NCBI RefSeq assembly: GCF_000154905.1
Contig: NZ_GG770540.1
Span: 29,311 to 93,310, forward strand
Origin: Streptomyces sp. SPB074
GTDB lineage: Bacteria > Actinomycetota > Actinomycetes > Streptomycetales > Streptomycetaceae
Direction of reading: 5' to 3'
DNA: 64,000 nt
Shown in pieces: positions 1-64,000 of the stretch. The notes under the pieces are model-generated. The model had not been told where the DNA came from and searched no databases. It was given only the letters and a program-made list of their open reading frames with translations. Numbering within the stretch: position 1 is the stretch's first letter; every line of letters starts with the position of its first letter. The position numbers and the translations under genes are program-made.

Positions 1-1614
1 CGTGATGCCGTCCAAGTGGGCCAGAGTTCTGGCGGGACAGGCCGCTGGCCCACCGTCGCAGGCGAGTCCTTTGAGGATGCTGTTCACTCGCGCCATTGCC
101 GTAGCTGCGGCGAGGTCGTGGCCGGCGATGTCACCGATGGTGAGGGCGAGAGTCTTGTCGGCCATCGTGGTGACGTCGTACCAGTCACCGCCGACCTCAG
201 CGGCGGTATCGGCGGGCTGGTAGGCCGCCTCGATCGCGGCGTCGTCGATGTCGGGGAGCGCGGCGAGAAAGGACTGCTGAAGCGCCAGGGAGGTGTCCCG
301 TGCAGCCTGCAGCTCCATGCTTAGGCGCAATGGCCCGCTCACATGGTGGAGCACATCCTCTAAAAGTTGGAGGTCAGCCTTGTCCGGTGGCGGGTTCCCG
401 CGGCAGCTGGCTGCCGCAGCCAGCGCGACTGTGCGGTTGTCGACCACGACGGGCACTATGAAGAGGCTCGTCGCGCTGGCCTCCCGCAGCCACTCGAAGG
501 AGGTGCCGGACATCTGTTCCGGCGGCGGGTCGCCAGGCGGGAAAAGCAGGAGAGCGGGATACCGATCGGTGATGGCCCGCTCAGCCACCGGCCCCAGTTC
601 GAAGTCCGCCGGTATCGGCGGCAGGGGAGGCAAGCCAGGAGCGAGTGCGGTGCGGGCGGTGTCGGAGGTGTCCCTGCGACCGAGGAGAAAGGCCTGCCTC
701 GTCTGTTCGGGCGAGTGGTAGAAGACAACGAAGGCATCGACAAGGTCAGGTACAACGGCTGCCGCGATGATCCTGAACGCTTCGGACGGATCGCGCGCGG
801 CCGGCAGCGCTGCCATGCGCGCCAGCAGCCGCTCGCGCATCCTGGCGCGCCAAAGATCCTCGGTATCGGTCACGGTACCGATCCACTCGGTCACCGCACC
901 TCTGTGGATCACGGGCACCGCCACGATTCGGACGTGCCGGAACTTGCTGTCCGGCGCGGCCTTGCGCCGCACGCGAACGACGGTGTCAAGGACGGCCTCG
1001 CCTCGGGCTGTCGCGGCCCACTCCCGCTCGAACCACTCTCGGTCCTTCGGGTGCACCGCCGCCATCCATTCGTCCCCCTCCCCGGCGTGCCACAGACCTC
1101 CCGCAGTGCTGCCGAACGTTCCTACCAGACCGGTCACCTCTCCTTTTGGGGACATCAGCCAAACTGTCTGAGGGATCGCGGACAGGAGCGCCTCATACCG
1201 CCTGACCAGGGACTCTGCCTCAAAGGTGCTCCCTGCTCGCCGATCGGCCGACTGCGATCGCGGCGAGACGAGCAGCAAAGCCGCCGGACCGCCGCCCCAC
1301 ACCGTCGGCATGCAGCGCACCATCCAGGGCTCTTCGTCCGTGTGCTTCGCGCTGAGGAACGGGAACTCCACCAGGCTCGCCGTATTAGCCCCGACGGCCC
1401 GTCTCAGGGCTGATCTAACTGGCTCCCAGTCTTCGCCTGCCAGGGCGTCGTCTGCTGGCTGCCCGACTTCCCAGTACCCGAACACCGCCTCGAAGGCCCG
1501 ATTGCGGTCCACCAGACGCGCTGGCTCACCTGCCACCAGCGCCATCGCTGAAACCGACTCCAGAAGCCCGCCGCCCGCACAGTCAGGGGCCGTCTCCCTT
1601 TCGTCCATGGGCAT
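1..1614 (-). CDS. PAS/GAF-SpoIIE-type serine phosphatase, 3' end beyond window
   Basis: This frame stays open from an ATG at 1614 (or the in-frame ATG at 1608) to the left edge, so the C-terminus is missing. The order is an N-terminal PAS-like region, a second PAS domain (starting near YEALLSAIPQTVWLMSPKG and including AVHPKDREWFEREW), a GAF-like segment, then the start of a PP2C/SpoIIE phosphatase domain with the metal-site motifs GGDWYD and GDIAGHD. Enzymes of this family dephosphorylate anti-anti-sigma factors in partner-switching networks that control alternative sigma factors; the target here is unknown. Plus-strand ORFs over this stretch are shadows. Confidence 0.85.
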   Translation of the reverse strand, partial: MPMDERETAPDCAGGGLLESVSAMALVAGEPARLVDRNRAFEAVFGYWEVGQPADDALAGEDWEPVRSALRRAVGANTASLVEFPFLSAKHTDEEPWMVRCMPTVWGGGPAALLLVSPRSQSADRRAGSTFEAESLVRRYEALLSAIPQTVWLMSPKGEVTGLVGTFGSTAGGLWHAGEGDEWMAAVHPKDREWFEREWAATARGEAVLDTVVRVRRKAAPDSKFRHVRIVAVPVIHRGAVTEWIGTVTDTEDLWRARMRERLLARMAALPAARDPSEAFRIIAAAVVPDLVDAFVVFYHSPEQTRQAFLLGRRDTSDTARTALAPGLPPLPPIPADFELGPVAERAITDRYPALLLFPPGDPPPEQMSGTSFEWLREASATSLFIVPVVVDNRTVALAAAASCRGNPPPDKADLQLLEDVLHHVSGPLRLSMELQAARDTSLALQQSFLAALPDIDDAAIEAAYQPADTAAEVGGDWYDVTTMADKTLALTIGDIAGHDLAAATAMARVNSILKGLACDGGPAACPARTLAHLDGIT

Positions 1615-1687
1615 AGCTTGCCACCACATCCATGACACGGCATCCGTTGAGTAAAGGGACTGCTGCGGGGTTGGGTGACAGTGGGGC

Positions 1688-1966
1688 TTATGCAGCCAGG
1701 GCTGCGGCTGGGTTCATGATGGTCTCGTACTCGACGGGGGTCAATCCTGGCCAGGCGTCTCTGACGCCAGCGTCGGTGGTAGGTGCGCTCGATCCAGGTC
1801 ACGATCGCGATCCGGAGTTCTTCGCGGGTGGACCAGGTACGGCGGTCGAGGACGTTCTTCTGCAGCAGCGCGAAGAAGCGATCTGTTCCAGCGTGACGCC
1901 GGGCTCACGGTTGCGCGCGACCCGCACGACGTCCTCGCGGAACTCTTTCGGATACGGCTTGGGCAC
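1688..1966 (-). pseudogene. IS3-family transposase relic (OrfA start fused to OrfB end)
   Basis: Reading leftward from a GTG at 1966, the peptide VPKPYPKEFREDVVRVARNR matches an IS3-family OrfA N-terminus. It breaks off after about 25 residues and continues in other frames as the OrfB C-terminus (LQKNVLDRRTWSTREELRIA, then VTWIERTYHRR, then PVEYETIMNPAAALAA before a TAA at 1690-1688). The middle of the element is deleted and at least two frameshifts are present, so it cannot be functional. Confidence 0.7.
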
Positions 1967-2103
1967 TGCGACATCCTTCCAGGCCGCCTCTCAGCAAGCC
2001 GCCAGGTCAGGTGTCACCTACTCGTGCAGCAGTCCCTGGTTCACCGTGATCGGAAGGCGGCTCGTGGGACGAGCGCACGCGAAACGGCTGGTATTACTGG
2101 GGC

Positions 2104-2481
2104 ATGCAGGAAGAGACCGCACGCTCCGCGATCGACATGTTCATCTCCGCGTTCAACGCCTCGGACGACAGCTATGTGACTGCCCTGCTCTCCCAGGCCC
2201 TGACCTCAGACGTGGTCTTCTGGGGCCCGTTGGGTCGCAGCGAAGGAATCGCGGCGGTCGAGCGGTTCGTGCTGGACATCCGGCGCCACCCGGCGGGGAC
2301 CGGTACGATGGTGCGCTGCTCAGCGGTGGACATGCCTGACGAATGGGCCCGGTACCAGTGGGTCTTCACCACGCCTGATGGAGGCCCCCGCCTGGCGGGA
2401 ACGGATGTCGTCCATCTGCGACGGAGCCTCATCGACCAGGTCATCGTTTTCGCGGGGGAGATCGAGCCGTCCGTCTCCTGA
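2104..2481 (+). CDS. SnoaL/NTF2-like small protein
   Basis: The 125-residue protein has the cone-shaped NTF2/SnoaL-like pattern: an N-terminal helix (EETARSAIDMFISAFNASD), a VVFWGPLGRSEGIAAVERFV segment, then alternating strands ending in a VIVFAGEIEP strand. Members include polyketide cyclases, isomerases and many orphans, so no substrate can be assigned. It stands alone between IS relics. A GC-rich antisense ORF over it belongs to the run-through of the neighbouring frameshifted IS630 gene. Confidence 0.65.
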   Translation: MQEETARSAIDMFISAFNASDDSYVTALLSQALTSDVVFWGPLGRSEGIAAVERFVLDIRRHPAGTGTMVRCSAVDMPDEWARYQWVFTTPDGGPRLAGTDVVHLRRSLIDQVIVFAGEIEPSVS

Positions 2482-3066
2482 GTCATCCTTCTGCCGCTGT
2501 CCTTCTCCTGCAACTTGCCCCGTCGGGGTGCGGGAGCTGCTGTTCGCGATTGGTCAGGCTGCGGTGTTGAGGGGGCGTCCGCCCAGCGGATGCCCTTTTC
2601 GCTGCGGATGCGGGCGCGTTCCTTGCGTTGGGCGGCGAGTACGTCGGGGTGGCGGGCGTTGGTGTTGCGCCAGCGCAGGTAGCGGTGCAGTGCCTGTGTT
2701 TGCGCGGGGTGGCTGTGGTGGTGGGAGTTGGCCAGGGTGAACTGCCGCAGCGGGCCGAAGTGGGCCTCGATCGGGTTGGCCCAGGAGGCGTAGGTCGGGG
2801 TGAAGCACAGCTCGACCTTGTTCTTCTTCGCCCGGCGGCGGATGTCCGCGCCGGTGTGGGCGGAGAGGTGGTCCAGGATGATGTAGATCGGGGCGCCGTC
2901 GGGCCGGGCGGCGCGGATCGACTTGAGCGCGGCCAGGGTGTCGGCGGTGCCCTTGCGGCGGCGGTTGACGCCCCACAGGCGGTCGTCGCCCACGGAGTAG
3001 CAGCCGTGGAAGTAGGTGACGCCGTGGGTGCGGCGGTAGGGCCTTGACCCTGGAGTTTGAACACGT

Positions 3067-3969
3067 CTATGCGGCTCGGGCCAGGGTAGTTGAGGTTGGG
3101 TGGACGGTGATCTCGTAGGTGATCGGGGCTCGCTGGCCGAGCCGGGAATGACGGCGTCGGGTGTTGTAGCGGGACAGCCAGTGGAAGGCGTCGAGTCGTG
3201 CCTCGCGCTCGCTTGACCAGCCCTTTCGGCCCTTCAACGTCTCCCTTTTAAAGCTGGCGTTGAACGATTCGGCGGCGGCGTTGTCCGCGCTGGACCCGAC
3301 GGCGCTCATGCTCTGCAGGACACCGGCCCGGCGGCAGGCGTCCGCGAAGGCCCCGCTGGTGTACTGGGCTCCGTGATCGGTGTGCATGATCGCCCCGTTC
3401 AGACTGCCGCGGGTCCGTTCCGCGGCGGCGAGGGCGTCGATGACGAGCTCGGTGCGCATGTGGTCGGCGATCGCCCAGCCTGCCAGGCGGCGCGAGCACA
3501 GGTCGATCACTGTCGCGAGATAGCAGAACCGTCCGCCGCCGACGCTCAAGTAGGTGATGTCACCGACGTACTTGGTGTTGATCTCCTTCGCGGTGAAGTC
3601 GCGGCCGATCAGGTCCGGGGCCTTCGCGGTGGCCGGGTCGGCGATGGTGGTGCGGTGCCGGCGCCGCAGACGGACCCCTTCGAGGCCGATGGTCCGCATG
3701 ATCCTGGCAACGCGCTTGTGGTTGACCGCCTGGCCGCCCTCGTCGCGGAGCTCGGCAGTGATCCTCGGGACTCCGTAGGTGCCGTCGGACTCCTTGTGGG
3801 CCTTGCGTATCCGGGCCGCGAGCCGGTCGTCAGCGGCCTGACGGGCCATGCGAGCCGGGGCGGTGCGACGCCAGTAATAGAAACTCGAGCGGGCGATCCC
3901 GAGAATGTCGCAGAGCCGCTTCACGCCGTATCGGCGCTGGTGATCCTCAACGAACTGGCAGCGGTTCAC
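3067..3969 (-). CDS. IS3-family transposase OrfB (DDE integrase), copy A
   Basis: The 300-residue protein has the HTH_21-like N-terminus (RRYGVKRLCDILGIARSSFYYW) and an rve integrase core. The DDE residues can be read in GDITYLSVGG (first Asp), MHTDHGAQYTS (second Asp) and AAAESFNASFKRE (Glu). It starts with GTG overlapping the orfA stop as GTGA, so translation is probably coupled rather than made as an OrfAB frameshift product. The sequence is complete and identical to the protein at 31328-32230, so it is probably active. Confidence 0.93.
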   Translation of the reverse strand: MNRCQFVEDHQRRYGVKRLCDILGIARSSFYYWRRTAPARMARQAADDRLAARIRKAHKESDGTYGVPRITAELRDEGGQAVNHKRVARIMRTIGLEGVRLRRRHRTTIADPATAKAPDLIGRDFTAKEINTKYVGDITYLSVGGGRFCYLATVIDLCSRRLAGWAIADHMRTELVIDALAAAERTRGSLNGAIMHTDHGAQYTSGAFADACRRAGVLQSMSAVGSSADNAAAESFNASFKRETLKGRKGWSSEREARLDAFHWLSRYNTRRRHSRLGQRAPITYEITVHPTSTTLARAA

Positions 3970-4301
3970 CAGCGCGTCTCCGTCGCGAAATACCGGGCCG
4001 CCTTGCGGAGGATGTCGCGTTCTTCCTCCAGCTCGCGGATCCTCTTGCGCGCGGCGGCCAGCTCCGCCTGAACCGGGTCACCGGCAGGCTGCGGTGCCGT
4101 TGCGGGGGCGGAATGGGCACCGGCGCGGCGTCCGTCGGCGGCCCGGATCCAGTTCCGCAGCGTCTCGGTGTTCACTCCGAGATCGGCGGCGACCGACTTG
4201 ATCGTCGCTCCCGGACGCGACCGGTACAACGCGACCGCGTCCGCCTTGAACTCGGCGGGGTAATGCTTCATCCCCACAGGGACTCCGTTCTCCTGGACCA
4301 T
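3966..4301 (-). CDS. IS3-family transposase OrfA, copy A
   Basis: This HTH protein provides DNA binding for the element (KHYPAEFKADAVALYRSRP, then SVAADLGVNTETLRNWIRAA). It ends in a coiled coil (ELAAARKRIRELEEERDILR) typical of IS3 OrfA. I chose the ATG at 4301, which has GGAGAG upstream; a longer TTG start (4328) and a shorter ATG (4271) are also possible. It overlaps orfB by 4 bp. Confidence 0.9.
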   Translation of the reverse strand: MVQENGVPVGMKHYPAEFKADAVALYRSRPGATIKSVAADLGVNTETLRNWIRAADGRRAGAHSAPATAPQPAGDPVQAELAAARKRIRELEEERDILRKAARYFATETRW

Positions 4302-5071
4302 CAAGATCCAAGTCTCTCCGGTGTCCAAACTCCAGGGTCAGGGCCCGTAGGTCGCCGGCAGCTGGTTGGGCTTGCCCTGCTTCGCCCAGCAGGAGCCTGC
4401 GGTGGGCCGGATCCCCAGGGGCCCGAACTCGTCGAAGGCGAAGACCCGGTCCGGGAAGCGTTCCAGCACCTGCTCGATCCGGTCGAGCTTGGCGTCGCGG
4501 TCAGGGTCGGGTGACTCCTTCCAGGTCTTGGTGCGCTGGAAGGTGATGCCGCGGCGCCGGAGCAGGCACCGTAAGGCCTCACGGCCGATGCGGATGACGC
4601 GTCCGTGCACTTTCCGCAGGTGGGCGGCGAGTTTGCGGCTCGACCAGCGGGTGAAGGGCTGGCCGAGCTTGGTGGGGCGGGTGGTGGCCGTCGCCACGAC
4701 GAAGTCCTCGTCGTCAGGCTTGAGCAGGCGGGGACGGCCTCCCGCCCACCGAGGGTCCAGGCAGGCCAGGCCGATCTCGTTGAACCGGTGGATCACATCC
4801 CGGACGGTGTCCTCGTCGGCCTGCACCAGCTGAGCGATCGCCGGCACCCGGTTCCCGCCGGCCGAGGCCAGCAGCATCATCGCGCGCCGGTAGCGCACCG
4901 AACTCGTGCTGCCCTGGCGCACGATCTGCTGCAGCTTCTGCCCCTCCTGGTCGGTCAGTCTGCGCACACGGACAGGCTCGGCCACCGCGCCTTCAGCGAT
5001 CGGATCGGACGTCGCCGCACATCCAACCGTCGCGACCACCAACCCGGCGAACCTTCCCGGTCAGAGCACTA

Positions 5072-6169
5072 GGGAGCGTATTCGGTTGTGATCAAGAGGC
5101 TGCTCGTGTGAGGTCCTTGATCCAGATCATGGAGGCCCGGAGGTGGAGTCCGGCGAGGTAGCTCCCCGGGGTCTTGTCGTAGCGGGTGGCGATGCCTCGC
5201 CATGCCTTCATCCTGTTGATCGTCCGCTCGACGGTGTTCCGTTCCTTGTAGAGCTCGGTGTCGTGACTGACGGGCCTGCCGCCTCCACTGCCTTTCTTCT
5301 TCCGGTTGGCGGCCTGGTCCTTCTTCTCCGGGATGACCGCTTTGATACGGCGTTTGCGCAGGTGGGCACGGTTGCCGCGAGACGAGTAAGCCTTGTCTGC
5401 GGCGACTGCGTCCGGCCGGGTGCGGGGGCGGCCGACGGGCCCGCGTATCCGCACCTTCTTCAGGACGGGGATGAACTGTGGGCTGTCCGCTGCCTGGCCC
5501 GCGGTCAGGATGAACGCCAGCGGGCGGCACTTGCGGTCGGCGGCGAGGTGGATCTTGCTGGTCTGCCCGCCCCTGGAGCGTCCGAGGAGGGCGGCCTTCA
5601 GCCGGAGTTTGCGCCGACGCCGGACGCGTCGTCGTTCTTCCCGCGCGGGATCGCTTTCGGTCTCCTGCCCGGTTTGTTCGTCGCAGCCGCCCCCTTTGAC
5701 CTGGCCTTCTCCTCCTCGGCGGCGGCTTTCTCCAGGGCGGTGACGACGTCCTCGTCGAGGTGCATCCCGGCCGCGTCGTGGTGGGCACGGGCGGTGGTGG
5801 AGTCGATGCTGACCAGGGACAGGTCCACCTCACCGCGCTTCGCGGCTTCCGCGATCAGGCCCTCCAGCAGGGCCTCGAAGACCCCGGCGTCACGCCACTG
5901 CCGGAAGCGGTTGTGGACGGTCGACCAGGCGCCGAACTCTGCCGGTATCTCCCGCCACTGGCCGCCCGTCTTGAACCGCCAGATCACGCCCTCGAACTGC
6001 TGCCGCAGCCGCTCGGGGTACGGGCCGTACTCGCCGATCGGCAGGTACGGCTCAATGAAATCCCACTCCGGGTCGGTCAGTTGCACTCGCGTCACGTACG
6101 ACGGTCTACCGGACCAGACCGTGCCACGAAGGCACATCCCGCAGATTGATCACGACTCGATACGCTCCC
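5072..6169 (-). mobile_element. IS5-family element (1098 bp)
   Basis: The terminal inverted repeats begin GGGAGCGTAT on both sides and continue to a shared GTGATCAA. A TA duplication flanks the element (5070-5071 and 6170-6171), within CTAG-like sequence. It lies just upstream of the broken IS630 gene. A 163-bp fragment of its right end recurs at 25228-25390 inside an IS3 transposase. Confidence 0.85.
5092..6137 (-). CDS. IS5-family transposase in two frames
   Basis: The N-terminal frame (6137-5598) contains LTDPEWDFIEPYLPIGEYG, SIDSTTARAHHDAAG with the first catalytic Asp, and ends in GKNDDASGVGANSG. The C-terminal frame carries KAALLGRSRGGQTSKIHLAA, AVAADKAYSSRGNRAHLRKR and ERTINRMKAWRGIATRYDKT. 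IS5 elements of this type often fuse the two frames by programmed frameshifting. No obvious slippery run is present at the crossover near 5610-5640, so this may instead be a mutational frameshift. Confidence 0.75.
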
Positions 6170-6209
6170 TAGCCACGCCTCCGGCCGTGAACGGCCAGAG
6201 ATGTGAAGG

Positions 6210-6244
6210 AGCGGCCCCTGCCTGCCCAACCGCAAGGGGCCGCT
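6210..6244. terminator. hairpin, terminator-like
   Basis: AGCGGCCCCT and AGGGGCCGCT form a perfect 10-bp stem with a loop of about 15 nt. There is no U-run. It lies in an otherwise empty stretch (about 6172-6630) in which I recognise no gene. Confidence 0.4.
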
Positions 6245-6631
6245 TCGTGCTCGGTGCCGCCACGGCTCCAGGTGAGCCAGCGTTGCACCGTAAAGGCAGG
6301 AGCGCCGACCCCGCGGCCAAGCCGGTCGACGGCCAGGAGGCGTTGCGGATGGGGTGGGAGTCCGGGCTGGGGCCCGCCACCTGGAGGCGCCGTGGGTGCG
6401 TCGGGCTGCTGGGAGCGGGCGCGGCGCGGGGCGATGACCCGATGGATGCGGCGCGGCAGGTGCTGGGGCGTGGCCAACTGCCCTGTAGGCAAGTAGTCGG
6501 CGCCCGCATCGTCTGAAATGCGCGCTCTGACCTGGCGTTTTATGCCTGTCGACTGCTGTGTGCGGTGCGACCCGGGATGTGACCGAGGGTGCGACCTGGG
6601 GCGGGACTCAAGGAGTGCCCCGGGATGCGAC

Positions 6632-7054
6632 TCAGGGCGCGACCCGGCCCCGCTGGTGAGGTCGCTCGGTCGCTGCCCTCTCGCGGTATCGGTATCCGCT
6701 GGAGAAGGTCGCTCGGCGCGTGGTTCTGGGGGGGCAGCGCGGCGGGGTGCCGGTGCCGAGTGGGCGGCGGGCCTGGGGTACCGGCGCGGTGGTGATGCCC
6801 TGGTATCCGGGGCCGAGTCCGCGCCGGCCGGGGCGGGTGGTCCGGGGCCTGGCCGGGCTCGCGGACGTCTCCTCTAGGTTCAGGGCTCTGCGGAGCCGGG
6901 TGAGAGTGCGGGGCATGTGCGCGAGGGCGTGCGCGGCGGCGGGGCCGTGCTCGGCGAGGAGCTGGGTGAGGAGCTCTACGGTCTCCACGGCGTCTTCGAG
7001 GGCGGGCTGTGTCCACGCGGGGGCTGGGGTGAGGGCGTCGGAGAGGTCGCACAC
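6632..7054 (-). CDS. hypothetical protein
   Basis: The first about 100 residues have good codon bias and helical character (PALEDAVETVELLTQLLAEH, then ALAHMPRTLTRLRRALN). The start is a GTG at 7054, but the same frame reads sensibly further upstream (ERYAAAISDAV) without a start codon. A G7 run at 6728-6734 lies near the point where the sequence stops looking coding, so the true C-terminus may be in another frame. No family is recognised. It lies just downstream of the DUF3307-like gene on the same strand. Confidence 0.45.
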   Translation of the reverse strand: MCDLSDALTPAPAWTQPALEDAVETVELLTQLLAEHGPAAAHALAHMPRTLTRLRRALNLEETSASPARPRTTRPGRRGLGPGYQGITTAPVPQARRPLGTGTPPRCPPRTTRRATFSSGYRYRERAATERPHQRGRVAP

Positions 7055-7130
7055 GGCGTCGGAGATGGCGGCGGCGTAGCGCTCGGCGGGGGCGGGGGTG
7101 GGCTGGTACGGGGCTTCGAGTGCGCGGGCG

Positions 7131-7451
7131 TCAGGCGGAGAGGCCGAGCGCGGCGACCAGGAGCACCACGAGGTGCGCGGTCTGGTCTACGTGAGCGGCG
7201 CCCCCGTGGTCTGCGAACCGCGGCTGACGGGCGGCTCGCATCCAGTGCTGGACGAGCCAGCGGCGGTCGATGACCGCGTGGGTGACGCCAATCCATGCGA
7301 GCGCGACTGCGGCTCGCCACGGCGGAACGTCCAGGCCGGTGAGCGCGCCCACCGCGAGGGCGAGCACGCCGACGAGAACGTGGACGCTGGCGTGGGCGTA
7401 GTCGCTTACGAGGTGGGCGACGTAGAGGAGCGCGAAGAGCGACCCCAGCAT
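7131..7451 (-). CDS. DUF3307-like small membrane protein
   Basis: The 106-residue protein begins LFALLYVAHLVSDY and contains hydrophobic segments (HVLVGVLALAVGALTGL, AAVALAWIGVTHAVIDRR) and an end DQTAHLVVLLVAALGL. This arrangement matches DUF3307-type proteins of actinomycete plasmids and phages, including the His/Asp residues before each membrane segment. The function of the family is unknown. The assignment is from memory of the family pattern. Confidence 0.65.
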   Translation of the reverse strand: MLGSLFALLYVAHLVSDYAHASVHVLVGVLALAVGALTGLDVPPWRAAVALAWIGVTHAVIDRRWLVQHWMRAARQPRFADHGGAAHVDQTAHLVVLLVAALGLSA

Positions 7452-8253
7452 GCTGGTCTCCGATCAGAACGGGGCGGGGCCCACCCGGTAGGGCAGGAGG
7501 GGGATGGCGACCGAGGGGCGGGACCACGTCGACTGCTTCCCCCTGAGCCTCTTCCCGGGCCCGGGGACGTACCGGCCAGGCACTCCACGACCACGCCTCC
7601 GGCGCCGTGCTCGGCCGTCTCCGGGCGACTGCGGGGCGCCGCTCACGAGGCGCCCCTGCAGGGGAGGGGGTGGCGTCACACATGACGCCACCCTGCACGC
7701 TTCTTCACGCCCTCAGGGGCGTGGAGGTCCTCGCGGGCCCGGCATGCCACCGCCGCCCGCTGCGGGCCCGCACCCGCACCGCCGCCGCGCGCGAGCCCGC
7801 ACCGTCGCTGCGGCGACTCGACGGCTACTGGCTCGGGCGGAAGCGGCCCCCTCGTCACCGCGGTCAGGCCACCGTCCCGCTCAGCGGGCCAGTTCGACCT
7901 TGACCGGCGGCACGTTCGGGCACTCCCGAGCTACGCACTTGCTCTCATCTTCGCCCCGGGGCGGGGAACCGAGTCCGAGGTCTTCGCGCTGATCCGACGC
8001 CCCAGGCGGCGGGAGGGCGCCTCGGCCCGGACCCCCGATGTCGCTCCGGACGGTTCGGTGCTTCGCACCGAAGTGCCGTGGCGTCGTGCGCCTCGTGTTC
8101 CGGGGCGGTGGGCGGGTGTGGATTCGCCGGTGTCCGGGGGCGTTGTCCGTTCAGCAAGGTGCGAACCACAGACCAGAGCGGTCGACGGGCTCACCGCTCG
8201 TTCCGGCGGAAGGTGCCTAGTTCCGGCGGCCGAGGTTCAGGTCGGCCAGCGTC
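7452..8253. other. stretch without a recognised gene
   Basis: About 800 bp of very GC-rich DNA. A 75-codon minus-strand ORF (7464-7691) is possible but resembles nothing I know. A short hairpin TTCGGTGC-TTC-GCACCGAA lies near 8054-8072, and a run of GCCGCC-type repeats lies at 7740-7810. I see no convincing gene. Confidence 0.5.
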
Positions 8254-8316
8254 CATGCACGTGGCGTGCATGAGTCCCGCGCGGAGAAATGGGCTCATGC
8301 ACGTCACGTGTATATA
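8254..8316. repeat. palindromic site pair downstream of the winged-helix genes
   Basis: The left arm carries TGCACGTGGCGTGCATGAGT and the right arm its imperfect inverse (GCTCATGCACGTCACGTG), separated by about 16 nt. This is the same layout as the perfect version at 9981-10046. Each arm is itself a dyad around CACGTGGCGTG. Confidence 0.8.
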
Positions 8317-8321
8317 GGAAG

Positions 8322-8636
8322 TCAGCGGGTGCCGGTCCGGCGCAGGGGGACCACGACCTGCTCTCCGGTGCTTTTCGGGGCGAGGCGGTAGAAGCGGATG
8401 TGGCCGAAGCGTTCCGATTCCTCCAGCCATCCTCCGGCGACGAGCTGGCGGCGGGTGCGGGAGAACACGGTGGGTGCGAGCCCGAGGTGGGCGGCAAGCT
8501 CGGCGGCGGTCACCGGGACGGCGCCGGAGCGGTCAGTCTTGTGCGTCGCGTAGAGCATGAGCACGAGGCGCTGGTTGGCTGTCAGTCCTGCCGAGCGCGT
8601 CAGCACGTGAAATGCGGTCTGGTCGTGGTCGCTCAC
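8322..8636 (-). CDS. winged-helix DNA-binding protein, partner of the RepL-like gene
   Basis: The 104-residue protein contains a helix-turn-helix (LTANQRLVLMLYATHKTD, then TAAELAAHLGLAPTVFSRTR) followed by a wing (QLVAGGWLEESERFGHIRFY). The GTG start at 8636 overlaps the stop of the upstream gene as GTGA, so the two are co-translated. It shares its fold and its ending (IRFYRLAP) with the upstream protein, which suggests an old duplication. It is probably a regulator or accessory of plasmid replication or maintenance. A palindromic site pair follows its stop codon. Confidence 0.75.
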   Translation of the reverse strand: MSDHDQTAFHVLTRSAGLTANQRLVLMLYATHKTDRSGAVPVTAAELAAHLGLAPTVFSRTRRQLVAGGWLEESERFGHIRFYRLAPKSTGEQVVVPLRRTGTR

Positions 8637-9091
8637 TGCGCCTCCTGCGCTGCCGTGCGGGCGTCCTTGTCGAAGCCTGGAATGTCGGGCGGGTTGCACA
8701 GCGTGATCGCTTCGCGCTGCTCGACTCCGCTGCCGTGGAAAGCGATGTAGGGGCTGATCCGGTAGAAGCGGTAGCTTCCCACCCGGCCCCGTTCGATCAG
8801 GATTCGCCGCCGACGCAGGGCCCGGTTGATCTTGCCGACCGCGTCGGGGGTCATGCCGACCCGTTTCGCGATGTCCGCGCCGGTGAGGCGCAGCGGTTCC
8901 ATGCCGGGCGGTGACGTGCCGATCCACCAGAGGATCAAGTACTTCTGGCTCGGCGTGAACGTGCGGCTCTCGGTGATGGCCGCGACGCGGGCCTTGTCGA
9001 CCTGGACATGTCCGCCGCCGGAGAAGGCGTACGGGGCATAGGGCACGACTTCGCCGGTGGCCTCGTCGACCAGCCTGCGCACGGCTCCCAC
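8633..9091 (-). CDS. RepL-like winged-helix protein, candidate replication initiator or regulator
   Basis: The 152-residue protein has a central winged helix (TPSQKYLILWWIGT, LTGADIAKRVGMTPDAVGKI, RRILIERGRVGSYRFYRISP) ending in YIAFHGSG. The YRI-P-YIAF pattern resembles the RepL replication/maintenance family of Gram-positive plasmids; this is a pattern match, not a search result. The GTG start at 9091 has GAGGA upstream. A 22-bp palindromic half-site lies about 40 bp upstream (9132-9153), and related sites surround the gene pair. An alternative reading is a MarR-like repressor. Confidence 0.65.
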   Translation of the reverse strand: MGAVRRLVDEATGEVVPYAPYAFSGGGHVQVDKARVAAITESRTFTPSQKYLILWWIGTSPPGMEPLRLTGADIAKRVGMTPDAVGKINRALRRRRILIERGRVGSYRFYRISPYIAFHGSGVEQREAITLCNPPDIPGFDKDARTAAQEAQ

Positions 9092-9131
9092 AGAGATCCT
9101 CTCTCAGCGTACGAATTTGTGTGCACACCGT

Positions 9132-9153
9132 ACATGAACGCCAGGTGCATGTG
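9132..9153. promoter_or_regulatory. half-site of the palindrome family upstream of the RepL-like gene
   Basis: ACATGAACGCCAGGTGCATG and its two flanking bases match the right arm of the perfect site at 10023-10046 with four mismatches in 22. It lies about 40 bp before the GTG at 9091, where an autoregulatory operator would be expected. Confidence 0.6.
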
Positions 9154-9306
9154 GGACGCCTGAGGGACGGGCTCATCAACATGGACGCACCCCGCCCCTT
9201 CAACGCGGGGCCGGACGGGTCCCGGACGCCGGTCGAGGAATGCACGAGCGTCAGGGGCCCACGAGGACCTCATGCCAGATTCCGGGAAGCCGCTCCCCCG
9301 CCGCCC

Positions 9307-9329
9307 CTCATGTACTCCACGTGCATTTA
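9307..9329. promoter_or_regulatory. half-site of the palindrome family
   Basis: CTCATGTACTCCACGTGCAT matches the right arm of the site at 10023-10046 with a few mismatches. It precedes a 21-bp tandem repeat. Confidence 0.6.
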
Positions 9330-9339
9330 CCCGGTTCTT

Positions 9340-9381
9340 GGGAACTGGCAGGCAGATCCTGGGAACTGGCAGGCAGATCCC
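9340..9381. repeat. 21-bp tandem repeat, two copies
   Basis: Two head-to-tail copies of GGGAACTGGCAGGCAGATCC plus one base lie at 9340-9360 and 9361-9381, differing only in the last base. They sit in the non-coding stretch upstream of the RepL-like gene and could be iterons or simply a slipped duplication. Confidence 0.7.
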
Positions 9382-9980
9382 AGGATCGTAGTGTCCGACA
9401 ACGTTTCAGCAGGTCGAAGGGGATTTCTTGGCGGCGCCCTCTAATACATCCCGGAGCACCGGCACGGCGGCCTTCACCCCTCGCAGCGACGTCAACGCAT
9501 CTACCGCGCTTCGCCTGCGCGCGGGAACACCAAGGCGCGTCGCGACGCCCCGCCCTCACATCCTGACGACGTACACCTCCTCACCCTCTTCGGCCCCAGC
9601 CACGGAAAGCCGCCAGGACGCGCCCGCAGCTCCCCTCCCGCCTGCACGTATGCCACCCGCACCACCCACTGACCGCACCAAGGAGCCCGTTAAGCCCCGC
9701 GCTCGGTTCGCCGCCCGTCCAGCATCCCGGCGGGCCCACCGTCGCACCGCAGGCCCCCCGGGGCCGAGGATGCGCCGGTCCTCCTGCGCGAAGAGCGCGA
9801 AGCACGACCTCCGACCCTCGGGCAACGCCCCAGCACTCCACACGAGCCAGACAGAGGACGGTGTTCACGGCGGGGCAGCATCCCCGAATATCCAGAACAA
9901 CCCGGTCGGCGAATTCGGCCCCTGGTACGGCACGGGCAGCCCTCCTGTTGGCGAAGCTCTCTTGGGCGACGAGCCACTTC
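9382..9980. other. non-coding stretch between the control sites
   Basis: ORFs exist in several frames, but their compositions (runs of Arg, Pro and Ala) look like shadows of GC-rich DNA. I see no gene here. Confidence 0.5.
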
Positions 9981-10046
9981 CATATGCACGTGGCGTGCAT
10001 GAGTCTCGCTCGGAGAAGAGGGACTCATGCACGCCACGTGCATATG
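9981..10046. repeat. perfect 24-bp inverted repeat, regulatory or origin candidate
   Basis: The left arm 9981-10004 (with core TGCACGTGGCGTGCATGAGT) is the exact inverse of the right arm 10023-10046; the arms are separated by 18 nt. Each arm also contains an internal dyad. The structure recurs imperfectly at 8254-8316 and as half-sites at 9132 and 9307. Confidence 0.9.
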
Positions 10047-10080
10047 GGAAGATCAGGGATGCTGCCTCCCTACGGTCGGC

Positions 10081-10650
10081 TTAGGCGGTGAAGCCGACGT
10101 TGGTGACGTACTCGTACTGGCCCCACTGCGAATCCAGGTCGACCACGACCTCGTCGACCCACCCGGCATCCAGGCCCGCGTCGTCCCACGCGCCGACGAT
10201 CCGGTCCCACCGGCGCACGTTGAGGGTGCGCTCCACAGCCCGCTGACGGGGGTGGTCGACCCCGGACTGGTTGACGGTGAAACTCGACGCGGGTCCCCCG
10301 CCCTTGCCGGTTGAGGCGGGCCAGGAGGTGGCGGGAGACGTTCTGACGGCGCACCGCGCGGTAGGCGGCGTCGATCTCGCGGACCGTGCGCGCGGTGCGG
10401 GTCCCGGCCTTGTGCGCCTTGATCGTGCGGTCCGAAATCGTGAGCCCGGCCTCCCGAGCGGCCGCGAGCTGGCGGGCGCTGCCGGCGAGGTGGCGCAGAC
10501 GGGCCGTGAGGCGACGGCGGGGGGGACCGGGGAGGCGACGAAGCCCGCGAGGCTGTCGAGGCCGCGGGGCGCGACGACGCTCTCGTGCACCGCGAGGACC
10601 ACGCGCCACCGGAATACGCGCACGCCTGAGGGGTTGTAGCCGGTGCGGCA
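10081..10650 (-). pseudogene. frameshifted conserved plasmid-type protein
   Basis: Reading leftward, three consecutive frames each look coding: RVFRWRVVLAVHESVVAPRG, then RRRLTARLRHLAGSARQLAA with SDRTIKAHKAGTRTARTV and AAYRAVRRQNVSRHLLARLN, then RTLNVRRWDRIVGAWDDAGL ending SQWGQYEYVTNVGFTA. The first switch is at a G7 tract (10519-10525 on the plus strand), the second at a short G-run near 10300. The middle part resembles a helix-turn-helix segment. I recall similar proteins on Streptomyces plasmids but know no function. The frameshifts may be true mutations, sequencing errors or slippage. Confidence 0.6.
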
Positions 10651-10686
10651 CCCGGCCGTTACGTGTCCACGTTCTCCGGAGGACTC

Positions 10687-11346
10687 ATGAAGATCGGCAT
10701 TGTCGGCGCGGGACACATCGGCGGGAACCTCACCCGCCGCTTGACGGCGCTCGGGCATGACGTGAGCGTGGCCAATTCGCGAGGCCCACAGACGCTGTCC
10801 GAGCTCGCCGAGGAGACCGGGGCCACCGCGGTTCCCGTCGCCGAGGCGGCGCACGGCGCGGACGTCGTCGTGGTCACGATCCCGGTGAAGAACATCCCCG
10901 ACCTGCCCGCCGGGCTCCTCGACGGCGCGACGGAGGGCTTCGTCCTCATCGACACCGGCAACTACTACCCGCAGCGCGACGGCCGGATCGCCGGGATCGA
11001 GGACGAGGGCCTCACCGAGAGCCGCTGGACCGAGCGTCAGCTCGGGCACCCGGTGGTGAAGGTCTTCAACGCCACCTACGCCCAGGACCTCCTGGACAAG
11101 CCGCGCCCCGCAGGCGCCGCCGACCGCATCGCCCTGCCCCTCACCGGTGACGACGAGGAGGCGAAAAAGACCGTGACATCCCTGCTCGACGAACTCGGCT
11201 TCGACGCCGTCGACGCGGGCGGCCTCGACGAATCCTGGCGCCAGCAGCCCGGCACCCCGGTCTACGGGCTGGCCGCGAGCACCGACGAGGTCGTCGCCGC
11301 ACTGGCCGCCGCCACCCCGGAGCGTCCAGCGCAATTCCGCGCCTGA
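10687..11346 (+). CDS. NADPH-dependent F420 reductase-family oxidoreductase
   Basis: The 219-residue protein opens with the Rossmann motif MKIGIVGAGHIGGNLTRRL, followed by VSVANSRGP, the usual NADP-binding serine/arginine region after strand 2. It continues VVVVTIPVKNIPDLPAGLLD and DTGNYYPQRDG, as in the F420-dependent NADP reductase-like family (short COG2085-type proteins). The ATG at 10687 is preceded by GGAGG. The physiological substrate is unknown. It stands alone, between the frameshifted gene and the GMC oxidoreductase. Confidence 0.85.
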   Translation: MKIGIVGAGHIGGNLTRRLTALGHDVSVANSRGPQTLSELAEETGATAVPVAEAAHGADVVVVTIPVKNIPDLPAGLLDGATEGFVLIDTGNYYPQRDGRIAGIEDEGLTESRWTERQLGHPVVKVFNATYAQDLLDKPRPAGAADRIALPLTGDDEEAKKTVTSLLDELGFDAVDAGGLDESWRQQPGTPVYGLAASTDEVVAALAAATPERPAQFRA

Positions 11347-11579
11347 CCACCCCGCCAGCACCTGCCCGTCCCGCCACGAGAAGACAGTGGCGGGACCCGA
11401 GCCCACACCGCCGCCGCCCCGCGCGAGCCCACACCGCCGCCGCGCGGCTTCGCCGGCGCGGCGGCTTGAGGCTGTTTTAGAACTCAAGCAGGGTGCGGGA
11501 CCCCCGGCACAGATCGCGGTGGGGGTTGTCGCCTGTTTGGGTTTACGGTGGGAATTATCGTCTGGGAGGTGTGAAGCGC

Positions 11580-13178
11580 ATGGGCTACGACTACGACTAC
11601 GTCATTGTCGGCGCAGGTGCCGCAGGTGCGGTGCTGGCGAACCGGTTGTCGGAGAACACGGAGAGTCAGGTACTGCTACTGGAATATGGGCCGATCGACG
11701 CCAACCCTCTACACTCCATCCCGAAGGGGTTTTTCTTCACCCTGAACGGGAGCCGGTACACATATCACTATCCGACGCAGCCGATCGCGGGCGGTTCCGC
11801 TTCGGAGACGTGGACGAGGGGGAAGGTGCTGGGGGGGTCGACGACGGTCAACGGAATGATGTACAGCCGCGGCTCGCGGGCGGACTTCGACGCGCTGGAG
11901 AAGCATACTGGCGCAGGCCACTGGGGCTGGACAAACGTCCTCGCCGCCTTCCGTACGATGGAGGACCACCAACTCGGGCCGTCGGAGCTGCGTGGAGCGG
12001 GCGGTCCGCTGGGCATCTCGATCGACGAACCCCATGAACCGGTCACCGACGCGCTCATGGAGGCGGGCCAGGCCGTCGGTTGGCGCCGTGTCGCAGATCT
12101 CAACGCGGCCGAGGACGAGCGGATCGGCTTTACCCCGTCCACGGTTAAGAACGGCCGGCGTGTCAGTTCGGCGACCGCGTTCCTGCGCCCGGTCCGTCGG
12201 CGCAAGAACCTGACGGTCCTGACCGGTGCACGCGTCGGCTATCTGCAGTTCGACGGCAGGCGCGTCATCGGCGTGCGGGCCTCGGTTCGCGGCAGGGTCC
12301 AAGACTTCCGGGCTCGGCGCGAGGTGATTGTCTCCGCCGGGACGATCGAGAGTACGTTGCTACTCGAACGATCCGGCATCGGCAGTCCCGAAGTACTGCG
12401 CGCCGCTGGTATCACTCCTGTCGTGGAGAGTCCGAATGTCGGCGAACGCGTCGTCGAGCAGCACGGTGTGGCGATGCAAGTACGTTTTAAGGAACCGATC
12501 GGGCCGACGACCGAGCTGAACTCGATTCCGAAGCAGGGCGTCCAAGGGGTCAAGTACCTGCTGACGCACCGCGGACCGATCTCGACGGCCGGCTACGACG
12601 TGACCTCGCAGTTCAAGTCAACCCAGGATGTCGATCGGCCCGATATCGCCGCAGCCTGGGTCCCTCTCGCGCTGGACACCTCGTCTGCGGCGATGAAGCT
12701 CGCCAAGCACGGCGGAATCATGATGATGGGATACCAGCTACGACCCGAAAGCCGCAGCTCTATCCACGCCAGTGGGCGCCTGCCCGAGAACCTTCCGGTC
12801 ATCACACCGGGCTATTTCCAGACGGAGACCGACCGTAAAGTGACCTCCACGATCCTCGATCACGCACGCGAGGTGTTCGCCCAGGGGCCGCTCGCACGTT
12901 TGATCGCCGCGGAGGAGTATCCCGGAGCTGCGGTCTCGACTCCCGAGCAGGCACTGGAGTACGCGACGAACACGGGTGCGACGATCTACCACGCCGTCGG
13001 GGCGAACGCCATGGGCCCGGCCAACGATGACGTGGTCGATGCCGAACTGCGTGTCCGGGGCGTCGATGGACTCCGGGTCGTGGACGCCTCCGTCATCCCC
13101 TTCCAACTTTCCGGAAACACCGCCGCCCCGACCATGGCGGTCGGCTGGATCGCCGCGGATCTCATCCTGCGGGACTGA
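11580..13178 (+). CDS. GMC-family FAD oxidoreductase
   Basis: The 532-residue protein has the N-terminal FAD-binding motif YVIVGAGAAGAVLANRLSEN, the GMC signature TRGKVLGGSTTVNGMMYSRG and a C-terminal FAD/catalytic region with HAVGANAMGP and FQLSGNTAAPTMAVGW, giving the usual His...Asn pair. Members oxidise alcohols, choline, sugars or sterols; the substrate cannot be told here. The ATG at 11580 is preceded by GGGAGGTG; a GTG four codons upstream is in frame. The window 11347-11579 upstream is non-coding with a GCCGCC-rich repeat. An IS3 end lies 14 bp after the stop. Confidence 0.9.
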   Translation: MGYDYDYVIVGAGAAGAVLANRLSENTESQVLLLEYGPIDANPLHSIPKGFFFTLNGSRYTYHYPTQPIAGGSASETWTRGKVLGGSTTVNGMMYSRGSRADFDALEKHTGAGHWGWTNVLAAFRTMEDHQLGPSELRGAGGPLGISIDEPHEPVTDALMEAGQAVGWRRVADLNAAEDERIGFTPSTVKNGRRVSSATAFLRPVRRRKNLTVLTGARVGYLQFDGRRVIGVRASVRGRVQDFRARREVIVSAGTIESTLLLERSGIGSPEVLRAAGITPVVESPNVGERVVEQHGVAMQVRFKEPIGPTTELNSIPKQGVQGVKYLLTHRGPISTAGYDVTSQFKSTQDVDRPDIAAAWVPLALDTSSAAMKLAKHGGIMMMGYQLRPESRSSIHASGRLPENLPVITPGYFQTETDRKVTSTILDHAREVFAQGPLARLIAAEEYPGAAVSTPEQALEYATNTGATIYHAVGANAMGPANDDVVDAELRVRGVDGLRVVDASVIPFQLSGNTAAPTMAVGWIAADLILRD

Positions 13179-13191
13179 GACCGCGATAGGC

Positions 13192-13292
13192 TGAAGCTTC
13201 CCCTTGATCGTGGACACCTGAAGGTTGGGATCTTGAGGTTCCAGAGGAAGTAGCACCAGGTGGGAAGCACATACACGAAGCGGTACACCGAG
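13192..13292 (+). mobile_element. left-end relic of the 24495-type IS3 element
   Basis: About 100 bp nearly identical to the left end of the IS3 element at 24495 (starting TGAAGCTTCCCCTTGATCGT and reaching the first codons of orfA, YTKRYTE). It is cut off after ACACCGAG, followed by the target of an IS5 element. The rest of the IS3 element is lost, together with part of the adjacent helicase gene. Confidence 0.85.
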
Positions 13293-13296
13293 TAGT

Positions 13297-14168
13297 GAGC
13301 CTCTTCCAACCTGAAGAGTCTGACCGTGAGTTGGACTGCTCTGCATAACGACGAAGCTCCTGGTAGACGGGTTCTCGACCAAGACCAACCGTCGCTCCAA
13401 GAGCTCCGAGTGCTTGTCTATCCGTCGTCGATCGACCTCTCCAGTCGCACCCTGCGGTGCCTGGCGGGACACCTCGCCACCCGCCGAGGCGAGATCGGCA
13501 CCCGGTGGCGGAGGCTGACTGCCGGACGGCAGGCCCTCCTCGCCCTGGCGCATTTGCGGTGCGGTGACACATACGCCCATCTCGCCGCCGGATTCGGTGT
13601 CGGCATCGCCACCGCATACCGCTACATACGCGAGGCCGTCGATGTCCTGTCCATGCTCGCGCCCACCCTGGACGAGGCGATGTGCATCGCACAAGCCAAA
13701 GCGTTCGTGATCCTGGATGGCACCCTGCTGCCGATCGACCGGATCGCCGCCGACACCCCGTACTACCCGGGCAAACACAAGCGGCACGGCATGAATGTCC
13801 AGGTTCTCGCCGATCCCTTCGGGCGGCTGCTGTGGGCGTCGCCCGCGCTTCCCGGCTCCACGCACGACCTGACCGCCGCACGCATCCACGGGATCGTCGA
13901 CGTCGACCTCAAGGCTTACGCCGACAAGGCGTACCAGGGTGCCGGCCGCTCCGTCCGGGTCTCCTTCCGGGGCCGTCGCCTCAAGCGGTGGCAGCGACGG
14001 CACAACAGCACGCACGCCAAGATCCGTGGCCTTGGCGAACAGGCCATGGCCACCCTCAAGGGCTGGCGCCTGCTGCGGAAGCTCCGCTGCAGCACCAACC
14101 GCATCACCGCGATCGTCCAAGCCGTACTCGTCCTCCACCACGCATCAGCGTGAGGATGGAAAAGGCTC
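13297..14168 (+). mobile_element. IS5-family element (872 bp)
   Basis: The ends are inverted repeats (GAGCCTCTTCCA at the left, GAGCCTTTTCCA at the right end read inward). It is flanked by a 3-bp duplication AGT (13294-13296 and 14169-14171). It carries one transposase gene and sits between the IS3 relic and the DrmD-like relic. Confidence 0.8.
13410..14153 (+). CDS. IS5-family transposase
   Basis: The 247-residue protein from GTG 13410 (VLVYPSSIDLSSRTLRCLAG) has an HTH region (TYAHLAAGFGVGIATAYRYI) and a DDE_Tnp_4-like core: VILDGTLLPIDRI (first Asp), PGSTHDLTAARIHG (second Asp), and a C-terminal helix KIRGLGEQAMATLKGWRLLR. An ATG at 13326 would add 28 residues that do not fit the family. 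The IVDVDLKAYADKAYQG segment is slightly shorter than in relatives, which could reduce activity. Confidence 0.85.
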   Translation: MLVYPSSIDLSSRTLRCLAGHLATRRGEIGTRWRRLTAGRQALLALAHLRCGDTYAHLAAGFGVGIATAYRYIREAVDVLSMLAPTLDEAMCIAQAKAFVILDGTLLPIDRIAADTPYYPGKHKRHGMNVQVLADPFGRLLWASPALPGSTHDLTAARIHGIVDVDLKAYADKAYQGAGRSVRVSFRGRRLKRWQRRHNSTHAKIRGLGEQAMATLKGWRLLRKLRCSTNRITAIVQAVLVLHHASA

Positions 14169-14536
14169 AGTCGGTGCTCGCAGGCTTCCGCGAGGCGCAT
14201 CGTCGCCGTGGTCCGCTTACTGTCGACCGCGTAGCCGCGTTGGCCCGGCGCTGTCATCGGGCTGGCCGGCGCCACGTGGTGCGCCTCGTCGACCACCAGC
14301 ATGTCGAACGCGTACCGCTTGGCCGTGCCTGCGCTGCGCACATCGGCCAGCACGTCGCGCAGGAGGCGCTGCGCCCGCAATGACGGCAGCCACGCCATGC
14401 TCACGATTACGCGCGGGAAGAGCCGGAACGGGTTGGCGTTCAGCCCGTGGCTCCGTCGTACCTTCGCCATGAGCTCGCTGTCGACGATGACGAAGTCCAG
14501 GCCGAATTTCTCCCGCATCTCGTCCTGCCACTTTAA
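14169..14536 (-). pseudogene. relic of a DrmD-like SNF2/DExH helicase
   Basis: An open segment of about 122 codons reads KWQDEMREKFGLDFVIVDSE, NANPFRLFPRVIVSMAWLPS, then the Walker B/DExH box LVVDEAHHVAPASP and RLAEACEHRL, where it stops at IS DNA. This order matches the N-terminal ATPase part of SNF2-type helicases, most closely, as I recall them, the DrmD proteins of class 1 DISARM defence loci. Both ends are cut by IS elements and no other DISARM gene is present. It is a fossil, not a working system. Confidence 0.65.
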
Positions 14537-14936
14537 CGAGCTCGTGCACGGTAGGCGGTGAGACGTCGAGGATGACGGTGGGGCGCCGTCCTCACCTCTG
14601 TCGTGCCGAAGTCAGATCCGCGGTCTGCTGATGGGACAGCAGACCGGCGACGGCTTGGACGATGTCGCTCATGTGCTCGCGGCGGCCGAGATGGCGGGCC
14701 AGCGCCCGCCAGTTCTTCAAGTGCGCGATGCCGTGTTCGACCCGGATACGCCGCGAGGAATGCGCCTTGCGCTGCCGCTCATGCATTTCCTCGTACCAGT
14801 CCGGAGCGTTCTTCTTGAACTTGCGATGCGGCGGTGTCACCACACGTCCGCCGCTCTGGGCACCCAGGCCCTGGTAGCCGGCATCGGCGAGAATCTCCAC
14901 GACGGGGCCGTCGGCCAGGAGCTTGACCAGCCCTAA

Positions 14937-15793
14937 GAAGCCATCTCATTTGGGTGACTCGGTAGTCTATGAGTCATGGTGGGGCTTGTTGAGCGGCTGG
15001 TGCCGGACGAATTGTGGCAGTTGTTCCAGCGGGTGGTGCCTGAGGCGCCGTCGCGGCCGCAGGGTGGTGGTCGGCGTCGGCACGGTGACCGGGAAGTGCT
15101 GGCCGCGATCGTCTTCGTGGCCACGTCGGGTTGTACCTGGCAGCAGCTGCCTTCGGCGTCGTTCGGCCCGTCCGGAGCGACTGCCCACCGGCGGTTCTCG
15201 GAGTGGTCGAAGGCCAGGGTGTGGGCCAAGCTCCACCGCCTGGTCCTCGACGAGCTCGGTACGCGCGGGGAGCTGGACTGGTCGCGGTGCGCGATCGACT
15301 CGGTGAACATGCGGGCCTTGAAAAGGGGGACCTGACAGGTCCGAATCCTGTCGACCGGGGCAAGTACGGGTCGAAGATCCACCTGATCACCGAGCGGACC
15401 GGTCTGCCCATATCCGTCGCAATCTCCGGTGCCAACGTCCACGACAGCCAAGCCCTTATCCCGCTCGTGAAGGGCATACCGCCTATCAGCTCCCGCCGGG
15501 GCCCCCGTCGACGCCGACCCGGAAAGCTCCACGCCGACAAGGGATACGACTACCGCCACCTGCGGCAATGGCTGTCCGGACGCGGAATCCGGCATCGCAT
15601 CGCCCGCAAAGGCGTCGAGACCTCGCAGCGACTCGGCCGACACCGCTGGACCATCGAACGCACCATGTCCTGGCTCGCCGGCTGCCGACGACTCCACCGA
15701 CGCTACGAACGCAAAGCCGACCACTTCCTCGCCTTCACCAGCATCGCCTGCACCCTCATCTGCTACCGCAGACTCACCAAATGAGATGACTTC
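14937..15793 (+). mobile_element. inner IS5-family element (857 bp) inside another IS5
   Basis: The ends are GAAGCCATCTCATTTGGGTG and an inverse GAAGTCATCTCATTTGGTG. The element is flanked by the 3-bp duplication TAA (14934-14936 and 15794-15796). It splits the outer transposase at a leucine codon. Confidence 0.9.
14976..15784 (+). CDS. IS5-family transposase expressed by -1 frameshift
   Basis: OrfA (14976-15335) reads MVGLVERLVPDELWQLFQRV to IDSVNMRALKRGT. The downstream frame continues KGDLTGPNPVDRGKYGSKIH, LHADKGYDYRHLRQWLSGRG and HRWTIERTMSWLAGCRRLHR to 15784. The join lies at AAAAGGGGG (about 15320), where a -1 slip gives ALKKGDL as in related transposases. This slippery A4G5 run is the usual programmed frameshift of IS427-like IS5 elements, so the element is probably intact. 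Confidence 0.82.
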
Positions 15794-16448
15794 TAACTGG
15801 CGAGCGTGGGTGATGTCCGCGCAGCTTCCCGGCTTGGTCGGGCTGCAGAACAGCACGCGGCCGTTGCCGTCCGTGACGACCATGGTCTTGACGGCGTTCT
15901 GCTTGTTCTTGCCGGAGATGAACTTGTCCCGGTCCTTGCGCCCGGCGGCCGGCCGGCGGACCCGGATCTCGGTGCCGTCGATGATCCCGGTCTTGCCGTC
16001 GGCGCCGAGGTGGCTGACGACCTCGGCCAGAGTCCGCAGCCGCACTCCGGGGCTGACGGTGCAGCCTCGCTCGGCGAGTAGTGGCCGCACCTCGCCGACG
16101 GCGCGGGTGATGGTGGAGCGGTCCACACCGAACCAGCAGGCCAGCACGTCATGAGTGACGGCATGGCGCAGATGCACGAGCGTGGCCAGGAGGCGGTCGA
16201 CGAACACCAGCCGGTGCTTCGCACCCGCGCCCACAGCCCGCTTCCGCGGCCTGGACGCGAGCTTGGCGTGGTGTCGCTCGTGCCACAACGGACCTACCTC
16301 AGCCACGAGTTCAGCGATCACGTCAGCCGACAGGCCGGTGATCCTCCGGTCGCTGATGATCGCTGCACGAGACGCGTTCCCCACCACACGACCATGATCG
16401 ACGATCGAGAACTCGACGCGTCACCGCCTACCGTGCACGAGCTCGTTA

Positions 16449-16669
16449 GGCGGCTAGCGAAACGTCAAATGGGGCAGCCCTTGCCACGCAGGGGTCGTAG
16501 ACCGCCGAGCAGGCCGGGGAGCCGGAAGGAGCAAAGGCCTGGCTGGTGCGTGAGCTGCCGGGCAGACGAACCAGCCGTCCACGGCGCGAACGCGGCAGGC
16601 GTCGGCTCCGAGGGTGGGCATGGTGGCGCCTTTCGGGGTGGGGCCTGGTGAGGTACACACGGCCGTGCG
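16449..16669. other. stretch without a recognised gene
   Basis: A minus-strand reading MPTLGADACRVRAVDGWFVC from about 16620 looks weakly coding but does not hold a frame beyond about 25 residues. It may be the end of a gene deleted together with the neighbouring IS. Nothing else is recognisable. Confidence 0.35.
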
Positions 16670-16692
16670 GTGGGGTGGGGTGGGGTGGGGTC
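16670..16692 (+). repeat. tandem GGGGT repeats, G-quadruplex candidate
   Basis: Four to five GGGGT units in a row lie about 200 bp upstream of the TetR-family gene. Runs of four guanines separated by one T fit a compact G-quadruplex motif. Confidence 0.6.
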
Positions 16693-16896
16693 CAGGGACG
16701 CCGAAGGCGGGCCCCTGCCCAGCACGGGGCGGGAGGCTGCAGTCGGCTGTGTGGCACTGTGGCGCCGCGCCTGGGCCCCCACCCCGGACGTGGAGGATCC
16801 CTTGCTGTGTACGGGTGCAGCGTCGCCATCATCCGTACCGCAGCGCTGGGAAGGGGGCAGGCTGGCTACCCTGTTGGCGGAAAGGGAGTGCGCGCG

Positions 16897-17619
16897 ATGG
16901 AGGCAGGGCCGACCGGTGATGGTCAGCGGGACGGGCAGGGGCCGCGGCGCCGCCGGGAGATCGTGGCCGCGGTCCAGCGGTTGCTCGGCGAATGGGGCAG
17001 TTCCGAGCGGCTGACGATGCGGGCGGTTGCCAAGGAGGTGGGCATCTCCGCTCCGAGCATCTACCTGCACTTCCAGGACAAGACGGAGCTGGTATGGGCG
17101 GCGCTGGAGGACCGCTACGGTGAACTGGCCGCCCAAATGGCTGCTGCAGCCCTGGACTGTGGTGACGAGGATCCGCGGGGCAGGGTGCGGGCGCGGGCGC
17201 GCGCGTACTGCCGGTTCGCCCTGGGCAGTCCGGGCCATTACCGGCTCATGTTCGAGGCGCATCAGCCGGCGGCGGATCCGAGCAGGATCGGTGCTCACCC
17301 CGCCCGCCGCATATCCGCCGGTCTGCGCGACGGCCTGAACAGCTGTGCAGAGCATGGGTTCGGTCTGTCGCTGCCGGTGGAACAGGCCGCGCAGACACTG
17401 TGGGCCGGTCTGCACGGCATGCTCTCGCTGCACCACAGTCTCTACTGCGACGAGTCGTCAGAGGGCCTGGTCCTGCAGCTTTCCGACGGTCTGGTCGACT
17501 CGCTCGTGGCCCGCGGGCCTAACGTTCCCTTCCACGCCGCAAGCGGATCCGAGACCGAGGCGTCGCGCAGGATCAGGGCACTCAGGAATGCTCCGGAGCC
17601 GGACAGTCCGCAGTTGTAG
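16897..17619 (+). CDS. TetR-family transcriptional regulator
   Basis: The 240-residue protein has the TetR N-terminal DNA-binding domain at about residues 20-70 (RRREIVAAVQRLLGEWGSSE, TMRAVAKEVGISAPSIYLHF, then QDKTELVWAALED) and a ligand domain resembling the WHG type (YCRFALGSPGHYRLMFEAHQ). The ATG at 16897 has GGGAG upstream. It lies upstream of, and points toward, the ferredoxin-P450 operon with a gap of about 220 bp. It is therefore the natural candidate to control that operon in response to a substrate. Confidence 0.9.
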   Translation: MEAGPTGDGQRDGQGPRRRREIVAAVQRLLGEWGSSERLTMRAVAKEVGISAPSIYLHFQDKTELVWAALEDRYGELAAQMAAAALDCGDEDPRGRVRARARAYCRFALGSPGHYRLMFEAHQPAADPSRIGAHPARRISAGLRDGLNSCAEHGFGLSLPVEQAAQTLWAGLHGMLSLHHSLYCDESSEGLVLQLSDGLVDSLVARGPNVPFHAASGSETEASRRIRALRNAPEPDSPQL

Positions 17620-17836
17620 CGGGAGACGCCGCCCTCGGTGAAGGGGCGGCGCCCGGTCGCGCGCTCCGCGTTCACACTCTCTTCACATCGTCAACAACCC
17701 TCTGCGTGCGGCTGGTTGTCGCTCCGTAGGTGCGGGAGTACAGTCGCCGCTGAACTAAGTTAGGTGCCCAGGGCAACAATGTGGCGCCTGACCCGCGTCG
17801 CCCGTAGTAGCGGGCTGGACGGAAGTGGATCCCCCC
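17620..17836 (+). promoter_or_regulatory. presumed promoter region of the P450 operon
   Basis: This non-coding gap contains a small dyad AACTAAGTT (17753-17761) and an inverted pair ACAACC/GGTTGT (about 17694-17719). Either could be a TetR operator. No clear sigma-70 hexamers were identified. Confidence 0.35.
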
Positions 17837-18031
17837 ATGGACATCACCATCGACTTCGACAAATGCTGCGGTGCCGGCCAGTGCGTACTGGCGGCGCCGG
17901 AGGTCTTCGACCAGCGCGACGAGGACGGCGTCGTGGTCCTGCTCGATGACAACCCGCCGGCCGAACAGACCGAGAACGTGGTCCAGGCCGCAGCGGTCTG
18001 CCCTGCCGCCGTGATCCAGGTGCGCGCGTGA
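17837..18031 (+). CDS. 3Fe-4S-type ferredoxin
   Basis: The 64-residue ferredoxin reads MDITIDFDKCCGAGQCVLAA with downstream PEVFDQRDEDGVVVLLDD and AAAVCPAAVIQ. The cluster ligands fit the CxxxxxC...CP pattern of short actinomycete ferredoxins that feed P450s. It is the first gene of the operon and overlaps the next by 4 bp (GTGA). It is expected to carry electrons from the adjacent reductase to the two P450s. No clear Shine-Dalgarno is seen before ATG 17837. Confidence 0.92.
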   Translation: MDITIDFDKCCGAGQCVLAAPEVFDQRDEDGVVVLLDDNPPAEQTENVVQAAAVCPAAVIQVRA

Positions 18032-19245
18032 GTGCCGAAGCTGCGGCCACGACTGCGTCGCGGATCACCGTGGTCGGCGCTTCCGCAGCCGGACTGAGTG
18101 CCGTGGAAGGGCTGCGGCGTGCGGGCTACACCGGAACACTCACGCTGATCGGTGAAGAGCAGCACCTGCCCTACGACCGGCCCCCGCTGTCGAAGCAACT
18201 GTTGTCCGGCGTCTGGGACGCCGACCGGCTCCACCTGCGCGGCGAGGACGACTTTCAGGCCCTCGGCGTGGAGCTGAAGCTGGGGCAACCGGCTACCGCT
18301 CTGGACACCGCTGCCCGCCAGGTCGTTCTGGCCGACGGCACAGTCGTCGGCTACGACGCCCTGGTGGTGGCCACCGGCACGCGGGCCCGGCGGCTGCCGG
18401 GCACCGAATCGGTGCGCGGGGTGCACGTCCTGCGCACGCTGGAGGACGCGCTCGCGCTGCGCGAGGATCTGGCGGCCAAGCCGCATCTGGCCGTGGTCGG
18501 CGGCGGCTTCGTCGGGGCCGAGGCCGCCGCCGTGGCCCGCCGCTTGGGCTGCGAGGTCACCCTTCTCACCGACACCGCTCAGCCGATGGGCGACGCCCTC
18601 GGTGACGAGTTGGGCGCCCTGCTGCGCACCGTCCACCAGGAACACGGCGTCAGGATCGAGACCGGAGCTCGTGTCGAGGAGGTCCTCGCCGACGGCGGGC
18701 GGGCGAGCGGGGTACGTCTCGCCGACGGCCGCACGCTGACCGCGGACGCCGTCCTGGTCGGTATCGGAGCCCGACCGAACACCGAATGGCTCACCGGCAG
18801 CGGCGTTCCGGTCGGCAACGGGGTCGAGTGCGATGCGACCCTGTACGCCGGGTTTGGGGTGTGGGCGGCAGGTGACGTCGCCTGCTGGCTCCATGCCCGC
18901 ACCGGTGAACCGTGGCGTATCGAGCACCGCACCAATGCCGCTGAGCAGGGCCTGGCCGTCGCCCGCAACATCCTGGCCGGACCCGGGCGGACTGTCGCGT
19001 TCGATCCGGTGCCCTACGTGTGGTCCGACCAGTACGACCTGAAAATCCAGATCTACGGCAGGACCCGTGGCGCCGACGAGGTCCGCGTCGTCGAAGGCAG
19101 CACCGCTGAGCGCAAGCTGGTCGCCCTCTACGCCAGGAACGGCCGGATCTGCGCGGCGGTCGGCATCAACATGGTCCGGGCCCTGCGCGGCTACCGGGCA
19201 CAGGTCGCTGCGGCGGCCCCTCTTCTCACCGGGAGTGCGGCATGA
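18028..19245 (+). CDS. FAD-dependent NAD(P)H:ferredoxin reductase
   Basis: The 405-residue protein has the FAD-binding motif ITVVGASAAGLSAVEGLRRA, then YDRPPLSKQLLSG, the NAD-binding motif HLAVVGGGFVGAEAAAVARR and a late FAD motif VWAAGDVACW, with a C-terminal reductase domain. This is the putidaredoxin reductase-like family used by class I P450s. The GTG start at 18028 overlaps the ferredoxin stop, so the redox pair is translationally coupled. Confidence 0.93.
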   Translation: MSAEAAATTASRITVVGASAAGLSAVEGLRRAGYTGTLTLIGEEQHLPYDRPPLSKQLLSGVWDADRLHLRGEDDFQALGVELKLGQPATALDTAARQVVLADGTVVGYDALVVATGTRARRLPGTESVRGVHVLRTLEDALALREDLAAKPHLAVVGGGFVGAEAAAVARRLGCEVTLLTDTAQPMGDALGDELGALLRTVHQEHGVRIETGARVEEVLADGGRASGVRLADGRTLTADAVLVGIGARPNTEWLTGSGVPVGNGVECDATLYAGFGVWAAGDVACWLHARTGEPWRIEHRTNAAEQGLAVARNILAGPGRTVAFDPVPYVWSDQYDLKIQIYGRTRGADEVRVVEGSTAERKLVALYARNGRICAAVGINMVRALRGYRAQVAAAAPLLTGSAA

Positions 19246-20519
19246 GCGACACCCTCAGGGCCGGAGTTGTCGGCCTGGGCATGATCGGCGGCGGGGTCGC
19301 CGTCAGTCTGGCCCGCAGCGGACGCGTCCCCGCAGTCTACGACGTCCGCCCCGACGCCGCCAGGGACCTGGCCGGTGTGCCCGATCCGCTCGGCTCGCCT
19401 GCCGAGGTGGCCGAGGTGTCCGACGTAGTGATGGTCGCGGTGGTCAACGCCGACCAGGCACGCGAGGTCATCGGCGGCAAGGACGGCCTGCTGCGAGCAG
19501 CTCGGCCGGGCCTGACCGTCGTGCTGCTCGCCACGGTTGCCTTGCCGGTCGTCCACGAACTGGCCGCGCTCTGCTCCGAGTCCGGTGTGGGCTTCCTCGA
19601 CTGCGGGGTGACCCCGGGCGACCAGGCCGCCGAGCACGGCATGGTCGCCATCCTCGGCGGCGAGCAGAGCATCGTGGAGGCGGCGCTGCCCATCCTTGAG
19701 GACTGGGCGAAGAAGGTGGTGCACTGCGGTCCGTCCGGCGCCGGTATGGCCACCAAGATCGCCCGCAATGTCGTCACGTACGGCAGTTGGCGCACGGTTG
19801 CCGAGGCCGCGGCCCTGGCCCGTGCCGCAGGTGTGGACACCGCCCGTCTTGCCGAGGTCATCGACGCGGCCGACCCCGAGGGCCGCACGCTGCTGCAACT
19901 GTTGCGGATGCAGGACGCCGACGGCGTGCTGCCCGGGGCTGTCGGCCGGCAGATCGAACCGTTGATGACCAAGGACCTCGAAGCCGCCCGCGACCTCGCC
20001 GCCGCCCTCGGTGTCCAGGCGCCCCTCGTCGAGACGGTACGCACCCAGGCTCGTCGCACCCTCCAGCTGGAGGCCGATGTGGCACCAGTCCCGGCACCGG
20101 CGAAGGAGGACGCCCGTGCATACGGACTGCACATGATGGACCAGGCGTACGGCCCCGGTTTCAGCGCTGCCGTCCAGGATGCCGACGACCCCTTCAGTAC
20201 CGAGACCGTCGACTACCTCTTCGCCCAGGTGTGGGGCCGCGCGGGCCTGTCCGTCCGTGACCGTCGGCTACTCACCCTCGGCGTCGCCGCCACCGTCGCC
20301 CGGCCCGAACTCGTGCAAGTGATCGCCAACGGGGCGCTGGTCAACGGGGAGCTGAGCGCGGAGCAGCTGCGCGAGGCCGTCCTGCACCTGGCCCTCTACA
20401 CCGGCTGGTGCAAGGCCACGGCCACCCACACCGGCGTCACCGCCGCGATCGCCGCGCACAACGCCGCCCAGCCCCCCACCAGCGGGCCCCACACCCTCGC
20501 GCAGGAGCAGCAGCAATGA
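19242..20519 (+). CDS. fusion of a 3-hydroxyisobutyrate-type dehydrogenase and a CMD-family domain
   Basis: Residues about 1-285 form a beta-hydroxyacid dehydrogenase: Rossmann motif AGVVGLGMIGGGVAVSLARS, substrate loop DCGVTPGDQAAEHGMV and the catalytic helix segment GAGMATKIARNV with its lysine. Residues about 290-405 match carboxymuconolactone decarboxylase/AhpD-like proteins (YLFAQVWGRAGLSVRDRRLL, LVNGELSAEQLREAVLHLAL, YTGWCKA). A free CMD-family protein is encoded again at 23062. The fusion suggests consecutive oxidation and decarboxylation or ring-opening steps. It overlaps the neighbours by 4 bp on both sides. Confidence 0.88.
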   Translation: MSDTLRAGVVGLGMIGGGVAVSLARSGRVPAVYDVRPDAARDLAGVPDPLGSPAEVAEVSDVVMVAVVNADQAREVIGGKDGLLRAARPGLTVVLLATVALPVVHELAALCSESGVGFLDCGVTPGDQAAEHGMVAILGGEQSIVEAALPILEDWAKKVVHCGPSGAGMATKIARNVVTYGSWRTVAEAAALARAAGVDTARLAEVIDAADPEGRTLLQLLRMQDADGVLPGAVGRQIEPLMTKDLEAARDLAAALGVQAPLVETVRTQARRTLQLEADVAPVPAPAKEDARAYGLHMMDQAYGPGFSAAVQDADDPFSTETVDYLFAQVWGRAGLSVRDRRLLTLGVAATVARPELVQVIANGALVNGELSAEQLREAVLHLALYTGWCKATATHTGVTAAIAAHNAAQPPTSGPHTLAQEQQQ

Positions 20520-21730
20520 CCGACATCCCCGTCAATCAGCCCGTCACCCGCGTTACTGGCGCCCCCCTCGACCCGCCGGCCGAGTACACCCGGCTCCGCG
20601 AGGACCAGCCCATCGTCAAGGCCCGCTTTCCCAACGGCTCGACGGGCTGGCTCGTCACGCGTTTCGAGGAGGGCAGCCAGGTCTTCACCGACCCGCGCCT
20701 GAGCGCCCGCCGTCCACGCCACGACACCCCTGAGGGAGAGATCGCCGAGGCCGGGGAGGACGCCCCCTTCGATGCCGGTTTCGTGATGATGGACGAGCCC
20801 GAGCACGGCGCCTACCGTCGGTTGCTGACTGCCCGCTTCACCCCCAAATCGGTGCAGAACAAGCTCCAGCCCTATCTCGACAAAATCGTTGACGAGCACC
20901 TGGACGCCATCGCCGCAGGCCCCGAGACCTTCGACTTCGTCCAGGCCATGGCCCTGCCCATCCCATGTCTGGTGATCTGCGAACTGCTCGGGGTCCCCTA
21001 CGAAGACCGTGACGGTTTCCACGACGCCACCGTCGATCTCATGGACATGGCCAAGAGCCGCGAGGAACGCGACAGGGGTGCCCACTGGCTCATCGACTAC
21101 ATCACCAGCCTCGTCGCCGACAAGCGCCGCACCGGTGCCAGGGACGGCATCCTCGCCGAACTCATCCACAAGAGCGATGGCGACGACGCGGCACTGACCG
21201 AGAAGCAGCTCATCGGCCTGGGCGTGCTGCTGCTGTTCGCCGGACACGACACCACGGCCGCCATGATGGGGCTGTCCACCCTCACCCTGCTCACCCACCA
21301 CGAGCAGCGCGAGCAGATGCTGGCCCACCCGGAGAAGACGGGCACCATGGTTGAGGAGCTGATGCGCTACCTCACCATCGTCCAGTTCGGCCTGGGCCGC
21401 GTGGCCAAGGAAGACCTCGAACTCGCGGGCGCTCAGGTGAAGAAGGGTGATCTCGTCGTCGTCGCGATGAACGCCGCCAACCGCGACCCGCGCGCCTTCC
21501 AGGACCCCGACACCCTCGACATCGACCGCAAGATGGCCCGCCACATGGGCTTCGGCTACGGCGTCCACGCCTGTCTCGGCCAGAACGTCGCCCGCGCCGA
21601 ACTCAGGACCGTCCTGCCCAAGCTCTTCCAGCGCTTCCCCAACCTGCGGCTCGCCACCCCGCTGGAAGAAGTCCCCATGGACTTCACCGGCACCAACTAC
21701 GGCGTCCGCAAGCTCATGGTCACCCGCTGA
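20516..21730 (+). CDS. cytochrome P450 (first of two)
   Basis: The 404-residue P450 has the I-helix oxygen-binding motif AGHDTT (242-247), the ExxR motif EELMR ending at Arg284, and the heme loop FGYGVHACLGQ with Cys353. Its size fits soluble bacterial class I enzymes. The ATG start overlaps the stop of the fusion gene (ATGA). The substrate is not identifiable; DEPEHGAYRRLLTARFTPKS is a standard C-helix region. Electrons should come from the ferredoxin and reductase at the head of the operon. Confidence 0.95.
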   Translation: MTDIPVNQPVTRVTGAPLDPPAEYTRLREDQPIVKARFPNGSTGWLVTRFEEGSQVFTDPRLSARRPRHDTPEGEIAEAGEDAPFDAGFVMMDEPEHGAYRRLLTARFTPKSVQNKLQPYLDKIVDEHLDAIAAGPETFDFVQAMALPIPCLVICELLGVPYEDRDGFHDATVDLMDMAKSREERDRGAHWLIDYITSLVADKRRTGARDGILAELIHKSDGDDAALTEKQLIGLGVLLLFAGHDTTAAMMGLSTLTLLTHHEQREQMLAHPEKTGTMVEELMRYLTIVQFGLGRVAKEDLELAGAQVKKGDLVVVAMNAANRDPRAFQDPDTLDIDRKMARHMGFGYGVHACLGQNVARAELRTVLPKLFQRFPNLRLATPLEEVPMDFTGTNYGVRKLMVTR

Positions 21731-21856
21731 GCCGCCCCCGGGGCCCAGGCAGCGTTCCCCGGAGCAGCTTGCGCCGTCCCCTGACAGGCAGCGCGCTCCG
21801 GGGAGCGGCCCCGGCCGCGGCATGACCCCACGTCTTTCGCAGGCAAGGAGTTCCCC

Positions 21857-23065
21857 ATGACTGTCTCCTTCGAACCCGCCCCCGCTTTCCCCCTGAAGCG
21901 TGGATGCCCCTTCTCGCCACCCGAGGACGCTACGGCCTTCCGGGAAAGCGGCCGGCCGCACCGGGTGACGATCTGGGACGGCAGCACGCCCTGGCTGATC
22001 ACCCGGCACGACCACATCCAGCAGCTCCTCGGAGCAGTCGGCATGATCAGCGCGGACGTCACCGACCCCGGCTTCCCCAACACCAGCGACGCCCAGCCCG
22101 CCGTCGAGGGCAACATCTTCTTCCGCAAGGACGGCACGGAACACCTCCCGGTACGCCGCATCCTCAACCCGGACTTCACCGCCAAACGCTCCGAAGCGCT
22201 ACGCCCGCGCATCGCCGAACTCACCGACCGGCTCCTCGACGACCTGCTCGCCATGGACGGCCCCGTCGACCTCTTCGAGCATTTCGCGCTGGCCCTGCCC
22301 ACCGTGGTGATCTGCGAAGTCCTCGGCGTCCCCTACGAGGACAGCACCACCGTGCACGAGTCCTCGAAGAAGATGGTGCAGCTCGCCATCGCGCAGGACG
22401 AGAAGGTGGCCGCCCACCGCGCTCTGCACGAGCTGTTGGCCCGTCACATGGAGGCCAAGCGCTCCCGCCCCGACAACGGACTGCTGTCCCGTCTGGTGAA
22501 CACCCACGTCGACGACAAGGGCGACCTGACGTTCGAGGAAGCTGTGGGGCTCGGCGTCCTCGTGATCGGCGCCGGGCACGAGACCACCGCCAACATGATC
22601 GCCCTGGGCATCCTCGCGCTCCTGCGCGAACCCTCACAGCGCGACCTCCTGCTGTCCGACCCGGTGGCGTACTCCTCGACCGCAGTCGAGGAGATGATGC
22701 GCTACTGGAGCATGGTGCAGACCGAACCGCGCCGCGTCCTGACCGAGGACATCGAGGTGGGCGGCGTACTACTGAAGGCCGGCGAGGGCATCATCTGCAA
22801 CCTGCCCGCCGCCAACCGGGATCCCTTGGTCTTCGCCGACCCCGAACGCCTGGACATCACCCGCAGGGAGCGCAAGCACATTGGCTTCGGCTACGGCGTG
22901 CACCAGTGCCTGGGCCAGAACCTCTCCCGGGTCGAGATGCAGGTGGCCTGGCCCAAACTGTTCGAACGGATCCCGGGCTTGCGGCTCGCCGTCGACGAGA
23001 GCGAACTGCACTTCCACGACGATGCCCTCACCTACGGAGTTGAGACGCTGCCGGTGACCTGGTGA
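21857..23065 (+). CDS. cytochrome P450 (second of two)
   Basis: The 402-residue P450 has AGHETT (239-244), EEMMR ending at Arg282 and the heme loop FGYGVHQCLGQ with Cys351. It follows the first P450 after a 126-bp gap, the only sizeable gap in the operon, with AAGGAG before ATG 21857. The N-terminus (FPLKRGCPFSPPEDATAF) differs clearly from that of the first P450, so it is a separate family rather than a recent duplicate. Confidence 0.95.
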   Translation: MTVSFEPAPAFPLKRGCPFSPPEDATAFRESGRPHRVTIWDGSTPWLITRHDHIQQLLGAVGMISADVTDPGFPNTSDAQPAVEGNIFFRKDGTEHLPVRRILNPDFTAKRSEALRPRIAELTDRLLDDLLAMDGPVDLFEHFALALPTVVICEVLGVPYEDSTTVHESSKKMVQLAIAQDEKVAAHRALHELLARHMEAKRSRPDNGLLSRLVNTHVDDKGDLTFEEAVGLGVLVIGAGHETTANMIALGILALLREPSQRDLLLSDPVAYSSTAVEEMMRYWSMVQTEPRRVLTEDIEVGGVLLKAGEGIICNLPAANRDPLVFADPERLDITRRERKHIGFGYGVHQCLGQNLSRVEMQVAWPKLFERIPGLRLAVDESELHFHDDALTYGVETLPVTW

Positions 23066-23472
23066 GCACCCAGGACACACCGGGCCCGGACCACTTCGCC
23101 CACCTCGCCGCGACCGGCCGCGCCACGCAGGCCGAGGTCATGCGCGTACCGCAGGAGGCAGTCCGGAGCGAGCCCGGATCGCTCAGCGACCTGGCGACCA
23201 AAATCGTCTTCGGCGACCTGTGGAACAGAGCGGGACTGAGCGTCCGCGAGCGGCGCATCGTCACGCGCACGGTCCTGGCCATGCTCCAGTCCCACCAGTT
23301 CCACGGACACCTGCATGGCAAGGCCGCCCTGGACAGTGGTGACCTGACCGAGGCCGAACTCCGGGAGATCGCCGTGCAGATCGCCTACAACGCCGGCTGG
23401 CCCGTTGCCACCTCCTTCGAATGGACCGTGGACAAGGCCACCGGCACAAAACCACCAGTGGAGGACCTGTGA
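23062..23472 (+). CDS. carboxymuconolactone decarboxylase-family protein
   Basis: The 136-residue protein reads IVFGDLWNRAGLSVRERRIV, then HLHGKAALDSGDLTEAELRE and IAVQIAYNAGWPVATS. This is the CMD fold, without the CxxC of AhpD peroxidases. It closely parallels the C-terminal part of the fusion protein at 19242. The GTG start overlaps the P450 stop and its own stop overlaps the SDR start (GTGA), so it is tightly coupled. Confidence 0.9.
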   Translation: MSTQDTPGPDHFAHLAATGRATQAEVMRVPQEAVRSEPGSLSDLATKIVFGDLWNRAGLSVRERRIVTRTVLAMLQSHQFHGHLHGKAALDSGDLTEAELREIAVQIAYNAGWPVATSFEWTVDKATGTKPPVEDL

Positions 23473-24272
23473 GCGGACGGCTTCAGGGCAGGCGCGCGAT
23501 CGTGGTCGGCGGAGGCCAGACCCCTGGCGCCACCACCGGCAACGGCCGCGCAGTCGTCCTCTCCTTCGCCCGCGAGGGCGCACAGGTTCTGGTCGTGGAC
23601 CGAGACTTGGACTCGGCCGAGGAGAGCGCCGAACTGGTGCGCAAGGAAGGCGGCACGGCGACCGCTCACCGGGCGGACATCACCGTCGAGGACGAGTGCG
23701 CGGGCATTCTCGACGCGGCTCTGGCGGTCCTGGGACATGTCGACGTGCTGCACAACAACGTCGGTGTCGTCCCCGCCGGCCGCACCGAGGACCTCGGTGC
23801 CCAGACATGGCGTCAGGGCTTCGAGGTCAACCTCACCAGCATGTGGCTGACCTGCAAGGCCGTCCTGCCCCACATGCGCCAGCGGCGGAGCGGTGCGATT
23901 GTCAACATCTCCTCCATGGCGGGCCTGCTCGCGGGTGGCGAAGCGATCGCCTACACCACCTCCAAGGCCGCGGTGCACGCCATGACCCGCAGTCTGGCAC
24001 TGGAGTACGCACCCCACGGAATCCGGGTCAACTGCATCGCCCCCGGCATGATGGACACCCCCATGGGCGTCGACGCCCCGGCCCGGGCGGAAGGTTCCTC
24101 CCGCGAGGACGTGGCCGCCAAGCGGGCCGCGCTGGTTCCGATGGGGCACCAGGGCACGTGCTGGGACGTTGCCAACGCCGCCCTGTTCCTGGCCTCTCAG
24201 GAGGCCGCCTTCATCACGGGCACGGTGCTCGCGGTGGACGGCGGGTTCACTCTGACCTCGCGCATGAGTTAG
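23469..24272 (+). CDS. short-chain dehydrogenase/reductase, last gene of the P450 operon
   Basis: The 267-residue SDR has an unusually long glycine-rich loop (VVGGGQTPGATTGNGRAVVL) in place of the standard TGxxxGxG, then HNNVGVV, the catalytic Ser in VNISSMAG and YTTSK (Tyr/Lys). The end FITGTVLAVDGGFTL is classic. It probably oxidises an alcohol made by one of the P450s. It is coupled by GTGA to the CMD gene and is followed by about 220 bp without a gene, then an IS3 element. Confidence 0.93.
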   Translation: MSGRLQGRRAIVVGGGQTPGATTGNGRAVVLSFAREGAQVLVVDRDLDSAEESAELVRKEGGTATAHRADITVEDECAGILDAALAVLGHVDVLHNNVGVVPAGRTEDLGAQTWRQGFEVNLTSMWLTCKAVLPHMRQRRSGAIVNISSMAGLLAGGEAIAYTTSKAAVHAMTRSLALEYAPHGIRVNCIAPGMMDTPMGVDAPARAEGSSREDVAAKRAALVPMGHQGTCWDVANAALFLASQEAAFITGTVLAVDGGFTLTSRMS

Positions 24273-24562
24273 CGCAGCGCAGCCTTCCCGGGGCATCCCA
24301 CAAGCACCCGCACCCGTGGGCGAGTGCCGGTCACTAGGTCGGGCTGCTGTGCACGGGATCGCCGCAGCAGCAGCGGGCGTTATCGGGACGTTGTACGGGC
24401 CATCGGTGAACAACCGGTGGCCCGGCAGGCAGCCGTGCCCCCTTGGTCGACGGCGCCGACCGGAGCTTCTCCAACCGGACCGGCTGGGTCGACCTGAAGC
24501 TTCCCCTTGATCGTGGACACCTGGAGACTGGGATCTTGAGGTTCCAGAGGAAGTAGCACCAG

Positions 24563-24862
24563 GTGGGAAGCAAGTACACGAAGCGGTACACCGAGGAGTT
24601 CAAGCGGGACGCGATCGCGCTCGTCGATTCCTCGGGCAAGACGGTCACCGCCGTCGCCCGGGAGCTTGGCATCAGCTCCGAGTCCCTGCGCGGCTGGTAC
24701 CGCAAGGCCAGGGCCGACCGGGGCGAGGGTGAGTCCGGTGAGCTGACCAGCGCCGAGCGCGAGGAGCTCAAGCGGCTGCGCAAGGAGGTCCGCGAACAGA
24801 AGCAGACGATCGAGATCCTGAAAAAAGCGACGGCCTTCTTCGTGAAGGAGAACGACCGGTGA
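24563..24862 (+). CDS. IS3-family transposase OrfA
   Basis: This 99-residue HTH protein (KYTKRYTEEFKRDAIALVDS, then VARELGISSESLRGWYRKAR) ends in a C-terminal coiled coil (REELKRLRKEVREQKQTIEI). The start is a GTG at 24563. It overlaps orfB by GTGA. It is intact, but its OrfB partner is not. Confidence 0.9.
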   Translation: MGSKYTKRYTEEFKRDAIALVDSSGKTVTAVARELGISSESLRGWYRKARADRGEGESGELTSAEREELKRLRKEVREQKQTIEILKKATAFFVKENDR

Positions 24863-25815
24863 GCGAGCTGTACCGGTTGATCCATGCGGAGAAGGCGACG
24901 TACCCGATCGTCCTGCTGTGCCGGGTGCTGAAAGTCGCCCGCTCCTCCTACTACGCATGGTGCGAGGGCGAGGCCGCACGCCGTGCCCGGCAAGCCGCCG
25001 ACGACGCGCTCGCCCACGAGATCACCGTGGTGCACATCGCCTCCCGCCACACCTACGGTGTCCCGCGCATCCACGCCGAACTACGCCGCCTGGGCCGGCG
25101 GGTGAACCGCAAGCGCATCGCTCGTGTGATGCGTGAGCGCGACATCCGTGGTGTCACCCGGCGCAGACGGCGTTCGCTGACCCGGCCCGACAAGAAGGCG
25201 ACACCGGCCCCGGACCTGATCGGCCGCAGCCGCTCGGGGTACGGGCCGTACTCGCCGATCGGCAGGTACGGCTCAATGAAATCCCACTCCGGGTCGGTCA
25301 GTTGCACTCGCGTCACGTACGACGGTCTACCGGACCAGACCGTGCCACGAAGGCACATCCCGCAGATTGATCACGACTCGATACGCTCCCACCTGGCCAC
25401 CCGCGAGGTCGTCGGCTACGCCATGGCCGGCCACCACCGCGCCGAGCTGATCGTCGACGCTCTCAACATGGCCCACGGCCGCGGCGGACTCGAGCCCGGC
25501 TGCGTGGTTCACAGCGATCGCGGCAGCGAATACACGTCGGCCCAATTCCGCCTACGAGTAGAGAAGTTAGGCCTGCGGCAGAGCTGCGGACGCACCGGGT
25601 CATGCTTCGACAACGCCACCGCGGAAAGTTTCGGGGCCCTGCTCAAAGAGGAGATCGGCACCCGCACCTGGCCCGACCGGGCCACCGCCCGAGCCGAGGT
25701 CTTCTCCTTCATCGAGACCTTCTACAACCGCCGCCGACTGCGCAAGCACCGGACTTTCGGCTATGTCACCCCGGCCGAGACCAGGCAGCGGCAGCAGCAC
25801 ACCCTCGCGGCATAA
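24859..25815 (+). pseudogene. IS3-family OrfB with its first catalytic region replaced
   Basis: The 318-codon frame is open, but residues about 124-177 (SRSGYGPYSPIGRYGSMKSH to HDSIRS) are the end of an IS5 element read antisense. They replace the DFTA...GDITY block that carries the first Asp of the DDE triad. The later Asp (VVHSDRGSEYT) and Glu (TAESFGALLKEE) remain. The protein should be catalytically dead although the frame is preserved. Confidence 0.85.
25228..25390 (-). mobile_element. 163-bp end fragment of the 5072-type IS5 element
   Basis: It matches about 6007-6169 and stops exactly at the IS5 terminus (GCTCCC, 25390). The other junction shares a short GCCGC microhomology with the host IS3 sequence. 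This fits insertion followed by an IS-adjacent deletion. Confidence 0.9.
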
Positions 25816-26080
25816 CGATCACGTGTCCGGGATCATGGGGAAACTTCACGGGCACTGTTCCCCCGACTGTAGGACCGCAGGGCCGGACCCGGTGACCGGG
25901 TCCGGCCCCCGGCCCGCCTCACCGCCCGCCCCCTGAGTGGCCTTCGGTCACGGGCCCACCCCTGCGGGGCCAGGGAGCCGCCTCCGGCGGCACCGATCCC
26001 GTGCGGTGAACCCATGACACCGTTGGACTGAATTGCTGTAAGGTTTCTTGTGTCAATTTCCCTGTAGAAATGAGGCGTAC

Positions 26081-26650
26081 ATGCGACGGGTCGCACTGTT
26101 CGGGCCCCCGGCCACCGGAAAGTCAACGCTCGCCCGCTGGCTCTCCACGGAACTCGACGAACCCCATACCGACCTCGACGACATCCTGTTCACCCCCCAG
26201 GGGCCGCTGCCGCTGGACGAATTCCGCCGGCAGGCCGCGGCCATCACCGCGACGGACGGGTGGATCGTCGAAGGGAACTTCTCCAAGCTGGCGGACGTCG
26301 TCTGGAACCGGGCCGACACCCTGGTCTGGCTCGACTTCCCACTGCCGCTGATCCTCTACCGGATCACCCGGCGAAGCCTGCGCCAGCTGGCCGGCCGGGA
26401 GGACAGCGCACAGGCCCGGCGCCTCACCTGGACCTCGGCGTTCTTTGCCCGCCGGTCCCTGCTGCGCACCGCCATCCGCAAGTACCGGGCCAACCGGCCC
26501 CGGTACGCCCGGCAGGTGGCCGAGGCCGCGGCCCTGGGCGTCGAGGTCGTACGGCTCCGCAGCCCACGCGAGGTCCAGCGCTGGAGGCAGAGAACAGCGA
26601 AGGGGGCGGAGAGCCGCTCACGAGCGGCCCGGCACACCACCGGCCCTTAA
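26081..26650 (+). CDS. small P-loop nucleotide kinase-like protein
   Basis: The 189-residue protein has Walker A GPPATGKST at residues 8-16, an acidic DLDDILF lid start, GWIVEGNFS and TLVWLDFPLPLILYRITRRS. This resembles the adenylate-kinase-like FlaR/topology-modulation group of small ATPases. The native substrate is unknown. A promoter may lie in the AT-richer stretch before ATG 26081. The adjacent 25849-26080 has no gene. Confidence 0.75.
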   Translation: MRRVALFGPPATGKSTLARWLSTELDEPHTDLDDILFTPQGPLPLDEFRRQAAAITATDGWIVEGNFSKLADVVWNRADTLVWLDFPLPLILYRITRRSLRQLAGREDSAQARRLTWTSAFFARRSLLRTAIRKYRANRPRYARQVAEAAALGVEVVRLRSPREVQRWRQRTAKGAESRSRAARHTTGP

Positions 26651-26741
26651 CCAGCCATCTCCACCACCAGCTGACGCCAGCGCAGGGAAGCACCCACCAG
26701 CCTACAAGGCACACCAGCCCGGACCACCCCAAGGAAACCCC

Positions 26742-27332
26742 GTGATCCCACATGGCCGCCCCGTGATCAACGAACGGGACATCGCCCAGAGAGCCGGTGT
26801 TCCCCTCCCCACCTGGAGGCGCCGGGACGCACCAGCCTTCCGGCGACGAGTAACCGCCCTCTTCGACAGTCGCGTACTCATCTACGACAAGGCCCAGGCA
26901 CATGCCTACCTCAACGGACAACCCATCCCTCCACTGCCCACGTCACCGCACCCCGACGACCTCCTCAACGACCAAGAAGCCGCAGCTCTCCTTGAAGTGA
27001 CACCCGGCACCGTCCGCGCCTACGCCAGCCAGAACTACCTCCCGCGAGGCACCACGGTCTACAGCCTCCGCCTCTGGACCCGCCAGGGCATCGAAGCCCG
27101 CCGCGACACCCCTCCCCGCCAAGGACAGGGTGGCGGTCGCCCCCCAGGCAAAACTGGCCCCACCAAAGCGCACCCCTACGAAGGCGACCCCCGCCTCCAC
27201 CTCGCCGCGCAAACCCTCACCGCCTCGCCAGGCACCCCCCGCACACATCTCGCTGCCACCCTCGCCGACCAGCACGGCAGCTCCACCCGCACCTGGGAAC
27301 GCCTCCTCGCCCAAGCCGCCCGCACCCAGTGA
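26742..27332 (+). CDS. helix-turn-helix DNA-binding protein
   Basis: The 196-residue protein contains two HTH-like segments: NERDIAQRAGVPLPTWRRRD near the N-terminus and LLNDQEAAALLEVTPGTVRAY in the middle, the latter excisionase/MerR-like (LPRGTTVYSLRLWTRQG). The C-terminus is basic, with another possible HTH (HLAATLADQHGSSTRTWERL). I chose GTG 26742, preceded by AAGGAA; GTG 26763 is also possible. It lies just upstream of the HEPN-like gene and could regulate it, but this is only positional. Confidence 0.65.
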   Translation: MIPHGRPVINERDIAQRAGVPLPTWRRRDAPAFRRRVTALFDSRVLIYDKAQAHAYLNGQPIPPLPTSPHPDDLLNDQEAAALLEVTPGTVRAYASQNYLPRGTTVYSLRLWTRQGIEARRDTPPRQGQGGGRPPGKTGPTKAHPYEGDPRLHLAAQTLTASPGTPRTHLAATLADQHGSSTRTWERLLAQAARTQ

Positions 27333-27352
27333 CGGACGCAGGCCCCCCGTCA

Positions 27353-27427
27353 CTTATCCGACGCGACAAAAAGGGACATGACGATCGTTCTGCCTGCGCG
27401 GCGGAAACCGGGAGGGGAACCGCGCGC
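27353..27427 (+). promoter_or_regulatory. conserved leader shared by both HEPN-like/zinc-ribbon genes
   Basis: CTTATCCGACGCGACAAAAA and the following bases up to the start codon closely match 59501-59575. Conservation across two loci suggests a promoter/leader that travelled with the gene. GGGAGGGG before ATG 27428 is a strong ribosome-binding site. Only the right half of the palindrome seen at 59484-59512 is present here. Confidence 0.6.
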
Positions 27428-28555
27428 ATGAGCGAGGACGGCAGAACGACGAGCGCGCCCGCACCTCTGCCACGCCCTTCCCGGTGGCGGCCCGGGACAC
27501 CCCCGCCCGGCCCCGCGCACCTCGACTTCCCGCCCGTGCGCAACGGCCTCGACTTCCTCCAGAGCGCCGTCGGACACCTCGACGACTGGGAAGGCGGCCA
27601 GGCCCGCGACGTGAAGTACGCCGTCCTGCACCTCCGGGCCGCCGTAGAGGTCCTCCTCAAAGCGCGTCTGCACGCCGAGGACTGGACCCTCGTCTTCGCG
27701 CCGTTCGTTCCGCCCAGGAAGATGACCCGCGAGAACTTGGAGAGCGCCGACTTCAAGAGCGTCACCCTTGCCGAGGCGATCACCCGTCTTCGCGACATCC
27801 CGCATGTCACCATCGACAAGACCGAGGAAGAGGAGCTCCTCGCCCTTGTCAGGGCCCGCAACAAGCTCCAGCACTTCGGCCTGACCGCCTCCGCGACCGA
27901 GGTCGAAGAGCGGACGGCGAAGGTGCTCGACTTCCTCATCCGCTTCTGCGACGAACAGCTCCTCCCCTACCTGACCAACGAGTCGGAGCTGCGGGAGGCA
28001 AAGGAAAGCCTGGAATCGCTCAGAGAGGGTCTGACCCGGGTCACCGCCTACGGCGACCAGCGCATGGAGCGCATCGGCAATGACCTGCGCCGGGAGGGCG
28101 CGGAGAACCGAACCATCGAGTGCCCCGAGTGCGAGCGGGCCGCCCTGGTGATCGGCGACTCCCCTGCCGATCCGCCCGCCGAGGGCCCGCCCGTCACGGC
28201 GACGTGCCGCTTCTGCGAGCGGACCTGGAGTACGGAGGACCTCGCCTTCCGCTACTTCGGGGGGAGGGGAAGACGGCCCGAGCGGCCCCACGCCTGCCCG
28301 CAGTGCGGGCAGGCGACGCTCGGGACCGGCGTCGTGCTGCGCTCCAGCCCCCGCACCCGGACCGTCTTCTGCTTCACCTGCCTTTTCCCCTCTCCTGAGC
28401 TGGGCTCGTGCTCCGACTGCGGGCATGTCGTGAGCCCCGCCGAGGACCCTTCCTTCTCGGGCCGGTGCGAGCGGTGCCGCGCGTCCGGTGCGCCCGTGTA
28501 CGAGGGCCGCCAGGACTACGGGTTCCACGATGAGGCGGAGGACGAGACGCCGTGA
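27428..28555 (+). CDS. HEPN-like/zinc-ribbon protein, copy 1
   Basis: The 375-residue protein has an N-terminal helical region (about 35-185) with AVLHLRAAVEVLLKARL and the RNKLQH motif (Arg144-His149). This fits the R-x4-H signature of HEPN domains, many of which are RNases in toxin or abortive-infection systems. The C-terminal part has six CxxC pairs (232/235, 260/263, 290/293, 315/318, 328/331, 347/350), enough for three zinc ribbons that may bind nucleic acid. A linker with a coiled coil (ELREAKESLESLREGLTRVT) joins them. A paralogue of identical length is at 59576. The function is inferred, not known. Confidence 0.7.
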   Translation: MSEDGRTTSAPAPLPRPSRWRPGTPPPGPAHLDFPPVRNGLDFLQSAVGHLDDWEGGQARDVKYAVLHLRAAVEVLLKARLHAEDWTLVFAPFVPPRKMTRENLESADFKSVTLAEAITRLRDIPHVTIDKTEEEELLALVRARNKLQHFGLTASATEVEERTAKVLDFLIRFCDEQLLPYLTNESELREAKESLESLREGLTRVTAYGDQRMERIGNDLRREGAENRTIECPECERAALVIGDSPADPPAEGPPVTATCRFCERTWSTEDLAFRYFGGRGRRPERPHACPQCGQATLGTGVVLRSSPRTRTVFCFTCLFPSPELGSCSDCGHVVSPAEDPSFSGRCERCRASGAPVYEGRQDYGFHDEAEDETP

Positions 28556-28581
28556 CCCAACCCGGCTCCGCCGGAGCACCT

Positions 28582-29960
28582 GGGTCTGTCAAACGAGCGG
28601 TGTAAGTAGGGTTGTTGAGGGTTACTGGCGGGCTGCGGAGAGTCGGCCGTCGAAGGTGATGTCGAAGGCGTTGAGAGCGGTTTTCCAGCGCATGGTCCAG
28701 CGGGCCTGGCCCTTGCCGGTCGGGTCGAGCGACATGATCGCCATGTAGACGCACTTCAGGGCGGCCTGTTCGTTCGGGAAGTGCCCCCGGGCTTTCACCG
28801 CCCGGCGGATCCTGGCGTTGACGGACTCGATCGCGTTGGTGGTGCAGACGATGCGGCGGATCTCAATGTCGAAGCGCAGGAACGGGGTGAACTCCTCCCA
28901 CGCGTTCTCCCAGAGCCTGACGTCGCCGGATACTTCTTGCCCCATGCGTCGGCGAACTCCGCGAACCGATCGAGGGCCGCGTCCTCGGTCGCCGCGGTGT
29001 AGACGGGCTTGAGGACCTTGGCGATCTTGTCCCAGTCCTGGCGGGCGGCATAGCGGAAGGAGTTCCGCGGCAGATGGACCACGCAGGTCTGCACGACGGT
29101 GCGGGGCCAGACGGTCTCGACCGCGTCGGGCAGGCCCTTGAGCCCGTCGCATACGAGCATGAGGACGTCGTTCACGCCGCGGTTCTTGATCTCGGTGAGG
29201 ATGTGCATCCAGTGCTTGGCGCCCTCGCCGCCGTCGCCGGCCCACAGCCCGAGAATGTCCCGCCGGCCCTCGACGGTGACGGCCAGGGCGACGTAGATGG
29301 GCCGGTTGGCGACCGCGCCGTCGCGGATCTTTACGTGGATGGCGTCGATGAAGACGACCGGGTAGACGGCGTCCAGGGGCCGGTTCTGCCATTCGGCCAT
29401 GCCTTCGAGGACCTTGTCGGTGATCGTGGAGATCGTCTGGCGCGACACGTCGGCGCCATAGACCTCGGCCAGGTGGGCCTGGACCTCGCCGGTGGTCAGG
29501 CCCTTCGCCGCGAGTGAGATGACCATCTCGTCGACGCCGGACAAACGCTTCTGGCGCTTCTTGACGATCTTCGGTTCGAAGGAGCCCTCGCGGTCGCGGG
29601 GCACGGTTGTCTCCACCGGGCCCACGTCGGTCAGTACGGTCTTGGCGCGGGTGCCGTTGCGGGAGTTGCCGCCGTTCTTCCCCGCCGGGTCGTGCTTGTC
29701 ATAGCCGAGGTGGTCGGTGATCTCGCCCTCGAGGGCCGACTCCAGGAGTCGTTTGGTCAGCTGCTGGAGCAGCCCGCCCTCGCCGGTCAGCTGCAGGCCC
29801 TCCGCCTGAGCCCGGCCCACCAACTCGTCGATCAGCCGGTCGTCCACAGACTTCGACGGCACCGTCTCAGACGGCTCGACGGGCTCGGCCTTGGTCACGT
29901 TGTTGCTGGTCATCGAGCATCTTCCATGATCGGGAGTTACACCGAACGTTTTACAGTCCC
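28582..29960 (-). mobile_element. IS256-family element
   Basis: The imperfect inverted ends GGGTCTGTCAAACG (left) and GGGACTGTAAAACG (right, inverse), both followed by CGGTGTAA, bound an IS256-type transposase gene. The expected 8-9 bp target duplication is not visible. It lies 26 bp after the first HEPN-like gene and 4 bp before the end of the XRE gene. Confidence 0.8.
28622..29913 (-). pseudogene. IS256-family transposase with one frameshift
   Basis: The first 325 codons, from ATG 29913, are typical (LTGEGGLLQQLTKRLLESAL, YPVVFIDAIHVKIRDGAV with the first Asp, VLMLVCDGLKGLPDAVETVW with the second). The frame breaks after WGKKYPA (about 28935), where one base seems missing. It continues as VRLWENAWEEFTPFLRFDIE and TTNAIESVNARIRRAVKARG (containing the Glu) to 28622. 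The transposase is inactive unless the frameshift is an assembly error. Confidence 0.85.
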
Positions 29961-30995
29961 CTTCTCAGGCGGCAAGCACGCTGTGTGCGCGGTCGATGAA
30001 GTCGCGGGCGGCTGGCGTGGTGCGGTGCTGGCCGAGACGTTCCGCGAGGGAGAGCAGGGGCGCGGTGGTGCGGTGCGAGCTGATCGTTTCGGTGAGGTCC
30101 AGCGCGGTGCCGGCGGTGGCGCACGCGCGCTCTAGGCGGTGTCTTCAAATGTCACGCCCACATCAGGAGCGAGGCGAGGGTGACGGCTGCGTGATAGGAC
30201 TCGGCGGTCTTGTCGTAGCGGGTTGCGATGCCGCGCCACTGCTTCAAGCGGTTGAAGCACCGTTCGACCACGTTGCGCTGCTTGTAGAGCTGCTTGTCGA
30301 AGATCGGCGGGCGGCCGCCCCGGCTGCCGCGCCGGAGCCGGTTGCGTATCTGGTCGGCACGCTCGGGGATGGTGTGGCTGATGCCTCGGTGTCGCAGCCA
30401 GGCGCGTATCGCGCGGGAGCTGTAGCCCTTGTCGCCCAGCACGTGCGCGGGCCTCGTCCGGGGGCGGCCCGGGCCGACGCGCGGCACCCTGATCGCTTCC
30501 ATCACGGCGGCGAACTGGGTGCAGTCGTTGGTGTTGCCACTCGTGAGGACAAAGGCGAGCGGGCGTCCGAAGGCGTCGCAGACCAGGTGGATCTTGCTGG
30601 TCAGCCCACCTCGGGAGCGTCCGAGTGCCCGGTCGCGGTGCCCCCTTTTCGGGCCCCGGCCGCATGCTGGTGGGCGCGTACGACGGTGGAGTCGACCGAC
30701 ACCAGCCAGCCGACCTCTCCTGCCGCGTCCGAGCGGGCCTGTGCGGCCTGGAGCATCCGTTCGAAGGTGCCGTCCAGGGCCCACCGGCGGAAACGGGTGT
30801 GCAAGGTGTGCCAGGAGCCGTACCGCTCGGGCACATCTCGCCAGGCCGTGCCCGTCCGGAACTTCCACACGATCCCGTTGAGCACGGTCCGGTCGTCCAA
30901 GCGCTTCCGCCCACGAGAAGCCCCGGGCAACAGCGGACGGAGGAACTCCCGGGCCCTGACCCTGGAGTTTGGACACCGGAGAGACTTGGATCTTG

Positions 30996-31331
30996 ATGGT
31001 CCAGGAGAACGGAGTCCCTGTGGGGATGAAGCATTACCCCGCCGAGTTCAAGGCGGACGCGGTCGCGTTGTACCGGTCGCGTCCGGGAGCGACGATCAAG
31101 TCGGTCGCCGCCGATCTCGGAGTGAACACCGAGACGCTGCGGAACTGGATCCGGGCCGCCGACGGACGCCGCGCCGGTGCCCATTCCGCCCCCGCAACGG
31201 CACCGCAGCCTGCCGGTGACCCGGTTCAGGCGGAGCTGGCCGCCGCGCGCAAGAGGATCCGCGAGCTGGAGGAAGAACGCGACATCCTCCGCAAGGCGGC
31301 CCGGTATTTCGCGACGGAGACGCGCTGGTGA
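30996..31331 (+). CDS. IS3-family transposase OrfA, copy B
   Basis: Identical in protein sequence to copy A OrfA at 3966-4301. It has an HTH plus a C-terminal coiled coil and overlaps orfB by GTGA. The start is ATG 30996. Confidence 0.9.
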   Translation: MVQENGVPVGMKHYPAEFKADAVALYRSRPGATIKSVAADLGVNTETLRNWIRAADGRRAGAHSAPATAPQPAGDPVQAELAAARKRIRELEEERDILRKAARYFATETRW

Positions 31332-32230
31332 ACCGCTGCCAGTTCGTTGAGGATCACCAGCGCCGATACGGCGTGAAGCGGCTCTGCGACATTCTCGGGA
31401 TCGCCCGCTCGAGTTTCTATTACTGGCGTCGCACCGCCCCGGCTCGCATGGCCCGTCAGGCCGCTGACGACCGGCTCGCGGCCCGGATACGCAAGGCCCA
31501 CAAGGAGTCCGACGGCACCTACGGAGTCCCGAGGATCACTGCCGAGCTCCGCGACGAGGGCGGCCAGGCGGTCAACCACAAGCGCGTTGCCAGGATCATG
31601 CGGACCATCGGCCTCGAAGGGGTCCGTCTGCGGCGCCGGCACCGCACCACCATCGCCGACCCGGCCACCGCGAAGGCCCCGGACCTGATCGGCCGCGACT
31701 TCACCGCGAAGGAGATCAACACCAAGTACGTCGGTGACATCACCTACTTGAGCGTCGGCGGCGGACGGTTCTGCTATCTCGCGACAGTGATCGACCTGTG
31801 CTCGCGCCGCCTGGCAGGCTGGGCGATCGCCGACCACATGCGCACCGAGCTCGTCATCGACGCCCTCGCCGCCGCGGAACGGACCCGCGGCAGTCTGAAC
31901 GGGGCGATCATGCACACCGATCACGGAGCCCAGTACACCAGCGGGGCCTTCGCGGACGCCTGCCGCCGGGCCGGTGTCCTGCAGAGCATGAGCGCCGTCG
32001 GGTCCAGCGCGGACAACGCCGCCGCCGAATCGTTCAACGCCAGCTTTAAAAGGGAGACGTTGAAGGGCCGAAAGGGCTGGTCAAGCGAGCGCGAGGCACG
32101 ACTCGACGCCTTCCACTGGCTGTCCCGCTACAACACCCGACGCCGTCATTCCCGGCTCGGCCAGCGAGCCCCGATCACCTACGAGATCACCGTCCACCCA
32201 ACCTCAACTACCCTGGCCCGAGCCGCATAG
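31328..32230 (+). CDS. IS3-family transposase OrfB, copy B
   Basis: The 300-residue DDE integrase is identical to the copy A protein, with all three catalytic residues present (GDITY, HTDHG, AAAESFN). It is complete and is a candidate source of ongoing transposition in this replicon. Confidence 0.93.
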   Translation: MNRCQFVEDHQRRYGVKRLCDILGIARSSFYYWRRTAPARMARQAADDRLAARIRKAHKESDGTYGVPRITAELRDEGGQAVNHKRVARIMRTIGLEGVRLRRRHRTTIADPATAKAPDLIGRDFTAKEINTKYVGDITYLSVGGGRFCYLATVIDLCSRRLAGWAIADHMRTELVIDALAAAERTRGSLNGAIMHTDHGAQYTSGAFADACRRAGVLQSMSAVGSSADNAAAESFNASFKRETLKGRKGWSSEREARLDAFHWLSRYNTRRRHSRLGQRAPITYEITVHPTSTTLARAA

Positions 32231-33701
32231 ACGTGTTCAAACTCCAGGGTCAAGGCCCCCCACTCCGCATCGGACTATTCATGACGACGTATCATCCGAC
32301 CATGATCCACCACTCAAGATCAATTGAAGACAGGCCCTAGCTCGCCCTGTGCGTACTGGGCGTCCGCCATCCGGCACAGGTAGACGGCGTGGGTGCGGAC
32401 GGTGGTGGGGCCGAGCAGCTCGTCGGCCGCCGTGAACTCGGTCTCGGCGCGGTCGTGCTGGCCCATGTCGCGGTGGCTGGACGCGCGGGCGCCGAGGATT
32501 TCGGCGCGGTCGAACCAGTACGCCCACTGCGGGGCCTGGTCCTGCTGCTCGTCAGCGCGGGCGAGGAGAGTTTCCGCGGCGTCGAAATCGTCCCAGCACC
32601 GGGCGTCGCCGAGGTGGGCGCGGGCGCGGCCGCGCCGGCTGTGCATCATCGCTTCGACGCGGGGATCGGTGCGGCCGCGGACGGCGGCGAGTGCTGCGGT
32701 GGCCATGTCGTCGGCGTCGTGGAGACGGCCGGTGTTGTAGGCGGAGACGCACCAGAACGCCAGGACGTTGGCGCCGAGGGCGTCGTCTCCGGCGACGCGA
32801 GCCGCGCGCAACGCGGTCAGGAACGTGCCGTCGGCGCAGTCGCCCCGGGTGTCGAACAGGGCGGCGGCGCGCTGGCGGGCGAGGTCGGCGGCCGCGGCGT
32901 ACAGGCGGGCGCCGTGCGCGTCGGTGTAGGTGCGCTGGTTGATGATGCCGTTGACCAGTGCGAGGGCGCTCGACGCTTCGGCGAGGACGGTACCGCCCCC
33001 GTCTTCGTCGTCCCGCTCCCGGAGCTCCTGGGCGCGGGCCTCCAGCTTGGCCACTCCGGCCTCTCCGATGCGCTGGCCGGTGGTGAGCTGCCCGGCGGCC
33101 ACCGGATCGGCCGTGAGCCAGTTCAACAGGGCGGCGGTCAGGGTGCCGCCGGAGATCAGTACGAGTTCCCGTCGCGTGACGCCCATGGCACCCCTTGTGA
33201 GTTCGGTGAGGGACTGGGAGGCGCCGAGAAGCGTCCAGGGCCGGGGAGTTGGCCTCTGGGCGGGATCCTCGGACAACCACTCTGGCCATGGTCGCTCATC
33301 GACCGCCGTAGGCGGAATACCGAGCAGATCGGCGATGAGCCGTTGGGTCGGGTCGTCCGGCTCGCGGTCGTGCTCCCAGTACCACACGCCATCGCGGCCG
33401 GTCTGGATCGGGTGGCCGCGCTCGCGGCTGCGGGCGCGTAAGCGGGTGGCCATCTCCGCCAGACTCCACCCGCGCATCTTCCGGGCGCGGGTCAGCAGGT
33501 AGCCGCGGGGGCTACCGGCCGTGTGGGGCGTCCTGGGGCCATTGGCACCTCCGCTGTGCGCATGCCCAGACACGGGCGGTGGCCGCACTCTACGGCGGCC
33601 GGGCCGGCGGCGGTAGCCGCTTCGGTGTTGCTCCCTGTTGCTCGTGGTCGCAACGCAGAGCAACACCGTCATCACGCCTCGCGGGCGAGCACGACGCCAC
33701 C

Positions 33702-33866
33702 ATGAAGAGGCTGAACGAGGCCCTCACGAACGGCGACGCCCGGAGGGTGAAGCTCATGCGCAAGTACTTGGAGCACATCGAGCACTTCCAGAGGCAGGCT
33801 GACAGCATGTGGGCCAACCGCCATCGCAGCAAGCCGCCGACGCCCCGCAGCTCCACCGAGAAGTAG
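33702..33866 (+). CDS. small hypothetical protein
   Basis: A 54-residue basic, helical protein (MKRLNEALTNGDARRVKLMR, then LEHIEHFQRQADSM) with a disordered Ser/Pro tail. It lies 12 bp before the next gene and points away from the XRE gene, so it is probably in one transcript with the 33879 gene. Small genes next to XRE/TPR regulators in Streptomyces are often their DUF397-type partners, but this one lacks that signature. Confidence 0.5.
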   Translation: MKRLNEALTNGDARRVKLMRKYLEHIEHFQRQADSMWANRHRSKPPTPRSSTEK

Positions 33867-33878
33867 TGAGGCAGTCGC

Positions 33879-34229
33879 GTGGCTCGGCTCAAGACGGAAG
33901 CTGCGCCCATCTTTCCCCGTGGAATGGAGAGTTTCTGGACGTCCGGCGGTCACCAGGACCGGGTGCGAGTAGCGACGATCCACCAAGCGGACGGGGTGTG
34001 GGTTCTGGTCTGGGACCCCGACTACGTCTCCGCAACCTTCCACGAGACGGCGCTCGCGGCCGTCGCGGCAGCTCGCGACTCGTACGCCGCCTACCTGGCT
34101 GCCGAGTACGCGTCTGATGAGGAGGGGCGGCGTAACGAGGCCACCGCCAAACGCCAGGGAGGTGCCGTGGCGCGGGCAGTACGGGCACCGATGGGCGGCC
34201 AACGAAAGTTGCCAAACAGCGCCAAGTAG
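33879..34229 (+). CDS. hypothetical protein
   Basis: The 116-residue protein starts with a GTG. The central part (VRVATIHQADGVWVLVWDPD, YVSATFHETALAAVAAARDS) looks like a small alpha/beta domain, and the C-terminus is basic. No family is recognised. It probably forms a two-gene unit with 33702-33866. Confidence 0.55.
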   Translation: MARLKTEAAPIFPRGMESFWTSGGHQDRVRVATIHQADGVWVLVWDPDYVSATFHETALAAVAAARDSYAAYLAAEYASDEEGRRNEATAKRQGGAVARAVRAPMGGQRKLPNSAK

Positions 34230-34429
34230 ATCGGTGCACGGTCTGGTGAAAGCAGGCCGGGCACCGCCATGCGGACTACCGGTCCCGGCGTGACGTCAGA
34301 CACGTTGCCCCAAGGCGGGGATGACTACAGGCAGCACACGTTGTCCGGAGGTTGCCCACACGTTGTCCCCACCCCCTGGCTACGGTCTCAGGCGCCCACG
34401 CCCGAATGGGATCTCGAACCTTTTGCAGG

Positions 34430-34730
34430 GCTTTCACGGGCCACTCGCCCTGGACGAGTTGGGTCAGCCGACCGGGTCAGCCTGATTCGGGGCGAGGCTG
34501 GTGACGGCGTAGACGGTCTTCGTCAGAGCCTCGCCGGTCTCCTTGTTCACGCGGGTTCGCTTGATCTCGATGGCCTGGACGGCGTGCGGGCCCGGCCTGG
34601 TCGGTGCGCGCCTTCAGTCGTTGTACCTCGCGCCATCCGGGGCTGGCGGGGCGGCGGCGGTCCAACTGTGGCATCTGCCGCCAGCGCAGGCGGCGCCAGC
34701 TGGTCAATGCGGGCGCTCTGGGAGCTGAGA
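34430..34730 (-). pseudogene. ISAs1-like transposase relic
   Basis: Reading leftward in a mixture of frames gives VQAIEIKRTRVNKETGEALT, KTVYAVTSLAPNQADP and then LTQLVQGEWPVKALQKVRD, the order seen near the C-terminus of ISAs1-family transposases. Frameshifts and missing flanks show it is degraded. The surrounding 34230-34853 holds no other gene; a G9 run lies at about 34743-34752. Confidence 0.45.
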
Positions 34731-34853
34731 GCCTCCCCCATGAGGGGGGGGGACGTGGCGAGGAGGCGATCTCCCGGTCCCTGCACTTATCTGAGGAAAG
34801 CCGGGCGAGGGCCTGAGTCTGGCCCTCGGCTGCTGGGGCGCCAGGGATCTGGG

Positions 34854-34870
34854 TGACTACGGCGTAATCA
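34854..34870. promoter_or_regulatory. parS-like palindrome 1, upstream of parA
   Basis: TGACTACGGCGTAATCA, one mismatch from the perfect 17-bp palindrome TGATTACGGCGTAATCA. It lies 69 bp before the parA ATG at 34939. Confidence 0.75.
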
Positions 34871-34938
34871 CCCAGGCGAATGAGTGAACTAACCCCACAT
34901 GCCCCATCTCCCTCTTGATGGTTAGTAACATCTCTCTC

Positions 34939-36183
34939 ATGACTCAGCCCAGCGCCCGCGAAAAGGTCGTCTCCAAACTTCCCGCCAGTCTCCGCCAACA
35001 GCTCAAGATCCGTGCAGCACAACATCGCCTCGACATTCAGATCGCCGTGGAACAAGCCATCCACGCCTGGACCGCCCTCGCCGCCTCCCCCGCAGCCGTT
35101 GACGTCAGCGGTGCCAGCTCCTTCGCCACCTTCCTCCCCCCCGGCCAGTGGGACGCATTCAAAACGATCGCTTCCGCCCGTGACGTGACCCTCACTCAGG
35201 GCTTGGCACAAGCCGTGCAGCTGTGGCTCGACATGAACCCTTCTCCCGAGGTCATCCGTCCAGAGACAACCCGCCGCATCATCGTCTGTAACCAGAAGGG
35301 CGGTGTGGGCAAGACCGCCATCACGGCGGGGACAGGAGAAGCCCTGGCCGAGGATCCTGACATCCTGCGCCCGGTACGAGTCGCCAAGCAGCTCGCCGCC
35401 GCACAACTCGCATCACCGGAAACTGACGGCAGCAGCGACGCGCTCGAGGTAGAAAACCTCCCCGGCCTCGGCCTGCGCGTCCTCCTGATTGACTTCGACC
35501 CCCAATGCCACCTCACCCGCCAGCTCGGCGCCGAGCCCCTCCCCCTCGACGGCGACAGCCTCACCAAGCACATGGGCGGAGAGGCAAAGGGCGAACTCCG
35601 CGACCTGATCGTCGCCGTCGACCAGGAACACTTCGGCGACCGGCTCCACATGCTGCCCGGCTGCAACGACGCTTTCCTCCTCGACGTCAAACTCGCGTCC
35701 GTTCGCGCCAGCGAGAAAGCCCTCGAACGAGCCCTCGCACCCCTCGAAGGTGATTACGACGTAATCATCGTCGACTGCCCACCCAGCCTCGGCCTCTCCA
35801 TGGACGCCGCGATCTACTACGGCCACCGCCGCGACGGCGAAGCCCCCGGACAGTCAGGCACACTCATCGTCGTCCAGGCCGAAGACAGCTCCGCCGACGC
35901 CTACGACATGCTCACCACCCAGATCGACGACCTCCGCAACGACCTCGACGTCGTCATCGACTACCTCGGCATCGTCGTCAACCTCTACGACGCCCGCCGC
36001 GGCTACATCGCCACCAGCTCCCTGCAGGGCTGGGTCGACATAAAGGACCCCCGCGTCGTCGGCCTCGTCGGCGACCTCAAGGAGCAGAAGGAAGCCGTAC
36101 GCATGCAACAACCGCTCCTGTCCTACTCCCCCACCTGCACACAGTCCGTCGCCATGCGCGCCCTCGCCCGGGAGCTCGCATGA
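34939..36183 (+). CDS. parA: ParA-type partition ATPase with N-terminal DNA-binding-like repeats
   Basis: The 414-residue protein has the deviant Walker A motif QKGGVGKT (119-126), VLLIDFDPQCHLTRQL, the Walker B motif YDVIIVDCPPSLG and LIVVQAEDSSADAYDML. Residues 1-100 hold two similar segments (SLRQQLKIRAAQHRLDIQIA and QWDAFKTIASARDVTLTQGL), each followed by an AVxxW helix. They look like tandem ribbon-helix-helix-type units and could bind the operon promoter. ATG 34939 is preferred; ATG 34918 and TTG 34915 are possible. It is coupled to parB by ATGA. Confidence 0.93.
   Translation: MTQPSAREKVVSKLPASLRQQLKIRAAQHRLDIQIAVEQAIHAWTALAASPAAVDVSGASSFATFLPPGQWDAFKTIASARDVTLTQGLAQAVQLWLDMNPSPEVIRPETTRRIIVCNQKGGVGKTAITAGTGEALAEDPDILRPVRVAKQLAAAQLASPETDGSSDALEVENLPGLGLRVLLIDFDPQCHLTRQLGAEPLPLDGDSLTKHMGGEAKGELRDLIVAVDQEHFGDRLHMLPGCNDAFLLDVKLASVRASEKALERALAPLEGDYDVIIVDCPPSLGLSMDAAIYYGHRRDGEAPGQSGTLIVVQAEDSSADAYDMLTTQIDDLRNDLDVVIDYLGIVVNLYDARRGYIATSSLQGWVDIKDPRVVGLVGDLKEQKEAVRMQQPLLSYSPTCTQSVAMRALARELA
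35751..35767. promoter_or_regulatory. parS-like palindrome 2, inside parA
   Basis: TGATTACGACGTAATCA lies within the codons for the conserved YDVIIVD Walker B strand, so DNA site and protein motif share the same bases. Confidence 0.65.
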
Positions 36184-37229
36184 CACCCAAAGCAGACAAG
36201 CTCGGAGGCGGACGCTTCGCAGGCCGCGGCGCCCCCGTCAGCCCCCGCCGAGCAGCCATCGCCCAAGCACGACAGGTACCCACTGAAGGCGTGCCCTCCC
36301 CCACCGAGCTGCCCCCTCACCGGATCAGCCTGAACCCGGACAACCCGCGCTCCTCCCTCGGCGACCTCACCGACCTCGCCGGAAGCCTCAAGGACCACGG
36401 GCAGAAGCAGGCCATCACGGTCATGAACCGCGACGCATACATCGCCGCGAACCCCGCCGCCGAGGAGAAACTCGAACCCGACACGGCATACGTCGTCATC
36501 GACGGCTCCAGCCGTCTCGCAGCAGCCCGCGAAGCCAGCCTCACCACCGTGAAGGTCATGGTCGACGACGGCCAGGGCGGCACCAGCGAAGAGATCCTCG
36601 AATCCGCCCTCGTCGCCAACATCCACCGCCGCGAACTCTCCGAACTGGACGAAGCCCGCGCCCTGCAACGACTCCTCGCCCTCCACGGCTCACAACGTGC
36701 CCTCGCCGCACGCCTGCACCGCTCCCAGCCATGGATCTCGACGCGCCTCGCACTCCTCGGACTCTCCGAAGAGATGCAGAACCTGGTCGGCACCGAGAAG
36801 ATCGAACACCTCCGAGCCATCGGCAACAAACCGGCCGAGGAACAGCCCGCAGCGCTCCAGGCGCTCAAGGACAAGGAGTCCACGCAGCGCACCGTGCGGA
36901 ACCGGAAGGGTGCGGGTCAGGCCGCAGACACAGGGGAGCGGGCCGAGAATGATTACGGCGTAATCGCCTCACCGAACGTGCCCGAGAGCAGAAAACAGCC
37001 GGCGCATGATTACGCCGTAATCACCCCCGCCCCCGCCTCATCATCCGAGCCGTCTGAGTCGTCGCAGCCGTCGAGCCCTCCACAGCCCGCAACTCCCCGC
37101 ACAGCGCCAGCAGCTCTTATCCCGGTCACAGCGATCCCATGGCGGCACGTCAACGTTGTTCACCGGATCCTGCGGGAGCACATGACGCCGGAGGACTACA
37201 AGACGCTCCAAGAGCTCATGGCCACATGA
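36180..37229 (+). CDS. parB: ParB-type centromere-binding protein
   Basis: The 349-residue protein has an N-terminal ParB/Srx-like domain (LNPDNPRSSLGDLTDLAGSL, then ALVANIHRRELSELDEARAL as the CTPase-region arginine motif) and an HTH (LAARLHRSQPWISTRLALLG). Then comes a Ser/Pro-rich linker that contains two parS-like sites, and a short C-terminal helix domain (RHVNVVHRILREHMTPEDYK). It starts within the parA stop (ATGA). Together with parA and the repeated palindromes it forms a plasmid partition cassette. Confidence 0.93.
   Translation: MTPKADKLGGGRFAGRGAPVSPRRAAIAQARQVPTEGVPSPTELPPHRISLNPDNPRSSLGDLTDLAGSLKDHGQKQAITVMNRDAYIAANPAAEEKLEPDTAYVVIDGSSRLAAAREASLTTVKVMVDDGQGGTSEEILESALVANIHRRELSELDEARALQRLLALHGSQRALAARLHRSQPWISTRLALLGLSEEMQNLVGTEKIEHLRAIGNKPAEEQPAALQALKDKESTQRTVRNRKGAGQAADTGERAENDYGVIASPNVPESRKQPAHDYAVITPAPASSSEPSESSQPSSPPQPATPRTAPAALIPVTAIPWRHVNVVHRILREHMTPEDYKTLQELMAT
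36950..36966. promoter_or_regulatory. parS-like palindrome 3, in the parB linker
   Basis: TGATTACGGCGTAATCG, one end mismatch. It encodes the NDYGVIA stretch of the ParB linker. Confidence 0.75.
37007..37023. promoter_or_regulatory. parS-like palindrome 4, in the parB linker
   Basis: TGATTACGCCGTAATCA, a palindrome around a central C. It encodes HDYAVIT. It is 57 bp after site 3. Confidence 0.8.
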
Positions 37230-37242
37230 GACGGTGCCTCAC

Positions 37243-37298
37243 CGAGGGCCCTCCGGTCTCAGCCACGACGGCTCGTTGCTGAGACCGGAGGGCCCTCG
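37243..37298. terminator. strong hairpin after parB
   Basis: CGAGGGCCCTCCGGTCTCAG and its exact inverse form a 20-bp perfect stem with a 16-nt loop, 14 bp after the parB stop. There is no U-run, as is common for Streptomyces terminators. Confidence 0.8.
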
Positions 37299-37599
37299 CC
37301 CCACTACGCATGCGGCTTGGTCGCGGGCGTCGCCAGGGAGGTAGTTCGCATGCCGGTCCGGGGCCCTGGCAGGTGGCTGCTGACGGCGTGCAAAGTACCG
37401 ACCTCGCAGGGAAGGGTGGGCGACATGGAGGAGCGACTGTTTGCTCTCGGGGCGCGAGCGCAGTGTGCAATAACTGTTCTGGATCGTGCGCCTGCCGGCC
37501 TCACCAAAATTTCCCAGCCGCTCACAGCAGGGAAGTCGCCTCAGCTGACCGGGTGCCACCACAGGGGGAAGGACCGACCTGCGTCGGCCGCCTCAGCCC

Positions 37600-37785
37600 G
37601 GAGATGCGGACCGGCTGATTACGGCGTAATCACTCAGGCCGCTCCGGCCTCCAGCCCGCCTTCGACCACCCGGGCCTCCGCAGACACGAGCTCCGTGGGG
37701 CCAGCACACCTCACCACACCACCGGCGGCCCTCGTTCCGGCGGCAGCCATCCCGCTCGGAGGGCCCTGCAGCCGCACCGTCTCCA
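37600..37785 (+). pseudogene. parB 3'-end relic with a parS-like site
   Basis: The frame ADYGVITQAAPASSPPSTTR followed by TTPPAALVPAAAIPLGG repeats the architecture of the parB linker (DYAVITPAPASSS, then TAPAALIPVTAIPW) but lacks the final helix and any N-terminal part. It looks like the remains of a second, divergent parB cut by an IS. The preceding 37300-37600 holds no recognised gene. Confidence 0.55.
37616..37632. promoter_or_regulatory. parS-like palindrome 5, in the parB relic
   Basis: TGATTACGGCGTAATCA, a palindrome apart from its central base and the best consensus copy, located about 390 bp after parB. Confidence 0.8.
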
Positions 37786-37909
37786 GCGCCACCCCGTAGC
37801 ACCCCGTAGGTCGCCTCAGCGACCATCGAGAGACTATGTCGCAGGGCCTCGCGTACCGCGACACTGGATTCGCACCAGCCGCCGTGACCTGCGGCTGTAC
37901 GAAGACTTA

Positions 37910-38229
37910 ACAGCAGCCCCAGCACCGAGTGCGGCAGGTCGTGCCGCAGGTGGATGAGTGTGGCCACCAACCGGTCGACGAACACCAGCTGATGGCGGGC
38001 GCCGGCGCCTTCGGCCCGCTTGCGGGCCCCGCCTCGCACAGCATGGCGGCGACCCTCGACCCCGGCCTGCCACGGCTCGGCCAACTCTTCGACCAAGCAC
38101 GCAAGATGACGCCGGGAGAGCCCCGTGAACAGTCGATGCGCCAGCACCGCCCGATTGACCATGATCGCCACAGCGGGATCATGCCATCCACGTGGCACGA
38201 CACCTCACCCGCTATCACGCACCAACTCG
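37910..38229 (-). mobile_element. truncated copy of the 43949-type IS5 element
   Basis: About 320 bp matching 44664-44983, including the IS terminus (CACGCACCAACTCG) and TTA after it. It encodes only the transposase N-terminus (MVNRAVLAHRLFTGLSRRHL to HSVLGLL). The rest is missing, replaced by about 110 bp of unknown DNA (37800-37909). Confidence 0.88.
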
Positions 38230-38255
38230 TTAGGTCACAGCAGAAGGGGGATGTG

Positions 38256-39188
38256 GTGTCGACGGTCGACGTGCAGAGGGTCTGGAAGCCGTCCGTAGCG
38301 GATCTCTGGGCGGGACGACACCCTCTGTGGTGGACCGTTGGCCCGACGGGGGAGCTGGCTGTTTTGCTCGTCCATCGGCAGTGCCTACGCCGAATCCGTC
38401 ACGTGAAGGGTTGGGTGGGCTGGGGCCCGCAGGTCCCATTCGATGCGGTGCTCGTGATTCGCCAGGCTGACGGTTCGCTTCAACGGCGACCGATCAAGGA
38501 CGTCCCGGTCAGGCCGAGCCACATCGCTCTTCTCCTGGAGGACCGACTTCTCGTCGCAGGCGGTCGAGCGGGCAAGGAGGAGTCGGGAGCATGGAGCCCG
38601 AACGCTGTGGTGTTCTCGCTGGAAAGTGGTGACCAGGAGGCCACCTTCTGCATCGGCGACGACATCCCTGCTCTAGTGACCGATCGCGGGGGATCGATCT
38701 GGACGGCTTACGGAGACGAAGGCATCTACGGAGGGCATCCGGAGTCTGCAGCCGGTCTTGCCGGCTGGAGTGCCGATGGCAGGGCAACCTGGGCTCCGGG
38801 AGATCGTCTTCCTGACCTGCCTTTGGAGGGACGCACCGCTGCCACCGAGGGGGACCGGGTCTGGCTGGTCTGGTATTCCGGCAGTCGGCGCGGAGGCACT
38901 TTCTTGACGCGGATTACCCCGTCGACGGGTGAGGTGACCAGTTGGCCGAGCCCCGTACGCGACCCGGACGGGTTCGCCGTGCGCGACCATCGCGCGGTCC
39001 TGACCAAGCGCGATCACAACCAGCGGTCGACCGAAGTGGTGCGAGCCGAGCTGGATGGTGATAGCTGGGGTGTGACCGAGCGGCGCAAGATTCAGGTGCC
39101 CGGACGGGTGGTCACGCGCTGCGGTCAGGGTCGCGACGGTTTTCTATGGCTTCGCTCTGGCGACACGTGGCTTCGCATCGGAGCCTGA
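38256..39188 (+). CDS. beta-propeller-like hypothetical protein
   Basis: The 310-residue protein is built of repeating short strands with WTVGPTGELAVLLVHRQCL, VTDRGGSIWTAYGDEGIYGG, VWLVWYSGSRRGGTFLTRIT and GQGRDGFLWLRSGDTWLRIG. This suggests a WD40-like or NHL-like propeller. There is no signal peptide. GTG 38256 follows AAGGGGG; the frame is also open leftward into IS sequence, which is not part of the gene. The role is unknown. Confidence 0.65.
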   Translation: MSTVDVQRVWKPSVADLWAGRHPLWWTVGPTGELAVLLVHRQCLRRIRHVKGWVGWGPQVPFDAVLVIRQADGSLQRRPIKDVPVRPSHIALLLEDRLLVAGGRAGKEESGAWSPNAVVFSLESGDQEATFCIGDDIPALVTDRGGSIWTAYGDEGIYGGHPESAAGLAGWSADGRATWAPGDRLPDLPLEGRTAATEGDRVWLVWYSGSRRGGTFLTRITPSTGEVTSWPSPVRDPDGFAVRDHRAVLTKRDHNQRSTEVVRAELDGDSWGVTERRKIQVPGRVVTRCGQGRDGFLWLRSGDTWLRIGA

Positions 39189-39329
39189 TAGCGGCCGATA
39201 GCGGTGCGCAGCACCGCGACCGGGCCATGCCCGCCTGGCGACAGCCGGCGGGCAGGCAACCAGCGCCGGGTGAGAAGGCCCTCGGGGCAGTCCCTGCGGT
39301 CGTGCCCGGAAAGCAGCAGGTTCGCAGAT

Positions 39330-39430
39330 TCTGAAGGTGATCTCGTGCGCGAGCGCGTCGTTGGCCGCCTGGCGGTCTTGGCGAACGGCCTCGCCCTCGT
39401 CGCGCCAGGCGTAGTAGGAACTACCGAGGT
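39330..39430 (-). pseudogene. IS3-family OrfB relic
   Basis: A short segment reading SSYYAWRDEGEAVRQDRQAA, then NDALAHEIT, matches the N-terminal part of the 24859-type OrfB (SSYYAWCEGEAARRARQAAD). Nothing of the rest remains. Confidence 0.6.
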
Positions 39431-39455
39431 TGAACTCGGGATGTCGTGTTGCTGG

Positions 39456-40534
39456 TCAGGCGGGTCGGATGGTCAGGCCGGTCTCGGTGAGACAGCCGTC
39501 TATGAGGTGGCCGCGGTACTGGATGTGCCGTAGGCCGCGCCGGACGGTCTGGACGAGGTGTTGCGGGGTGCTGAAGGCGACGTTGGAGAGCCAGCCACGT
39601 CGCAGGAGTGACCAGATGCCTTCGACGGGGTTGAGGTCGGGTGCGTAGGGCGGTAGGTAGTGGATGGTCAGCCAGTCGCGGGATTCGGCGAACTCCCGGA
39701 GACCTGCGGCTTTGTGGACGTTGAGGTTGTCCCAGATGAGGACGAAGGGGCCGTCGAGTTGTTGGTGGGCGGCGATCAGCAGGTCGCGGTAGTCGCGCCA
39801 GGAGAAACTTTCGCGCCCGTCACGGTTGCCGTCATCGCGGCGGGGCCGGTAGATCAGCCTCGATCGGTGGCCGGGTTCGTAGCAGGTCAGCGCGGCTATG
39901 GAGAGCCGGCGGCGGGAGCGGCCGCGGACTCGGACCACTGGGGTGCGGCCGCGCTGGGATCAGGTCCTGGCGTGCGGCGGCGTCATGGAAAAGCCGGCTT
40001 CGTCCTCGAAGACCAGCCAGGCTCCACGGGCCGCCGCTAGCCTTCCGCGCGGGGCCACACCTCCTTGACCCACCCCGCGACCGCGTCATCGTCCCGTTCC
40101 ATGGCGCGACGGGCCGGGACCTGGCAGGACCAGCCGTTGCGCACCAACAGCTTCCGCACACCCTGGATCGTGTACGTCAGATGGAAGCGCCGGCCGATCG
40201 CCGTCTTGACCCGGGCCAGAGTCCAGCGCTGGTCCTCCCAGCCGTGCGCGGCCGGCCCCTTGGCCAGCTCCGCCTCAAGCTGAGCGAACTGCCGATCGCT
40301 GAGCCTCGGCAGGGACGCCGGACCCTGCGACCGCAGAGATCCCGGGCCGCCCTCGGCCCACGCGTGACGCCATCGCTGGACCGAACGGACACTGACCCGC
40401 AGATCTCTGGCGATCGCGGTACTGCCCTCGCCCTGGGCGAACCGCTCGGCCGCCTGGAGCCGTAACTCTTCGCGGAACTGCTGCCGTTCGGCGGTCAGCC
40501 CGCCCCCTTGTGGATACCGCGTGACTCCGGTCAT
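39456..40534 (-). pseudogene. IS630-family transposase with stop codons
   Basis: The N-terminal part (40534-40037) has an HTH (FAQGEGSTAIARDLRVSVRS, then VQRWRHAWAEGGPGSL). A TAG follows at about 40037, then VFEDEAGFSMTPPHAR and an in-frame TGA where Trp is expected. The remaining DDE part (FVLIWDNLNVHKAAGLREFA, then HYLPPYAPDLNPVEGIWSLL) runs to 39456. At least one frame change and one nonsense codon make it inactive. Confidence 0.8.
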
Positions 40535-40983
40535 ACCGCAGCCACCGGCCAGCCGTCATCCCCCACGACACCACGAGTTCAGCCTCAGTAGTGTCCTGAG
40601 TCGGAGATTCGTCCTTGGTCGGATATGGGCCGTCCGGGTCCGAAGGCTACGCCGTCCGCCAGGGGACGCATCAGCGCCTCGGTGTTTGCCCGGCACGTCC
40701 CAGCTTGTTGGTGTGCGCCTGAGGTGGACACGGAAGCAGACGAACACGGCCCCGCGGATCACGGAGTTCTCCACCCTCCAAGGTCCGCGAAGATGGCCGT
40801 GTTCGTTCCGCCATCCGCCCCCCGTCCATGCTCCGGTTCGCCTTCACCCTGTCGAGTCCCGATACCGCCCGCCGACAACGGTCGTTTACAGACGTTCATC
40901 TGTGCGGATTCCGGCTTGCCGGGCTCAGGGGCGCTACGGATGCTGGGCTTGTCGACTGTGACCAGCGCGGTGGGGCGGCGCGG
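40535..40983. other. stretch with a possible IS end, no gene
   Basis: TAGTGTCCTGAGTCGGAGAT at about 40589, followed by a broken MGRPGPKAT reading, looks like the left end of another IS630-type element. No open gene follows. Confidence 0.35.
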
Positions 40984-41730
40984 TCAGGACGCGGACATGC
41001 CAGCGTCGATCTTGTGCTCTGCCCCCGTGATGTAGGAGGACTCGTCAGACGCCAGGAACAGCACCAGTGACGACACCTCGTCCGCTTCCGCGAGCCGGCC
41101 CAGGAAGATCTGCGCCAGTGCGTCACCGCCTCCCTCGTCGGTCGCCTCCACCATCATCGGCGTGTTGATGAAGCCCGGGTGCACGGAGTTCACGCGGATG
41201 TTGTCCCGCCCGTACTCCTGCGCGGCCGCCTTCGTCATCCCCCGGCTCGCGAACTTGCTCGCAACGTAGGCGAGGCTCGGGAACCCGTAGTTCGCGCGCA
41301 ACCCCGCCAGCGACGAGATGTTCACGATCGACCCGATCCCCGCACGCTGCATCGACGGGATGACCGCCTTCATGCCGAGGAACTGCGAGTGCTGATTGAT
41401 GGCGCAGACCCTGAGATAGTCCTCCTCGTCGAGGTCCGCCGTCTTGGCGATCGGCCCAAGGATGCCGGCGTTGTTCACGAGCACGGTGACGCTGCCGAAC
41501 GCGGCTTCGGTCTCTGCCACGACACGCTTCCACTGGTCGAACTTCGTGACGTCCTGCACGGTGTACCGCGCGTTGTCGCCGAGCTCCTCGGCAAGCTCAC
41601 GGATGGCCGTCTCGTTGACGTCCGTGAGGGTGACCTTCGCCCCTTCCTTGATCAAGCGGCGGGCGTGCGAGGCGCCCATCCCCCGACCCGCTCCCGTGAT
41701 GATCGCGACCTTGTCGTCCATACGGCCCAT
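40984..41730 (-). CDS. short-chain dehydrogenase/reductase
   Basis: The 248-residue classical SDR has AIITGAGRGMGASHARRLIK (TGxxxGxG), LVNNAGILG, the catalytic Ser in NISSLAGL, YVASK, and the C-terminal SSYITGAEHKIDAG. The ATG at 41730 has AGGAG upstream. The promoter region carries a 22-bp element shared with the divergent TetR/alcohol dehydrogenase promoter, so the SDR is probably in the same regulon and may act on the alcohol dehydrogenase substrate or product. Confidence 0.93.
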   Translation of the reverse strand: MGRMDDKVAIITGAGRGMGASHARRLIKEGAKVTLTDVNETAIRELAEELGDNARYTVQDVTKFDQWKRVVAETEAAFGSVTVLVNNAGILGPIAKTADLDEEDYLRVCAINQHSQFLGMKAVIPSMQRAGIGSIVNISSLAGLRANYGFPSLAYVASKFASRGMTKAAAQEYGRDNIRVNSVHPGFINTPMMVEATDEGGGDALAQIFLGRLAEADEVSSLVLFLASDESSYITGAEHKIDAGMSAS

Positions 41731-41772
41731 GAGAGGACTCCTTCATCCCTACGGGTCATCCGAATTTCGGAC

Positions 41773-41794
41773 CCCAGTCCCAAAAATACTCCTC
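41773..41794. promoter_or_regulatory. operator-like element upstream of the SDR gene
   Basis: CAGTCCCAAAAATACTCCTC plus two flanking bases is the exact inverse of 42441-42462. It contains the dyad AGT-n9-ACT. It is 43 bp before the SDR start. Confidence 0.75.
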
Positions 41795-41813
41795 ATCGTC
41801 CGCGGCCTTCCAC

Positions 41814-42431
41814 TCAGCCCTGCGCCACGCCGTCGAGAACCACCTGGAACACGTCGGTGACCGGACGCAGAGCACTGTCCAACTCGTCGATGTCGACCAC
41901 CTCACCCGCAGCGGCCCACAGCCTGAGCACTGCGACGTAGGCCCCCTGAACAGCGCCACCGATCGCAGCCGAGAGCGGAGCGTCGACGTCGAGTCCGGCA
42001 CGCTCCGCCACATACCGGCTCACCGTCTCGGCCCACACGCGCCAGTGCGCGGCAGCCTCCCCGACGAGCGCGGGGTCCCGGTCGAGCACACGGAACCGGT
42101 CGAGCCACGAGTCCGGCGCCGCCGCCTGGGACAGCCGCGTCGACCCGACGACCGCCGACCGAACGGCCGTCATGACGGGCACCTCACCGGCGTCACGCAG
42201 GGCCGCCCGCAGCCGCTCCACAGCGCGGTCGAACTCACCCCACACGATCCCGGCCTTCGAACCGAAGTAGCGGAACAGCGTCGAACGCCCGACGCCGCCG
42301 GCAGCCATGATGGCCTGGAGTGTCGTCGCCTCGTAGCCGTCACGGAGCAACAACTCGAAGGCGATCTCCTCAAGGGCCTCGCGGGTCGAAGCCGGCGGTC
42401 GCCCACGGCGAGGGCGGGGGGTAGTCATCAT
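41814..42431 (-). CDS. TetR-family regulator
   Basis: The 205-residue protein has the N-terminal HTH ALEEIAFELLLRDGYEATTL, QAIMAAGGVGRSTLFRYFGS, then KAGIVWGEFDRAVERL, and a ligand domain (HWRVWAETVSRYVAERAGLD). It is divergent from the alcohol dehydrogenase gene, and the shared 22-bp element sits 10 bp before its start, the usual place for an autoregulatory operator. It probably represses itself, the alcohol dehydrogenase and the SDR. Confidence 0.9.
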   Translation of the reverse strand: MMTTPRPRRGRPPASTREALEEIAFELLLRDGYEATTLQAIMAAGGVGRSTLFRYFGSKAGIVWGEFDRAVERLRAALRDAGEVPVMTAVRSAVVGSTRLSQAAAPDSWLDRFRVLDRDPALVGEAAAHWRVWAETVSRYVAERAGLDVDAPLSAAIGGAVQGAYVAVLRLWAAAGEVVDIDELDSALRPVTDVFQVVLDGVAQG

Positions 42432-42440
42432 CCGAGCCTA

Positions 42441-42462
42441 GAGGAGTATTTTTGGGACTGGG
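42441..42462. promoter_or_regulatory. operator-like element between tetR and the alcohol dehydrogenase gene
   Basis: GAGGAGTATTTTTGGGACTG plus two bases, identical (inverted) to 41773-41794. Relative to both dehydrogenase genes it has the same orientation. Confidence 0.75.
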
Positions 42463-42553
42463 TGCCAATACGACCCGGCCGGCCGGTTGCTCACGAGACG
42501 GGCGCCGGCACACCCGTCACCCGCCGAGAGACAAAGCGTCCAAGGAGCAGACG

Positions 42554-43492
42554 ATGCGCGCATGGCAGTTCACCGAAGTCGGAAAACCTCTCACCCTGAA
42601 CGAGGTGTCGGCACCGTCACCGGCCGCGGACGAGCTCGTGGTACACGTCCGCGCCGCTGGCCTCTGCCACAGTGACGTCGGATTCCTCGACGGCACCCTG
42701 ACTCCGCTGCTGCCGTTCCGGCCGATCACACTCGGCCACGAGATCGCGGGAACCGTCTCTGCCGTGGGATCCGGTGTGACCCGGTTCACCGTAGGCCAGA
42801 GAGTCGTCATCCCCGCGGCCATCGAAGGCCCGGGAACCTCGAAGAACGGCGGGTTCGCGGACGAGGTCGTCGCCCTCGAACGACTCGTCGTCGCCCTGCC
42901 GGACGGGGTGCCGTTCGATCAGGCGGCAGCCGCAACCGACGCGGGCCTCACCTCCTACCACGCGGTCTCGGTACAGGGGCAGGTCTCCGCAGGCTCCCGA
43001 GTCGGGATCATCGGGCTCGGCGGGCTGGGCTCGCTCGGCGCGCAGACCGCGCTCGCACTCGGCGCGAGGCTGTTCGTCGCCGAGAAGAACCAGCGCGTGC
43101 ACGATTTCGCACGCTCGCTCGGCGCCGAGAGGGTCGCCGACGACATCATCGACTTCGCCGGTGAGAACCTCGACGTGGTCGTCGACTTCGCCGGCTTCGG
43201 GACGACCACCGACGGCGCGATCCGATCCGTCCGCCGCGGCGGACGGATCGTTCAGGTCGGCCTCGGCCGCGCGCGCGCCGAGATCGACCTCCAGGCGCTC
43301 ACCCTCAACGAGGTCGAACTCGTCGGCTCACAGGCAGGGACGAAGGAAGACTGCGCGGCGGTGCTGGATCTCGTCGCCGACGGCAAGCTGTCCTCACGCA
43401 TCACCGAGATCGGCTTCGAGGAGATCGCCGACGGAATCGGCCGGCTCCAGCGCGGGGAGGTCATCGGACGGCTGGTCGCCACGTTCGGATGA
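42554..43492 (+). CDS. zinc-type alcohol dehydrogenase, short form
   Basis: The 312-residue MDR-family protein has the catalytic GLCHSD and ITLGHEIAG motifs and a Rossmann motif VGIIGLGGLGSLGAQTALAL. The structural-zinc lobe with its four cysteines is absent: the stretch AIEGPGTSKNGGFADEVVAL is short and Cys-free. The ATG at 42554 follows AAGGAG. The gene is divergent from tetR and presumably controlled by it. Confidence 0.9.
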   Translation: MRAWQFTEVGKPLTLNEVSAPSPAADELVVHVRAAGLCHSDVGFLDGTLTPLLPFRPITLGHEIAGTVSAVGSGVTRFTVGQRVVIPAAIEGPGTSKNGGFADEVVALERLVVALPDGVPFDQAAAATDAGLTSYHAVSVQGQVSAGSRVGIIGLGGLGSLGAQTALALGARLFVAEKNQRVHDFARSLGAERVADDIIDFAGENLDVVVDFAGFGTTTDGAIRSVRRGGRIVQVGLGRARAEIDLQALTLNEVELVGSQAGTKEDCAAVLDLVADGKLSSRITEIGFEEIADGIGRLQRGEVIGRLVATFG

Positions 43493-43919
43493 GACCCGAC
43501 TGCCGTACAAGTTCGCCGCGGAGGCGCCTATCGGTGTGATCAGGTGGCGACTGGTCCCGGCGCGTCCCGAGGATGACCGCGGCCAGCACCTCGCCGCCCC
43601 TGCGCCGACGCGGTCCTCCGTTCCGCGGCATACCGGTGGCCCCGGAACCACCCGATCGAGCATCTCTCCCAGGTCTTCCGGTGCCGGCCGCTCGGCGGGC
43701 GCACGCCCCGGGCCGCTGCAGGACTCCACCGGAAGGACAGCGCGTCACCGCCGACTGGGCCTTGCTGGGTCATCCCCTGCGCGCGGGCCGTACCCTTTTT
43801 GACCTGCACGTTCAGGATGGCTTTGCTTTCTCTTTGTGCGCTCGCGGGGATATCGGCGGGTTGCCCCGCCGAGGTGGCGCCTGGCTGAGCCGGGCGTCTT
43901 CCCGTTTCGCTGGGCCCTG
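43493..43919. other. stretch without a recognised gene
   Basis: About 430 bp after the alcohol dehydrogenase gene. The plus and minus frames are interrupted or have non-protein-like composition. I see nothing in it. Confidence 0.5.
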
Positions 43920-43943
43920 CTTCCCCGCCCGGGGGCGGGGAAG
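43920..43943. terminator. GC hairpin, terminator-like
   Basis: CTTCCCCGCCC and GGGCGGGGAAG form a compact perfect stem with a 2-nt centre, just before the IS5 element. Confidence 0.6.
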
Positions 43944-43948
43944 TCTTA

Positions 43949-44983
43949 CGAGTTGGTGCGTGATAGCGGGTGAGGTGTGTTTGCCCTGCTCACGGCCGTT
44001 TTCAGATGCTGGTGTTGCGGTCGGAGACGAGGCCGGCGATGGCGCGGTAGGTGTCGGGCAGGCGGTCGCGGCGATGTGTCCAGCGGGTCAGTTGCTTCCA
44101 GCGTTTGTGATCAGCGAGGGCGTGTTCGACGGTGATGCGGTCGGACGAGTGGCCGTGGCGGTCGCGTCCCCGTTGTTCGACTCTGTCGGGCAGTGCTCCC
44201 GGCCGGGGTTTTCTCGGCGGCGTGATCGCCTGCCCGCGATGGTCGCGGCTCAGCCCCAGGTAGCCGTCGTCCAACAGGACCTCGACGTCGGGGAAGTGCT
44301 GGAAGCAGATGGCGATGCCTTCGTCGCGGGCGGCGGTGGCGTCGTGCATACGCCCAGGTCGTAGGGCATCGGTCCATAACGTGCGGCCCCGCCAGCCGGC
44401 GATCACGGTGGCCTTCATCGTGTTCTGCTTCTTCTTGCCCGAGACGAATGCGCGCCGGCCGCCGCGGCCGGCCGGTGGCCGGCGGACCTGGATCCCGGTG
44501 GCGTCCAGACGCAGCTCGACACCTTCGGCCTGGGCGTAGGCAAACACATCTGCCAGAGTCCGAAGCCGCAGGCCGGGACGGTCGGGAACCGCGCACCCCC
44601 GCTCCGCCAAGAGCGTGCGCACCTCTCCGATCGCCCGGGTGACCGTGGATCGGTCGACACCTGACAGCAGCCCCAGCACCGAGTGCGGCAGGTCGTGCCG
44701 CAGGTGGATGAGTGTGGCCACCAACCGGTCGACGAACACCAGCTGATGGCGGGCGCCGGCGCCTTCGGCCCGCTTGCGGGCCCCGCCTCGCACAGCATGG
44801 CGGCGACCCTCGACCCCGGCCTGCCACGGCTCGGCCAACTCTTCGACCAAGCACGCAAGATGACGCCGGGAGAGCCCCGTGAACAGTCGATGCGCCAGCA
44901 CCGCCCGATTGACCATGATCGCCACAGCGGGATCATGCCATCCACGTGGCACGACACCTCACCCGCTATCACGCACCAACTCG
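43949..44983 (-). mobile_element. IS5-family element (1035 bp)
   Basis: Inverted ends CGAGTTGGTGCGTGATAGCG and its inverse are flanked by the 3-bp duplication TTA (43946-43948 and 44984-44986). A truncated copy is at 37910-38229. Confidence 0.9.
44002..44952 (-). CDS. IS5-family (DDE_Tnp_4) transposase
   Basis: The 316-residue protein has the N-terminal HTH part VDRLVATLIHLRHDLPHSVL, GVDRSTVTRAIGEVRTLLAE and the DDE core: LRLDATGIQVRRPPAGRGGR, RPGRMHDATAARDEGIAICF, VEVLLDDGYLGLSRDHRGQA and RITVEHALADHKRWKQLTRW. It is full length and related to the split transposase at 14592-16387. It may be the active source of the truncated copy. Confidence 0.88.
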   Translation of the reverse strand: MPRGWHDPAVAIMVNRAVLAHRLFTGLSRRHLACLVEELAEPWQAGVEGRRHAVRGGARKRAEGAGARHQLVFVDRLVATLIHLRHDLPHSVLGLLSGVDRSTVTRAIGEVRTLLAERGCAVPDRPGLRLRTLADVFAYAQAEGVELRLDATGIQVRRPPAGRGGRRAFVSGKKKQNTMKATVIAGWRGRTLWTDALRPGRMHDATAARDEGIAICFQHFPDVEVLLDDGYLGLSRDHRGQAITPPRKPRPGALPDRVEQRGRDRHGHSSDRITVEHALADHKRWKQLTRWTHRRDRLPDTYRAIAGLVSDRNTSI

Positions 44984-45185
44984 TTACATGGCGACTGGAC
45001 GGGTGGAGTCGTCAGCGCGGTGCGACGACGACTGCCACCGGCAAGAACCCGTCGCCGACGTCCACGGGCGGCACCGGCCGCACCGGTGGGCCGCGCAAGA
45101 CGGGGGCGCCCGGACCGACACGTCGGCCGCCGGGTGACGAGCAGTGTAAGGGCCCGCGACGGGCCCGGTAACGAGGGGAGCGAAC
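44984..45185. other. leader of the transfer region
   Basis: A Ser/Thr/Gly/Pro-rich reading (TATGKNPSPTSTGGTGRTGG) ending at 45171 could be the tail of a gene disrupted earlier, or no gene at all. AGGGGAGC at about 45174-45181 is the ribosome-binding site of the next gene. Confidence 0.35.
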
Positions 45186-46328
45186 ATGTCGATGCCGACA
45201 CCGGAGGAACGCCCCGGGGAGGCGTTCACGGAGGCCGCCGCCGAGGCGGTGCAGACCTCCATGATGGCGTTCCGTCTGGTGATGGCCATCGCGGACGCGG
45301 TGCGCCGTCAGCAGCAGAAGAAGGCCGGGAAGGAGGACGAACTCCCGGACACCAAGAAGGCGGCGGCGGAGGCCTCGGAGGAGGTCAAGAAATTCCTGCC
45401 GGACGACATCGCCACGGCGTTGCTAGAGGGCGCGGACTGGCCCCAGCTCGCCCAGCAGCTCATGGCACTCAAAGCCGCCGGGGTCGACCTGGAGACGATG
45501 CTCCCGCGCGTCGGCGAGATCACCGTGGACGTGCGGGACCAGGTCGCGGCGAACGCCGAGAAGATCAAGCGCGAGGGCACCGAGGAGTGGGCGAAGGCGC
45601 TGCGCGAGACGCTGCCGGCGGGACCGGTGCGCGAGGCGATCCTGTCCTCCCCGGCGTGGCCGGAGATGGCGCGGACGATGGCGACGATGGACGAGCGCGG
45701 AGTCGACGTGCGGGCTCTGCTCGCGGCCGCGCACGAGGAGGGCGTCGGCGTCGACCAGGCGGTCGCCAAGGTGCTCGCGGCCGGGGAAGCGCCGACCACG
45801 AGCCGGGACGCGAAGCTGTCGTACGGGCCGTTGACGACCGGGCTCGACATCCCCAAGGATCTCGACTTGGGGGACAGGGAGCGGGCCCTTCGGCAACTCT
45901 CGATCGCGCCGTCGGAGAACGCGAAGTTCACGCGCATGGTGCGCGAGGCCCTGCCCGGCGCGGAGCGGGAGGCGGACCTGCTGGTGACCTCGCGTCAGTG
46001 GCCGCTGGTCGCCGCCCGGATGGCGGACATGGAGAGCAAGGGTCAGCCGGTCGCGGAGCACCTGGCCCGCCTGTCGAAGGACCCCTCGTGGCAGGAAGGC
46101 CCGCAGACGCAGATGGGGCGGCGCCTGATCCAGGCCGCCAACGATGCGCTGCGCAAGCCGGTCGGCGCGGCGGGGCCGAAGGTGAGCACGGCGGCCGCGA
46201 GGTCGACGTCGCCGAGCGTGGGCCCTACTAAGCCGGCCGCGAAGGGCACGGCCGCGGCGACGGCCACGCCCGGCGTGGCCGCGCACCGGGAGGCCGGGCC
46301 CGCGCCGAAGAGTGGCAAGACCCGGTAG
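45186..46328 (+). CDS. hypothetical transfer-region protein
   Basis: The 380-residue protein is rich in charged helices. Two similar units are visible (WPQLAQQLMALKAAGVDLET and WPEMARTMATMDERGVDVRA, with a third, WPLVAARMADMESKGQPVAE), each preceded by an ALxxxLPxGxxR-like segment. It therefore seems to be a three-repeat helical protein, followed by a disordered Ala/Thr/Lys tail. There is no signal peptide. It lies at the edge of the conjugation module, convergent with the cell-wall hydrolase. The function is unknown; a cytoplasmic accessory role in transfer is likely from context only. Confidence 0.75.
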   Translation: MSMPTPEERPGEAFTEAAAEAVQTSMMAFRLVMAIADAVRRQQQKKAGKEDELPDTKKAAAEASEEVKKFLPDDIATALLEGADWPQLAQQLMALKAAGVDLETMLPRVGEITVDVRDQVAANAEKIKREGTEEWAKALRETLPAGPVREAILSSPAWPEMARTMATMDERGVDVRALLAAAHEEGVGVDQAVAKVLAAGEAPTTSRDAKLSYGPLTTGLDIPKDLDLGDRERALRQLSIAPSENAKFTRMVREALPGAEREADLLVTSRQWPLVAARMADMESKGQPVAEHLARLSKDPSWQEGPQTQMGRRLIQAANDALRKPVGAAGPKVSTAAARSTSPSVGPTKPAAKGTAAATATPGVAAHREAGPAPKSGKTR

Positions 46329-46343
46329 AGCACGGCCGGACGC

Positions 46344-46382
46344 ACGTGTGCCGCAGACCGATCGTCGGTCTGCGGCACACGT
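46344..46382. terminator. bidirectional terminator hairpin
   Basis: ACGTGTGCCGCAGACCGA and its exact inverse form an 18-bp stem with a 3-nt loop, between two convergent genes. Confidence 0.88.
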
Positions 46383-46392
46383 CGTTTCGGGG

Positions 46393-47454
46393 TCAGGGGC
46401 GGGTGGCGCCGTAGTAGTCCCGCTCGGGCATCGCGGACGTCAGCGGGGCGAGTTCGACGTTCTTACCGGTGCGCGGCGCCTGCACCACGTTGCCGTCACC
46501 CGCGTAGATCGCGACGTGATAGATCCTGCCGCTTCCGCCGTGCGACCAGAACAGCAGATCGCCCTCCTTGAGGTCACTGCGGGAGACGGGCCGGTCGGAC
46601 GTGGCGCCGTACTGCGCGGACGCCGTGCGCGGCAGTTTCAGCTTGGGCGCGAAGGCGTACTGGGTCAGCCCGGAGCAGTCGAAGCCGGTGGTGCTGGAGG
46701 CCACGCAGTCGCCGTTCAAGTAGCCGTTGGTGCCGTCACAGAAGCCCTTCGACGGGCCGGAGGGTCCGCCGCCACCCCACGCGTACGGGGTGCCGATCCG
46801 GCCGACCGCCTTGCGCAGCGCGTCGGCTCCCGAGCCGTGCCCGGAGACCTGGATCAGGCTCGGGCCCTGGAAGCGCGGCAGGTAGCTCAGGATGAGCTGG
46901 ACGTAGTTGAAGGTCTCGCCCTTCGCGAACGATTTCGGCGGCACTCCCTTGAACTGCTCGACCCGGCCCCATCCGGCGTTGTAGCCGGCCAGCGCGAGGG
47001 CGCGGACGTCGCCCGGGTAGCCGGAGGACTTCGCCTGCTTCAGCAGGGAGCACATCATCCGGCCCTGTGCCATGACGGCGTCGCCGATGTCCCACAGGCT
47101 GGCCTCCCCGTTGCCGTCGTCGTCGCGCGCCCACGTCGCATAGGTCGAGGGAAGGAACTGAGCCGGGCCCTGCGCGTTGGCGGAGCTGGTGGCCTCCTCC
47201 TTCGAGGTCTTGAACTTGCTCTCCTGCCAGAGCTGCGCGGCCAGCAGAGCCGGGGTCATCGCCTGCTCCTTGCAGGCCTCGTCCGCCTTGAGAATCCACT
47301 CGCGGAACTCGGCGGGCACACCCTTGAGGCCGCCGCTGGAGCTGGTCGATTCGGTGGCCGATGCGTCGTCGCCGATGACCACACCCACCACCGCGAGGAG
47401 CGCCAGGACGACCAGTCCTATGACCGCGGCGACGGCCCCCATGAGCACCTTCAC
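46393..47454 (-). CDS. VirB1-like lytic transglycosylase with NlpC/P60 domain
   Basis: The 353-residue secreted or anchored protein has an N-terminal membrane segment (residues 5-28). It is followed by an SLT lysozyme-like domain (LLAAQLWQESKF with Glu78, QGPAQFLPSTYATWA, LALAGYNAGWGRVE) and an NlpC/P60 peptidase (TTGFDCSGLTQYAF with Cys260, IYHVAIYAGDG with His313). This two-domain hydrolase is the standard peptidoglycan-opening factor of Gram-positive conjugation systems. It is divergent from the main transfer operon. Confidence 0.93.
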   Translation of the reverse strand: MKVLMGAVAAVIGLVVLALLAVVGVVIGDDASATESTSSSGGLKGVPAEFREWILKADEACKEQAMTPALLAAQLWQESKFKTSKEEATSSANAQGPAQFLPSTYATWARDDDGNGEASLWDIGDAVMAQGRMMCSLLKQAKSSGYPGDVRALALAGYNAGWGRVEQFKGVPPKSFAKGETFNYVQLILSYLPRFQGPSLIQVSGHGSGADALRKAVGRIGTPYAWGGGGPSGPSKGFCDGTNGYLNGDCVASSTTGFDCSGLTQYAFAPKLKLPRTASAQYGATSDRPVSRSDLKEGDLLFWSHGGSGRIYHVAIYAGDGNVVQAPRTGKNVELAPLTSAMPERDYYGATRP

Positions 47455-47960
47455 GTGCTGTCCCCCCGTGCGTGTTCTCGCTTCGCTGTCGTGCCGGTTG
47501 TGTGACTTTCTGCCGTACTAGATCACGAGTTGTTTGGCATGTGCGCCTCCATTCGCCGGGGCCGGACCGGCTACGAGAGCGCGGCTCACGTAGGGTCGGG
47601 GATCAGGTTTCAGGTAGGGCGATTTCGCACAACGAAATGCCGCCCTCTTCATTTCGCACGGCGAAATGGAGGCGTCCGCGCGGAACCGTTGGCGACTCGG
47701 GGGTGTGGCTGTGGGTGTGTGTGTTGACGCTGTGACTCCGGCCGGAGTGACCAGCCGGAACGTGTTCGCCGTCTCGAAACAGCCGCCGCTTTGCAGGCAA
47801 ATCCCCGGCCGCCGTGCGCTGTTGTAGAGCGACACCTCTGCCTGACCTCCGGCTCTCGCGAAAACACCACCCAGGTTTGTCGGGGGTTCACGCTAGCCTC
47901 AGTGATCCCAAGAACCCAATATCGTGACTTAAACAAAGGCATACAGGGGGGAGTTGCGGC
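47455..47960. promoter_or_regulatory. divergent promoter region of the transfer genes
   Basis: About 500 bp between the hydrolase and the transfer operon. It holds two similar dyads, ATTTCGCACAACGAAAT (47622-47638) and CATTTCGCACGGCGAAATG (47650-47668). Their left ends are 28 bp apart, which suggests a repressor binding on one face of the helix. No gene is seen. Confidence 0.6.
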
Positions 47961-48440
47961 ATGACCACCCAATCGGTGACATCAACCCCGGGCACTGGTG
48001 CGCCGGTTGCCCTCCGGTACGCGCTGATGCCGATCGACATGGGTGTCGGCATTGCAGTGGCGACGGTGGCGAAGATGCTCGACAACGACGCCGGCGGCGC
48101 CCGGGCCCGAGTCCTGGCGTACGGGGAGCACATCCCGTACGGCGCCTCTCCGGTGCTCGTGGCGGACACGACGCTGTACGGCACGCACATGGTCGAGCAG
48201 ACCCTCCAGCGGTGGGGCTCGCTGCCCCGGCCGTGGCTGGTGTGGGTGGCCGACAGCCCGGCCCGCCCCGTGCAGGACGCCCGGTTCCTGGTCCGCGCCC
48301 TGGAGGGGCGGCTGGCCGGGGTGGCGAGGTTGCCGTACCTGCCCGTTCTCCGGGCCGTTAAGGGTCCTGACGAGGCCCTGGAGTACAAGAACGTTCGGTC
48401 CGCAGCCGAGAAGCTGCGGCACACGATCGAAGGGAAGTGA
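47961..48440 (+). CDS. hypothetical protein, first gene of the transfer operon
   Basis: The 159-residue protein reads YALMPIDMGVGIAVATVAKM, LVADTTLYGTHMVEQTLQRW and PRPWLVWVADSPARPVQDAR, an alpha/beta fold with no transmembrane segment. The ATG at 47961 follows GGGGGGAG. It is 4 bp from the pilin-like gene. It may be a cytoplasmic assembly or regulatory factor. I do not recognise the family. Confidence 0.75.
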   Translation: MTTQSVTSTPGTGAPVALRYALMPIDMGVGIAVATVAKMLDNDAGGARARVLAYGEHIPYGASPVLVADTTLYGTHMVEQTLQRWGSLPRPWLVWVADSPARPVQDARFLVRALEGRLAGVARLPYLPVLRAVKGPDEALEYKNVRSAAEKLRHTIEGK

Positions 48441-48444
48441 GCAG

Positions 48445-48765
48445 ATGGCTATGGAGCGGGTCGCCGCGTTCATCCTGGCGGCGGACGACGACAAGAAGAA
48501 GGGCGGCGGCAGCCTCATTCCCGGGGCCAAGCCGACGAAGATCCCGGGCATGGAAGGTCCGGTCTCCGAGATCTTCGGCTACGGCCTGTGGCTGCTGGTC
48601 CTGGCCGGGGTCGGCGGTGTGGCCTTCGGCGTCTACAAGCTGGCCGTGTCGGACAAGAGCCGCAACGGCGGCGGGTCCGAGCCCTTCAAGTGGATGGGCG
48701 GGGGGCTGGCCGCGGTCATCTTGTCCGGATCGCTGATCGCCATCCTCAACGGCATCGCAGGCTGA
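48445..48765 (+). CDS. pilin-like (VirB2-type) small membrane protein
   Basis: The 106-residue protein has two hydrophobic helices (LWLLVLAGVGGVAFGVYKLA and GGGLAAVILSGSLIAILNGI) separated by a short charged loop, the topology of VirB2/TrbC-like proteins in Gram-positive T4SS. ATG 48445 or 48451 are both possible. It is in operon with its neighbours (gaps of 4 and 10 bp). Confidence 0.8.
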   Translation: MAMERVAAFILAADDDKKKGGGSLIPGAKPTKIPGMEGPVSEIFGYGLWLLVLAGVGGVAFGVYKLAVSDKSRNGGGSEPFKWMGGGLAAVILSGSLIAILNGIAG

Positions 48766-48775
48766 GGCGGGGGAC

Positions 48776-49570
48776 ATGGGACGCACCAGGGGGACGTGGA
48801 ACACCAAGGGCACCTGGTTCGCCGGCGCCGCGCTCGCGGCCGTGCTCGCCCTGACGGGCTACGCGGTGTTCAGCGGCGGCGACGACGGCGGGGACACCCC
48901 GGCCAAGGGCCCGAGCGCGAGCGCGAGCGGGTCCGCCTCACCCGGCCCGACGTACGCGCCGCCGGAGGACTGGACGGAGCCGGACCAGTGGTCGGCACTT
49001 CCGCGGGGGAAGCGCACCGACGACCGGGGCAGTCAGGTCGGCTTCCCGAAGACGACCGAGGGCGCGGTGTCGATGATGGTCGCCGCCAACGCGACCGACA
49101 TCGAGGGCGAGAAGACCAACACCGACGAGCAGCTCCGCATCTACCACTCGTACATCGGCAAGGCGGACCAGTCGTCGGAGAACGCCGAGCAGATCGAGCT
49201 GCAAGCCCAGCAGAGCGACAAGTCCCTGGCCAAGCAGATGGGCGTGAGCCCCGGCCAGTCGCTGCCCGCGGGCGCGTACGTCCGCAACACCGTGGTCGGA
49301 TACAAGATCATCCAGAAGTCCGACACCGAGGTCAGCGCGTGGCTGCTGACCAGGGTGGTGCAGAAGAACGGCGAGATGGAGAAGGAGAAGGGCTCCTATA
49401 CCCGGACGCTGGCCGGTGCGCAGTGGGAGGGCGGCGACTGGAAGCTCACCGGCGACGCCACCGCCCGCGCGCAGAAGGACGTCCAGGGCCAGACGCAGCC
49501 GCGGATCGTCGCGCCGGGCGACGCCGACTTCAACAGCGCCGGATGGACGGCCATCCGGGAGGCGTCGTGA
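48776..49570 (+). CDS. VirB8/TcpC-like membrane-anchored transfer protein
   Basis: The 264-residue protein has one N-terminal transmembrane helix (WFAGAALAAVLALTGYAVFS), a flexible Ser/Ala/Pro linker and an extracellular domain of alternating helices and strands (GAVSMMVAANATDIEGEKTN, AYVRNTVVGYKIIQKSDTEV, AWLLTRVVQ). The layout matches NTF2-fold VirB8-like proteins of Gram-positive conjugation channels. The assignment rests on topology and position. Confidence 0.65.
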   Translation: MGRTRGTWNTKGTWFAGAALAAVLALTGYAVFSGGDDGGDTPAKGPSASASGSASPGPTYAPPEDWTEPDQWSALPRGKRTDDRGSQVGFPKTTEGAVSMMVAANATDIEGEKTNTDEQLRIYHSYIGKADQSSENAEQIELQAQQSDKSLAKQMGVSPGQSLPAGAYVRNTVVGYKIIQKSDTEVSAWLLTRVVQKNGEMEKEKGSYTRTLAGAQWEGGDWKLTGDATARAQKDVQGQTQPRIVAPGDADFNSAGWTAIREAS

Positions 49571-51087
49571 TGCGCCGAGGCGTCATGGGGCGCCGGTTCG
49601 CCGCGGTGCTGCTCGCCCTCGCCGCGGTGTTCGGGGTGTCCGTCGTCTCGGCGCCGCAGCCCGCGCGGGCCGACGGCATCATCAGCAACACGATCGAGGG
49701 GGCCTGCCGGGTCACCACCGGCTCGGTGCTCGGGACGATCCTGCACCCCGGCGGCAAGCTCACCGGCATCGGCGGCCTGACCGGCTCGGACATGTGCGAC
49801 GCGGTCGGCGACGTGGGCGAGAGGGCCATCAAGGATGCCTGGAAGAACGTCTGGGACTCGGTCTTCGGCGACATCATCAAGTCCGCCCAGGACGTCACCA
49901 AGTGGATCATCAAGAAGACGCTGACCCTGGCGCTGCTCGGCCCGTCGGTCGACCTGAAGGGCACCGGCCTGTGGGACGGCAAGGCCACCTTGGCGGGCAT
50001 GCTCGTGTGGCTCGGGCTGGTGATCGCCGCGTTCGGGGTGATGTGGAACCTCGCCAAGATGGCGATCACCGGGAAGGCGCAGCACGCCGGGGTGGCGATG
50101 AAGGGATGGGTGGAGAACATCGTCCTGTCCGCCCTCGGCGTCAGCTTGTTCGCGTTCCTGCTGACGCTCGGGGACGCGCTGAGCGCCGGACTGGTGAAGG
50201 CCACCTTCGATGACGACGGGCAGGCCTACGAGCGGTTCATCGCGGTCCTGCTGCCCAACGCGATCTCGAACCCCATCACCCTGCTGTGCATCGTCGGCGT
50301 GCTGCTGCTGATCGGCTTCATCCAGATGGTGATGATCTTCCTGCGGCAGAGCGCCATCCCGATCATCTGCCTGCTGATCCCCGTGGCCGGCGGCGGTCGG
50401 ACCGGCGGCGAGGCCACCCGGAAGTGGGCGCCCAGCCTGATCACCTCCGGCATGGTCATCGTGGCCTACAAGCCCACGGTCGCCGTGATCATCTGCACCG
50501 GGTTCGCGGAGTTCGGCCACTCGAAGACCCTCGCGGAATGGCTGCGCGGCTGCGCCACGCTGGTCCTCGCGGTGCTCGCCCCGGGCCCGCTCACGAAGAT
50601 CTTCGCGCCCTTCGGGGCGGCGGTCGGCGCGGGCATGAGCGCAGGGGGCGCCAGCGGCGCCCTCGGCGCGGCCGCGGGCTACTTCGCCGGGAAGGCCGGA
50701 GGCGACGGCGACGGAGGCGACGGCGGCGGTGACGGCGACGGCGGCACGAACGCGGTCGAGCACGCGAAGTACGTCGAGCAGAGCATGGGCAGCCAAGGCC
50801 AGGGCCAAGGCGGCGACGGCGAGGACGGCGGCCAGGGCGGCGACGCCCAGACGCAGGCCGCCCGGAACGAGACCGGACGCGTACCCGGACAAGGCGGCGA
50901 AGTCGACGGCGTTCCGGGCGTCGGCACGCCGGGCACCACCGAGGCCGTGCAGGGCACGGCGGGCACCGCCGGCACCAGCACCGCGGCGGGCGCGCTCGGT
51001 CCGGTCGGCGTCGGCATCCAGGTCCTGGACGGCGTCAATGACGCGGTCCAGGGGGCGAGCGGTCAGATGGGCGGAGAGAACCAGTGA
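49570..51087 (+). CDS. VirB6-like polytopic membrane protein with signal peptide
   Basis: The 505-residue protein has an N-terminal signal sequence (FAAVLLALAAVFGVSVVSAP, then QPARA). Several membrane helices follow (AGMLVWLGLVIAAFGVMWNL, IVLSALGVSLFAFLLTLGDA, LLCIVGVLLLIGFIQMVMIF, and two further ones), then a long Gly/Asp/Gln-rich disordered tail from about residue 370. It starts at the ATG overlapping the previous stop (TGATG). This is the VirB6/TrbL channel-component layout. Confidence 0.85.
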   Translation: MRRGVMGRRFAAVLLALAAVFGVSVVSAPQPARADGIISNTIEGACRVTTGSVLGTILHPGGKLTGIGGLTGSDMCDAVGDVGERAIKDAWKNVWDSVFGDIIKSAQDVTKWIIKKTLTLALLGPSVDLKGTGLWDGKATLAGMLVWLGLVIAAFGVMWNLAKMAITGKAQHAGVAMKGWVENIVLSALGVSLFAFLLTLGDALSAGLVKATFDDDGQAYERFIAVLLPNAISNPITLLCIVGVLLLIGFIQMVMIFLRQSAIPIICLLIPVAGGGRTGGEATRKWAPSLITSGMVIVAYKPTVAVIICTGFAEFGHSKTLAEWLRGCATLVLAVLAPGPLTKIFAPFGAAVGAGMSAGGASGALGAAAGYFAGKAGGDGDGGDGGGDGDGGTNAVEHAKYVEQSMGSQGQGQGGDGEDGGQGGDAQTQAARNETGRVPGQGGEVDGVPGVGTPGTTEAVQGTAGTAGTSTAAGALGPVGVGIQVLDGVNDAVQGASGQMGGENQ

Positions 51088-52535
51088 GCACCCACGAGGT
51101 GCCCAAGACCTTGATGGTCGAGGGCTTCCGGGCCCGCCGCAGCTTCGGCTTCGGCGGGCTGTCGCGGAACGCGACGATCTTCGCGGCGGTCATCCTGGTG
51201 GCGGACGGCCTGATCGCCACCCAGGCCCCGCTGTCCCTGCTGGTCACTCTCCCGGTGACCGGCGCGGTCTTCGGGCTCGCCGCCGCGCGACGCCACGGCA
51301 TGTCCGCACTGAACTACTACTGGGCCAAGGTCGCCTGGAAGCGGGCGGCAAAGTTCGACGCCACCTCCTACCGGCGCCTGCTGCTGCCGCACCCCTACGC
51401 CCTGGACCTTCCCGGCGTCGGTGCCAGCTCCACCCTGATCAAGGCGCACGACCCGACCAGCGGACGGCCCGTCGGCGTCGTCCACGACCGGGGGACCGGC
51501 CGCATGACCATCACCACCCTGCTCGCCCCGGGCGGCAGCCTCATGGCGCCCACCGGGGCCGTGCAGAGCAGCCTGCGCACCTGGTCGTCCGTGCTGGACG
51601 CGATGAGCACCGACGAGCAGATCAAGGCCGCGTCCGTCACCATCCAGATCACCCCGGGAGCGGGGGAGGCCCTCGGCGACAACGTCGCCGAGCGCAAGGA
51701 CCCGAACGCGCCGCAGCTCGCCAAGAACGTCATTGACGAGCTGGTCCGCACCACCCCGCACGCCACCGCGAGCGTCGCTCCGTGGATGAGCGTCACGGTG
51801 GACCCGAACGCCTCCGTGAACGCGCCGGCGGACCTCGCCGAACAGGTCGCCGAGGCGCTGCGGGTGGTCGACTCGCTCGACCTGTCCGGCACGGGCACGG
51901 ACATCGAGCGCCGGGCGACCGACGTCGACCTCCGCCGGATCGTGCGCAGCGCGTACGACCCGGACGTGTTCAACGCGCGGGACTCGGAGTTCGCCGATCT
52001 GTCGTGGGCGGAGTGCGGGCCGCAGGCCGCCGACGACGGCTGGGAGGAGTACGCGCACGATGGCGGCGTCAGCATCAGTTGGGTGCTGCGCGAGATGCCC
52101 AAGCGCCCCCTGCCGTACAGCGTCCTGCTGCCCCTGCTGGCCCCGGGGCGCTACCAGCGCCGCATCACCCTGCTGTACCGCGTGCTCGATCCGCACGAGG
52201 GCGAGGCGGTGCTGGAGCGAGAGATCAGCAACGCCCACGACCGGGCGCGGGCGACCGCCGAGGTCAAGGGCCGCGCGAAGTACAGCCAGAAGGCCGACCT
52301 CCAGCGCGCGGAACGGGCCGCCGCGCAGGTGGCCGGCGGCGTCCAGGTGGTCGACTGGACCCTCATGGTCACCGCCACCGCCCGCCGCGCTGCCGACCTG
52401 CCCGCCGCGCGCCAGGAGCTGGCCCGCGCGGTGAAGGCGACCCGCGGCATCCGGATGCGGAGCGCGTTCGGCGCACAGGCCGCGGTGTTCGCGGCCGGAC
52501 TGCCGATCGGCTACTCCCCGCTGGTGAAGGACTGA
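51084..52535 (+). CDS. SCO6880/PrgI-like T4SS protein (VirB3 and VirB4 N-terminal type)
   Basis: The 483-residue protein has two membrane segments near the N-terminus (TIFAAVILVADGLIATQAPL and a second, LLVTLPVTGAVFGLAAARRH). A long soluble domain (LLPHPYALDLPGVGASSTLI, TLLAPGGSLMAPTGAVQSSL, VSISWVLREMPKRPLPYSVL) follows. This matches the actinomycete SCO6880 family, which encodes the membrane-anchored part that other systems carry in VirB3/VirB4. It has GTGA coupling to the previous gene and sits just upstream of the ATPase. Confidence 0.85.
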   Translation: MSTHEVPKTLMVEGFRARRSFGFGGLSRNATIFAAVILVADGLIATQAPLSLLVTLPVTGAVFGLAAARRHGMSALNYYWAKVAWKRAAKFDATSYRRLLLPHPYALDLPGVGASSTLIKAHDPTSGRPVGVVHDRGTGRMTITTLLAPGGSLMAPTGAVQSSLRTWSSVLDAMSTDEQIKAASVTIQITPGAGEALGDNVAERKDPNAPQLAKNVIDELVRTTPHATASVAPWMSVTVDPNASVNAPADLAEQVAEALRVVDSLDLSGTGTDIERRATDVDLRRIVRSAYDPDVFNARDSEFADLSWAECGPQAADDGWEEYAHDGGVSISWVLREMPKRPLPYSVLLPLLAPGRYQRRITLLYRVLDPHEGEAVLEREISNAHDRARATAEVKGRAKYSQKADLQRAERAAAQVAGGVQVVDWTLMVTATARRAADLPAARQELARAVKATRGIRMRSAFGAQAAVFAAGLPIGYSPLVKD

Positions 52536-52540
52536 CGACG

Positions 52541-54133
52541 ATGGGCAAGACCAAGTCCGTTCCGGTGACCACGCCCAAGCGTGTGGTCAAGGTGATCGAG
52601 CAGGCCCCGACCCGCGAGGAGCGGCGGGCGGAGAAGAAGCTGCGGGGCCGCTTCGCCCCGAGGTTGGGCTGGGGCGGCCGGTTCAGTGGCCGCGTCCCGG
52701 TCGAGGACACCGGCACCATCTACACCGGTCCGACCAGCCAGGCGGGCGGCATCTACCCCTTCCTCCTCGGCAGCGGTCTCCCGCCGCGCGGGGTGCCGGT
52801 CGGCCGGGATGTGCTCACCGGCGAGTTGGTGTGTATCGACCCGTCGGGATGGACCGGCAAGCTCACGACCAATCCCGGCGTCTGGGTCATGTCCCAGCCG
52901 GGCGCGGGTAAGTCAGCGCTGGTCAAGCGCGTGTGCATGGTCTACTCGGCGCTCGGGTTCATGACCTGCGTGCCCGGGGACGTCAAGGGCGAGTACAGCG
53001 ACATGGTCCGCGAACTCGGCGGGTCGGTGGTCCGGATCGGCGACGGCATCGGCCGTCTCAACCCCTTGGACTCCGGGCCGCTCAAGGGGCGCGCGCAGTC
53101 GCTGCCGGTGAAGCAGCGCGAGGCCCTGCTGGACGTCCTCAACGGGCGCCGGTTGGAGACGCTGGTCGCCCTGCTGTCGACCAAGCACGGACTCGGCAAG
53201 GCCCCGAACGCGATCGAGCGCTCGGCGTTGGACACGGCCGTCCACGTCGCTTCTGCCGCCCAGTCGTCGGGGAGCGACCCGGTGGTCGGCGACGTCGTGC
53301 AGGTGCTGCGGGACGCGCCCGAGGCACTGCGGACCAAGCTCTCCGCCGAGGACGACCGGTACCGGGACCTGACGAGGGAAGTCGTCGCCGGGCTGGACAA
53401 CTTGATCGGGGGCCCGTTGAAGGGCCTCTTCGACGGCCCGACGACCACCCCCCTGGACATCTCGGCGCCCGCCGTCTCGGTCGACATCTCCGCCCTGCGG
53501 GCCCGCGGAAATGACGTGGTCAGCGCGGGCATGATCGCCACGTGGGCGTACACCTACTCCGCGATCGACTCCGCCCGCAGTATCGGCCTGATGGACCGGT
53601 CCCTCGTGCTGCCGATGGACGAGATGTGGCGCGCGCTGCGGTCCGGCCCGGGCCTGGTGGACGCGATGGACGCCATCAGCCGTCTGAACAGGACCACCAA
53701 CGATGTGACGATCTACGTCACGCACAGCTTGCTGGACGTCGAGGCGCTGCCGACGGAGACCGACCGGGCCAAGGCGCGCGGGTTGATGGACCGGTGCGAC
53801 ACCTGGGTGATCGGCGCCTCCTCCGAGGAGGAGCTGACCCGGGTCACCGGCAAGCGCAGCCTCACCGAGCAGGAGCGCATGATGATCGGTTCATGGTCGT
53901 CGGCGACGTCGACCGGGCTCGACATCGACCCCAGCTACGACGATGCCGACGGCGTCAACGTGCCCCTGGAGGAAGAGGGCGCACGGCACCCGGGCCGCGG
54001 CAAATACCTGATCAAGGTGGGTACCCGGCCCGGGATCGCGGCCTCGCTGGAGCTGACCGCGACCGAACAGCGGCTCTACCGCACGGACACCAACCGGCGC
54101 AGGAGGACGAGCGTGGGAGGCGACAGCCGATGA
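52541..54133 (+). CDS. VirB4-like conjugation ATPase
   Basis: The 530-residue P-loop ATPase has Walker A SQPGAGKSA (118-126), Walker B SLVLPMDEMWRAL and the downstream RTTNDVTIYVTHSLLDVEAL and WVIGASSEEELTRVTGKRSL motifs of VirB4/TraC. The N-terminal region is basic and short because the usual VirB4 N-terminal domain lies in the preceding gene. It powers channel assembly and substrate transfer at the membrane. Confidence 0.9.
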   Translation: MGKTKSVPVTTPKRVVKVIEQAPTREERRAEKKLRGRFAPRLGWGGRFSGRVPVEDTGTIYTGPTSQAGGIYPFLLGSGLPPRGVPVGRDVLTGELVCIDPSGWTGKLTTNPGVWVMSQPGAGKSALVKRVCMVYSALGFMTCVPGDVKGEYSDMVRELGGSVVRIGDGIGRLNPLDSGPLKGRAQSLPVKQREALLDVLNGRRLETLVALLSTKHGLGKAPNAIERSALDTAVHVASAAQSSGSDPVVGDVVQVLRDAPEALRTKLSAEDDRYRDLTREVVAGLDNLIGGPLKGLFDGPTTTPLDISAPAVSVDISALRARGNDVVSAGMIATWAYTYSAIDSARSIGLMDRSLVLPMDEMWRALRSGPGLVDAMDAISRLNRTTNDVTIYVTHSLLDVEALPTETDRAKARGLMDRCDTWVIGASSEEELTRVTGKRSLTEQERMMIGSWSSATSTGLDIDPSYDDADGVNVPLEEEGARHPGRGKYLIKVGTRPGIAASLELTATEQRLYRTDTNRRRRTSVGGDSR

Positions 54134-55869
54134 TGACGGACAACGACCGGGCGTGGGCCGGCGGCGCGATCCTGGTCGGCGGCGCGGCGGCGCTGGCCGC
54201 GACGACGTGGGCCGGGGCGGCGGCCGGCGCGCTGGCGACCGGCGAGGACGTGGCACCCGCCTCCCCGCTGACCGTCTACCGGATGGTGAACGACTGGTCG
54301 ACGGTGTGGTCGCAGTCGCAGACCGCTTCCATCGTCGGCGCCACCGTCGCCGACCTCGCGGTCGTGGTCTTCCTCGTGTGGGGGATGCGCTGGGCATTCC
54401 GCTGGTTCAGGAACCCGTCCAGCTTGGCGACGCTGCACCAGGTGCGCGAGCTGACGCCCAAGCACGCGGCCCGTACCGCGACCCGGTTGAGGGCCTCGTT
54501 GAAGGGCGTGAAGCCGAAGGAGCTTCCGGCCCGCGACCGGGGCGTGCTCCTCGGTGACCACATGCCGTCCGGGGTCGAGCTGCGGGGGTCCGACGAGGAC
54601 ACCTACGTCGCCATCATGGCGCCCCGCGCGGGCAAGTCGACCTCCTTGGCCATCCCGGTGGCGGAGGAGGCGCCCGGCGCCCTGCTGATGACCAGCAACA
54701 AGGCGGACGTCTACGCCGCGACGAAGGGGAGCCGGGCGAAGGTCGGGACCACCTTCCTGTTCGACACCCAGGGCGTCGCGCAGGCCGAGCGGGAGGTGTG
54801 GGTCGACCTGGTCGCGCAGGCCGAGACGCTGGAGGGAGCCGAGCGTCTGGCCAGCCATTTCGTCAACCAGATCACGAGCGAGCAAGCCGATCCTTTCTGG
54901 TCTCAGGCGGCCGGAGACCTCCTCACCGGCCTCTACCGGGCCGCGTGGTGGGAGGGAGCCACCGTCCGCGAGGTCATGAGGTGGCTGTCCGACCCGAAGG
55001 AGAAGGCGCCGCTCCGCGTGCTCTACCAGCACGAACCCGTGCTCGCAGAACAAGTCGATTCCTCCATCAATATTGCCGAAGAGACCCAAAGCGGGATCTA
55101 CCAGAACGCGCGTACGGCGATGTCCGCACTGCGCGACGAGAAGGTCCTCGCGTGGGTCACCCCGGACAAGCATCGGGCCCGCTTCGACCCCGAGACCTTC
55201 GCCACCAGCACGGACACGCTCTACCTGCTGAGCAAGAAGGGCGGCCCGTCGAGCGCCCTGGTCGCGGCCGTCGCCGACGCGGTCTTCACGGCCGGTACCG
55301 AGGCGGGCGAGCGCCATAGCGCTCGCCTGCCCGAGCCAATGCGCGCCGTGCTCGACGAGGCCGCGAACATCTGCAAGATCGCGGACTTGCCCGACCTCTA
55401 CAGCCACCTGGGATCTCGCGGTATCACGCCGTTCGTGATCCTCCAGAGCTACCGCCAGGGCGTACGGGCGTGGGGAGAGGTCGGCATGGACTCGATGTGG
55501 TCGGCGGCCACGAAGAAGCTGGTCGGTGTCGGGATCGACGATGCGAAGTTCGCGCAGGACATCAGCAGCCTGACGGGCGCGCACTACGTCGAGCGCGGCA
55601 GCTACTCCAAGAGCAAGGATGGCGGCAGCCGAAGCTGGAGCGAGCAGCGCGAGCAGGTGCTAGACCCCGCCGAGATCCGCGCCATGCGCAAGGGCACGGC
55701 CCTGCTCATGTCCACCGGCATGCCGGTCGCACAGATCGCGCTGCGGCCCTGGTACGCGGAGAAGGCGATGGCCCACATCGGCCCGCAGATGCGCGACGAG
55801 GAGGCCGCCATCACCAAGCGCGCCGTGGGCGCGTACGAGCTGCGGAAGGCGACGCGCAGTGGCCGATGA
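54130..55869 (+). CDS. VirD4-like coupling protein (T4CP)
   Basis: The 579-residue protein has two N-terminal transmembrane helices (ILVGGAAALAATTWAGAAAG and IVGATVADLAVVVFLVWGMR). They are followed by a TraG/VirD4 ATPase: Walker A APRAGKST (164-171), then GALLMTSNKADVYAATKGSR, Walker B PMRAVLDEAANI and GITPFVILQSYRQGVRAWGE. It recruits the DNA substrate to the channel. It starts at ATG 54130 inside the VirB4 stop (ATGA). No relaxase gene is visible in the window. Confidence 0.93.
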   Translation: MMTDNDRAWAGGAILVGGAAALAATTWAGAAAGALATGEDVAPASPLTVYRMVNDWSTVWSQSQTASIVGATVADLAVVVFLVWGMRWAFRWFRNPSSLATLHQVRELTPKHAARTATRLRASLKGVKPKELPARDRGVLLGDHMPSGVELRGSDEDTYVAIMAPRAGKSTSLAIPVAEEAPGALLMTSNKADVYAATKGSRAKVGTTFLFDTQGVAQAEREVWVDLVAQAETLEGAERLASHFVNQITSEQADPFWSQAAGDLLTGLYRAAWWEGATVREVMRWLSDPKEKAPLRVLYQHEPVLAEQVDSSINIAEETQSGIYQNARTAMSALRDEKVLAWVTPDKHRARFDPETFATSTDTLYLLSKKGGPSSALVAAVADAVFTAGTEAGERHSARLPEPMRAVLDEAANICKIADLPDLYSHLGSRGITPFVILQSYRQGVRAWGEVGMDSMWSAATKKLVGVGIDDAKFAQDISSLTGAHYVERGSYSKSKDGGSRSWSEQREQVLDPAEIRAMRKGTALLMSTGMPVAQIALRPWYAEKAMAHIGPQMRDEEAAITKRAVGAYELRKATRSGR

Positions 55870-56464
55870 ACCCGAGGGCGCCCCGGAGCTGAGCGTGCCG
55901 GTGGGCATGTTCGAGGACATCGAAGACCTAAAGGCCCAGGTCGCGAGCCTGACGGACCTGGTGAAGAAGCTGACCGGGGGAGCGGAGGGGGAGCCGGGCG
56001 AGGCCTCCGCCGACGAGGAGGAGTCGGCCGGCGGGGAGGCCGCCGCCGAGGAGGAGAGCGACGGGGAAGAAGAGGAGTGGCAGTACCCGCCGTTCATCCT
56101 GCTGCTCGACCCGCCGGAGTACGACGACGAGCTGCGCGCGCTGATCGAGTGGGTCGAGGGGGTGCTGGTGCCCGGCTACCTCGGGGAGCCGTCGGCCGAT
56201 GCCCGGTGGTGTCACCTGTGGTGGGAGCACCCCGTGGCCATCGCCCGCCTGCACGCGGTGTGGCTCGCGTGGCAGGAGCTGACGGACCCGGCGTCCTGCG
56301 GGTACACCGGCCCCTCGGTCTGGCACCGCGACCATCTCGATCCCGCGCTCCGGGAACTGCGGGCGTCCACTGGCCCGTTCGGCGGCTGCACCAAGGGCGA
56401 GCACCAGATCGAGCACCGCATGCCCGGTCTCGTCCCCAGCGCCTGGACGCACGCCGAGGACTGA
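55859..56464 (+). CDS. DUF4913-family protein
   Basis: The 201-residue protein has an N-terminal coiled coil (FEDIEDLKAQVASLTDLVKK), a long acidic linker, and the compact C-terminal domain PPFILLLDPPEYDDELRALI with WCHLWWEHPVAIARLHAVWL and SVWHRDHLDPALRELRASTG. That C-terminal domain is the DUF4913 signature. Such proteins are regularly found next to T4CP genes in actinomycete mobile elements. Their role is unknown. The start is GTG 55859, overlapping the coupling-protein stop by 11 bp. Confidence 0.85.
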   Translation: MADEPEGAPELSVPVGMFEDIEDLKAQVASLTDLVKKLTGGAEGEPGEASADEEESAGGEAAAEEESDGEEEEWQYPPFILLLDPPEYDDELRALIEWVEGVLVPGYLGEPSADARWCHLWWEHPVAIARLHAVWLAWQELTDPASCGYTGPSVWHRDHLDPALRELRASTGPFGGCTKGEHQIEHRMPGLVPSAWTHAED

Positions 56465-56469
56465 GCGAG

Positions 56470-56508
56470 CCCCCCCTCACGCTACTCGCTGAGCGGCGCG
56501 AGGGGGGT
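56470..56508. terminator. hairpin after the transfer operon
   Basis: CCCCCCT and AGGGGGG close a longer stem-loop just after the DUF4913 stop. Beyond it, 56509-56859 contains no recognised gene. Confidence 0.5.
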
Positions 56509-56859
56509 GTAGCAGGCGGCGCACACCGGAAAGGCGTTGGCGATGTACGGTCCGGGCTGGGGGCTGGGTCGCCAGCGAGCATCTCGTCGCTTAGTCCACC
56601 GCGAACTTCTCCTGGCTGGAGCTGACCGCTTGGGGAGCCAGCGGGCTGGCGACGGGCGATGAGAAACGGCTCGCCCGACTACGTGATCAAAGTCGCCATG
56701 CAGTGCCTGCCGGAGCTGATGAAGATCTTCGGAGTCACCGGGTGGAGCTTCGCGCCTACGCCACGGACGGAACGAGGCCCGCCCTCGTGGCCAGTACGCA
56801 CATCTGCGCGGACGCCTGAGCCCCTAATTGGGTCAGGTCGGTCGGGCGGACCGCCGCGA

Positions 56860-58245
56860 TCATCTGCCGCGCCCCCGCCCCGGCGCCTCGTCCGGCCCCC
56901 GACGATGGGGCATTGCGGCGCCATCATCGGCAGGTCCCGGCCCGGGCCCCGGCGGCCGCCGGGTGGTGGTCGTGGAGCGCTTACGAGCTGCTTCCGCCGA
57001 CGGGCGTCCTCCTCTCCGCCCGGGAAGGACGCCCGTGTGTATGACCTCGTCGATGAGGTCTGCCCGGTGGCTGCGCGACGGTGCGTTTTCGACCTTCTCC
57101 CAAAGCTGATGAGTCTCGCGTTCAGGAATCCCTCGACCCGCAAGGTAGTCCTGTAGCCGAGTGATGACGGGGTGGTCGACGCGGTGAGTGATGCTGTCCA
57201 AGACGGTCTTCAAGCCGGGGTCCGCGTCGATGCTGCGCGCCGCCCATCGTCTGATCTCGTGAGTGGCCTGCTCGCCCTCACGCTGCCGCTGGTCGTACCA
57301 GTCCTGCGACTGCTGCCCGGGCGCGACCTCTTGCGCGAAGTCGTGGACCGCCAGCAGCGCCGCGGCCTTGGCCGCCTCCCGGGCGAGGGGATCCCTCCAC
57401 TTCTTGGGGACGAGCAGCGGGTTGAAGCCCTGAAGCTGACTCCTGTCAGTGCGCTGGAGCACTTGGACAGGGCCCTCCGCGATCCTCAGCGGCGTGTCGA
57501 GGGGGCCGTGCAAGGTGTCCTCCAGGGAGTTGATCGGATCTTTGCTGGCGAAGGTGAGTCCCACATTGGGGTGGAGATCATCGAACGGGAATCCCTTGCC
57601 CTCACCCGTCTGTGCGGCCGCGAGATGCACGAGGTAGCCGCGCTTGCGGTGGGGGTGCGGATCATCCGGTGCAGCGCCGAAGCTGGCGTAGCGGCCCTGA
57701 AAGTCTGTGTGTGGGTAGATCGCCGTCAGCAGTTCCTGCACGGTCCCCTTGAAGCTGCTGTCCACAAGGGTGACGGCGCTCTCCGGCCGCCCGGCAGGGA
57801 CCCCGGTGTCCCGCAGGTAGGCGGTCAGACGACGGTACGAGCCGGGTACGTCTTCGGCCGCTACGCGCCTGCGGGTTGCACGGAATCCCTCGTAGTCCGG
57901 AAAGCGGTCCCCACGGTTGGCCTCCAGGTCCTGGACCGCGGCCTCCACCACCACGCGGGAGAGCACGGCTTCGTGGCAGGACGCTGCGTAGAAGTCCGGC
58001 GCCAGCGCTCGGGTGGCGGCCGCAAAGGAGTGTCCGTCGCGGCCCAGGAAGACGATGCTGCGCCCAGCGGCGGCGTCCTGGCGTAGGTGGGGGAGCATCT
58101 GCGCCACGACGGAGGTGATCAGCGGAGCGTGGGTTGCACGGAATGCGTCGTATGCCTCCTCGACGGTCCGCTGGCCCTCGGGTGAGAGGCGGTAGGCGTC
58201 CTGAACGTCCTGTAAGCGCGGATAGGTCGTCTCGATCGGCTCCAT
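56860..58245 (-). CDS. HAD-like (FLGRDG) protein of unknown function
   Basis: The 461-residue protein has SIVFLGRDGHSFAAATRALA near residue 65, like the FLARDG nucleophile loop of a HAD subgroup found in surface-polysaccharide and other uncharacterised proteins, and VTLVDSSFKGTVQELLTAIY. The C-terminal 60 residues are disordered and Arg/Pro-rich. It starts 1 bp after the nucleoside hydrolase stop, so the two are co-transcribed. No substrate can be named. A phosphatase acting on a nucleoside-derived compound would fit its neighbour, but this is inference. Confidence 0.6.
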   Translation of the reverse strand: MEPIETTYPRLQDVQDAYRLSPEGQRTVEEAYDAFRATHAPLITSVVAQMLPHLRQDAAAGRSIVFLGRDGHSFAAATRALAPDFYAASCHEAVLSRVVVEAAVQDLEANRGDRFPDYEGFRATRRRVAAEDVPGSYRRLTAYLRDTGVPAGRPESAVTLVDSSFKGTVQELLTAIYPHTDFQGRYASFGAAPDDPHPHRKRGYLVHLAAAQTGEGKGFPFDDLHPNVGLTFASKDPINSLEDTLHGPLDTPLRIAEGPVQVLQRTDRSQLQGFNPLLVPKKWRDPLAREAAKAAALLAVHDFAQEVAPGQQSQDWYDQRQREGEQATHEIRRWAARSIDADPGLKTVLDSITHRVDHPVITRLQDYLAGRGIPERETHQLWEKVENAPSRSHRADLIDEVIHTGVLPGRRGGRPSAEAARKRSTTTTRRPPGPGPGPADDGAAMPHRRGPDEAPGRGRGR

Positions 58246-58246
58246 G

Positions 58247-59260
58247 TCAGTCCCGCCCGCTGAGGCCCGGAGGCGTGGTCGACGAGGTCAGTGACGCGGC
58301 GAGCCAGCCCATGAAGGGCTGGTAGGTGGCCGCTATGCTCCACCGCAGGATCGCGCCCGCCTCTTCGCCAGCTCGGGTCGTGCGGCCGTGATCGTCCATC
58401 TCGATGCGAATCCGGTCGGAGTCGACGAAGGGCAGGTCCATCGCCGCCGTCAGCGTCAGGGCGTCGTGCTGGATGCTGCCGGGGTAGAAGTCTTCGAACC
58501 ACCGGTCGAGGTGATCGGCGAGCAGCCGCGCCCACGGCACCGCGTCCGGCTCTCGAAGCCACTGGTACAGCGGGCTCGCAGCGGTGACCTCCATCGCCGG
58601 TGTGAAGGTGACTTCCGAGGCGACGAACTCTGGCATGCCAAGGGCATCGGAACTGACAGCGTCGAGGACAGCACGGGCGGCCGGCACGTCCAAGCGCATG
58701 TTGTGCTCTGCGCTCTCGGGGTCCCGGTACCGCAGGGCGCCGCCCATCTGTGTCACTCGTAGCTGAGCCCCCAGCTCGGGGGCGTCGGCCAACACGCGGG
58801 CGAGGTTAGTCAGAGGAGCCATGCCCACCCACCGCACGGGTCCATCGGTTCCGGCACATACCTGCCGGACTGCTTCCACGACACCGCTCGCCTGCTGCGG
58901 CACGAAATCGGGGATCAGCCCGTCGACGCAGTAGTAGCGTGACCCCCCCAGGGAGGCCCCTGCGACGGTCACGACATCACGACGGCCCAGCAGATCGAGC
59001 AGGTGGCGCGCGAACCGGGCCCGCTCGCCGTCGACCTCGTCGCCGGTGAGCACCAGGGCAAGTTCCGGAACTCGGCGGGCGGCGGCGGCAACGGCAAGCG
59101 CGTCGTCCGCGTCGCCACCGATGTCGGTGTCGATGATCATCGGGGCTTTCCCGAGATCGTCCGGCCACGGGACGCTGTCCGGTCCGGACTGGCCTAGCTC
59201 GGTCATCGCGTGCCAGTGTCGGCGCAATTGGGCTGGACTCTCGTTACGTTCTTCTCCCAT
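58247..59260 (-). CDS. nucleoside hydrolase (IUNH family)
   Basis: The 337-residue protein has the calcium-binding N-terminal motif MIIDTDIGGDADDALAVAAA, then VTVAGASLGGSRYYC, RWVGMAPLTNLARVLADAPE, QMGGALRYRDPESAEHNMRL and FYPGSIQHDALTLTAAMDLP with the active-site histidine. It cleaves the N-glycosidic bond of nucleosides or related compounds. I chose ATG 59260, which has GAGAGGA upstream, over the ATG at 59275. It is the first gene of a two-gene unit with the HAD-like protein. Confidence 0.88.
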   Translation of the reverse strand: MGEERNESPAQLRRHWHAMTELGQSGPDSVPWPDDLGKAPMIIDTDIGGDADDALAVAAAARRVPELALVLTGDEVDGERARFARHLLDLLGRRDVVTVAGASLGGSRYYCVDGLIPDFVPQQASGVVEAVRQVCAGTDGPVRWVGMAPLTNLARVLADAPELGAQLRVTQMGGALRYRDPESAEHNMRLDVPAARAVLDAVSSDALGMPEFVASEVTFTPAMEVTAASPLYQWLREPDAVPWARLLADHLDRWFEDFYPGSIQHDALTLTAAMDLPFVDSDRIRIEMDDHGRTTRAGEEAGAILRWSIAATYQPFMGWLAASLTSSTTPPGLSGRD

Positions 59261-59483
59261 GGCGCATCCTCTCAACGTGCTGCCTGGTCGGTCCTGAAGA
59301 TCACGTTTCTTGCTCCAACGGAAGCCCCCGGGCTCCTGTTCGGTCTTCGCTATGAGCCTGGCCGCTCCCGGGTACGCCTTCGTGCGGTCCGTCGTGGTCG
59401 GGCGCGGCGGCGAGACCGGTGCGGACGGAGAAGCGGGGGCGGGGTGCGCTGGTCATGGCGGAACGGTAGCGGGAGACGGCATG

Positions 59484-59512
59484 GCGTCGGATAAGCTCTC
59501 CTTATCCGACGC
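59484..59512. promoter_or_regulatory. 12-bp inverted repeat before HEPN-like copy 2
   Basis: GCGTCGGATAAG and CTTATCCGACGC, separated by CTCTC, form a perfect dyad. The homology with the leader of copy 1 (27353) begins at its right half. The stretch 59261-59483 holds no gene. Confidence 0.75.
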
Positions 59513-59575
59513 GACAAAAAGGGACATGACGGCCGGTCGGCCCACGCGCCGGAAACCGGGAGGGGAATTCCGCGC

Positions 59576-60703
59576 ATGAGCGAGGACGGCAGAACGACGA
59601 GCAGGCCCGCACCTCTGCCACGCCCTTCCCGGTGGCGGCCCTGGACGCCCCCGCCCGGCCCCGGGCACCTCGACTTCCCGCCCGTGCGCAACGGCCTCGA
59701 CTTCCTCCAGAGCGCCGTGGGACACCTCGATGAATGGGAAGGCGGCGGGGCTCGCGACGTGAAGTACGCCGTCCTGCACCTCTACGCGGCGGCCGAGGTC
59801 CTCCTCAAAGCGCGTCTACACGCCGAGCACTGGACCCTCGTCTTCGCCCCTTCCGCCAAAGCCATCAAGGTGACGCACGAGGCCCTGGAGAATTACGAGT
59901 TCGACAGCGTGTCCCTCAAGGAGGCGATCGTCCGCCTTCGCAACATCGTGCAGGCGACCATCACGCCCGCCGAGGAAGCCCAACTCGAAGCACTCGGCAA
60001 GGACCGCAACAAGCTCCAGCACTTCGGCCTGACCGTCTCCGCGACCAAGGTCGAAGAGCGGACGGCGAAGGTGCTCGACTTCCTCATCCGCTTCTGCGAC
60101 GAACAGCTCCTCCCCTACCTGACCAACGAGTCGGAGCTGCGAGAGGCAGAGAAGAGCCTGGAATCACTCAGGGAAGGACTGACCCGGGTCACCGCCTACG
60201 GCGACCAGCGCATGGAGCGCATCGGCAACGAACTGCGCAAGGAGGGCGTGGAGAACCGAACCATCGAGTGCCCCGAGTGCGAAAAGCTCGCCTTGGTGAT
60301 CGAGGGCTCCAGGACGGGACTGCCTACCGAGGAGGACTCCCCCGACACGGCGACCTGCCGTTTCTGCGGACTGTCCAGGCCCACGGACATCCTTGTGCCC
60401 ATGTACTTCGGAGGACGGGATGGAGCCCCGGAACGCCCCAACACGTGCCCGACATGCCAGCAGCAGAATCTCGGTACCGGAGTCCTCCTGCACGGAGCTC
60501 ATGAGACATCCGCCTTCTGCTTCACCTGCCTCACCCCATTCCCGAACCTGGGCTGGTGCTCCGCCTGCGGAACCGCCACAGACCGTGGCGAGACCGGCTC
60601 GCCGCTGGATCTGTGCGAGTCGTGCAGTGCGTCCGGGGCCTTCGCGTACGACGGCCCCGAGGACTTCAGCATCGACGAGGAACTGGAGGACGGCACGCCA
60701 TGA
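59576..60703 (+). CDS. HEPN-like/zinc-ribbon protein, copy 2
   Basis: A 375-residue paralogue of the 27428 gene. RNKLQH is again at 144-149, with six CxxC pairs at 232/235, 261/264, 291/294, 315/318, 328/331 and 347/350. Compared with copy 1, residues 1-92 differ at 8 positions and 144-235 at 7. By contrast, 25 of 48 positions differ in residues 93-140, and the zinc-ribbon part is also divergent. The stop overlaps the start of a tyrosine recombinase (ATGA), so the two are made together. Family role is unknown; a toxin- or defence-type RNase is one hypothesis. Confidence 0.7.
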   Translation: MSEDGRTTSRPAPLPRPSRWRPWTPPPGPGHLDFPPVRNGLDFLQSAVGHLDEWEGGGARDVKYAVLHLYAAAEVLLKARLHAEHWTLVFAPSAKAIKVTHEALENYEFDSVSLKEAIVRLRNIVQATITPAEEAQLEALGKDRNKLQHFGLTVSATKVEERTAKVLDFLIRFCDEQLLPYLTNESELREAEKSLESLREGLTRVTAYGDQRMERIGNELRKEGVENRTIECPECEKLALVIEGSRTGLPTEEDSPDTATCRFCGLSRPTDILVPMYFGGRDGAPERPNTCPTCQQQNLGTGVLLHGAHETSAFCFTCLTPFPNLGWCSACGTATDRGETGSPLDLCESCSASGAFAYDGPEDFSIDEELEDGTP

Positions 60704-61770
60704 CGAATACACCTGGCCTCGCGCCTCCAGCAGCGTCCGAGCATGCCGCGCTTCTCGAACTGTGGGCGCAGCGGCACGGCGTCGAGGCCGCGCGGCGCCT
60801 GGAGGAGGCCGAGGACCTCGCCGACGCGGTCGCCCGCGCCATCACCCCGGCGAACACGCTCGACACCTACGCGAAGGCGTGGCGGGTGTGGGCGCGGTTC
60901 TGCGCGGTCTCGGGCCTGCCCGAGACCGGGGCGACGCGCGGCTCCCTCGTCGCGTTCGTGGCGTGGATGCTGCGCGAAGGCCAGCACACCGGCATGGGCT
61001 ACGCGCCGAGCTCGGCCTCCACCCACCTCGCCGGGGCGGTCGTCGGCCTGCGCGAGCGCGGCGTCCCCGTCTCCGGCGACGACCAGGGCGCCGCGCGTGC
61101 CGCGCTCGAAGGGCTCGCCGTCCAGCTCCTGAAGGACGGCGAGCGGCGCGGGCGCGGCAAAGCGGTGCCGGGCACGATCGCGGGGCTGCGCGCGATCGCG
61201 CGCTCCTGCCCCGACACCCTCGCCGGGGAGCGCGACCGCTCCCTCGTGCTGACCTCGTTCCCGTACGCCGCGCGCGCCCAGGTCCCCGCCGGTCTCCTCG
61301 CCGCCGACATCGAGGAGGTCGAGCACGGGCTCCTCATCGACATCCTCACCGGCAAGACGAAGCACTCGGTGCGCACCGCGAAGGTCCCGCCCTCCGCCGA
61401 CCCCGAGCTGTGCGGCGTGCGCGCCTACGCCTCCTACCGGGCCCGGCTCGCCGCCGAGGCCGACCCGCGCTGGAGCGCGCCCGACGCGCCGGCCTACGTC
61501 GGGATCGACCGCTGGGGCAACGTCACCGGCGGCATGAGCTCCGACTCCGTCACCCGCGCGATCAAGCGCGCCTCCCAGCGCGCGAACGTCCCCGTCGCCT
61601 GGACCGGGCACTCCCTGCGCATCGGGCTCGCCTCGCAAGGACGCGCTGCGGGCAAGGACGCCGTCGCCATCGCCGACCAGGGCGGCTGGGCCCGCCACTC
61701 CCGCAGCATGCTCGGCTACATGCACCGGGCCAACGGCTGGACCGACAACGCCGCCGCCGGACTCACCTGA
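60700..61770 (+). CDS. tyrosine recombinase/integrase
   Basis: The 356-residue protein has an N-terminal core-binding domain (TLDTYAKAWRVWARFCAVSG) and a catalytic domain. The expected residues are readable: Arg192 in YAARAQVPAGLLAADI, Lys219 or Lys221 in LTGKTKH, His304/Arg307 in TGHSLRIGLASQ, and Tyr340 in GWARHSRSMLGYMHRANGW. Linked by ATGA to the zinc-ribbon gene, it may mobilise that gene or act on the palindrome at 59484. It could also resolve plasmid multimers. Confidence 0.88.
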   Translation: MTNTPGLAPPAASEHAALLELWAQRHGVEAARRLEEAEDLADAVARAITPANTLDTYAKAWRVWARFCAVSGLPETGATRGSLVAFVAWMLREGQHTGMGYAPSSASTHLAGAVVGLRERGVPVSGDDQGAARAALEGLAVQLLKDGERRGRGKAVPGTIAGLRAIARSCPDTLAGERDRSLVLTSFPYAARAQVPAGLLAADIEEVEHGLLIDILTGKTKHSVRTAKVPPSADPELCGVRAYASYRARLAAEADPRWSAPDAPAYVGIDRWGNVTGGMSSDSVTRAIKRASQRANVPVAWTGHSLRIGLASQGRAAGKDAVAIADQGGWARHSRSMLGYMHRANGWTDNAAAGLT

Positions 61771-61941
61771 CGAGGAAGTGCCTCGTGGCAGTCAGCGTCA
61801 TCATCGCCGCTGGCCCGCGTCCGCAGGACCATCGCCAGCATTGCCGCCGCCATGATCCGGGACCTGAGGGACTGCGAGGGACCGTCGTCGAGCCGCTTAC
61901 GGGTCCGACGGCGGCCTCGCGCAGCCACATAGGGACACCTC

Positions 61942-62682
61942 TCACTCAAGTTCGATGACCCGCGTCTCGCCATCGGGCCTGAACTCGTAGGCGCGGTCTC
62001 CACGAGGTGAGGTCTTTCGCACGAGCTGCACCGTGATGTTCGAAGCCGCCGCAGCATCCCTCGTCCGGTGTGTACGGGGCGGCGGCGGCACGTCCCGCAC
62101 GACTACGACTCTGTTGTCGTGCAGGTGTGCCTGGCGCCAAGCGGCTTCCCACTGCGGCCAGAGGGCTGGAGGAACTTCGCAGGCTGTCAGGAAGGCCTGA
62201 AGCTGCGGGATACCGTACGGCACGGTCTCCTTGCGCAAGATATGGCTGAGGGTGGTGCGGGGCAGCACACCGTAGCCGCCGGTGCGTCCCTCCATCGTGC
62301 GCAGGCTGGGAGAGCCCGCCCTCTCGTACACGTTGAGCAGGGCCGCACTCAGCTCTGCCAAATTGCCGATGAACGGGGGCTTCGCGACGGCCTGCATCCT
62401 CCCTTTTCTCTGTCGCCGGGTCTCCTCGAACCGGGCGTTTCGCCACAGGCGGCGGGCTTCATCCTGCGGGGCCTCGCACGCTGTTGCGTAGCGGAGCACA
62501 GCCTGCAGCGTAGGAACACTTTTGCCGGAGGCGGCGCGGGAGAGGGTGGTTGCGTGACAGTCGGCCCGCTCGGCCAGGACCCGGTAGTGCAGGCCGGTGC
62601 GGTCTCGGTGACCGCGTAGCCACTCCACGAGCTCGCGCAGTGCCTTGTTGTTGGTGATCACCAAGGTTTCGGGGCGCGACAT
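61942..62682 (-). CDS. XRE-family HTH regulator
   Basis: The 246-residue protein has an N-terminal HTH (LHYRVLAERADCHATTLSRA, then ASGKSVPTLQAVLRYATACE) and a second, degenerate HTH-like stretch (RTTLSHILRKETVPYGIPQL), followed by a basic C-terminus. It is downstream of, and on the same strand as, the small membrane protein (9-bp gap), so the two are probably one unit. 61771-61941 between it and the integrase has no gene. Confidence 0.8.
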   Translation of the reverse strand: MSRPETLVITNNKALRELVEWLRGHRDRTGLHYRVLAERADCHATTLSRAASGKSVPTLQAVLRYATACEAPQDEARRLWRNARFEETRRQRKGRMQAVAKPPFIGNLAELSAALLNVYERAGSPSLRTMEGRTGGYGVLPRTTLSHILRKETVPYGIPQLQAFLTACEVPPALWPQWEAAWRQAHLHDNRVVVVRDVPPPPRTHRTRDAAAASNITVQLVRKTSPRGDRAYEFRPDGETRVIELE

Positions 62683-62691
62683 GATCCCGCC

Positions 62692-62955
62692 TCAGGCGAG
62701 GGTGCTCAGGAGCGCCTTCGCTCCCATCCGAAACCATGGACGGGGCGCGTTGGCGCCCAGGCTCACCACGATCACGGCGATGAGACCAGCGCCCGCGAGT
62801 ACTTGCAGGACGATCGTGACCGGCATGCCCGCCAAGGCGGGCAACGCTGCGGCGAGCGTGAAAATCACGATGATCACGGCCGCCTCGGCGCCACCGAGGC
62901 GTCGGCGGAACGGCACTTCGTGCTCCACACAGGAGACGGGGACGGACTTGGGCAT
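62692..62955 (-). CDS. small two-helix membrane protein
   Basis: The 87-residue protein has two hydrophobic segments (AAVIIVIFTLAAALPALAGM and TIVLQVLAGAGLIAVIVVSL) and short basic ends. ATG 62955 follows AGGGGG; a GTG at 62988 is in frame. No family is recognised. It is co-transcribed with the XRE gene. Confidence 0.6.
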   Translation of the reverse strand: MPKSVPVSCVEHEVPFRRRLGGAEAAVIIVIFTLAAALPALAGMPVTIVLQVLAGAGLIAVIVVSLGANAPRPWFRMGAKALLSTLA

Positions 62956-63758
62956 GGAAACCCCCTGCCTTGGGCGGTCGGTGACCATCGGGCCACCGGA
63001 CCGGCTGCTGACTCCAAACGGGTACGCGTCACGAGCAGTTGCAGCCGCTCGGGTGTGGCGCGTGGAAAAGATGGTCGCAGGACTGAGCGACCGGCTTGGC
63101 CCGGAGGTCCGCTTTTCGGGCTAGTTGATGCGGCACCGTCCCCGTACGGCTTAACACCTGGCGGGCCTCCAGGGACGCCACATACTTTGTCTGCGGGCGA
63201 GGTCTCTAAGGAAGTCAAGCGTGCTGACCTGCGGCCATGCAAGAAGAGGCTGAGGCGGGGCTTCAGCAGGGTGCGGTGACGATCCGCGCATTGATGCGTC
63301 CGTGCGCCGATCACGGTTGCCGCGCGGTCAGTACCGCTGCGAACATCGCCGAAACAGGAGGTTGCGTCCGACGGGCCACCCCCTTGCCCTGAACGCTGCT
63401 GACTCCAATCGCACGCCGACCAGGGAGTACACGGCCCGACCGTTGCAGCGGGAGAGCCGACCAGGAGCCGGTGCCGTTTCAGCACCGGCTTTCTTGGTGT
63501 CTTGAGACCGAGCGGCGAGCGCACTTCAAGGCGGACAACGTCTTCGCCATGCCGGGCAGCGGGATGTCCTTGCTCCTGAAGGCCACGGCGGAATCAATCG
63601 CCCCATTCCGCTGTCTTCCCGGCGATCGCCCCGGTGCCGAACCTCGTAACGCCGCGACGCTGTGGCTTGCGTGGCTTACCCCGCTGTCCTCCATCGTCCT
63701 GTCCGGCCCGCCCCGAGCACTGCGAAGGGCCGAAGAAGACCCGACCGGAAGGACAGCC
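62956..63758. other. long stretch without a recognised gene, with one hairpin
   Basis: About 800 bp in which all frames look non-coding. Short repeats such as GCTGCTGACTCCAA occur twice (about 63004 and 63400). A terminator-like hairpin is listed separately. Confidence 0.5.
63466..63494 (+). terminator. intrinsic-type terminator
   Basis: AGCCGGTGC and GCACCGGCT form a 9-bp stem with a 7-nt loop, followed by TTCTT. Confidence 0.7.
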
Positions 63759-63959
63759 GTGACCCACGCCCGCAATTCGCTCCCGCCCCAGCCCGACCCT
63801 CCGCGCCACGACGACGAGCTCACCGCCGTCGCGACCCTCGGCGCTCTGGGCGGCAGCGTGTACGTGCTTGCCGAGCACCCCGCCCTCGTCGGTCCCGTCA
63901 CGGGAGCCGCGGCGGTTGCGGCGCTTGTGCTGGCCCTCATGACCAGCCGGCGCATCTGA
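63759..63959 (+). CDS. small membrane protein
   Basis: The 66-residue protein has a hydrophilic N-terminus and two short hydrophobic segments (ELTAVATLGALGGSVYVLAE and PVTGAAAVAALVLALMTSRR). GTG 63759 follows GGAAGGA. No family is recognised. Confidence 0.6.
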   Translation: MTHARNSLPPQPDPPRHDDELTAVATLGALGGSVYVLAEHPALVGPVTGAAAVAALVLALMTSRRI

Positions 63960-64000
63960 GGCCCTGCAAGGAGCCTCGTGGGACCGCTCGGTGCGCACGC

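Follow-up and report, generated by a model that had tools for sequence, protein, structure and literature searches.

A predicted HEPN RNase gene as the probable passenger of a small recombination module in Streptomyces

The window analysed here is a 64,000-nucleotide stretch of DNA from Streptomyces sp. SPB074, and the features discussed below are listed in Table 1. Two ORFs for 375-residue HEPN/zinc-ribbon proteins (copies 1 and 2) are present, as in the original prediction. Both proteins read RNKLQH at residues 144–149 and contain six CxxC pairs, again as reported there. Copy 2 is located between a palindromic site and a gene for a tyrosine recombinase (YR1), the ATG of which overlaps the stop codon of copy 2 by 4 nt. 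Copy 1 is preceded by only the right half of such a site and followed, 27 nt past its stop codon, by an insertion sequence (IS) of the Mutator/IS256 type, the ends of which were assigned by eye from a pair of inverted terminal repeats alike at 19 of 23 positions. The tyrosine recombinase, the palindromic site, and the lack of the left half-site and the recombinase at copy 1 are new with respect to the original prediction.

Table 1. Positions of the features around copies 1 and 2 in the window
Feature	Position	Strand	Basis or remark
HTH-type ORF left of copy 1	26445..27332	+	
Right half-site TTATCCGACGCGACA of copy 1, left arm absent	27354..27368	+	
Leader of copy 1 with the half-site; start of the similarity to copy 2	27354..27427	+	
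HEPN/zinc-ribbon gene copy 1, 375 aa	27428..28555	+	ORF
RNKLQH codons (R144–H149), copy 1	27857..27874	+	
Mutator/IS256-type IS behind copy 1	28583..29959	-	transposase 28795–29913
Palindromic site CGTCGGATAA-GCTCTCC-TTATCCGACG	59485..59511	+	predicted core site of the recombinase at 60700
Right arm and leader common to copy 1 (64/74 identical)	59502..59575	+	
HEPN/zinc-ribbon gene copy 2, 375 aa	59576..60703	+	ORF, between site and recombinase gene
RNKLQH codons (R144–H149), copy 2	60005..60022	+	predicted HEPN active site
Tyrosine recombinase gene, class YR1, 356 aa	60700..61770	+	PF00589, catalytic residues, structure model

The HEPN fold proposed originally is predicted in the structure model, and the rows of the structure search agree with it; none of the Foldseek matches of the model reaches E ≤ 0.001. 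When PDB sequences were searched with the HEPN profile, zinc fingers matched the C-terminal part, and none of the matches was convincing. The motif is conserved throughout the family as expected, R144, N145, L147, Q148, and H149 being invariant in all 119 aligned relatives. The R-x4–6-H motif with a polar residue after the Arg and the four-helix fold that characterize the HEPN superfamily are both found, the latter in the predicted structure. Judging from the motif and the model, the protein is predicted to be an RNA-cutting nuclease.

The original prediction knew no named system with this architecture, which has to be revised, since the PADLOC candidates HEC-08 and PDC-S64 match. All 44 members of a 44-row alignment match the HEC-08, PDC-S64, and DUF3644 models of PADLOC at E ≤ 1, the level used here instead of PADLOC's own score cut-offs. 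The E values of copy 1 are 3e-28 (positions 20–240 of 358), 2e-14 (7–271 of 339), and 6e-21, respectively, and the score with Pfam DUF3644 (PF12358), 12 bits, is below the gathering cut-off of 27.6. The protein is a member of an already known kind of candidate, filed by PADLOC among the single-gene candidates. In the open-licence literature searched, HEC-08 is named by a single paper and PDC-S64 by none. A HEPN family, EC042_2821, that overlaps DUF3644 and is fused to zinc ribbons is listed in PMC3710099. The likeness to HEC-08/PDC-S64 and to DUF3644/EC042_2821 lies in the HEPN domain and the R-x4-H motif, and the HEC-08 and PDC-S64 models align over 230–260 residues. The window proteins differ in matching HEC-08 weakly by comparison and in carrying six CxxC pairs; a protein of an Escherichia coli IncFIB plasmid (L131), about 26% identical to copy 2, matches it at 4.9e-145. 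Unlike copy 2, this E. coli gene has no annotated recombinase alongside. It lies at L131 3458–4531 (NZ_CP147051), flanked by relB and by a copy of IS26, beyond which lies tet(A).

Of 199 genomes of the genus, 24 have a relative of copy 1, a count that includes the genome of the window. No relative was found in the genome contigs with a single protein as the query; an alignment-based scan of them gave 90, of which 80, mostly from Streptomyces with some from other actinomycetes, were kept as named loci. Copy 2 matches 155 plasmid records, including 52 from Streptomyces and 28 from Escherichia, and none of the phage records. Two relatives of equal score lie close to the two ends of an 8.5-Mb contig and point in opposite directions (G128 C1, 59590 and 8472263), and two others of equal score lie on one 52-kb contig (G087 C4, 8929 and 46094).

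Clustering of the homologues with defence genes, suggested originally, was not seen in a partial test on members without a recombinase. Among 100 near neighbours (of 257) and 100 far neighbours (of 185), 42 and 23 PADLOC families, respectively, were matched at E 1e-10, nearly all of them in one protein each, which is no clear enrichment. Neighbour families 1 and 3, both recombinases, occur in 11 and 9 loci, and 10 of 13 and 5 of 9 of their members are directly downstream of the HEPN gene; the corresponding number is 0 of 12 for each of families 2 and 4. Among called genes of at least 70 aa, no widespread partner family other than the recombinases has a fixed place behind the HEPN gene.

The mosaic divergence of the two copies described originally is reproduced, with 8 differences in residues 1–92, 25 in residues 93–140, and 7 in residues 144–235; the zinc-ribbon part is also unlike, with 72 differences in residues 236–375. 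In a codon alignment, dS is 0.17 for residues 1–92, 0.59 for 93–143, 0.03 for 144–189, 0.50 for 190–206, 0.14 for 207–236, and 0.74 for 237–375. The nucleotide-level divergence is thus non-uniform (0.03–0.17 versus 0.59–0.74 in the main blocks), and the second conserved block is interrupted by a short high-dS stretch at residues 190–206. The longest run of identical codons is 30, a length reached in none of 10,000 shuffles of the 374 codons. Upstream of the ATG, 64 of 74 bases are common to both copies, and the similarity ends at the edge of the half-site, beyond which 9 of 30 positions are identical.

Two readings of the mosaic had been offered, gene conversion and selection on recognition surfaces. 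Selection with no gene conversion would fit the high dN of the diverged blocks (0.48 and 0.43) and their greater variability throughout the family: in 633 family pairs with 60–80% overall identity, the mean identities of residues 30–92, 93–143, 144–235, and 236–340 are 0.87, 0.68, 0.70, and 0.50. However, those of the two copies are 0.90, 0.49, 0.92, and 0.50, and family-wide constraint alone therefore cannot yield the pattern in the two middle blocks. The dS values go up and down with the protein divergence, which selection on residues alone would not bring about, and the conserved part extends into the non-coding leader. We consider selection as the sole cause very unlikely. Gene conversion or recombination is the better reading, since selection on residues alone does not lower dS, and likely made the mosaic. 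None of the 119 aligned proteins is closer to either copy in the diverged blocks than the two are to each other; P0088 ties with copy 2 for residues 93–143 of copy 1. This observation suggests one lineage that was partly homogenised, rather than patching from a third source among the proteins seen. The two copies likely diverged as parts of modules like the one described below, and parts of both were probably homogenised in blocks by gene conversion, with residues 93–143 and the zinc ribbons drifting.

YR1 matches Pfam PF00589 at E 9.9e-4 (19.4 bits), below the cut-off of 27.1; four of the other nine downstream ORFs scanned score above it (33.7–61.7 bits). The relatives of YR1 are annotated as integrases, many with a precomputed PF00589 assignment. 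R192, K219, H304, R307, W330, and Y340, which presumably play the catalytic R-K-HxxR-W/H-Y roles, are invariant in 33 of 33 relatives. In a structure search with a low-confidence model (pLDDT 66.9), the top 19 rows are all Cre or Tre, with identities of 11–15%. A PDB sequence search with the recombinase profile gave nothing at 0.01. Taken together, the residues and the model predict a Cre-like tyrosine recombinase. No class-1 recombinase (YR1) sequence other than the one behind copy 2 is present in the window.

In the palindromic site upstream of copy 2, the arms occupy 59485–59494 and 59502–59511 and the asymmetric spacer occupies 59495–59501. The site can alternatively be read as GCGTCGGATAAG-CTCTC-CTTATCCGACGC, with 12-bp arms and a 5-nt spacer. 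The core pattern matches once in the window, where 0.01 matches are expected by shuffling, and with up to 3 mismatches allowed the full site has a single occurrence in the 6.97-Mb genome. The class-1 site was found in 36 plasmid records, all from Streptomyces. The second recombinase class, YR2, has the site ACAGGATAA-TTACGG-TTATCCTGT; the 15 distinct class-2 sites have a TTACGG or TTACCG spacer, the only two that the collecting pattern admitted. The palindromes of L061 and L086 are ACAGGAAAA-TTACGG-TTTTCCTGT and ACAGGAAAA-TTACAG-TTTTCCTGT, in which both arms are altered together from the standard class-2 site and the spacer by at most one base. The YR2 proteins of these two loci are 52% identical to that of L034, and five others with the standard site are 75–100% identical to it. 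Since L061 and L086 are 74% alike, the joint arm change may be a single event. The change of both arms around a kept spacer suggests a recombinase core site more than an operator.

Generic palindromes with arms of at least 9 occur in 115 of 800 random 350-nt windows. Because of this background, single palindromes without the ATAA/TTAT core (L094, L095, L101, L114, and L071, the last without a recombinase) were left out of the counts; L061 and L086 were taken from the same palindrome list, since their arms, spacer, and place fit the class-2 site. The idea that the palindrome is part of the HEPN gene was dropped, since recombinase operons without a HEPN gene also have it. The site pattern was found in five viral contigs, with YR1 downstream in one (L170); L169, L171, and L172 are chance palindromes by the look of their spacers, and L173 is too short to judge. 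A 34% relative of YR1 (L166 11128, genome G043) lies near a further palindrome of the form ATAA-N7-TTAT, ccagcgcataa-GTGAACG-ttatgcgctag.

The site and the recombinase occur together in a constant order. The YR1 set comprises the best 37 (identity at least 58%) of 82 plasmid records matching at E 1e-20. In all 29 plasmid records with both, the site is followed on the same strand by YR1, 43–1506 nt downstream; one of them, NZ_CP009803, has only 48% of YR1 and no annotated integrase. YR2 is likewise downstream of its site, at 56–2712 nt, in 17 of 17 records with both. At the thresholds used, 7 of the 36 site records lack YR1 and 8 of the 37 YR1 records lack the site. Two of these seven were opened: in NZ_LN831788 the site is directly followed by a class-2-like recombinase, and NC_015951 has no recombinase annotated within 3 kb. 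As for YR2, 26 of 30 records were typed, 9 of which are without a class-2 site. Among the named HEPN loci, an upstream ATAA/TTAT palindrome is found in 6 of 20 with a recombinase versus 1 of 60 without. The exception, L078, has split YR2 pieces 1.6–3.5 kb downstream; with L078 moved to the recombinase group, the counts become 7 of 21 versus 0 of 59 (Fisher p 3.7e-5). Random windows contain the palindrome in 26 of 3200 cases. The 14 recombinase-bearing loci of the 20 without it include some with broken recombinases, some with another palindrome, and several with nothing.

The place between the site and the recombinase, hereafter the slot, varies in content. It is at most 110 nt long in 8 of 29 class-1 and 8 of 17 class-2 records, 182 nt in one record, and 329–2712 nt in the others. 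Among the opened filled slots, HEPN genes occur at L132, L133, L134, L188, L191, L192, and L199, the last of which also has an HTH gene and, on the opposite strand, another gene. Annotated HTH or transcriptional regulators are found at L175, L178, L179, and L198, DUF6221 at L139 and L183, and DUF6615-like proteins, with a possible nuclease pattern by eye only, at L190, L193, and L195. The slot protein of L177 has a sub-threshold Pfam HNH match and PADLOC matches to CBASS-type HNH effectors. The slot genes of L174, L176, L180, L182, L197, and L200 have no assigned family. At L196 the annotated integrase itself extends to the site, suggesting that a long gap need not always be a separate gene.

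Comparisons between plasmids delimit this arrangement. CP108547 resembles NZ_CP108136 at 84% over the 74 nt of site and leader and at 88% over 1053 nt of the recombinase, with unrelated genes in between. From the palindrome through the recombinase end, CP108547 is 96.5% alike to NZ_CP108572, with no match directly outside and another common block 1.1 kb further on. Varied slot genes follow the class-2 leader, which reads MLTPDQ.. in several records; in L194, an empty module, it is followed by the recombinase. These observations indicate a module with sharp edges and an exchangeable middle. A second HEPN gene lies behind the class-2 recombinase of CP108547 in the opposite direction, outside the slot (L190 571–1533). 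In NZ_CP107842, the last 186 nt of the class-2 recombinase gene are duplicated at L195 5785–5971, ending nearly at the base of the module edge.

The palindrome could instead be an operator through which a dimeric regulator controls the operon. This regulator might be the slot protein or the recombinase itself, and the slot gene would then be the regulatory partner of the recombinase. The position of the site directly before the operon, the HTH regulators in some slots, and the 4-nt overlap between the slot gene and the recombinase start in several records would be in keeping with this. Contrarily, the asymmetric spacer is kept while the arms change together, the site follows the recombinase class and not the slot gene and is present when the slot is empty, and the similarity has its edge at the palindrome both in copy 1 and in class-2 modules. 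In addition, PMC11705084 assigns control of Xer binding and cutting to the ATAA-spacer-TTAT motif. We therefore regard an operator as improbable.

Alternatively, the HEPN gene may hitch-hike by plasmid integrases as an ordinary defence or toxin gene of the single-gene type, with no mechanistic meaning to its neighbourhood. No YR1 or YR2 lies behind the HEPN gene in 60 of the 80 named loci and in 43 of 53 typed plasmid records, suggesting that HEPN function is independent of the module, and the filing by PADLOC agrees with a gene acting singly. Against this, the constant order and the overlap recur in several plasmids with two recombinase classes. The presence of a recombinase is also clustered on the HEPN tree, with 15 changes versus 22.5 in shuffled labels and none of 200 shuffles as low, a value to which near relatives contribute. 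Hitch-hiking is possible, though we think it rather unlikely.

We interpret copy 2 as probably the passenger of a small recombination module consisting of the site, the slot gene, and YR1 on a likely conjugative plasmid, and copy 1 as a copy without the left half-site and the recombinase. The recombinase would bind both arms, cut at the arm/spacer edges, and join two sites as Cre does at lox, fusing and resolving replicons with a common spacer. If a fused replicon were resolved by homologous recombination in the recombinase gene, the slot gene would be exchanged. The passenger may be a HEPN RNase in which the zinc ribbons read the target or trigger before RNA is cut, and it may be kept for an anti-phage or plasmid-stabilising (toxin) function; the lack of a clear defence-gene enrichment around members without a recombinase counts somewhat against the former. 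No rearrangement at the site was seen in the replicons looked at, which have one site each. Twelve of the 27 opened records are linear; this counts against the module, since dimer resolution has no obvious use on linear replicons.

At copy 1, neither the left half-site nor the recombinase is present, and both were likely lost; the GTG overlapping the HEPN stop could, as a guess, be the old recombinase start. The HTH-type ORF to the left matches 25 plasmid records, 11 of them over 80% of the query, and together with the adenylate kinase gene next to it is also found in other Streptomyces plasmids, where no HEPN gene follows. Where NZ_CP108570 has CTCACATATCCGGAG, the window has GTCACTTATCCGACG. 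The half-site is thus joined to right-arm-like sequence, either by the recombinase at a poor site or by short-homology joining. The latter, without the recombinase, is a real possibility that we favour somewhat less; TATCCG, common to the target in NZ_CP108570 and the site, would be the shared homology, whereas the break coincides with the boundary of spacer and right arm, the expected cutting point of a tyrosine recombinase, an observation that is not decisive.

The module has features in common with known systems. As in Cre/loxP of phage P1, inverted arms around a short asymmetric spacer lie near the recombinase gene, and the structure rows are Cre and Tre. The spacer of loxP is 8 nt, whereas those of the two classes here are 6 or 7 nt; the sequence identity to Cre and Tre is low, and the module differs further in having an exchangeable gene between the site and the recombinase. 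In integrons and in defence hotspots by integrase genes, a recombinase gene likewise lies beside a site with exchangeable accessory genes. In contrast to these, no second site was seen here between the slot gene and the recombinase, and the two genes overlap in several records. According to PMC11705084, Xer/pdif sites of Acinetobacter plasmids also have an ATAA-spacer-TTAT core, the plasmids differ beside the site, and exchange via fused plasmids has been proposed. The pdif modules described there have two flanking sites and use chromosomal XerCD, whereas here each opened replicon has one site and the recombinase is inside the module; no second flanking site was found, with one site in the window's genome and one match per scanned locus. 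By analogy, the module resembles Cre/lox and pdif, and its layout matches neither. A module that combines a single site with a recombinase of its own and an exchangeable passenger is described in no title or abstract retrieved from the open-licence literature.

More speculatively, these modules may form a single-site exchange device on Streptomyces plasmids. A Cre-like recombinase would read a lox/dif-like palindrome heading its own operon and fuse spacer-sharing replicons; when the fusion is resolved inside the recombinase gene, the slot gene would be swapped. With a slot stocked with effectors (HEPN RNases, HNH-type and perhaps PD-(D/E)xK-type nucleases, and regulators), defence genes would be traded at a fixed docking point without a second site. 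We put this forward tentatively and doubt that it holds in full. The findings connect a family of candidate defence RNases with a compact recombination module; if the interpretation is true, it would explain how unrelated genes swap places beside a conserved recombinase on Streptomyces plasmids, and the two recombinase classes with their own sites could become new Cre/lox-type tools.

The window probably lies on a conjugative plasmid. A TrwC relaxase domain is found at position 143924 of the 162,086-base contig, and window positions 45000–56475 are 80–84% alike to transfer gene blocks of the eight best-matching Streptomyces plasmids (74–76% of a 15-kb query). No overlap or repeat was found at the contig ends. 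Just left of the copy 2 site, an ORF of the nucleoside hydrolase family (PF01156, E 5.6e-23) is encoded on the minus strand at 58247–59275. Direct repeats of 94–100% identity are found at 37905–38204/44659–44958, 6002–6169/25223–25390, and 13191–13296/24494–24599. Positions 3039–4347 and 30950–32258 are inverted copies of a 1309-nt element, 100% alike, which is likely a recently moved IS.
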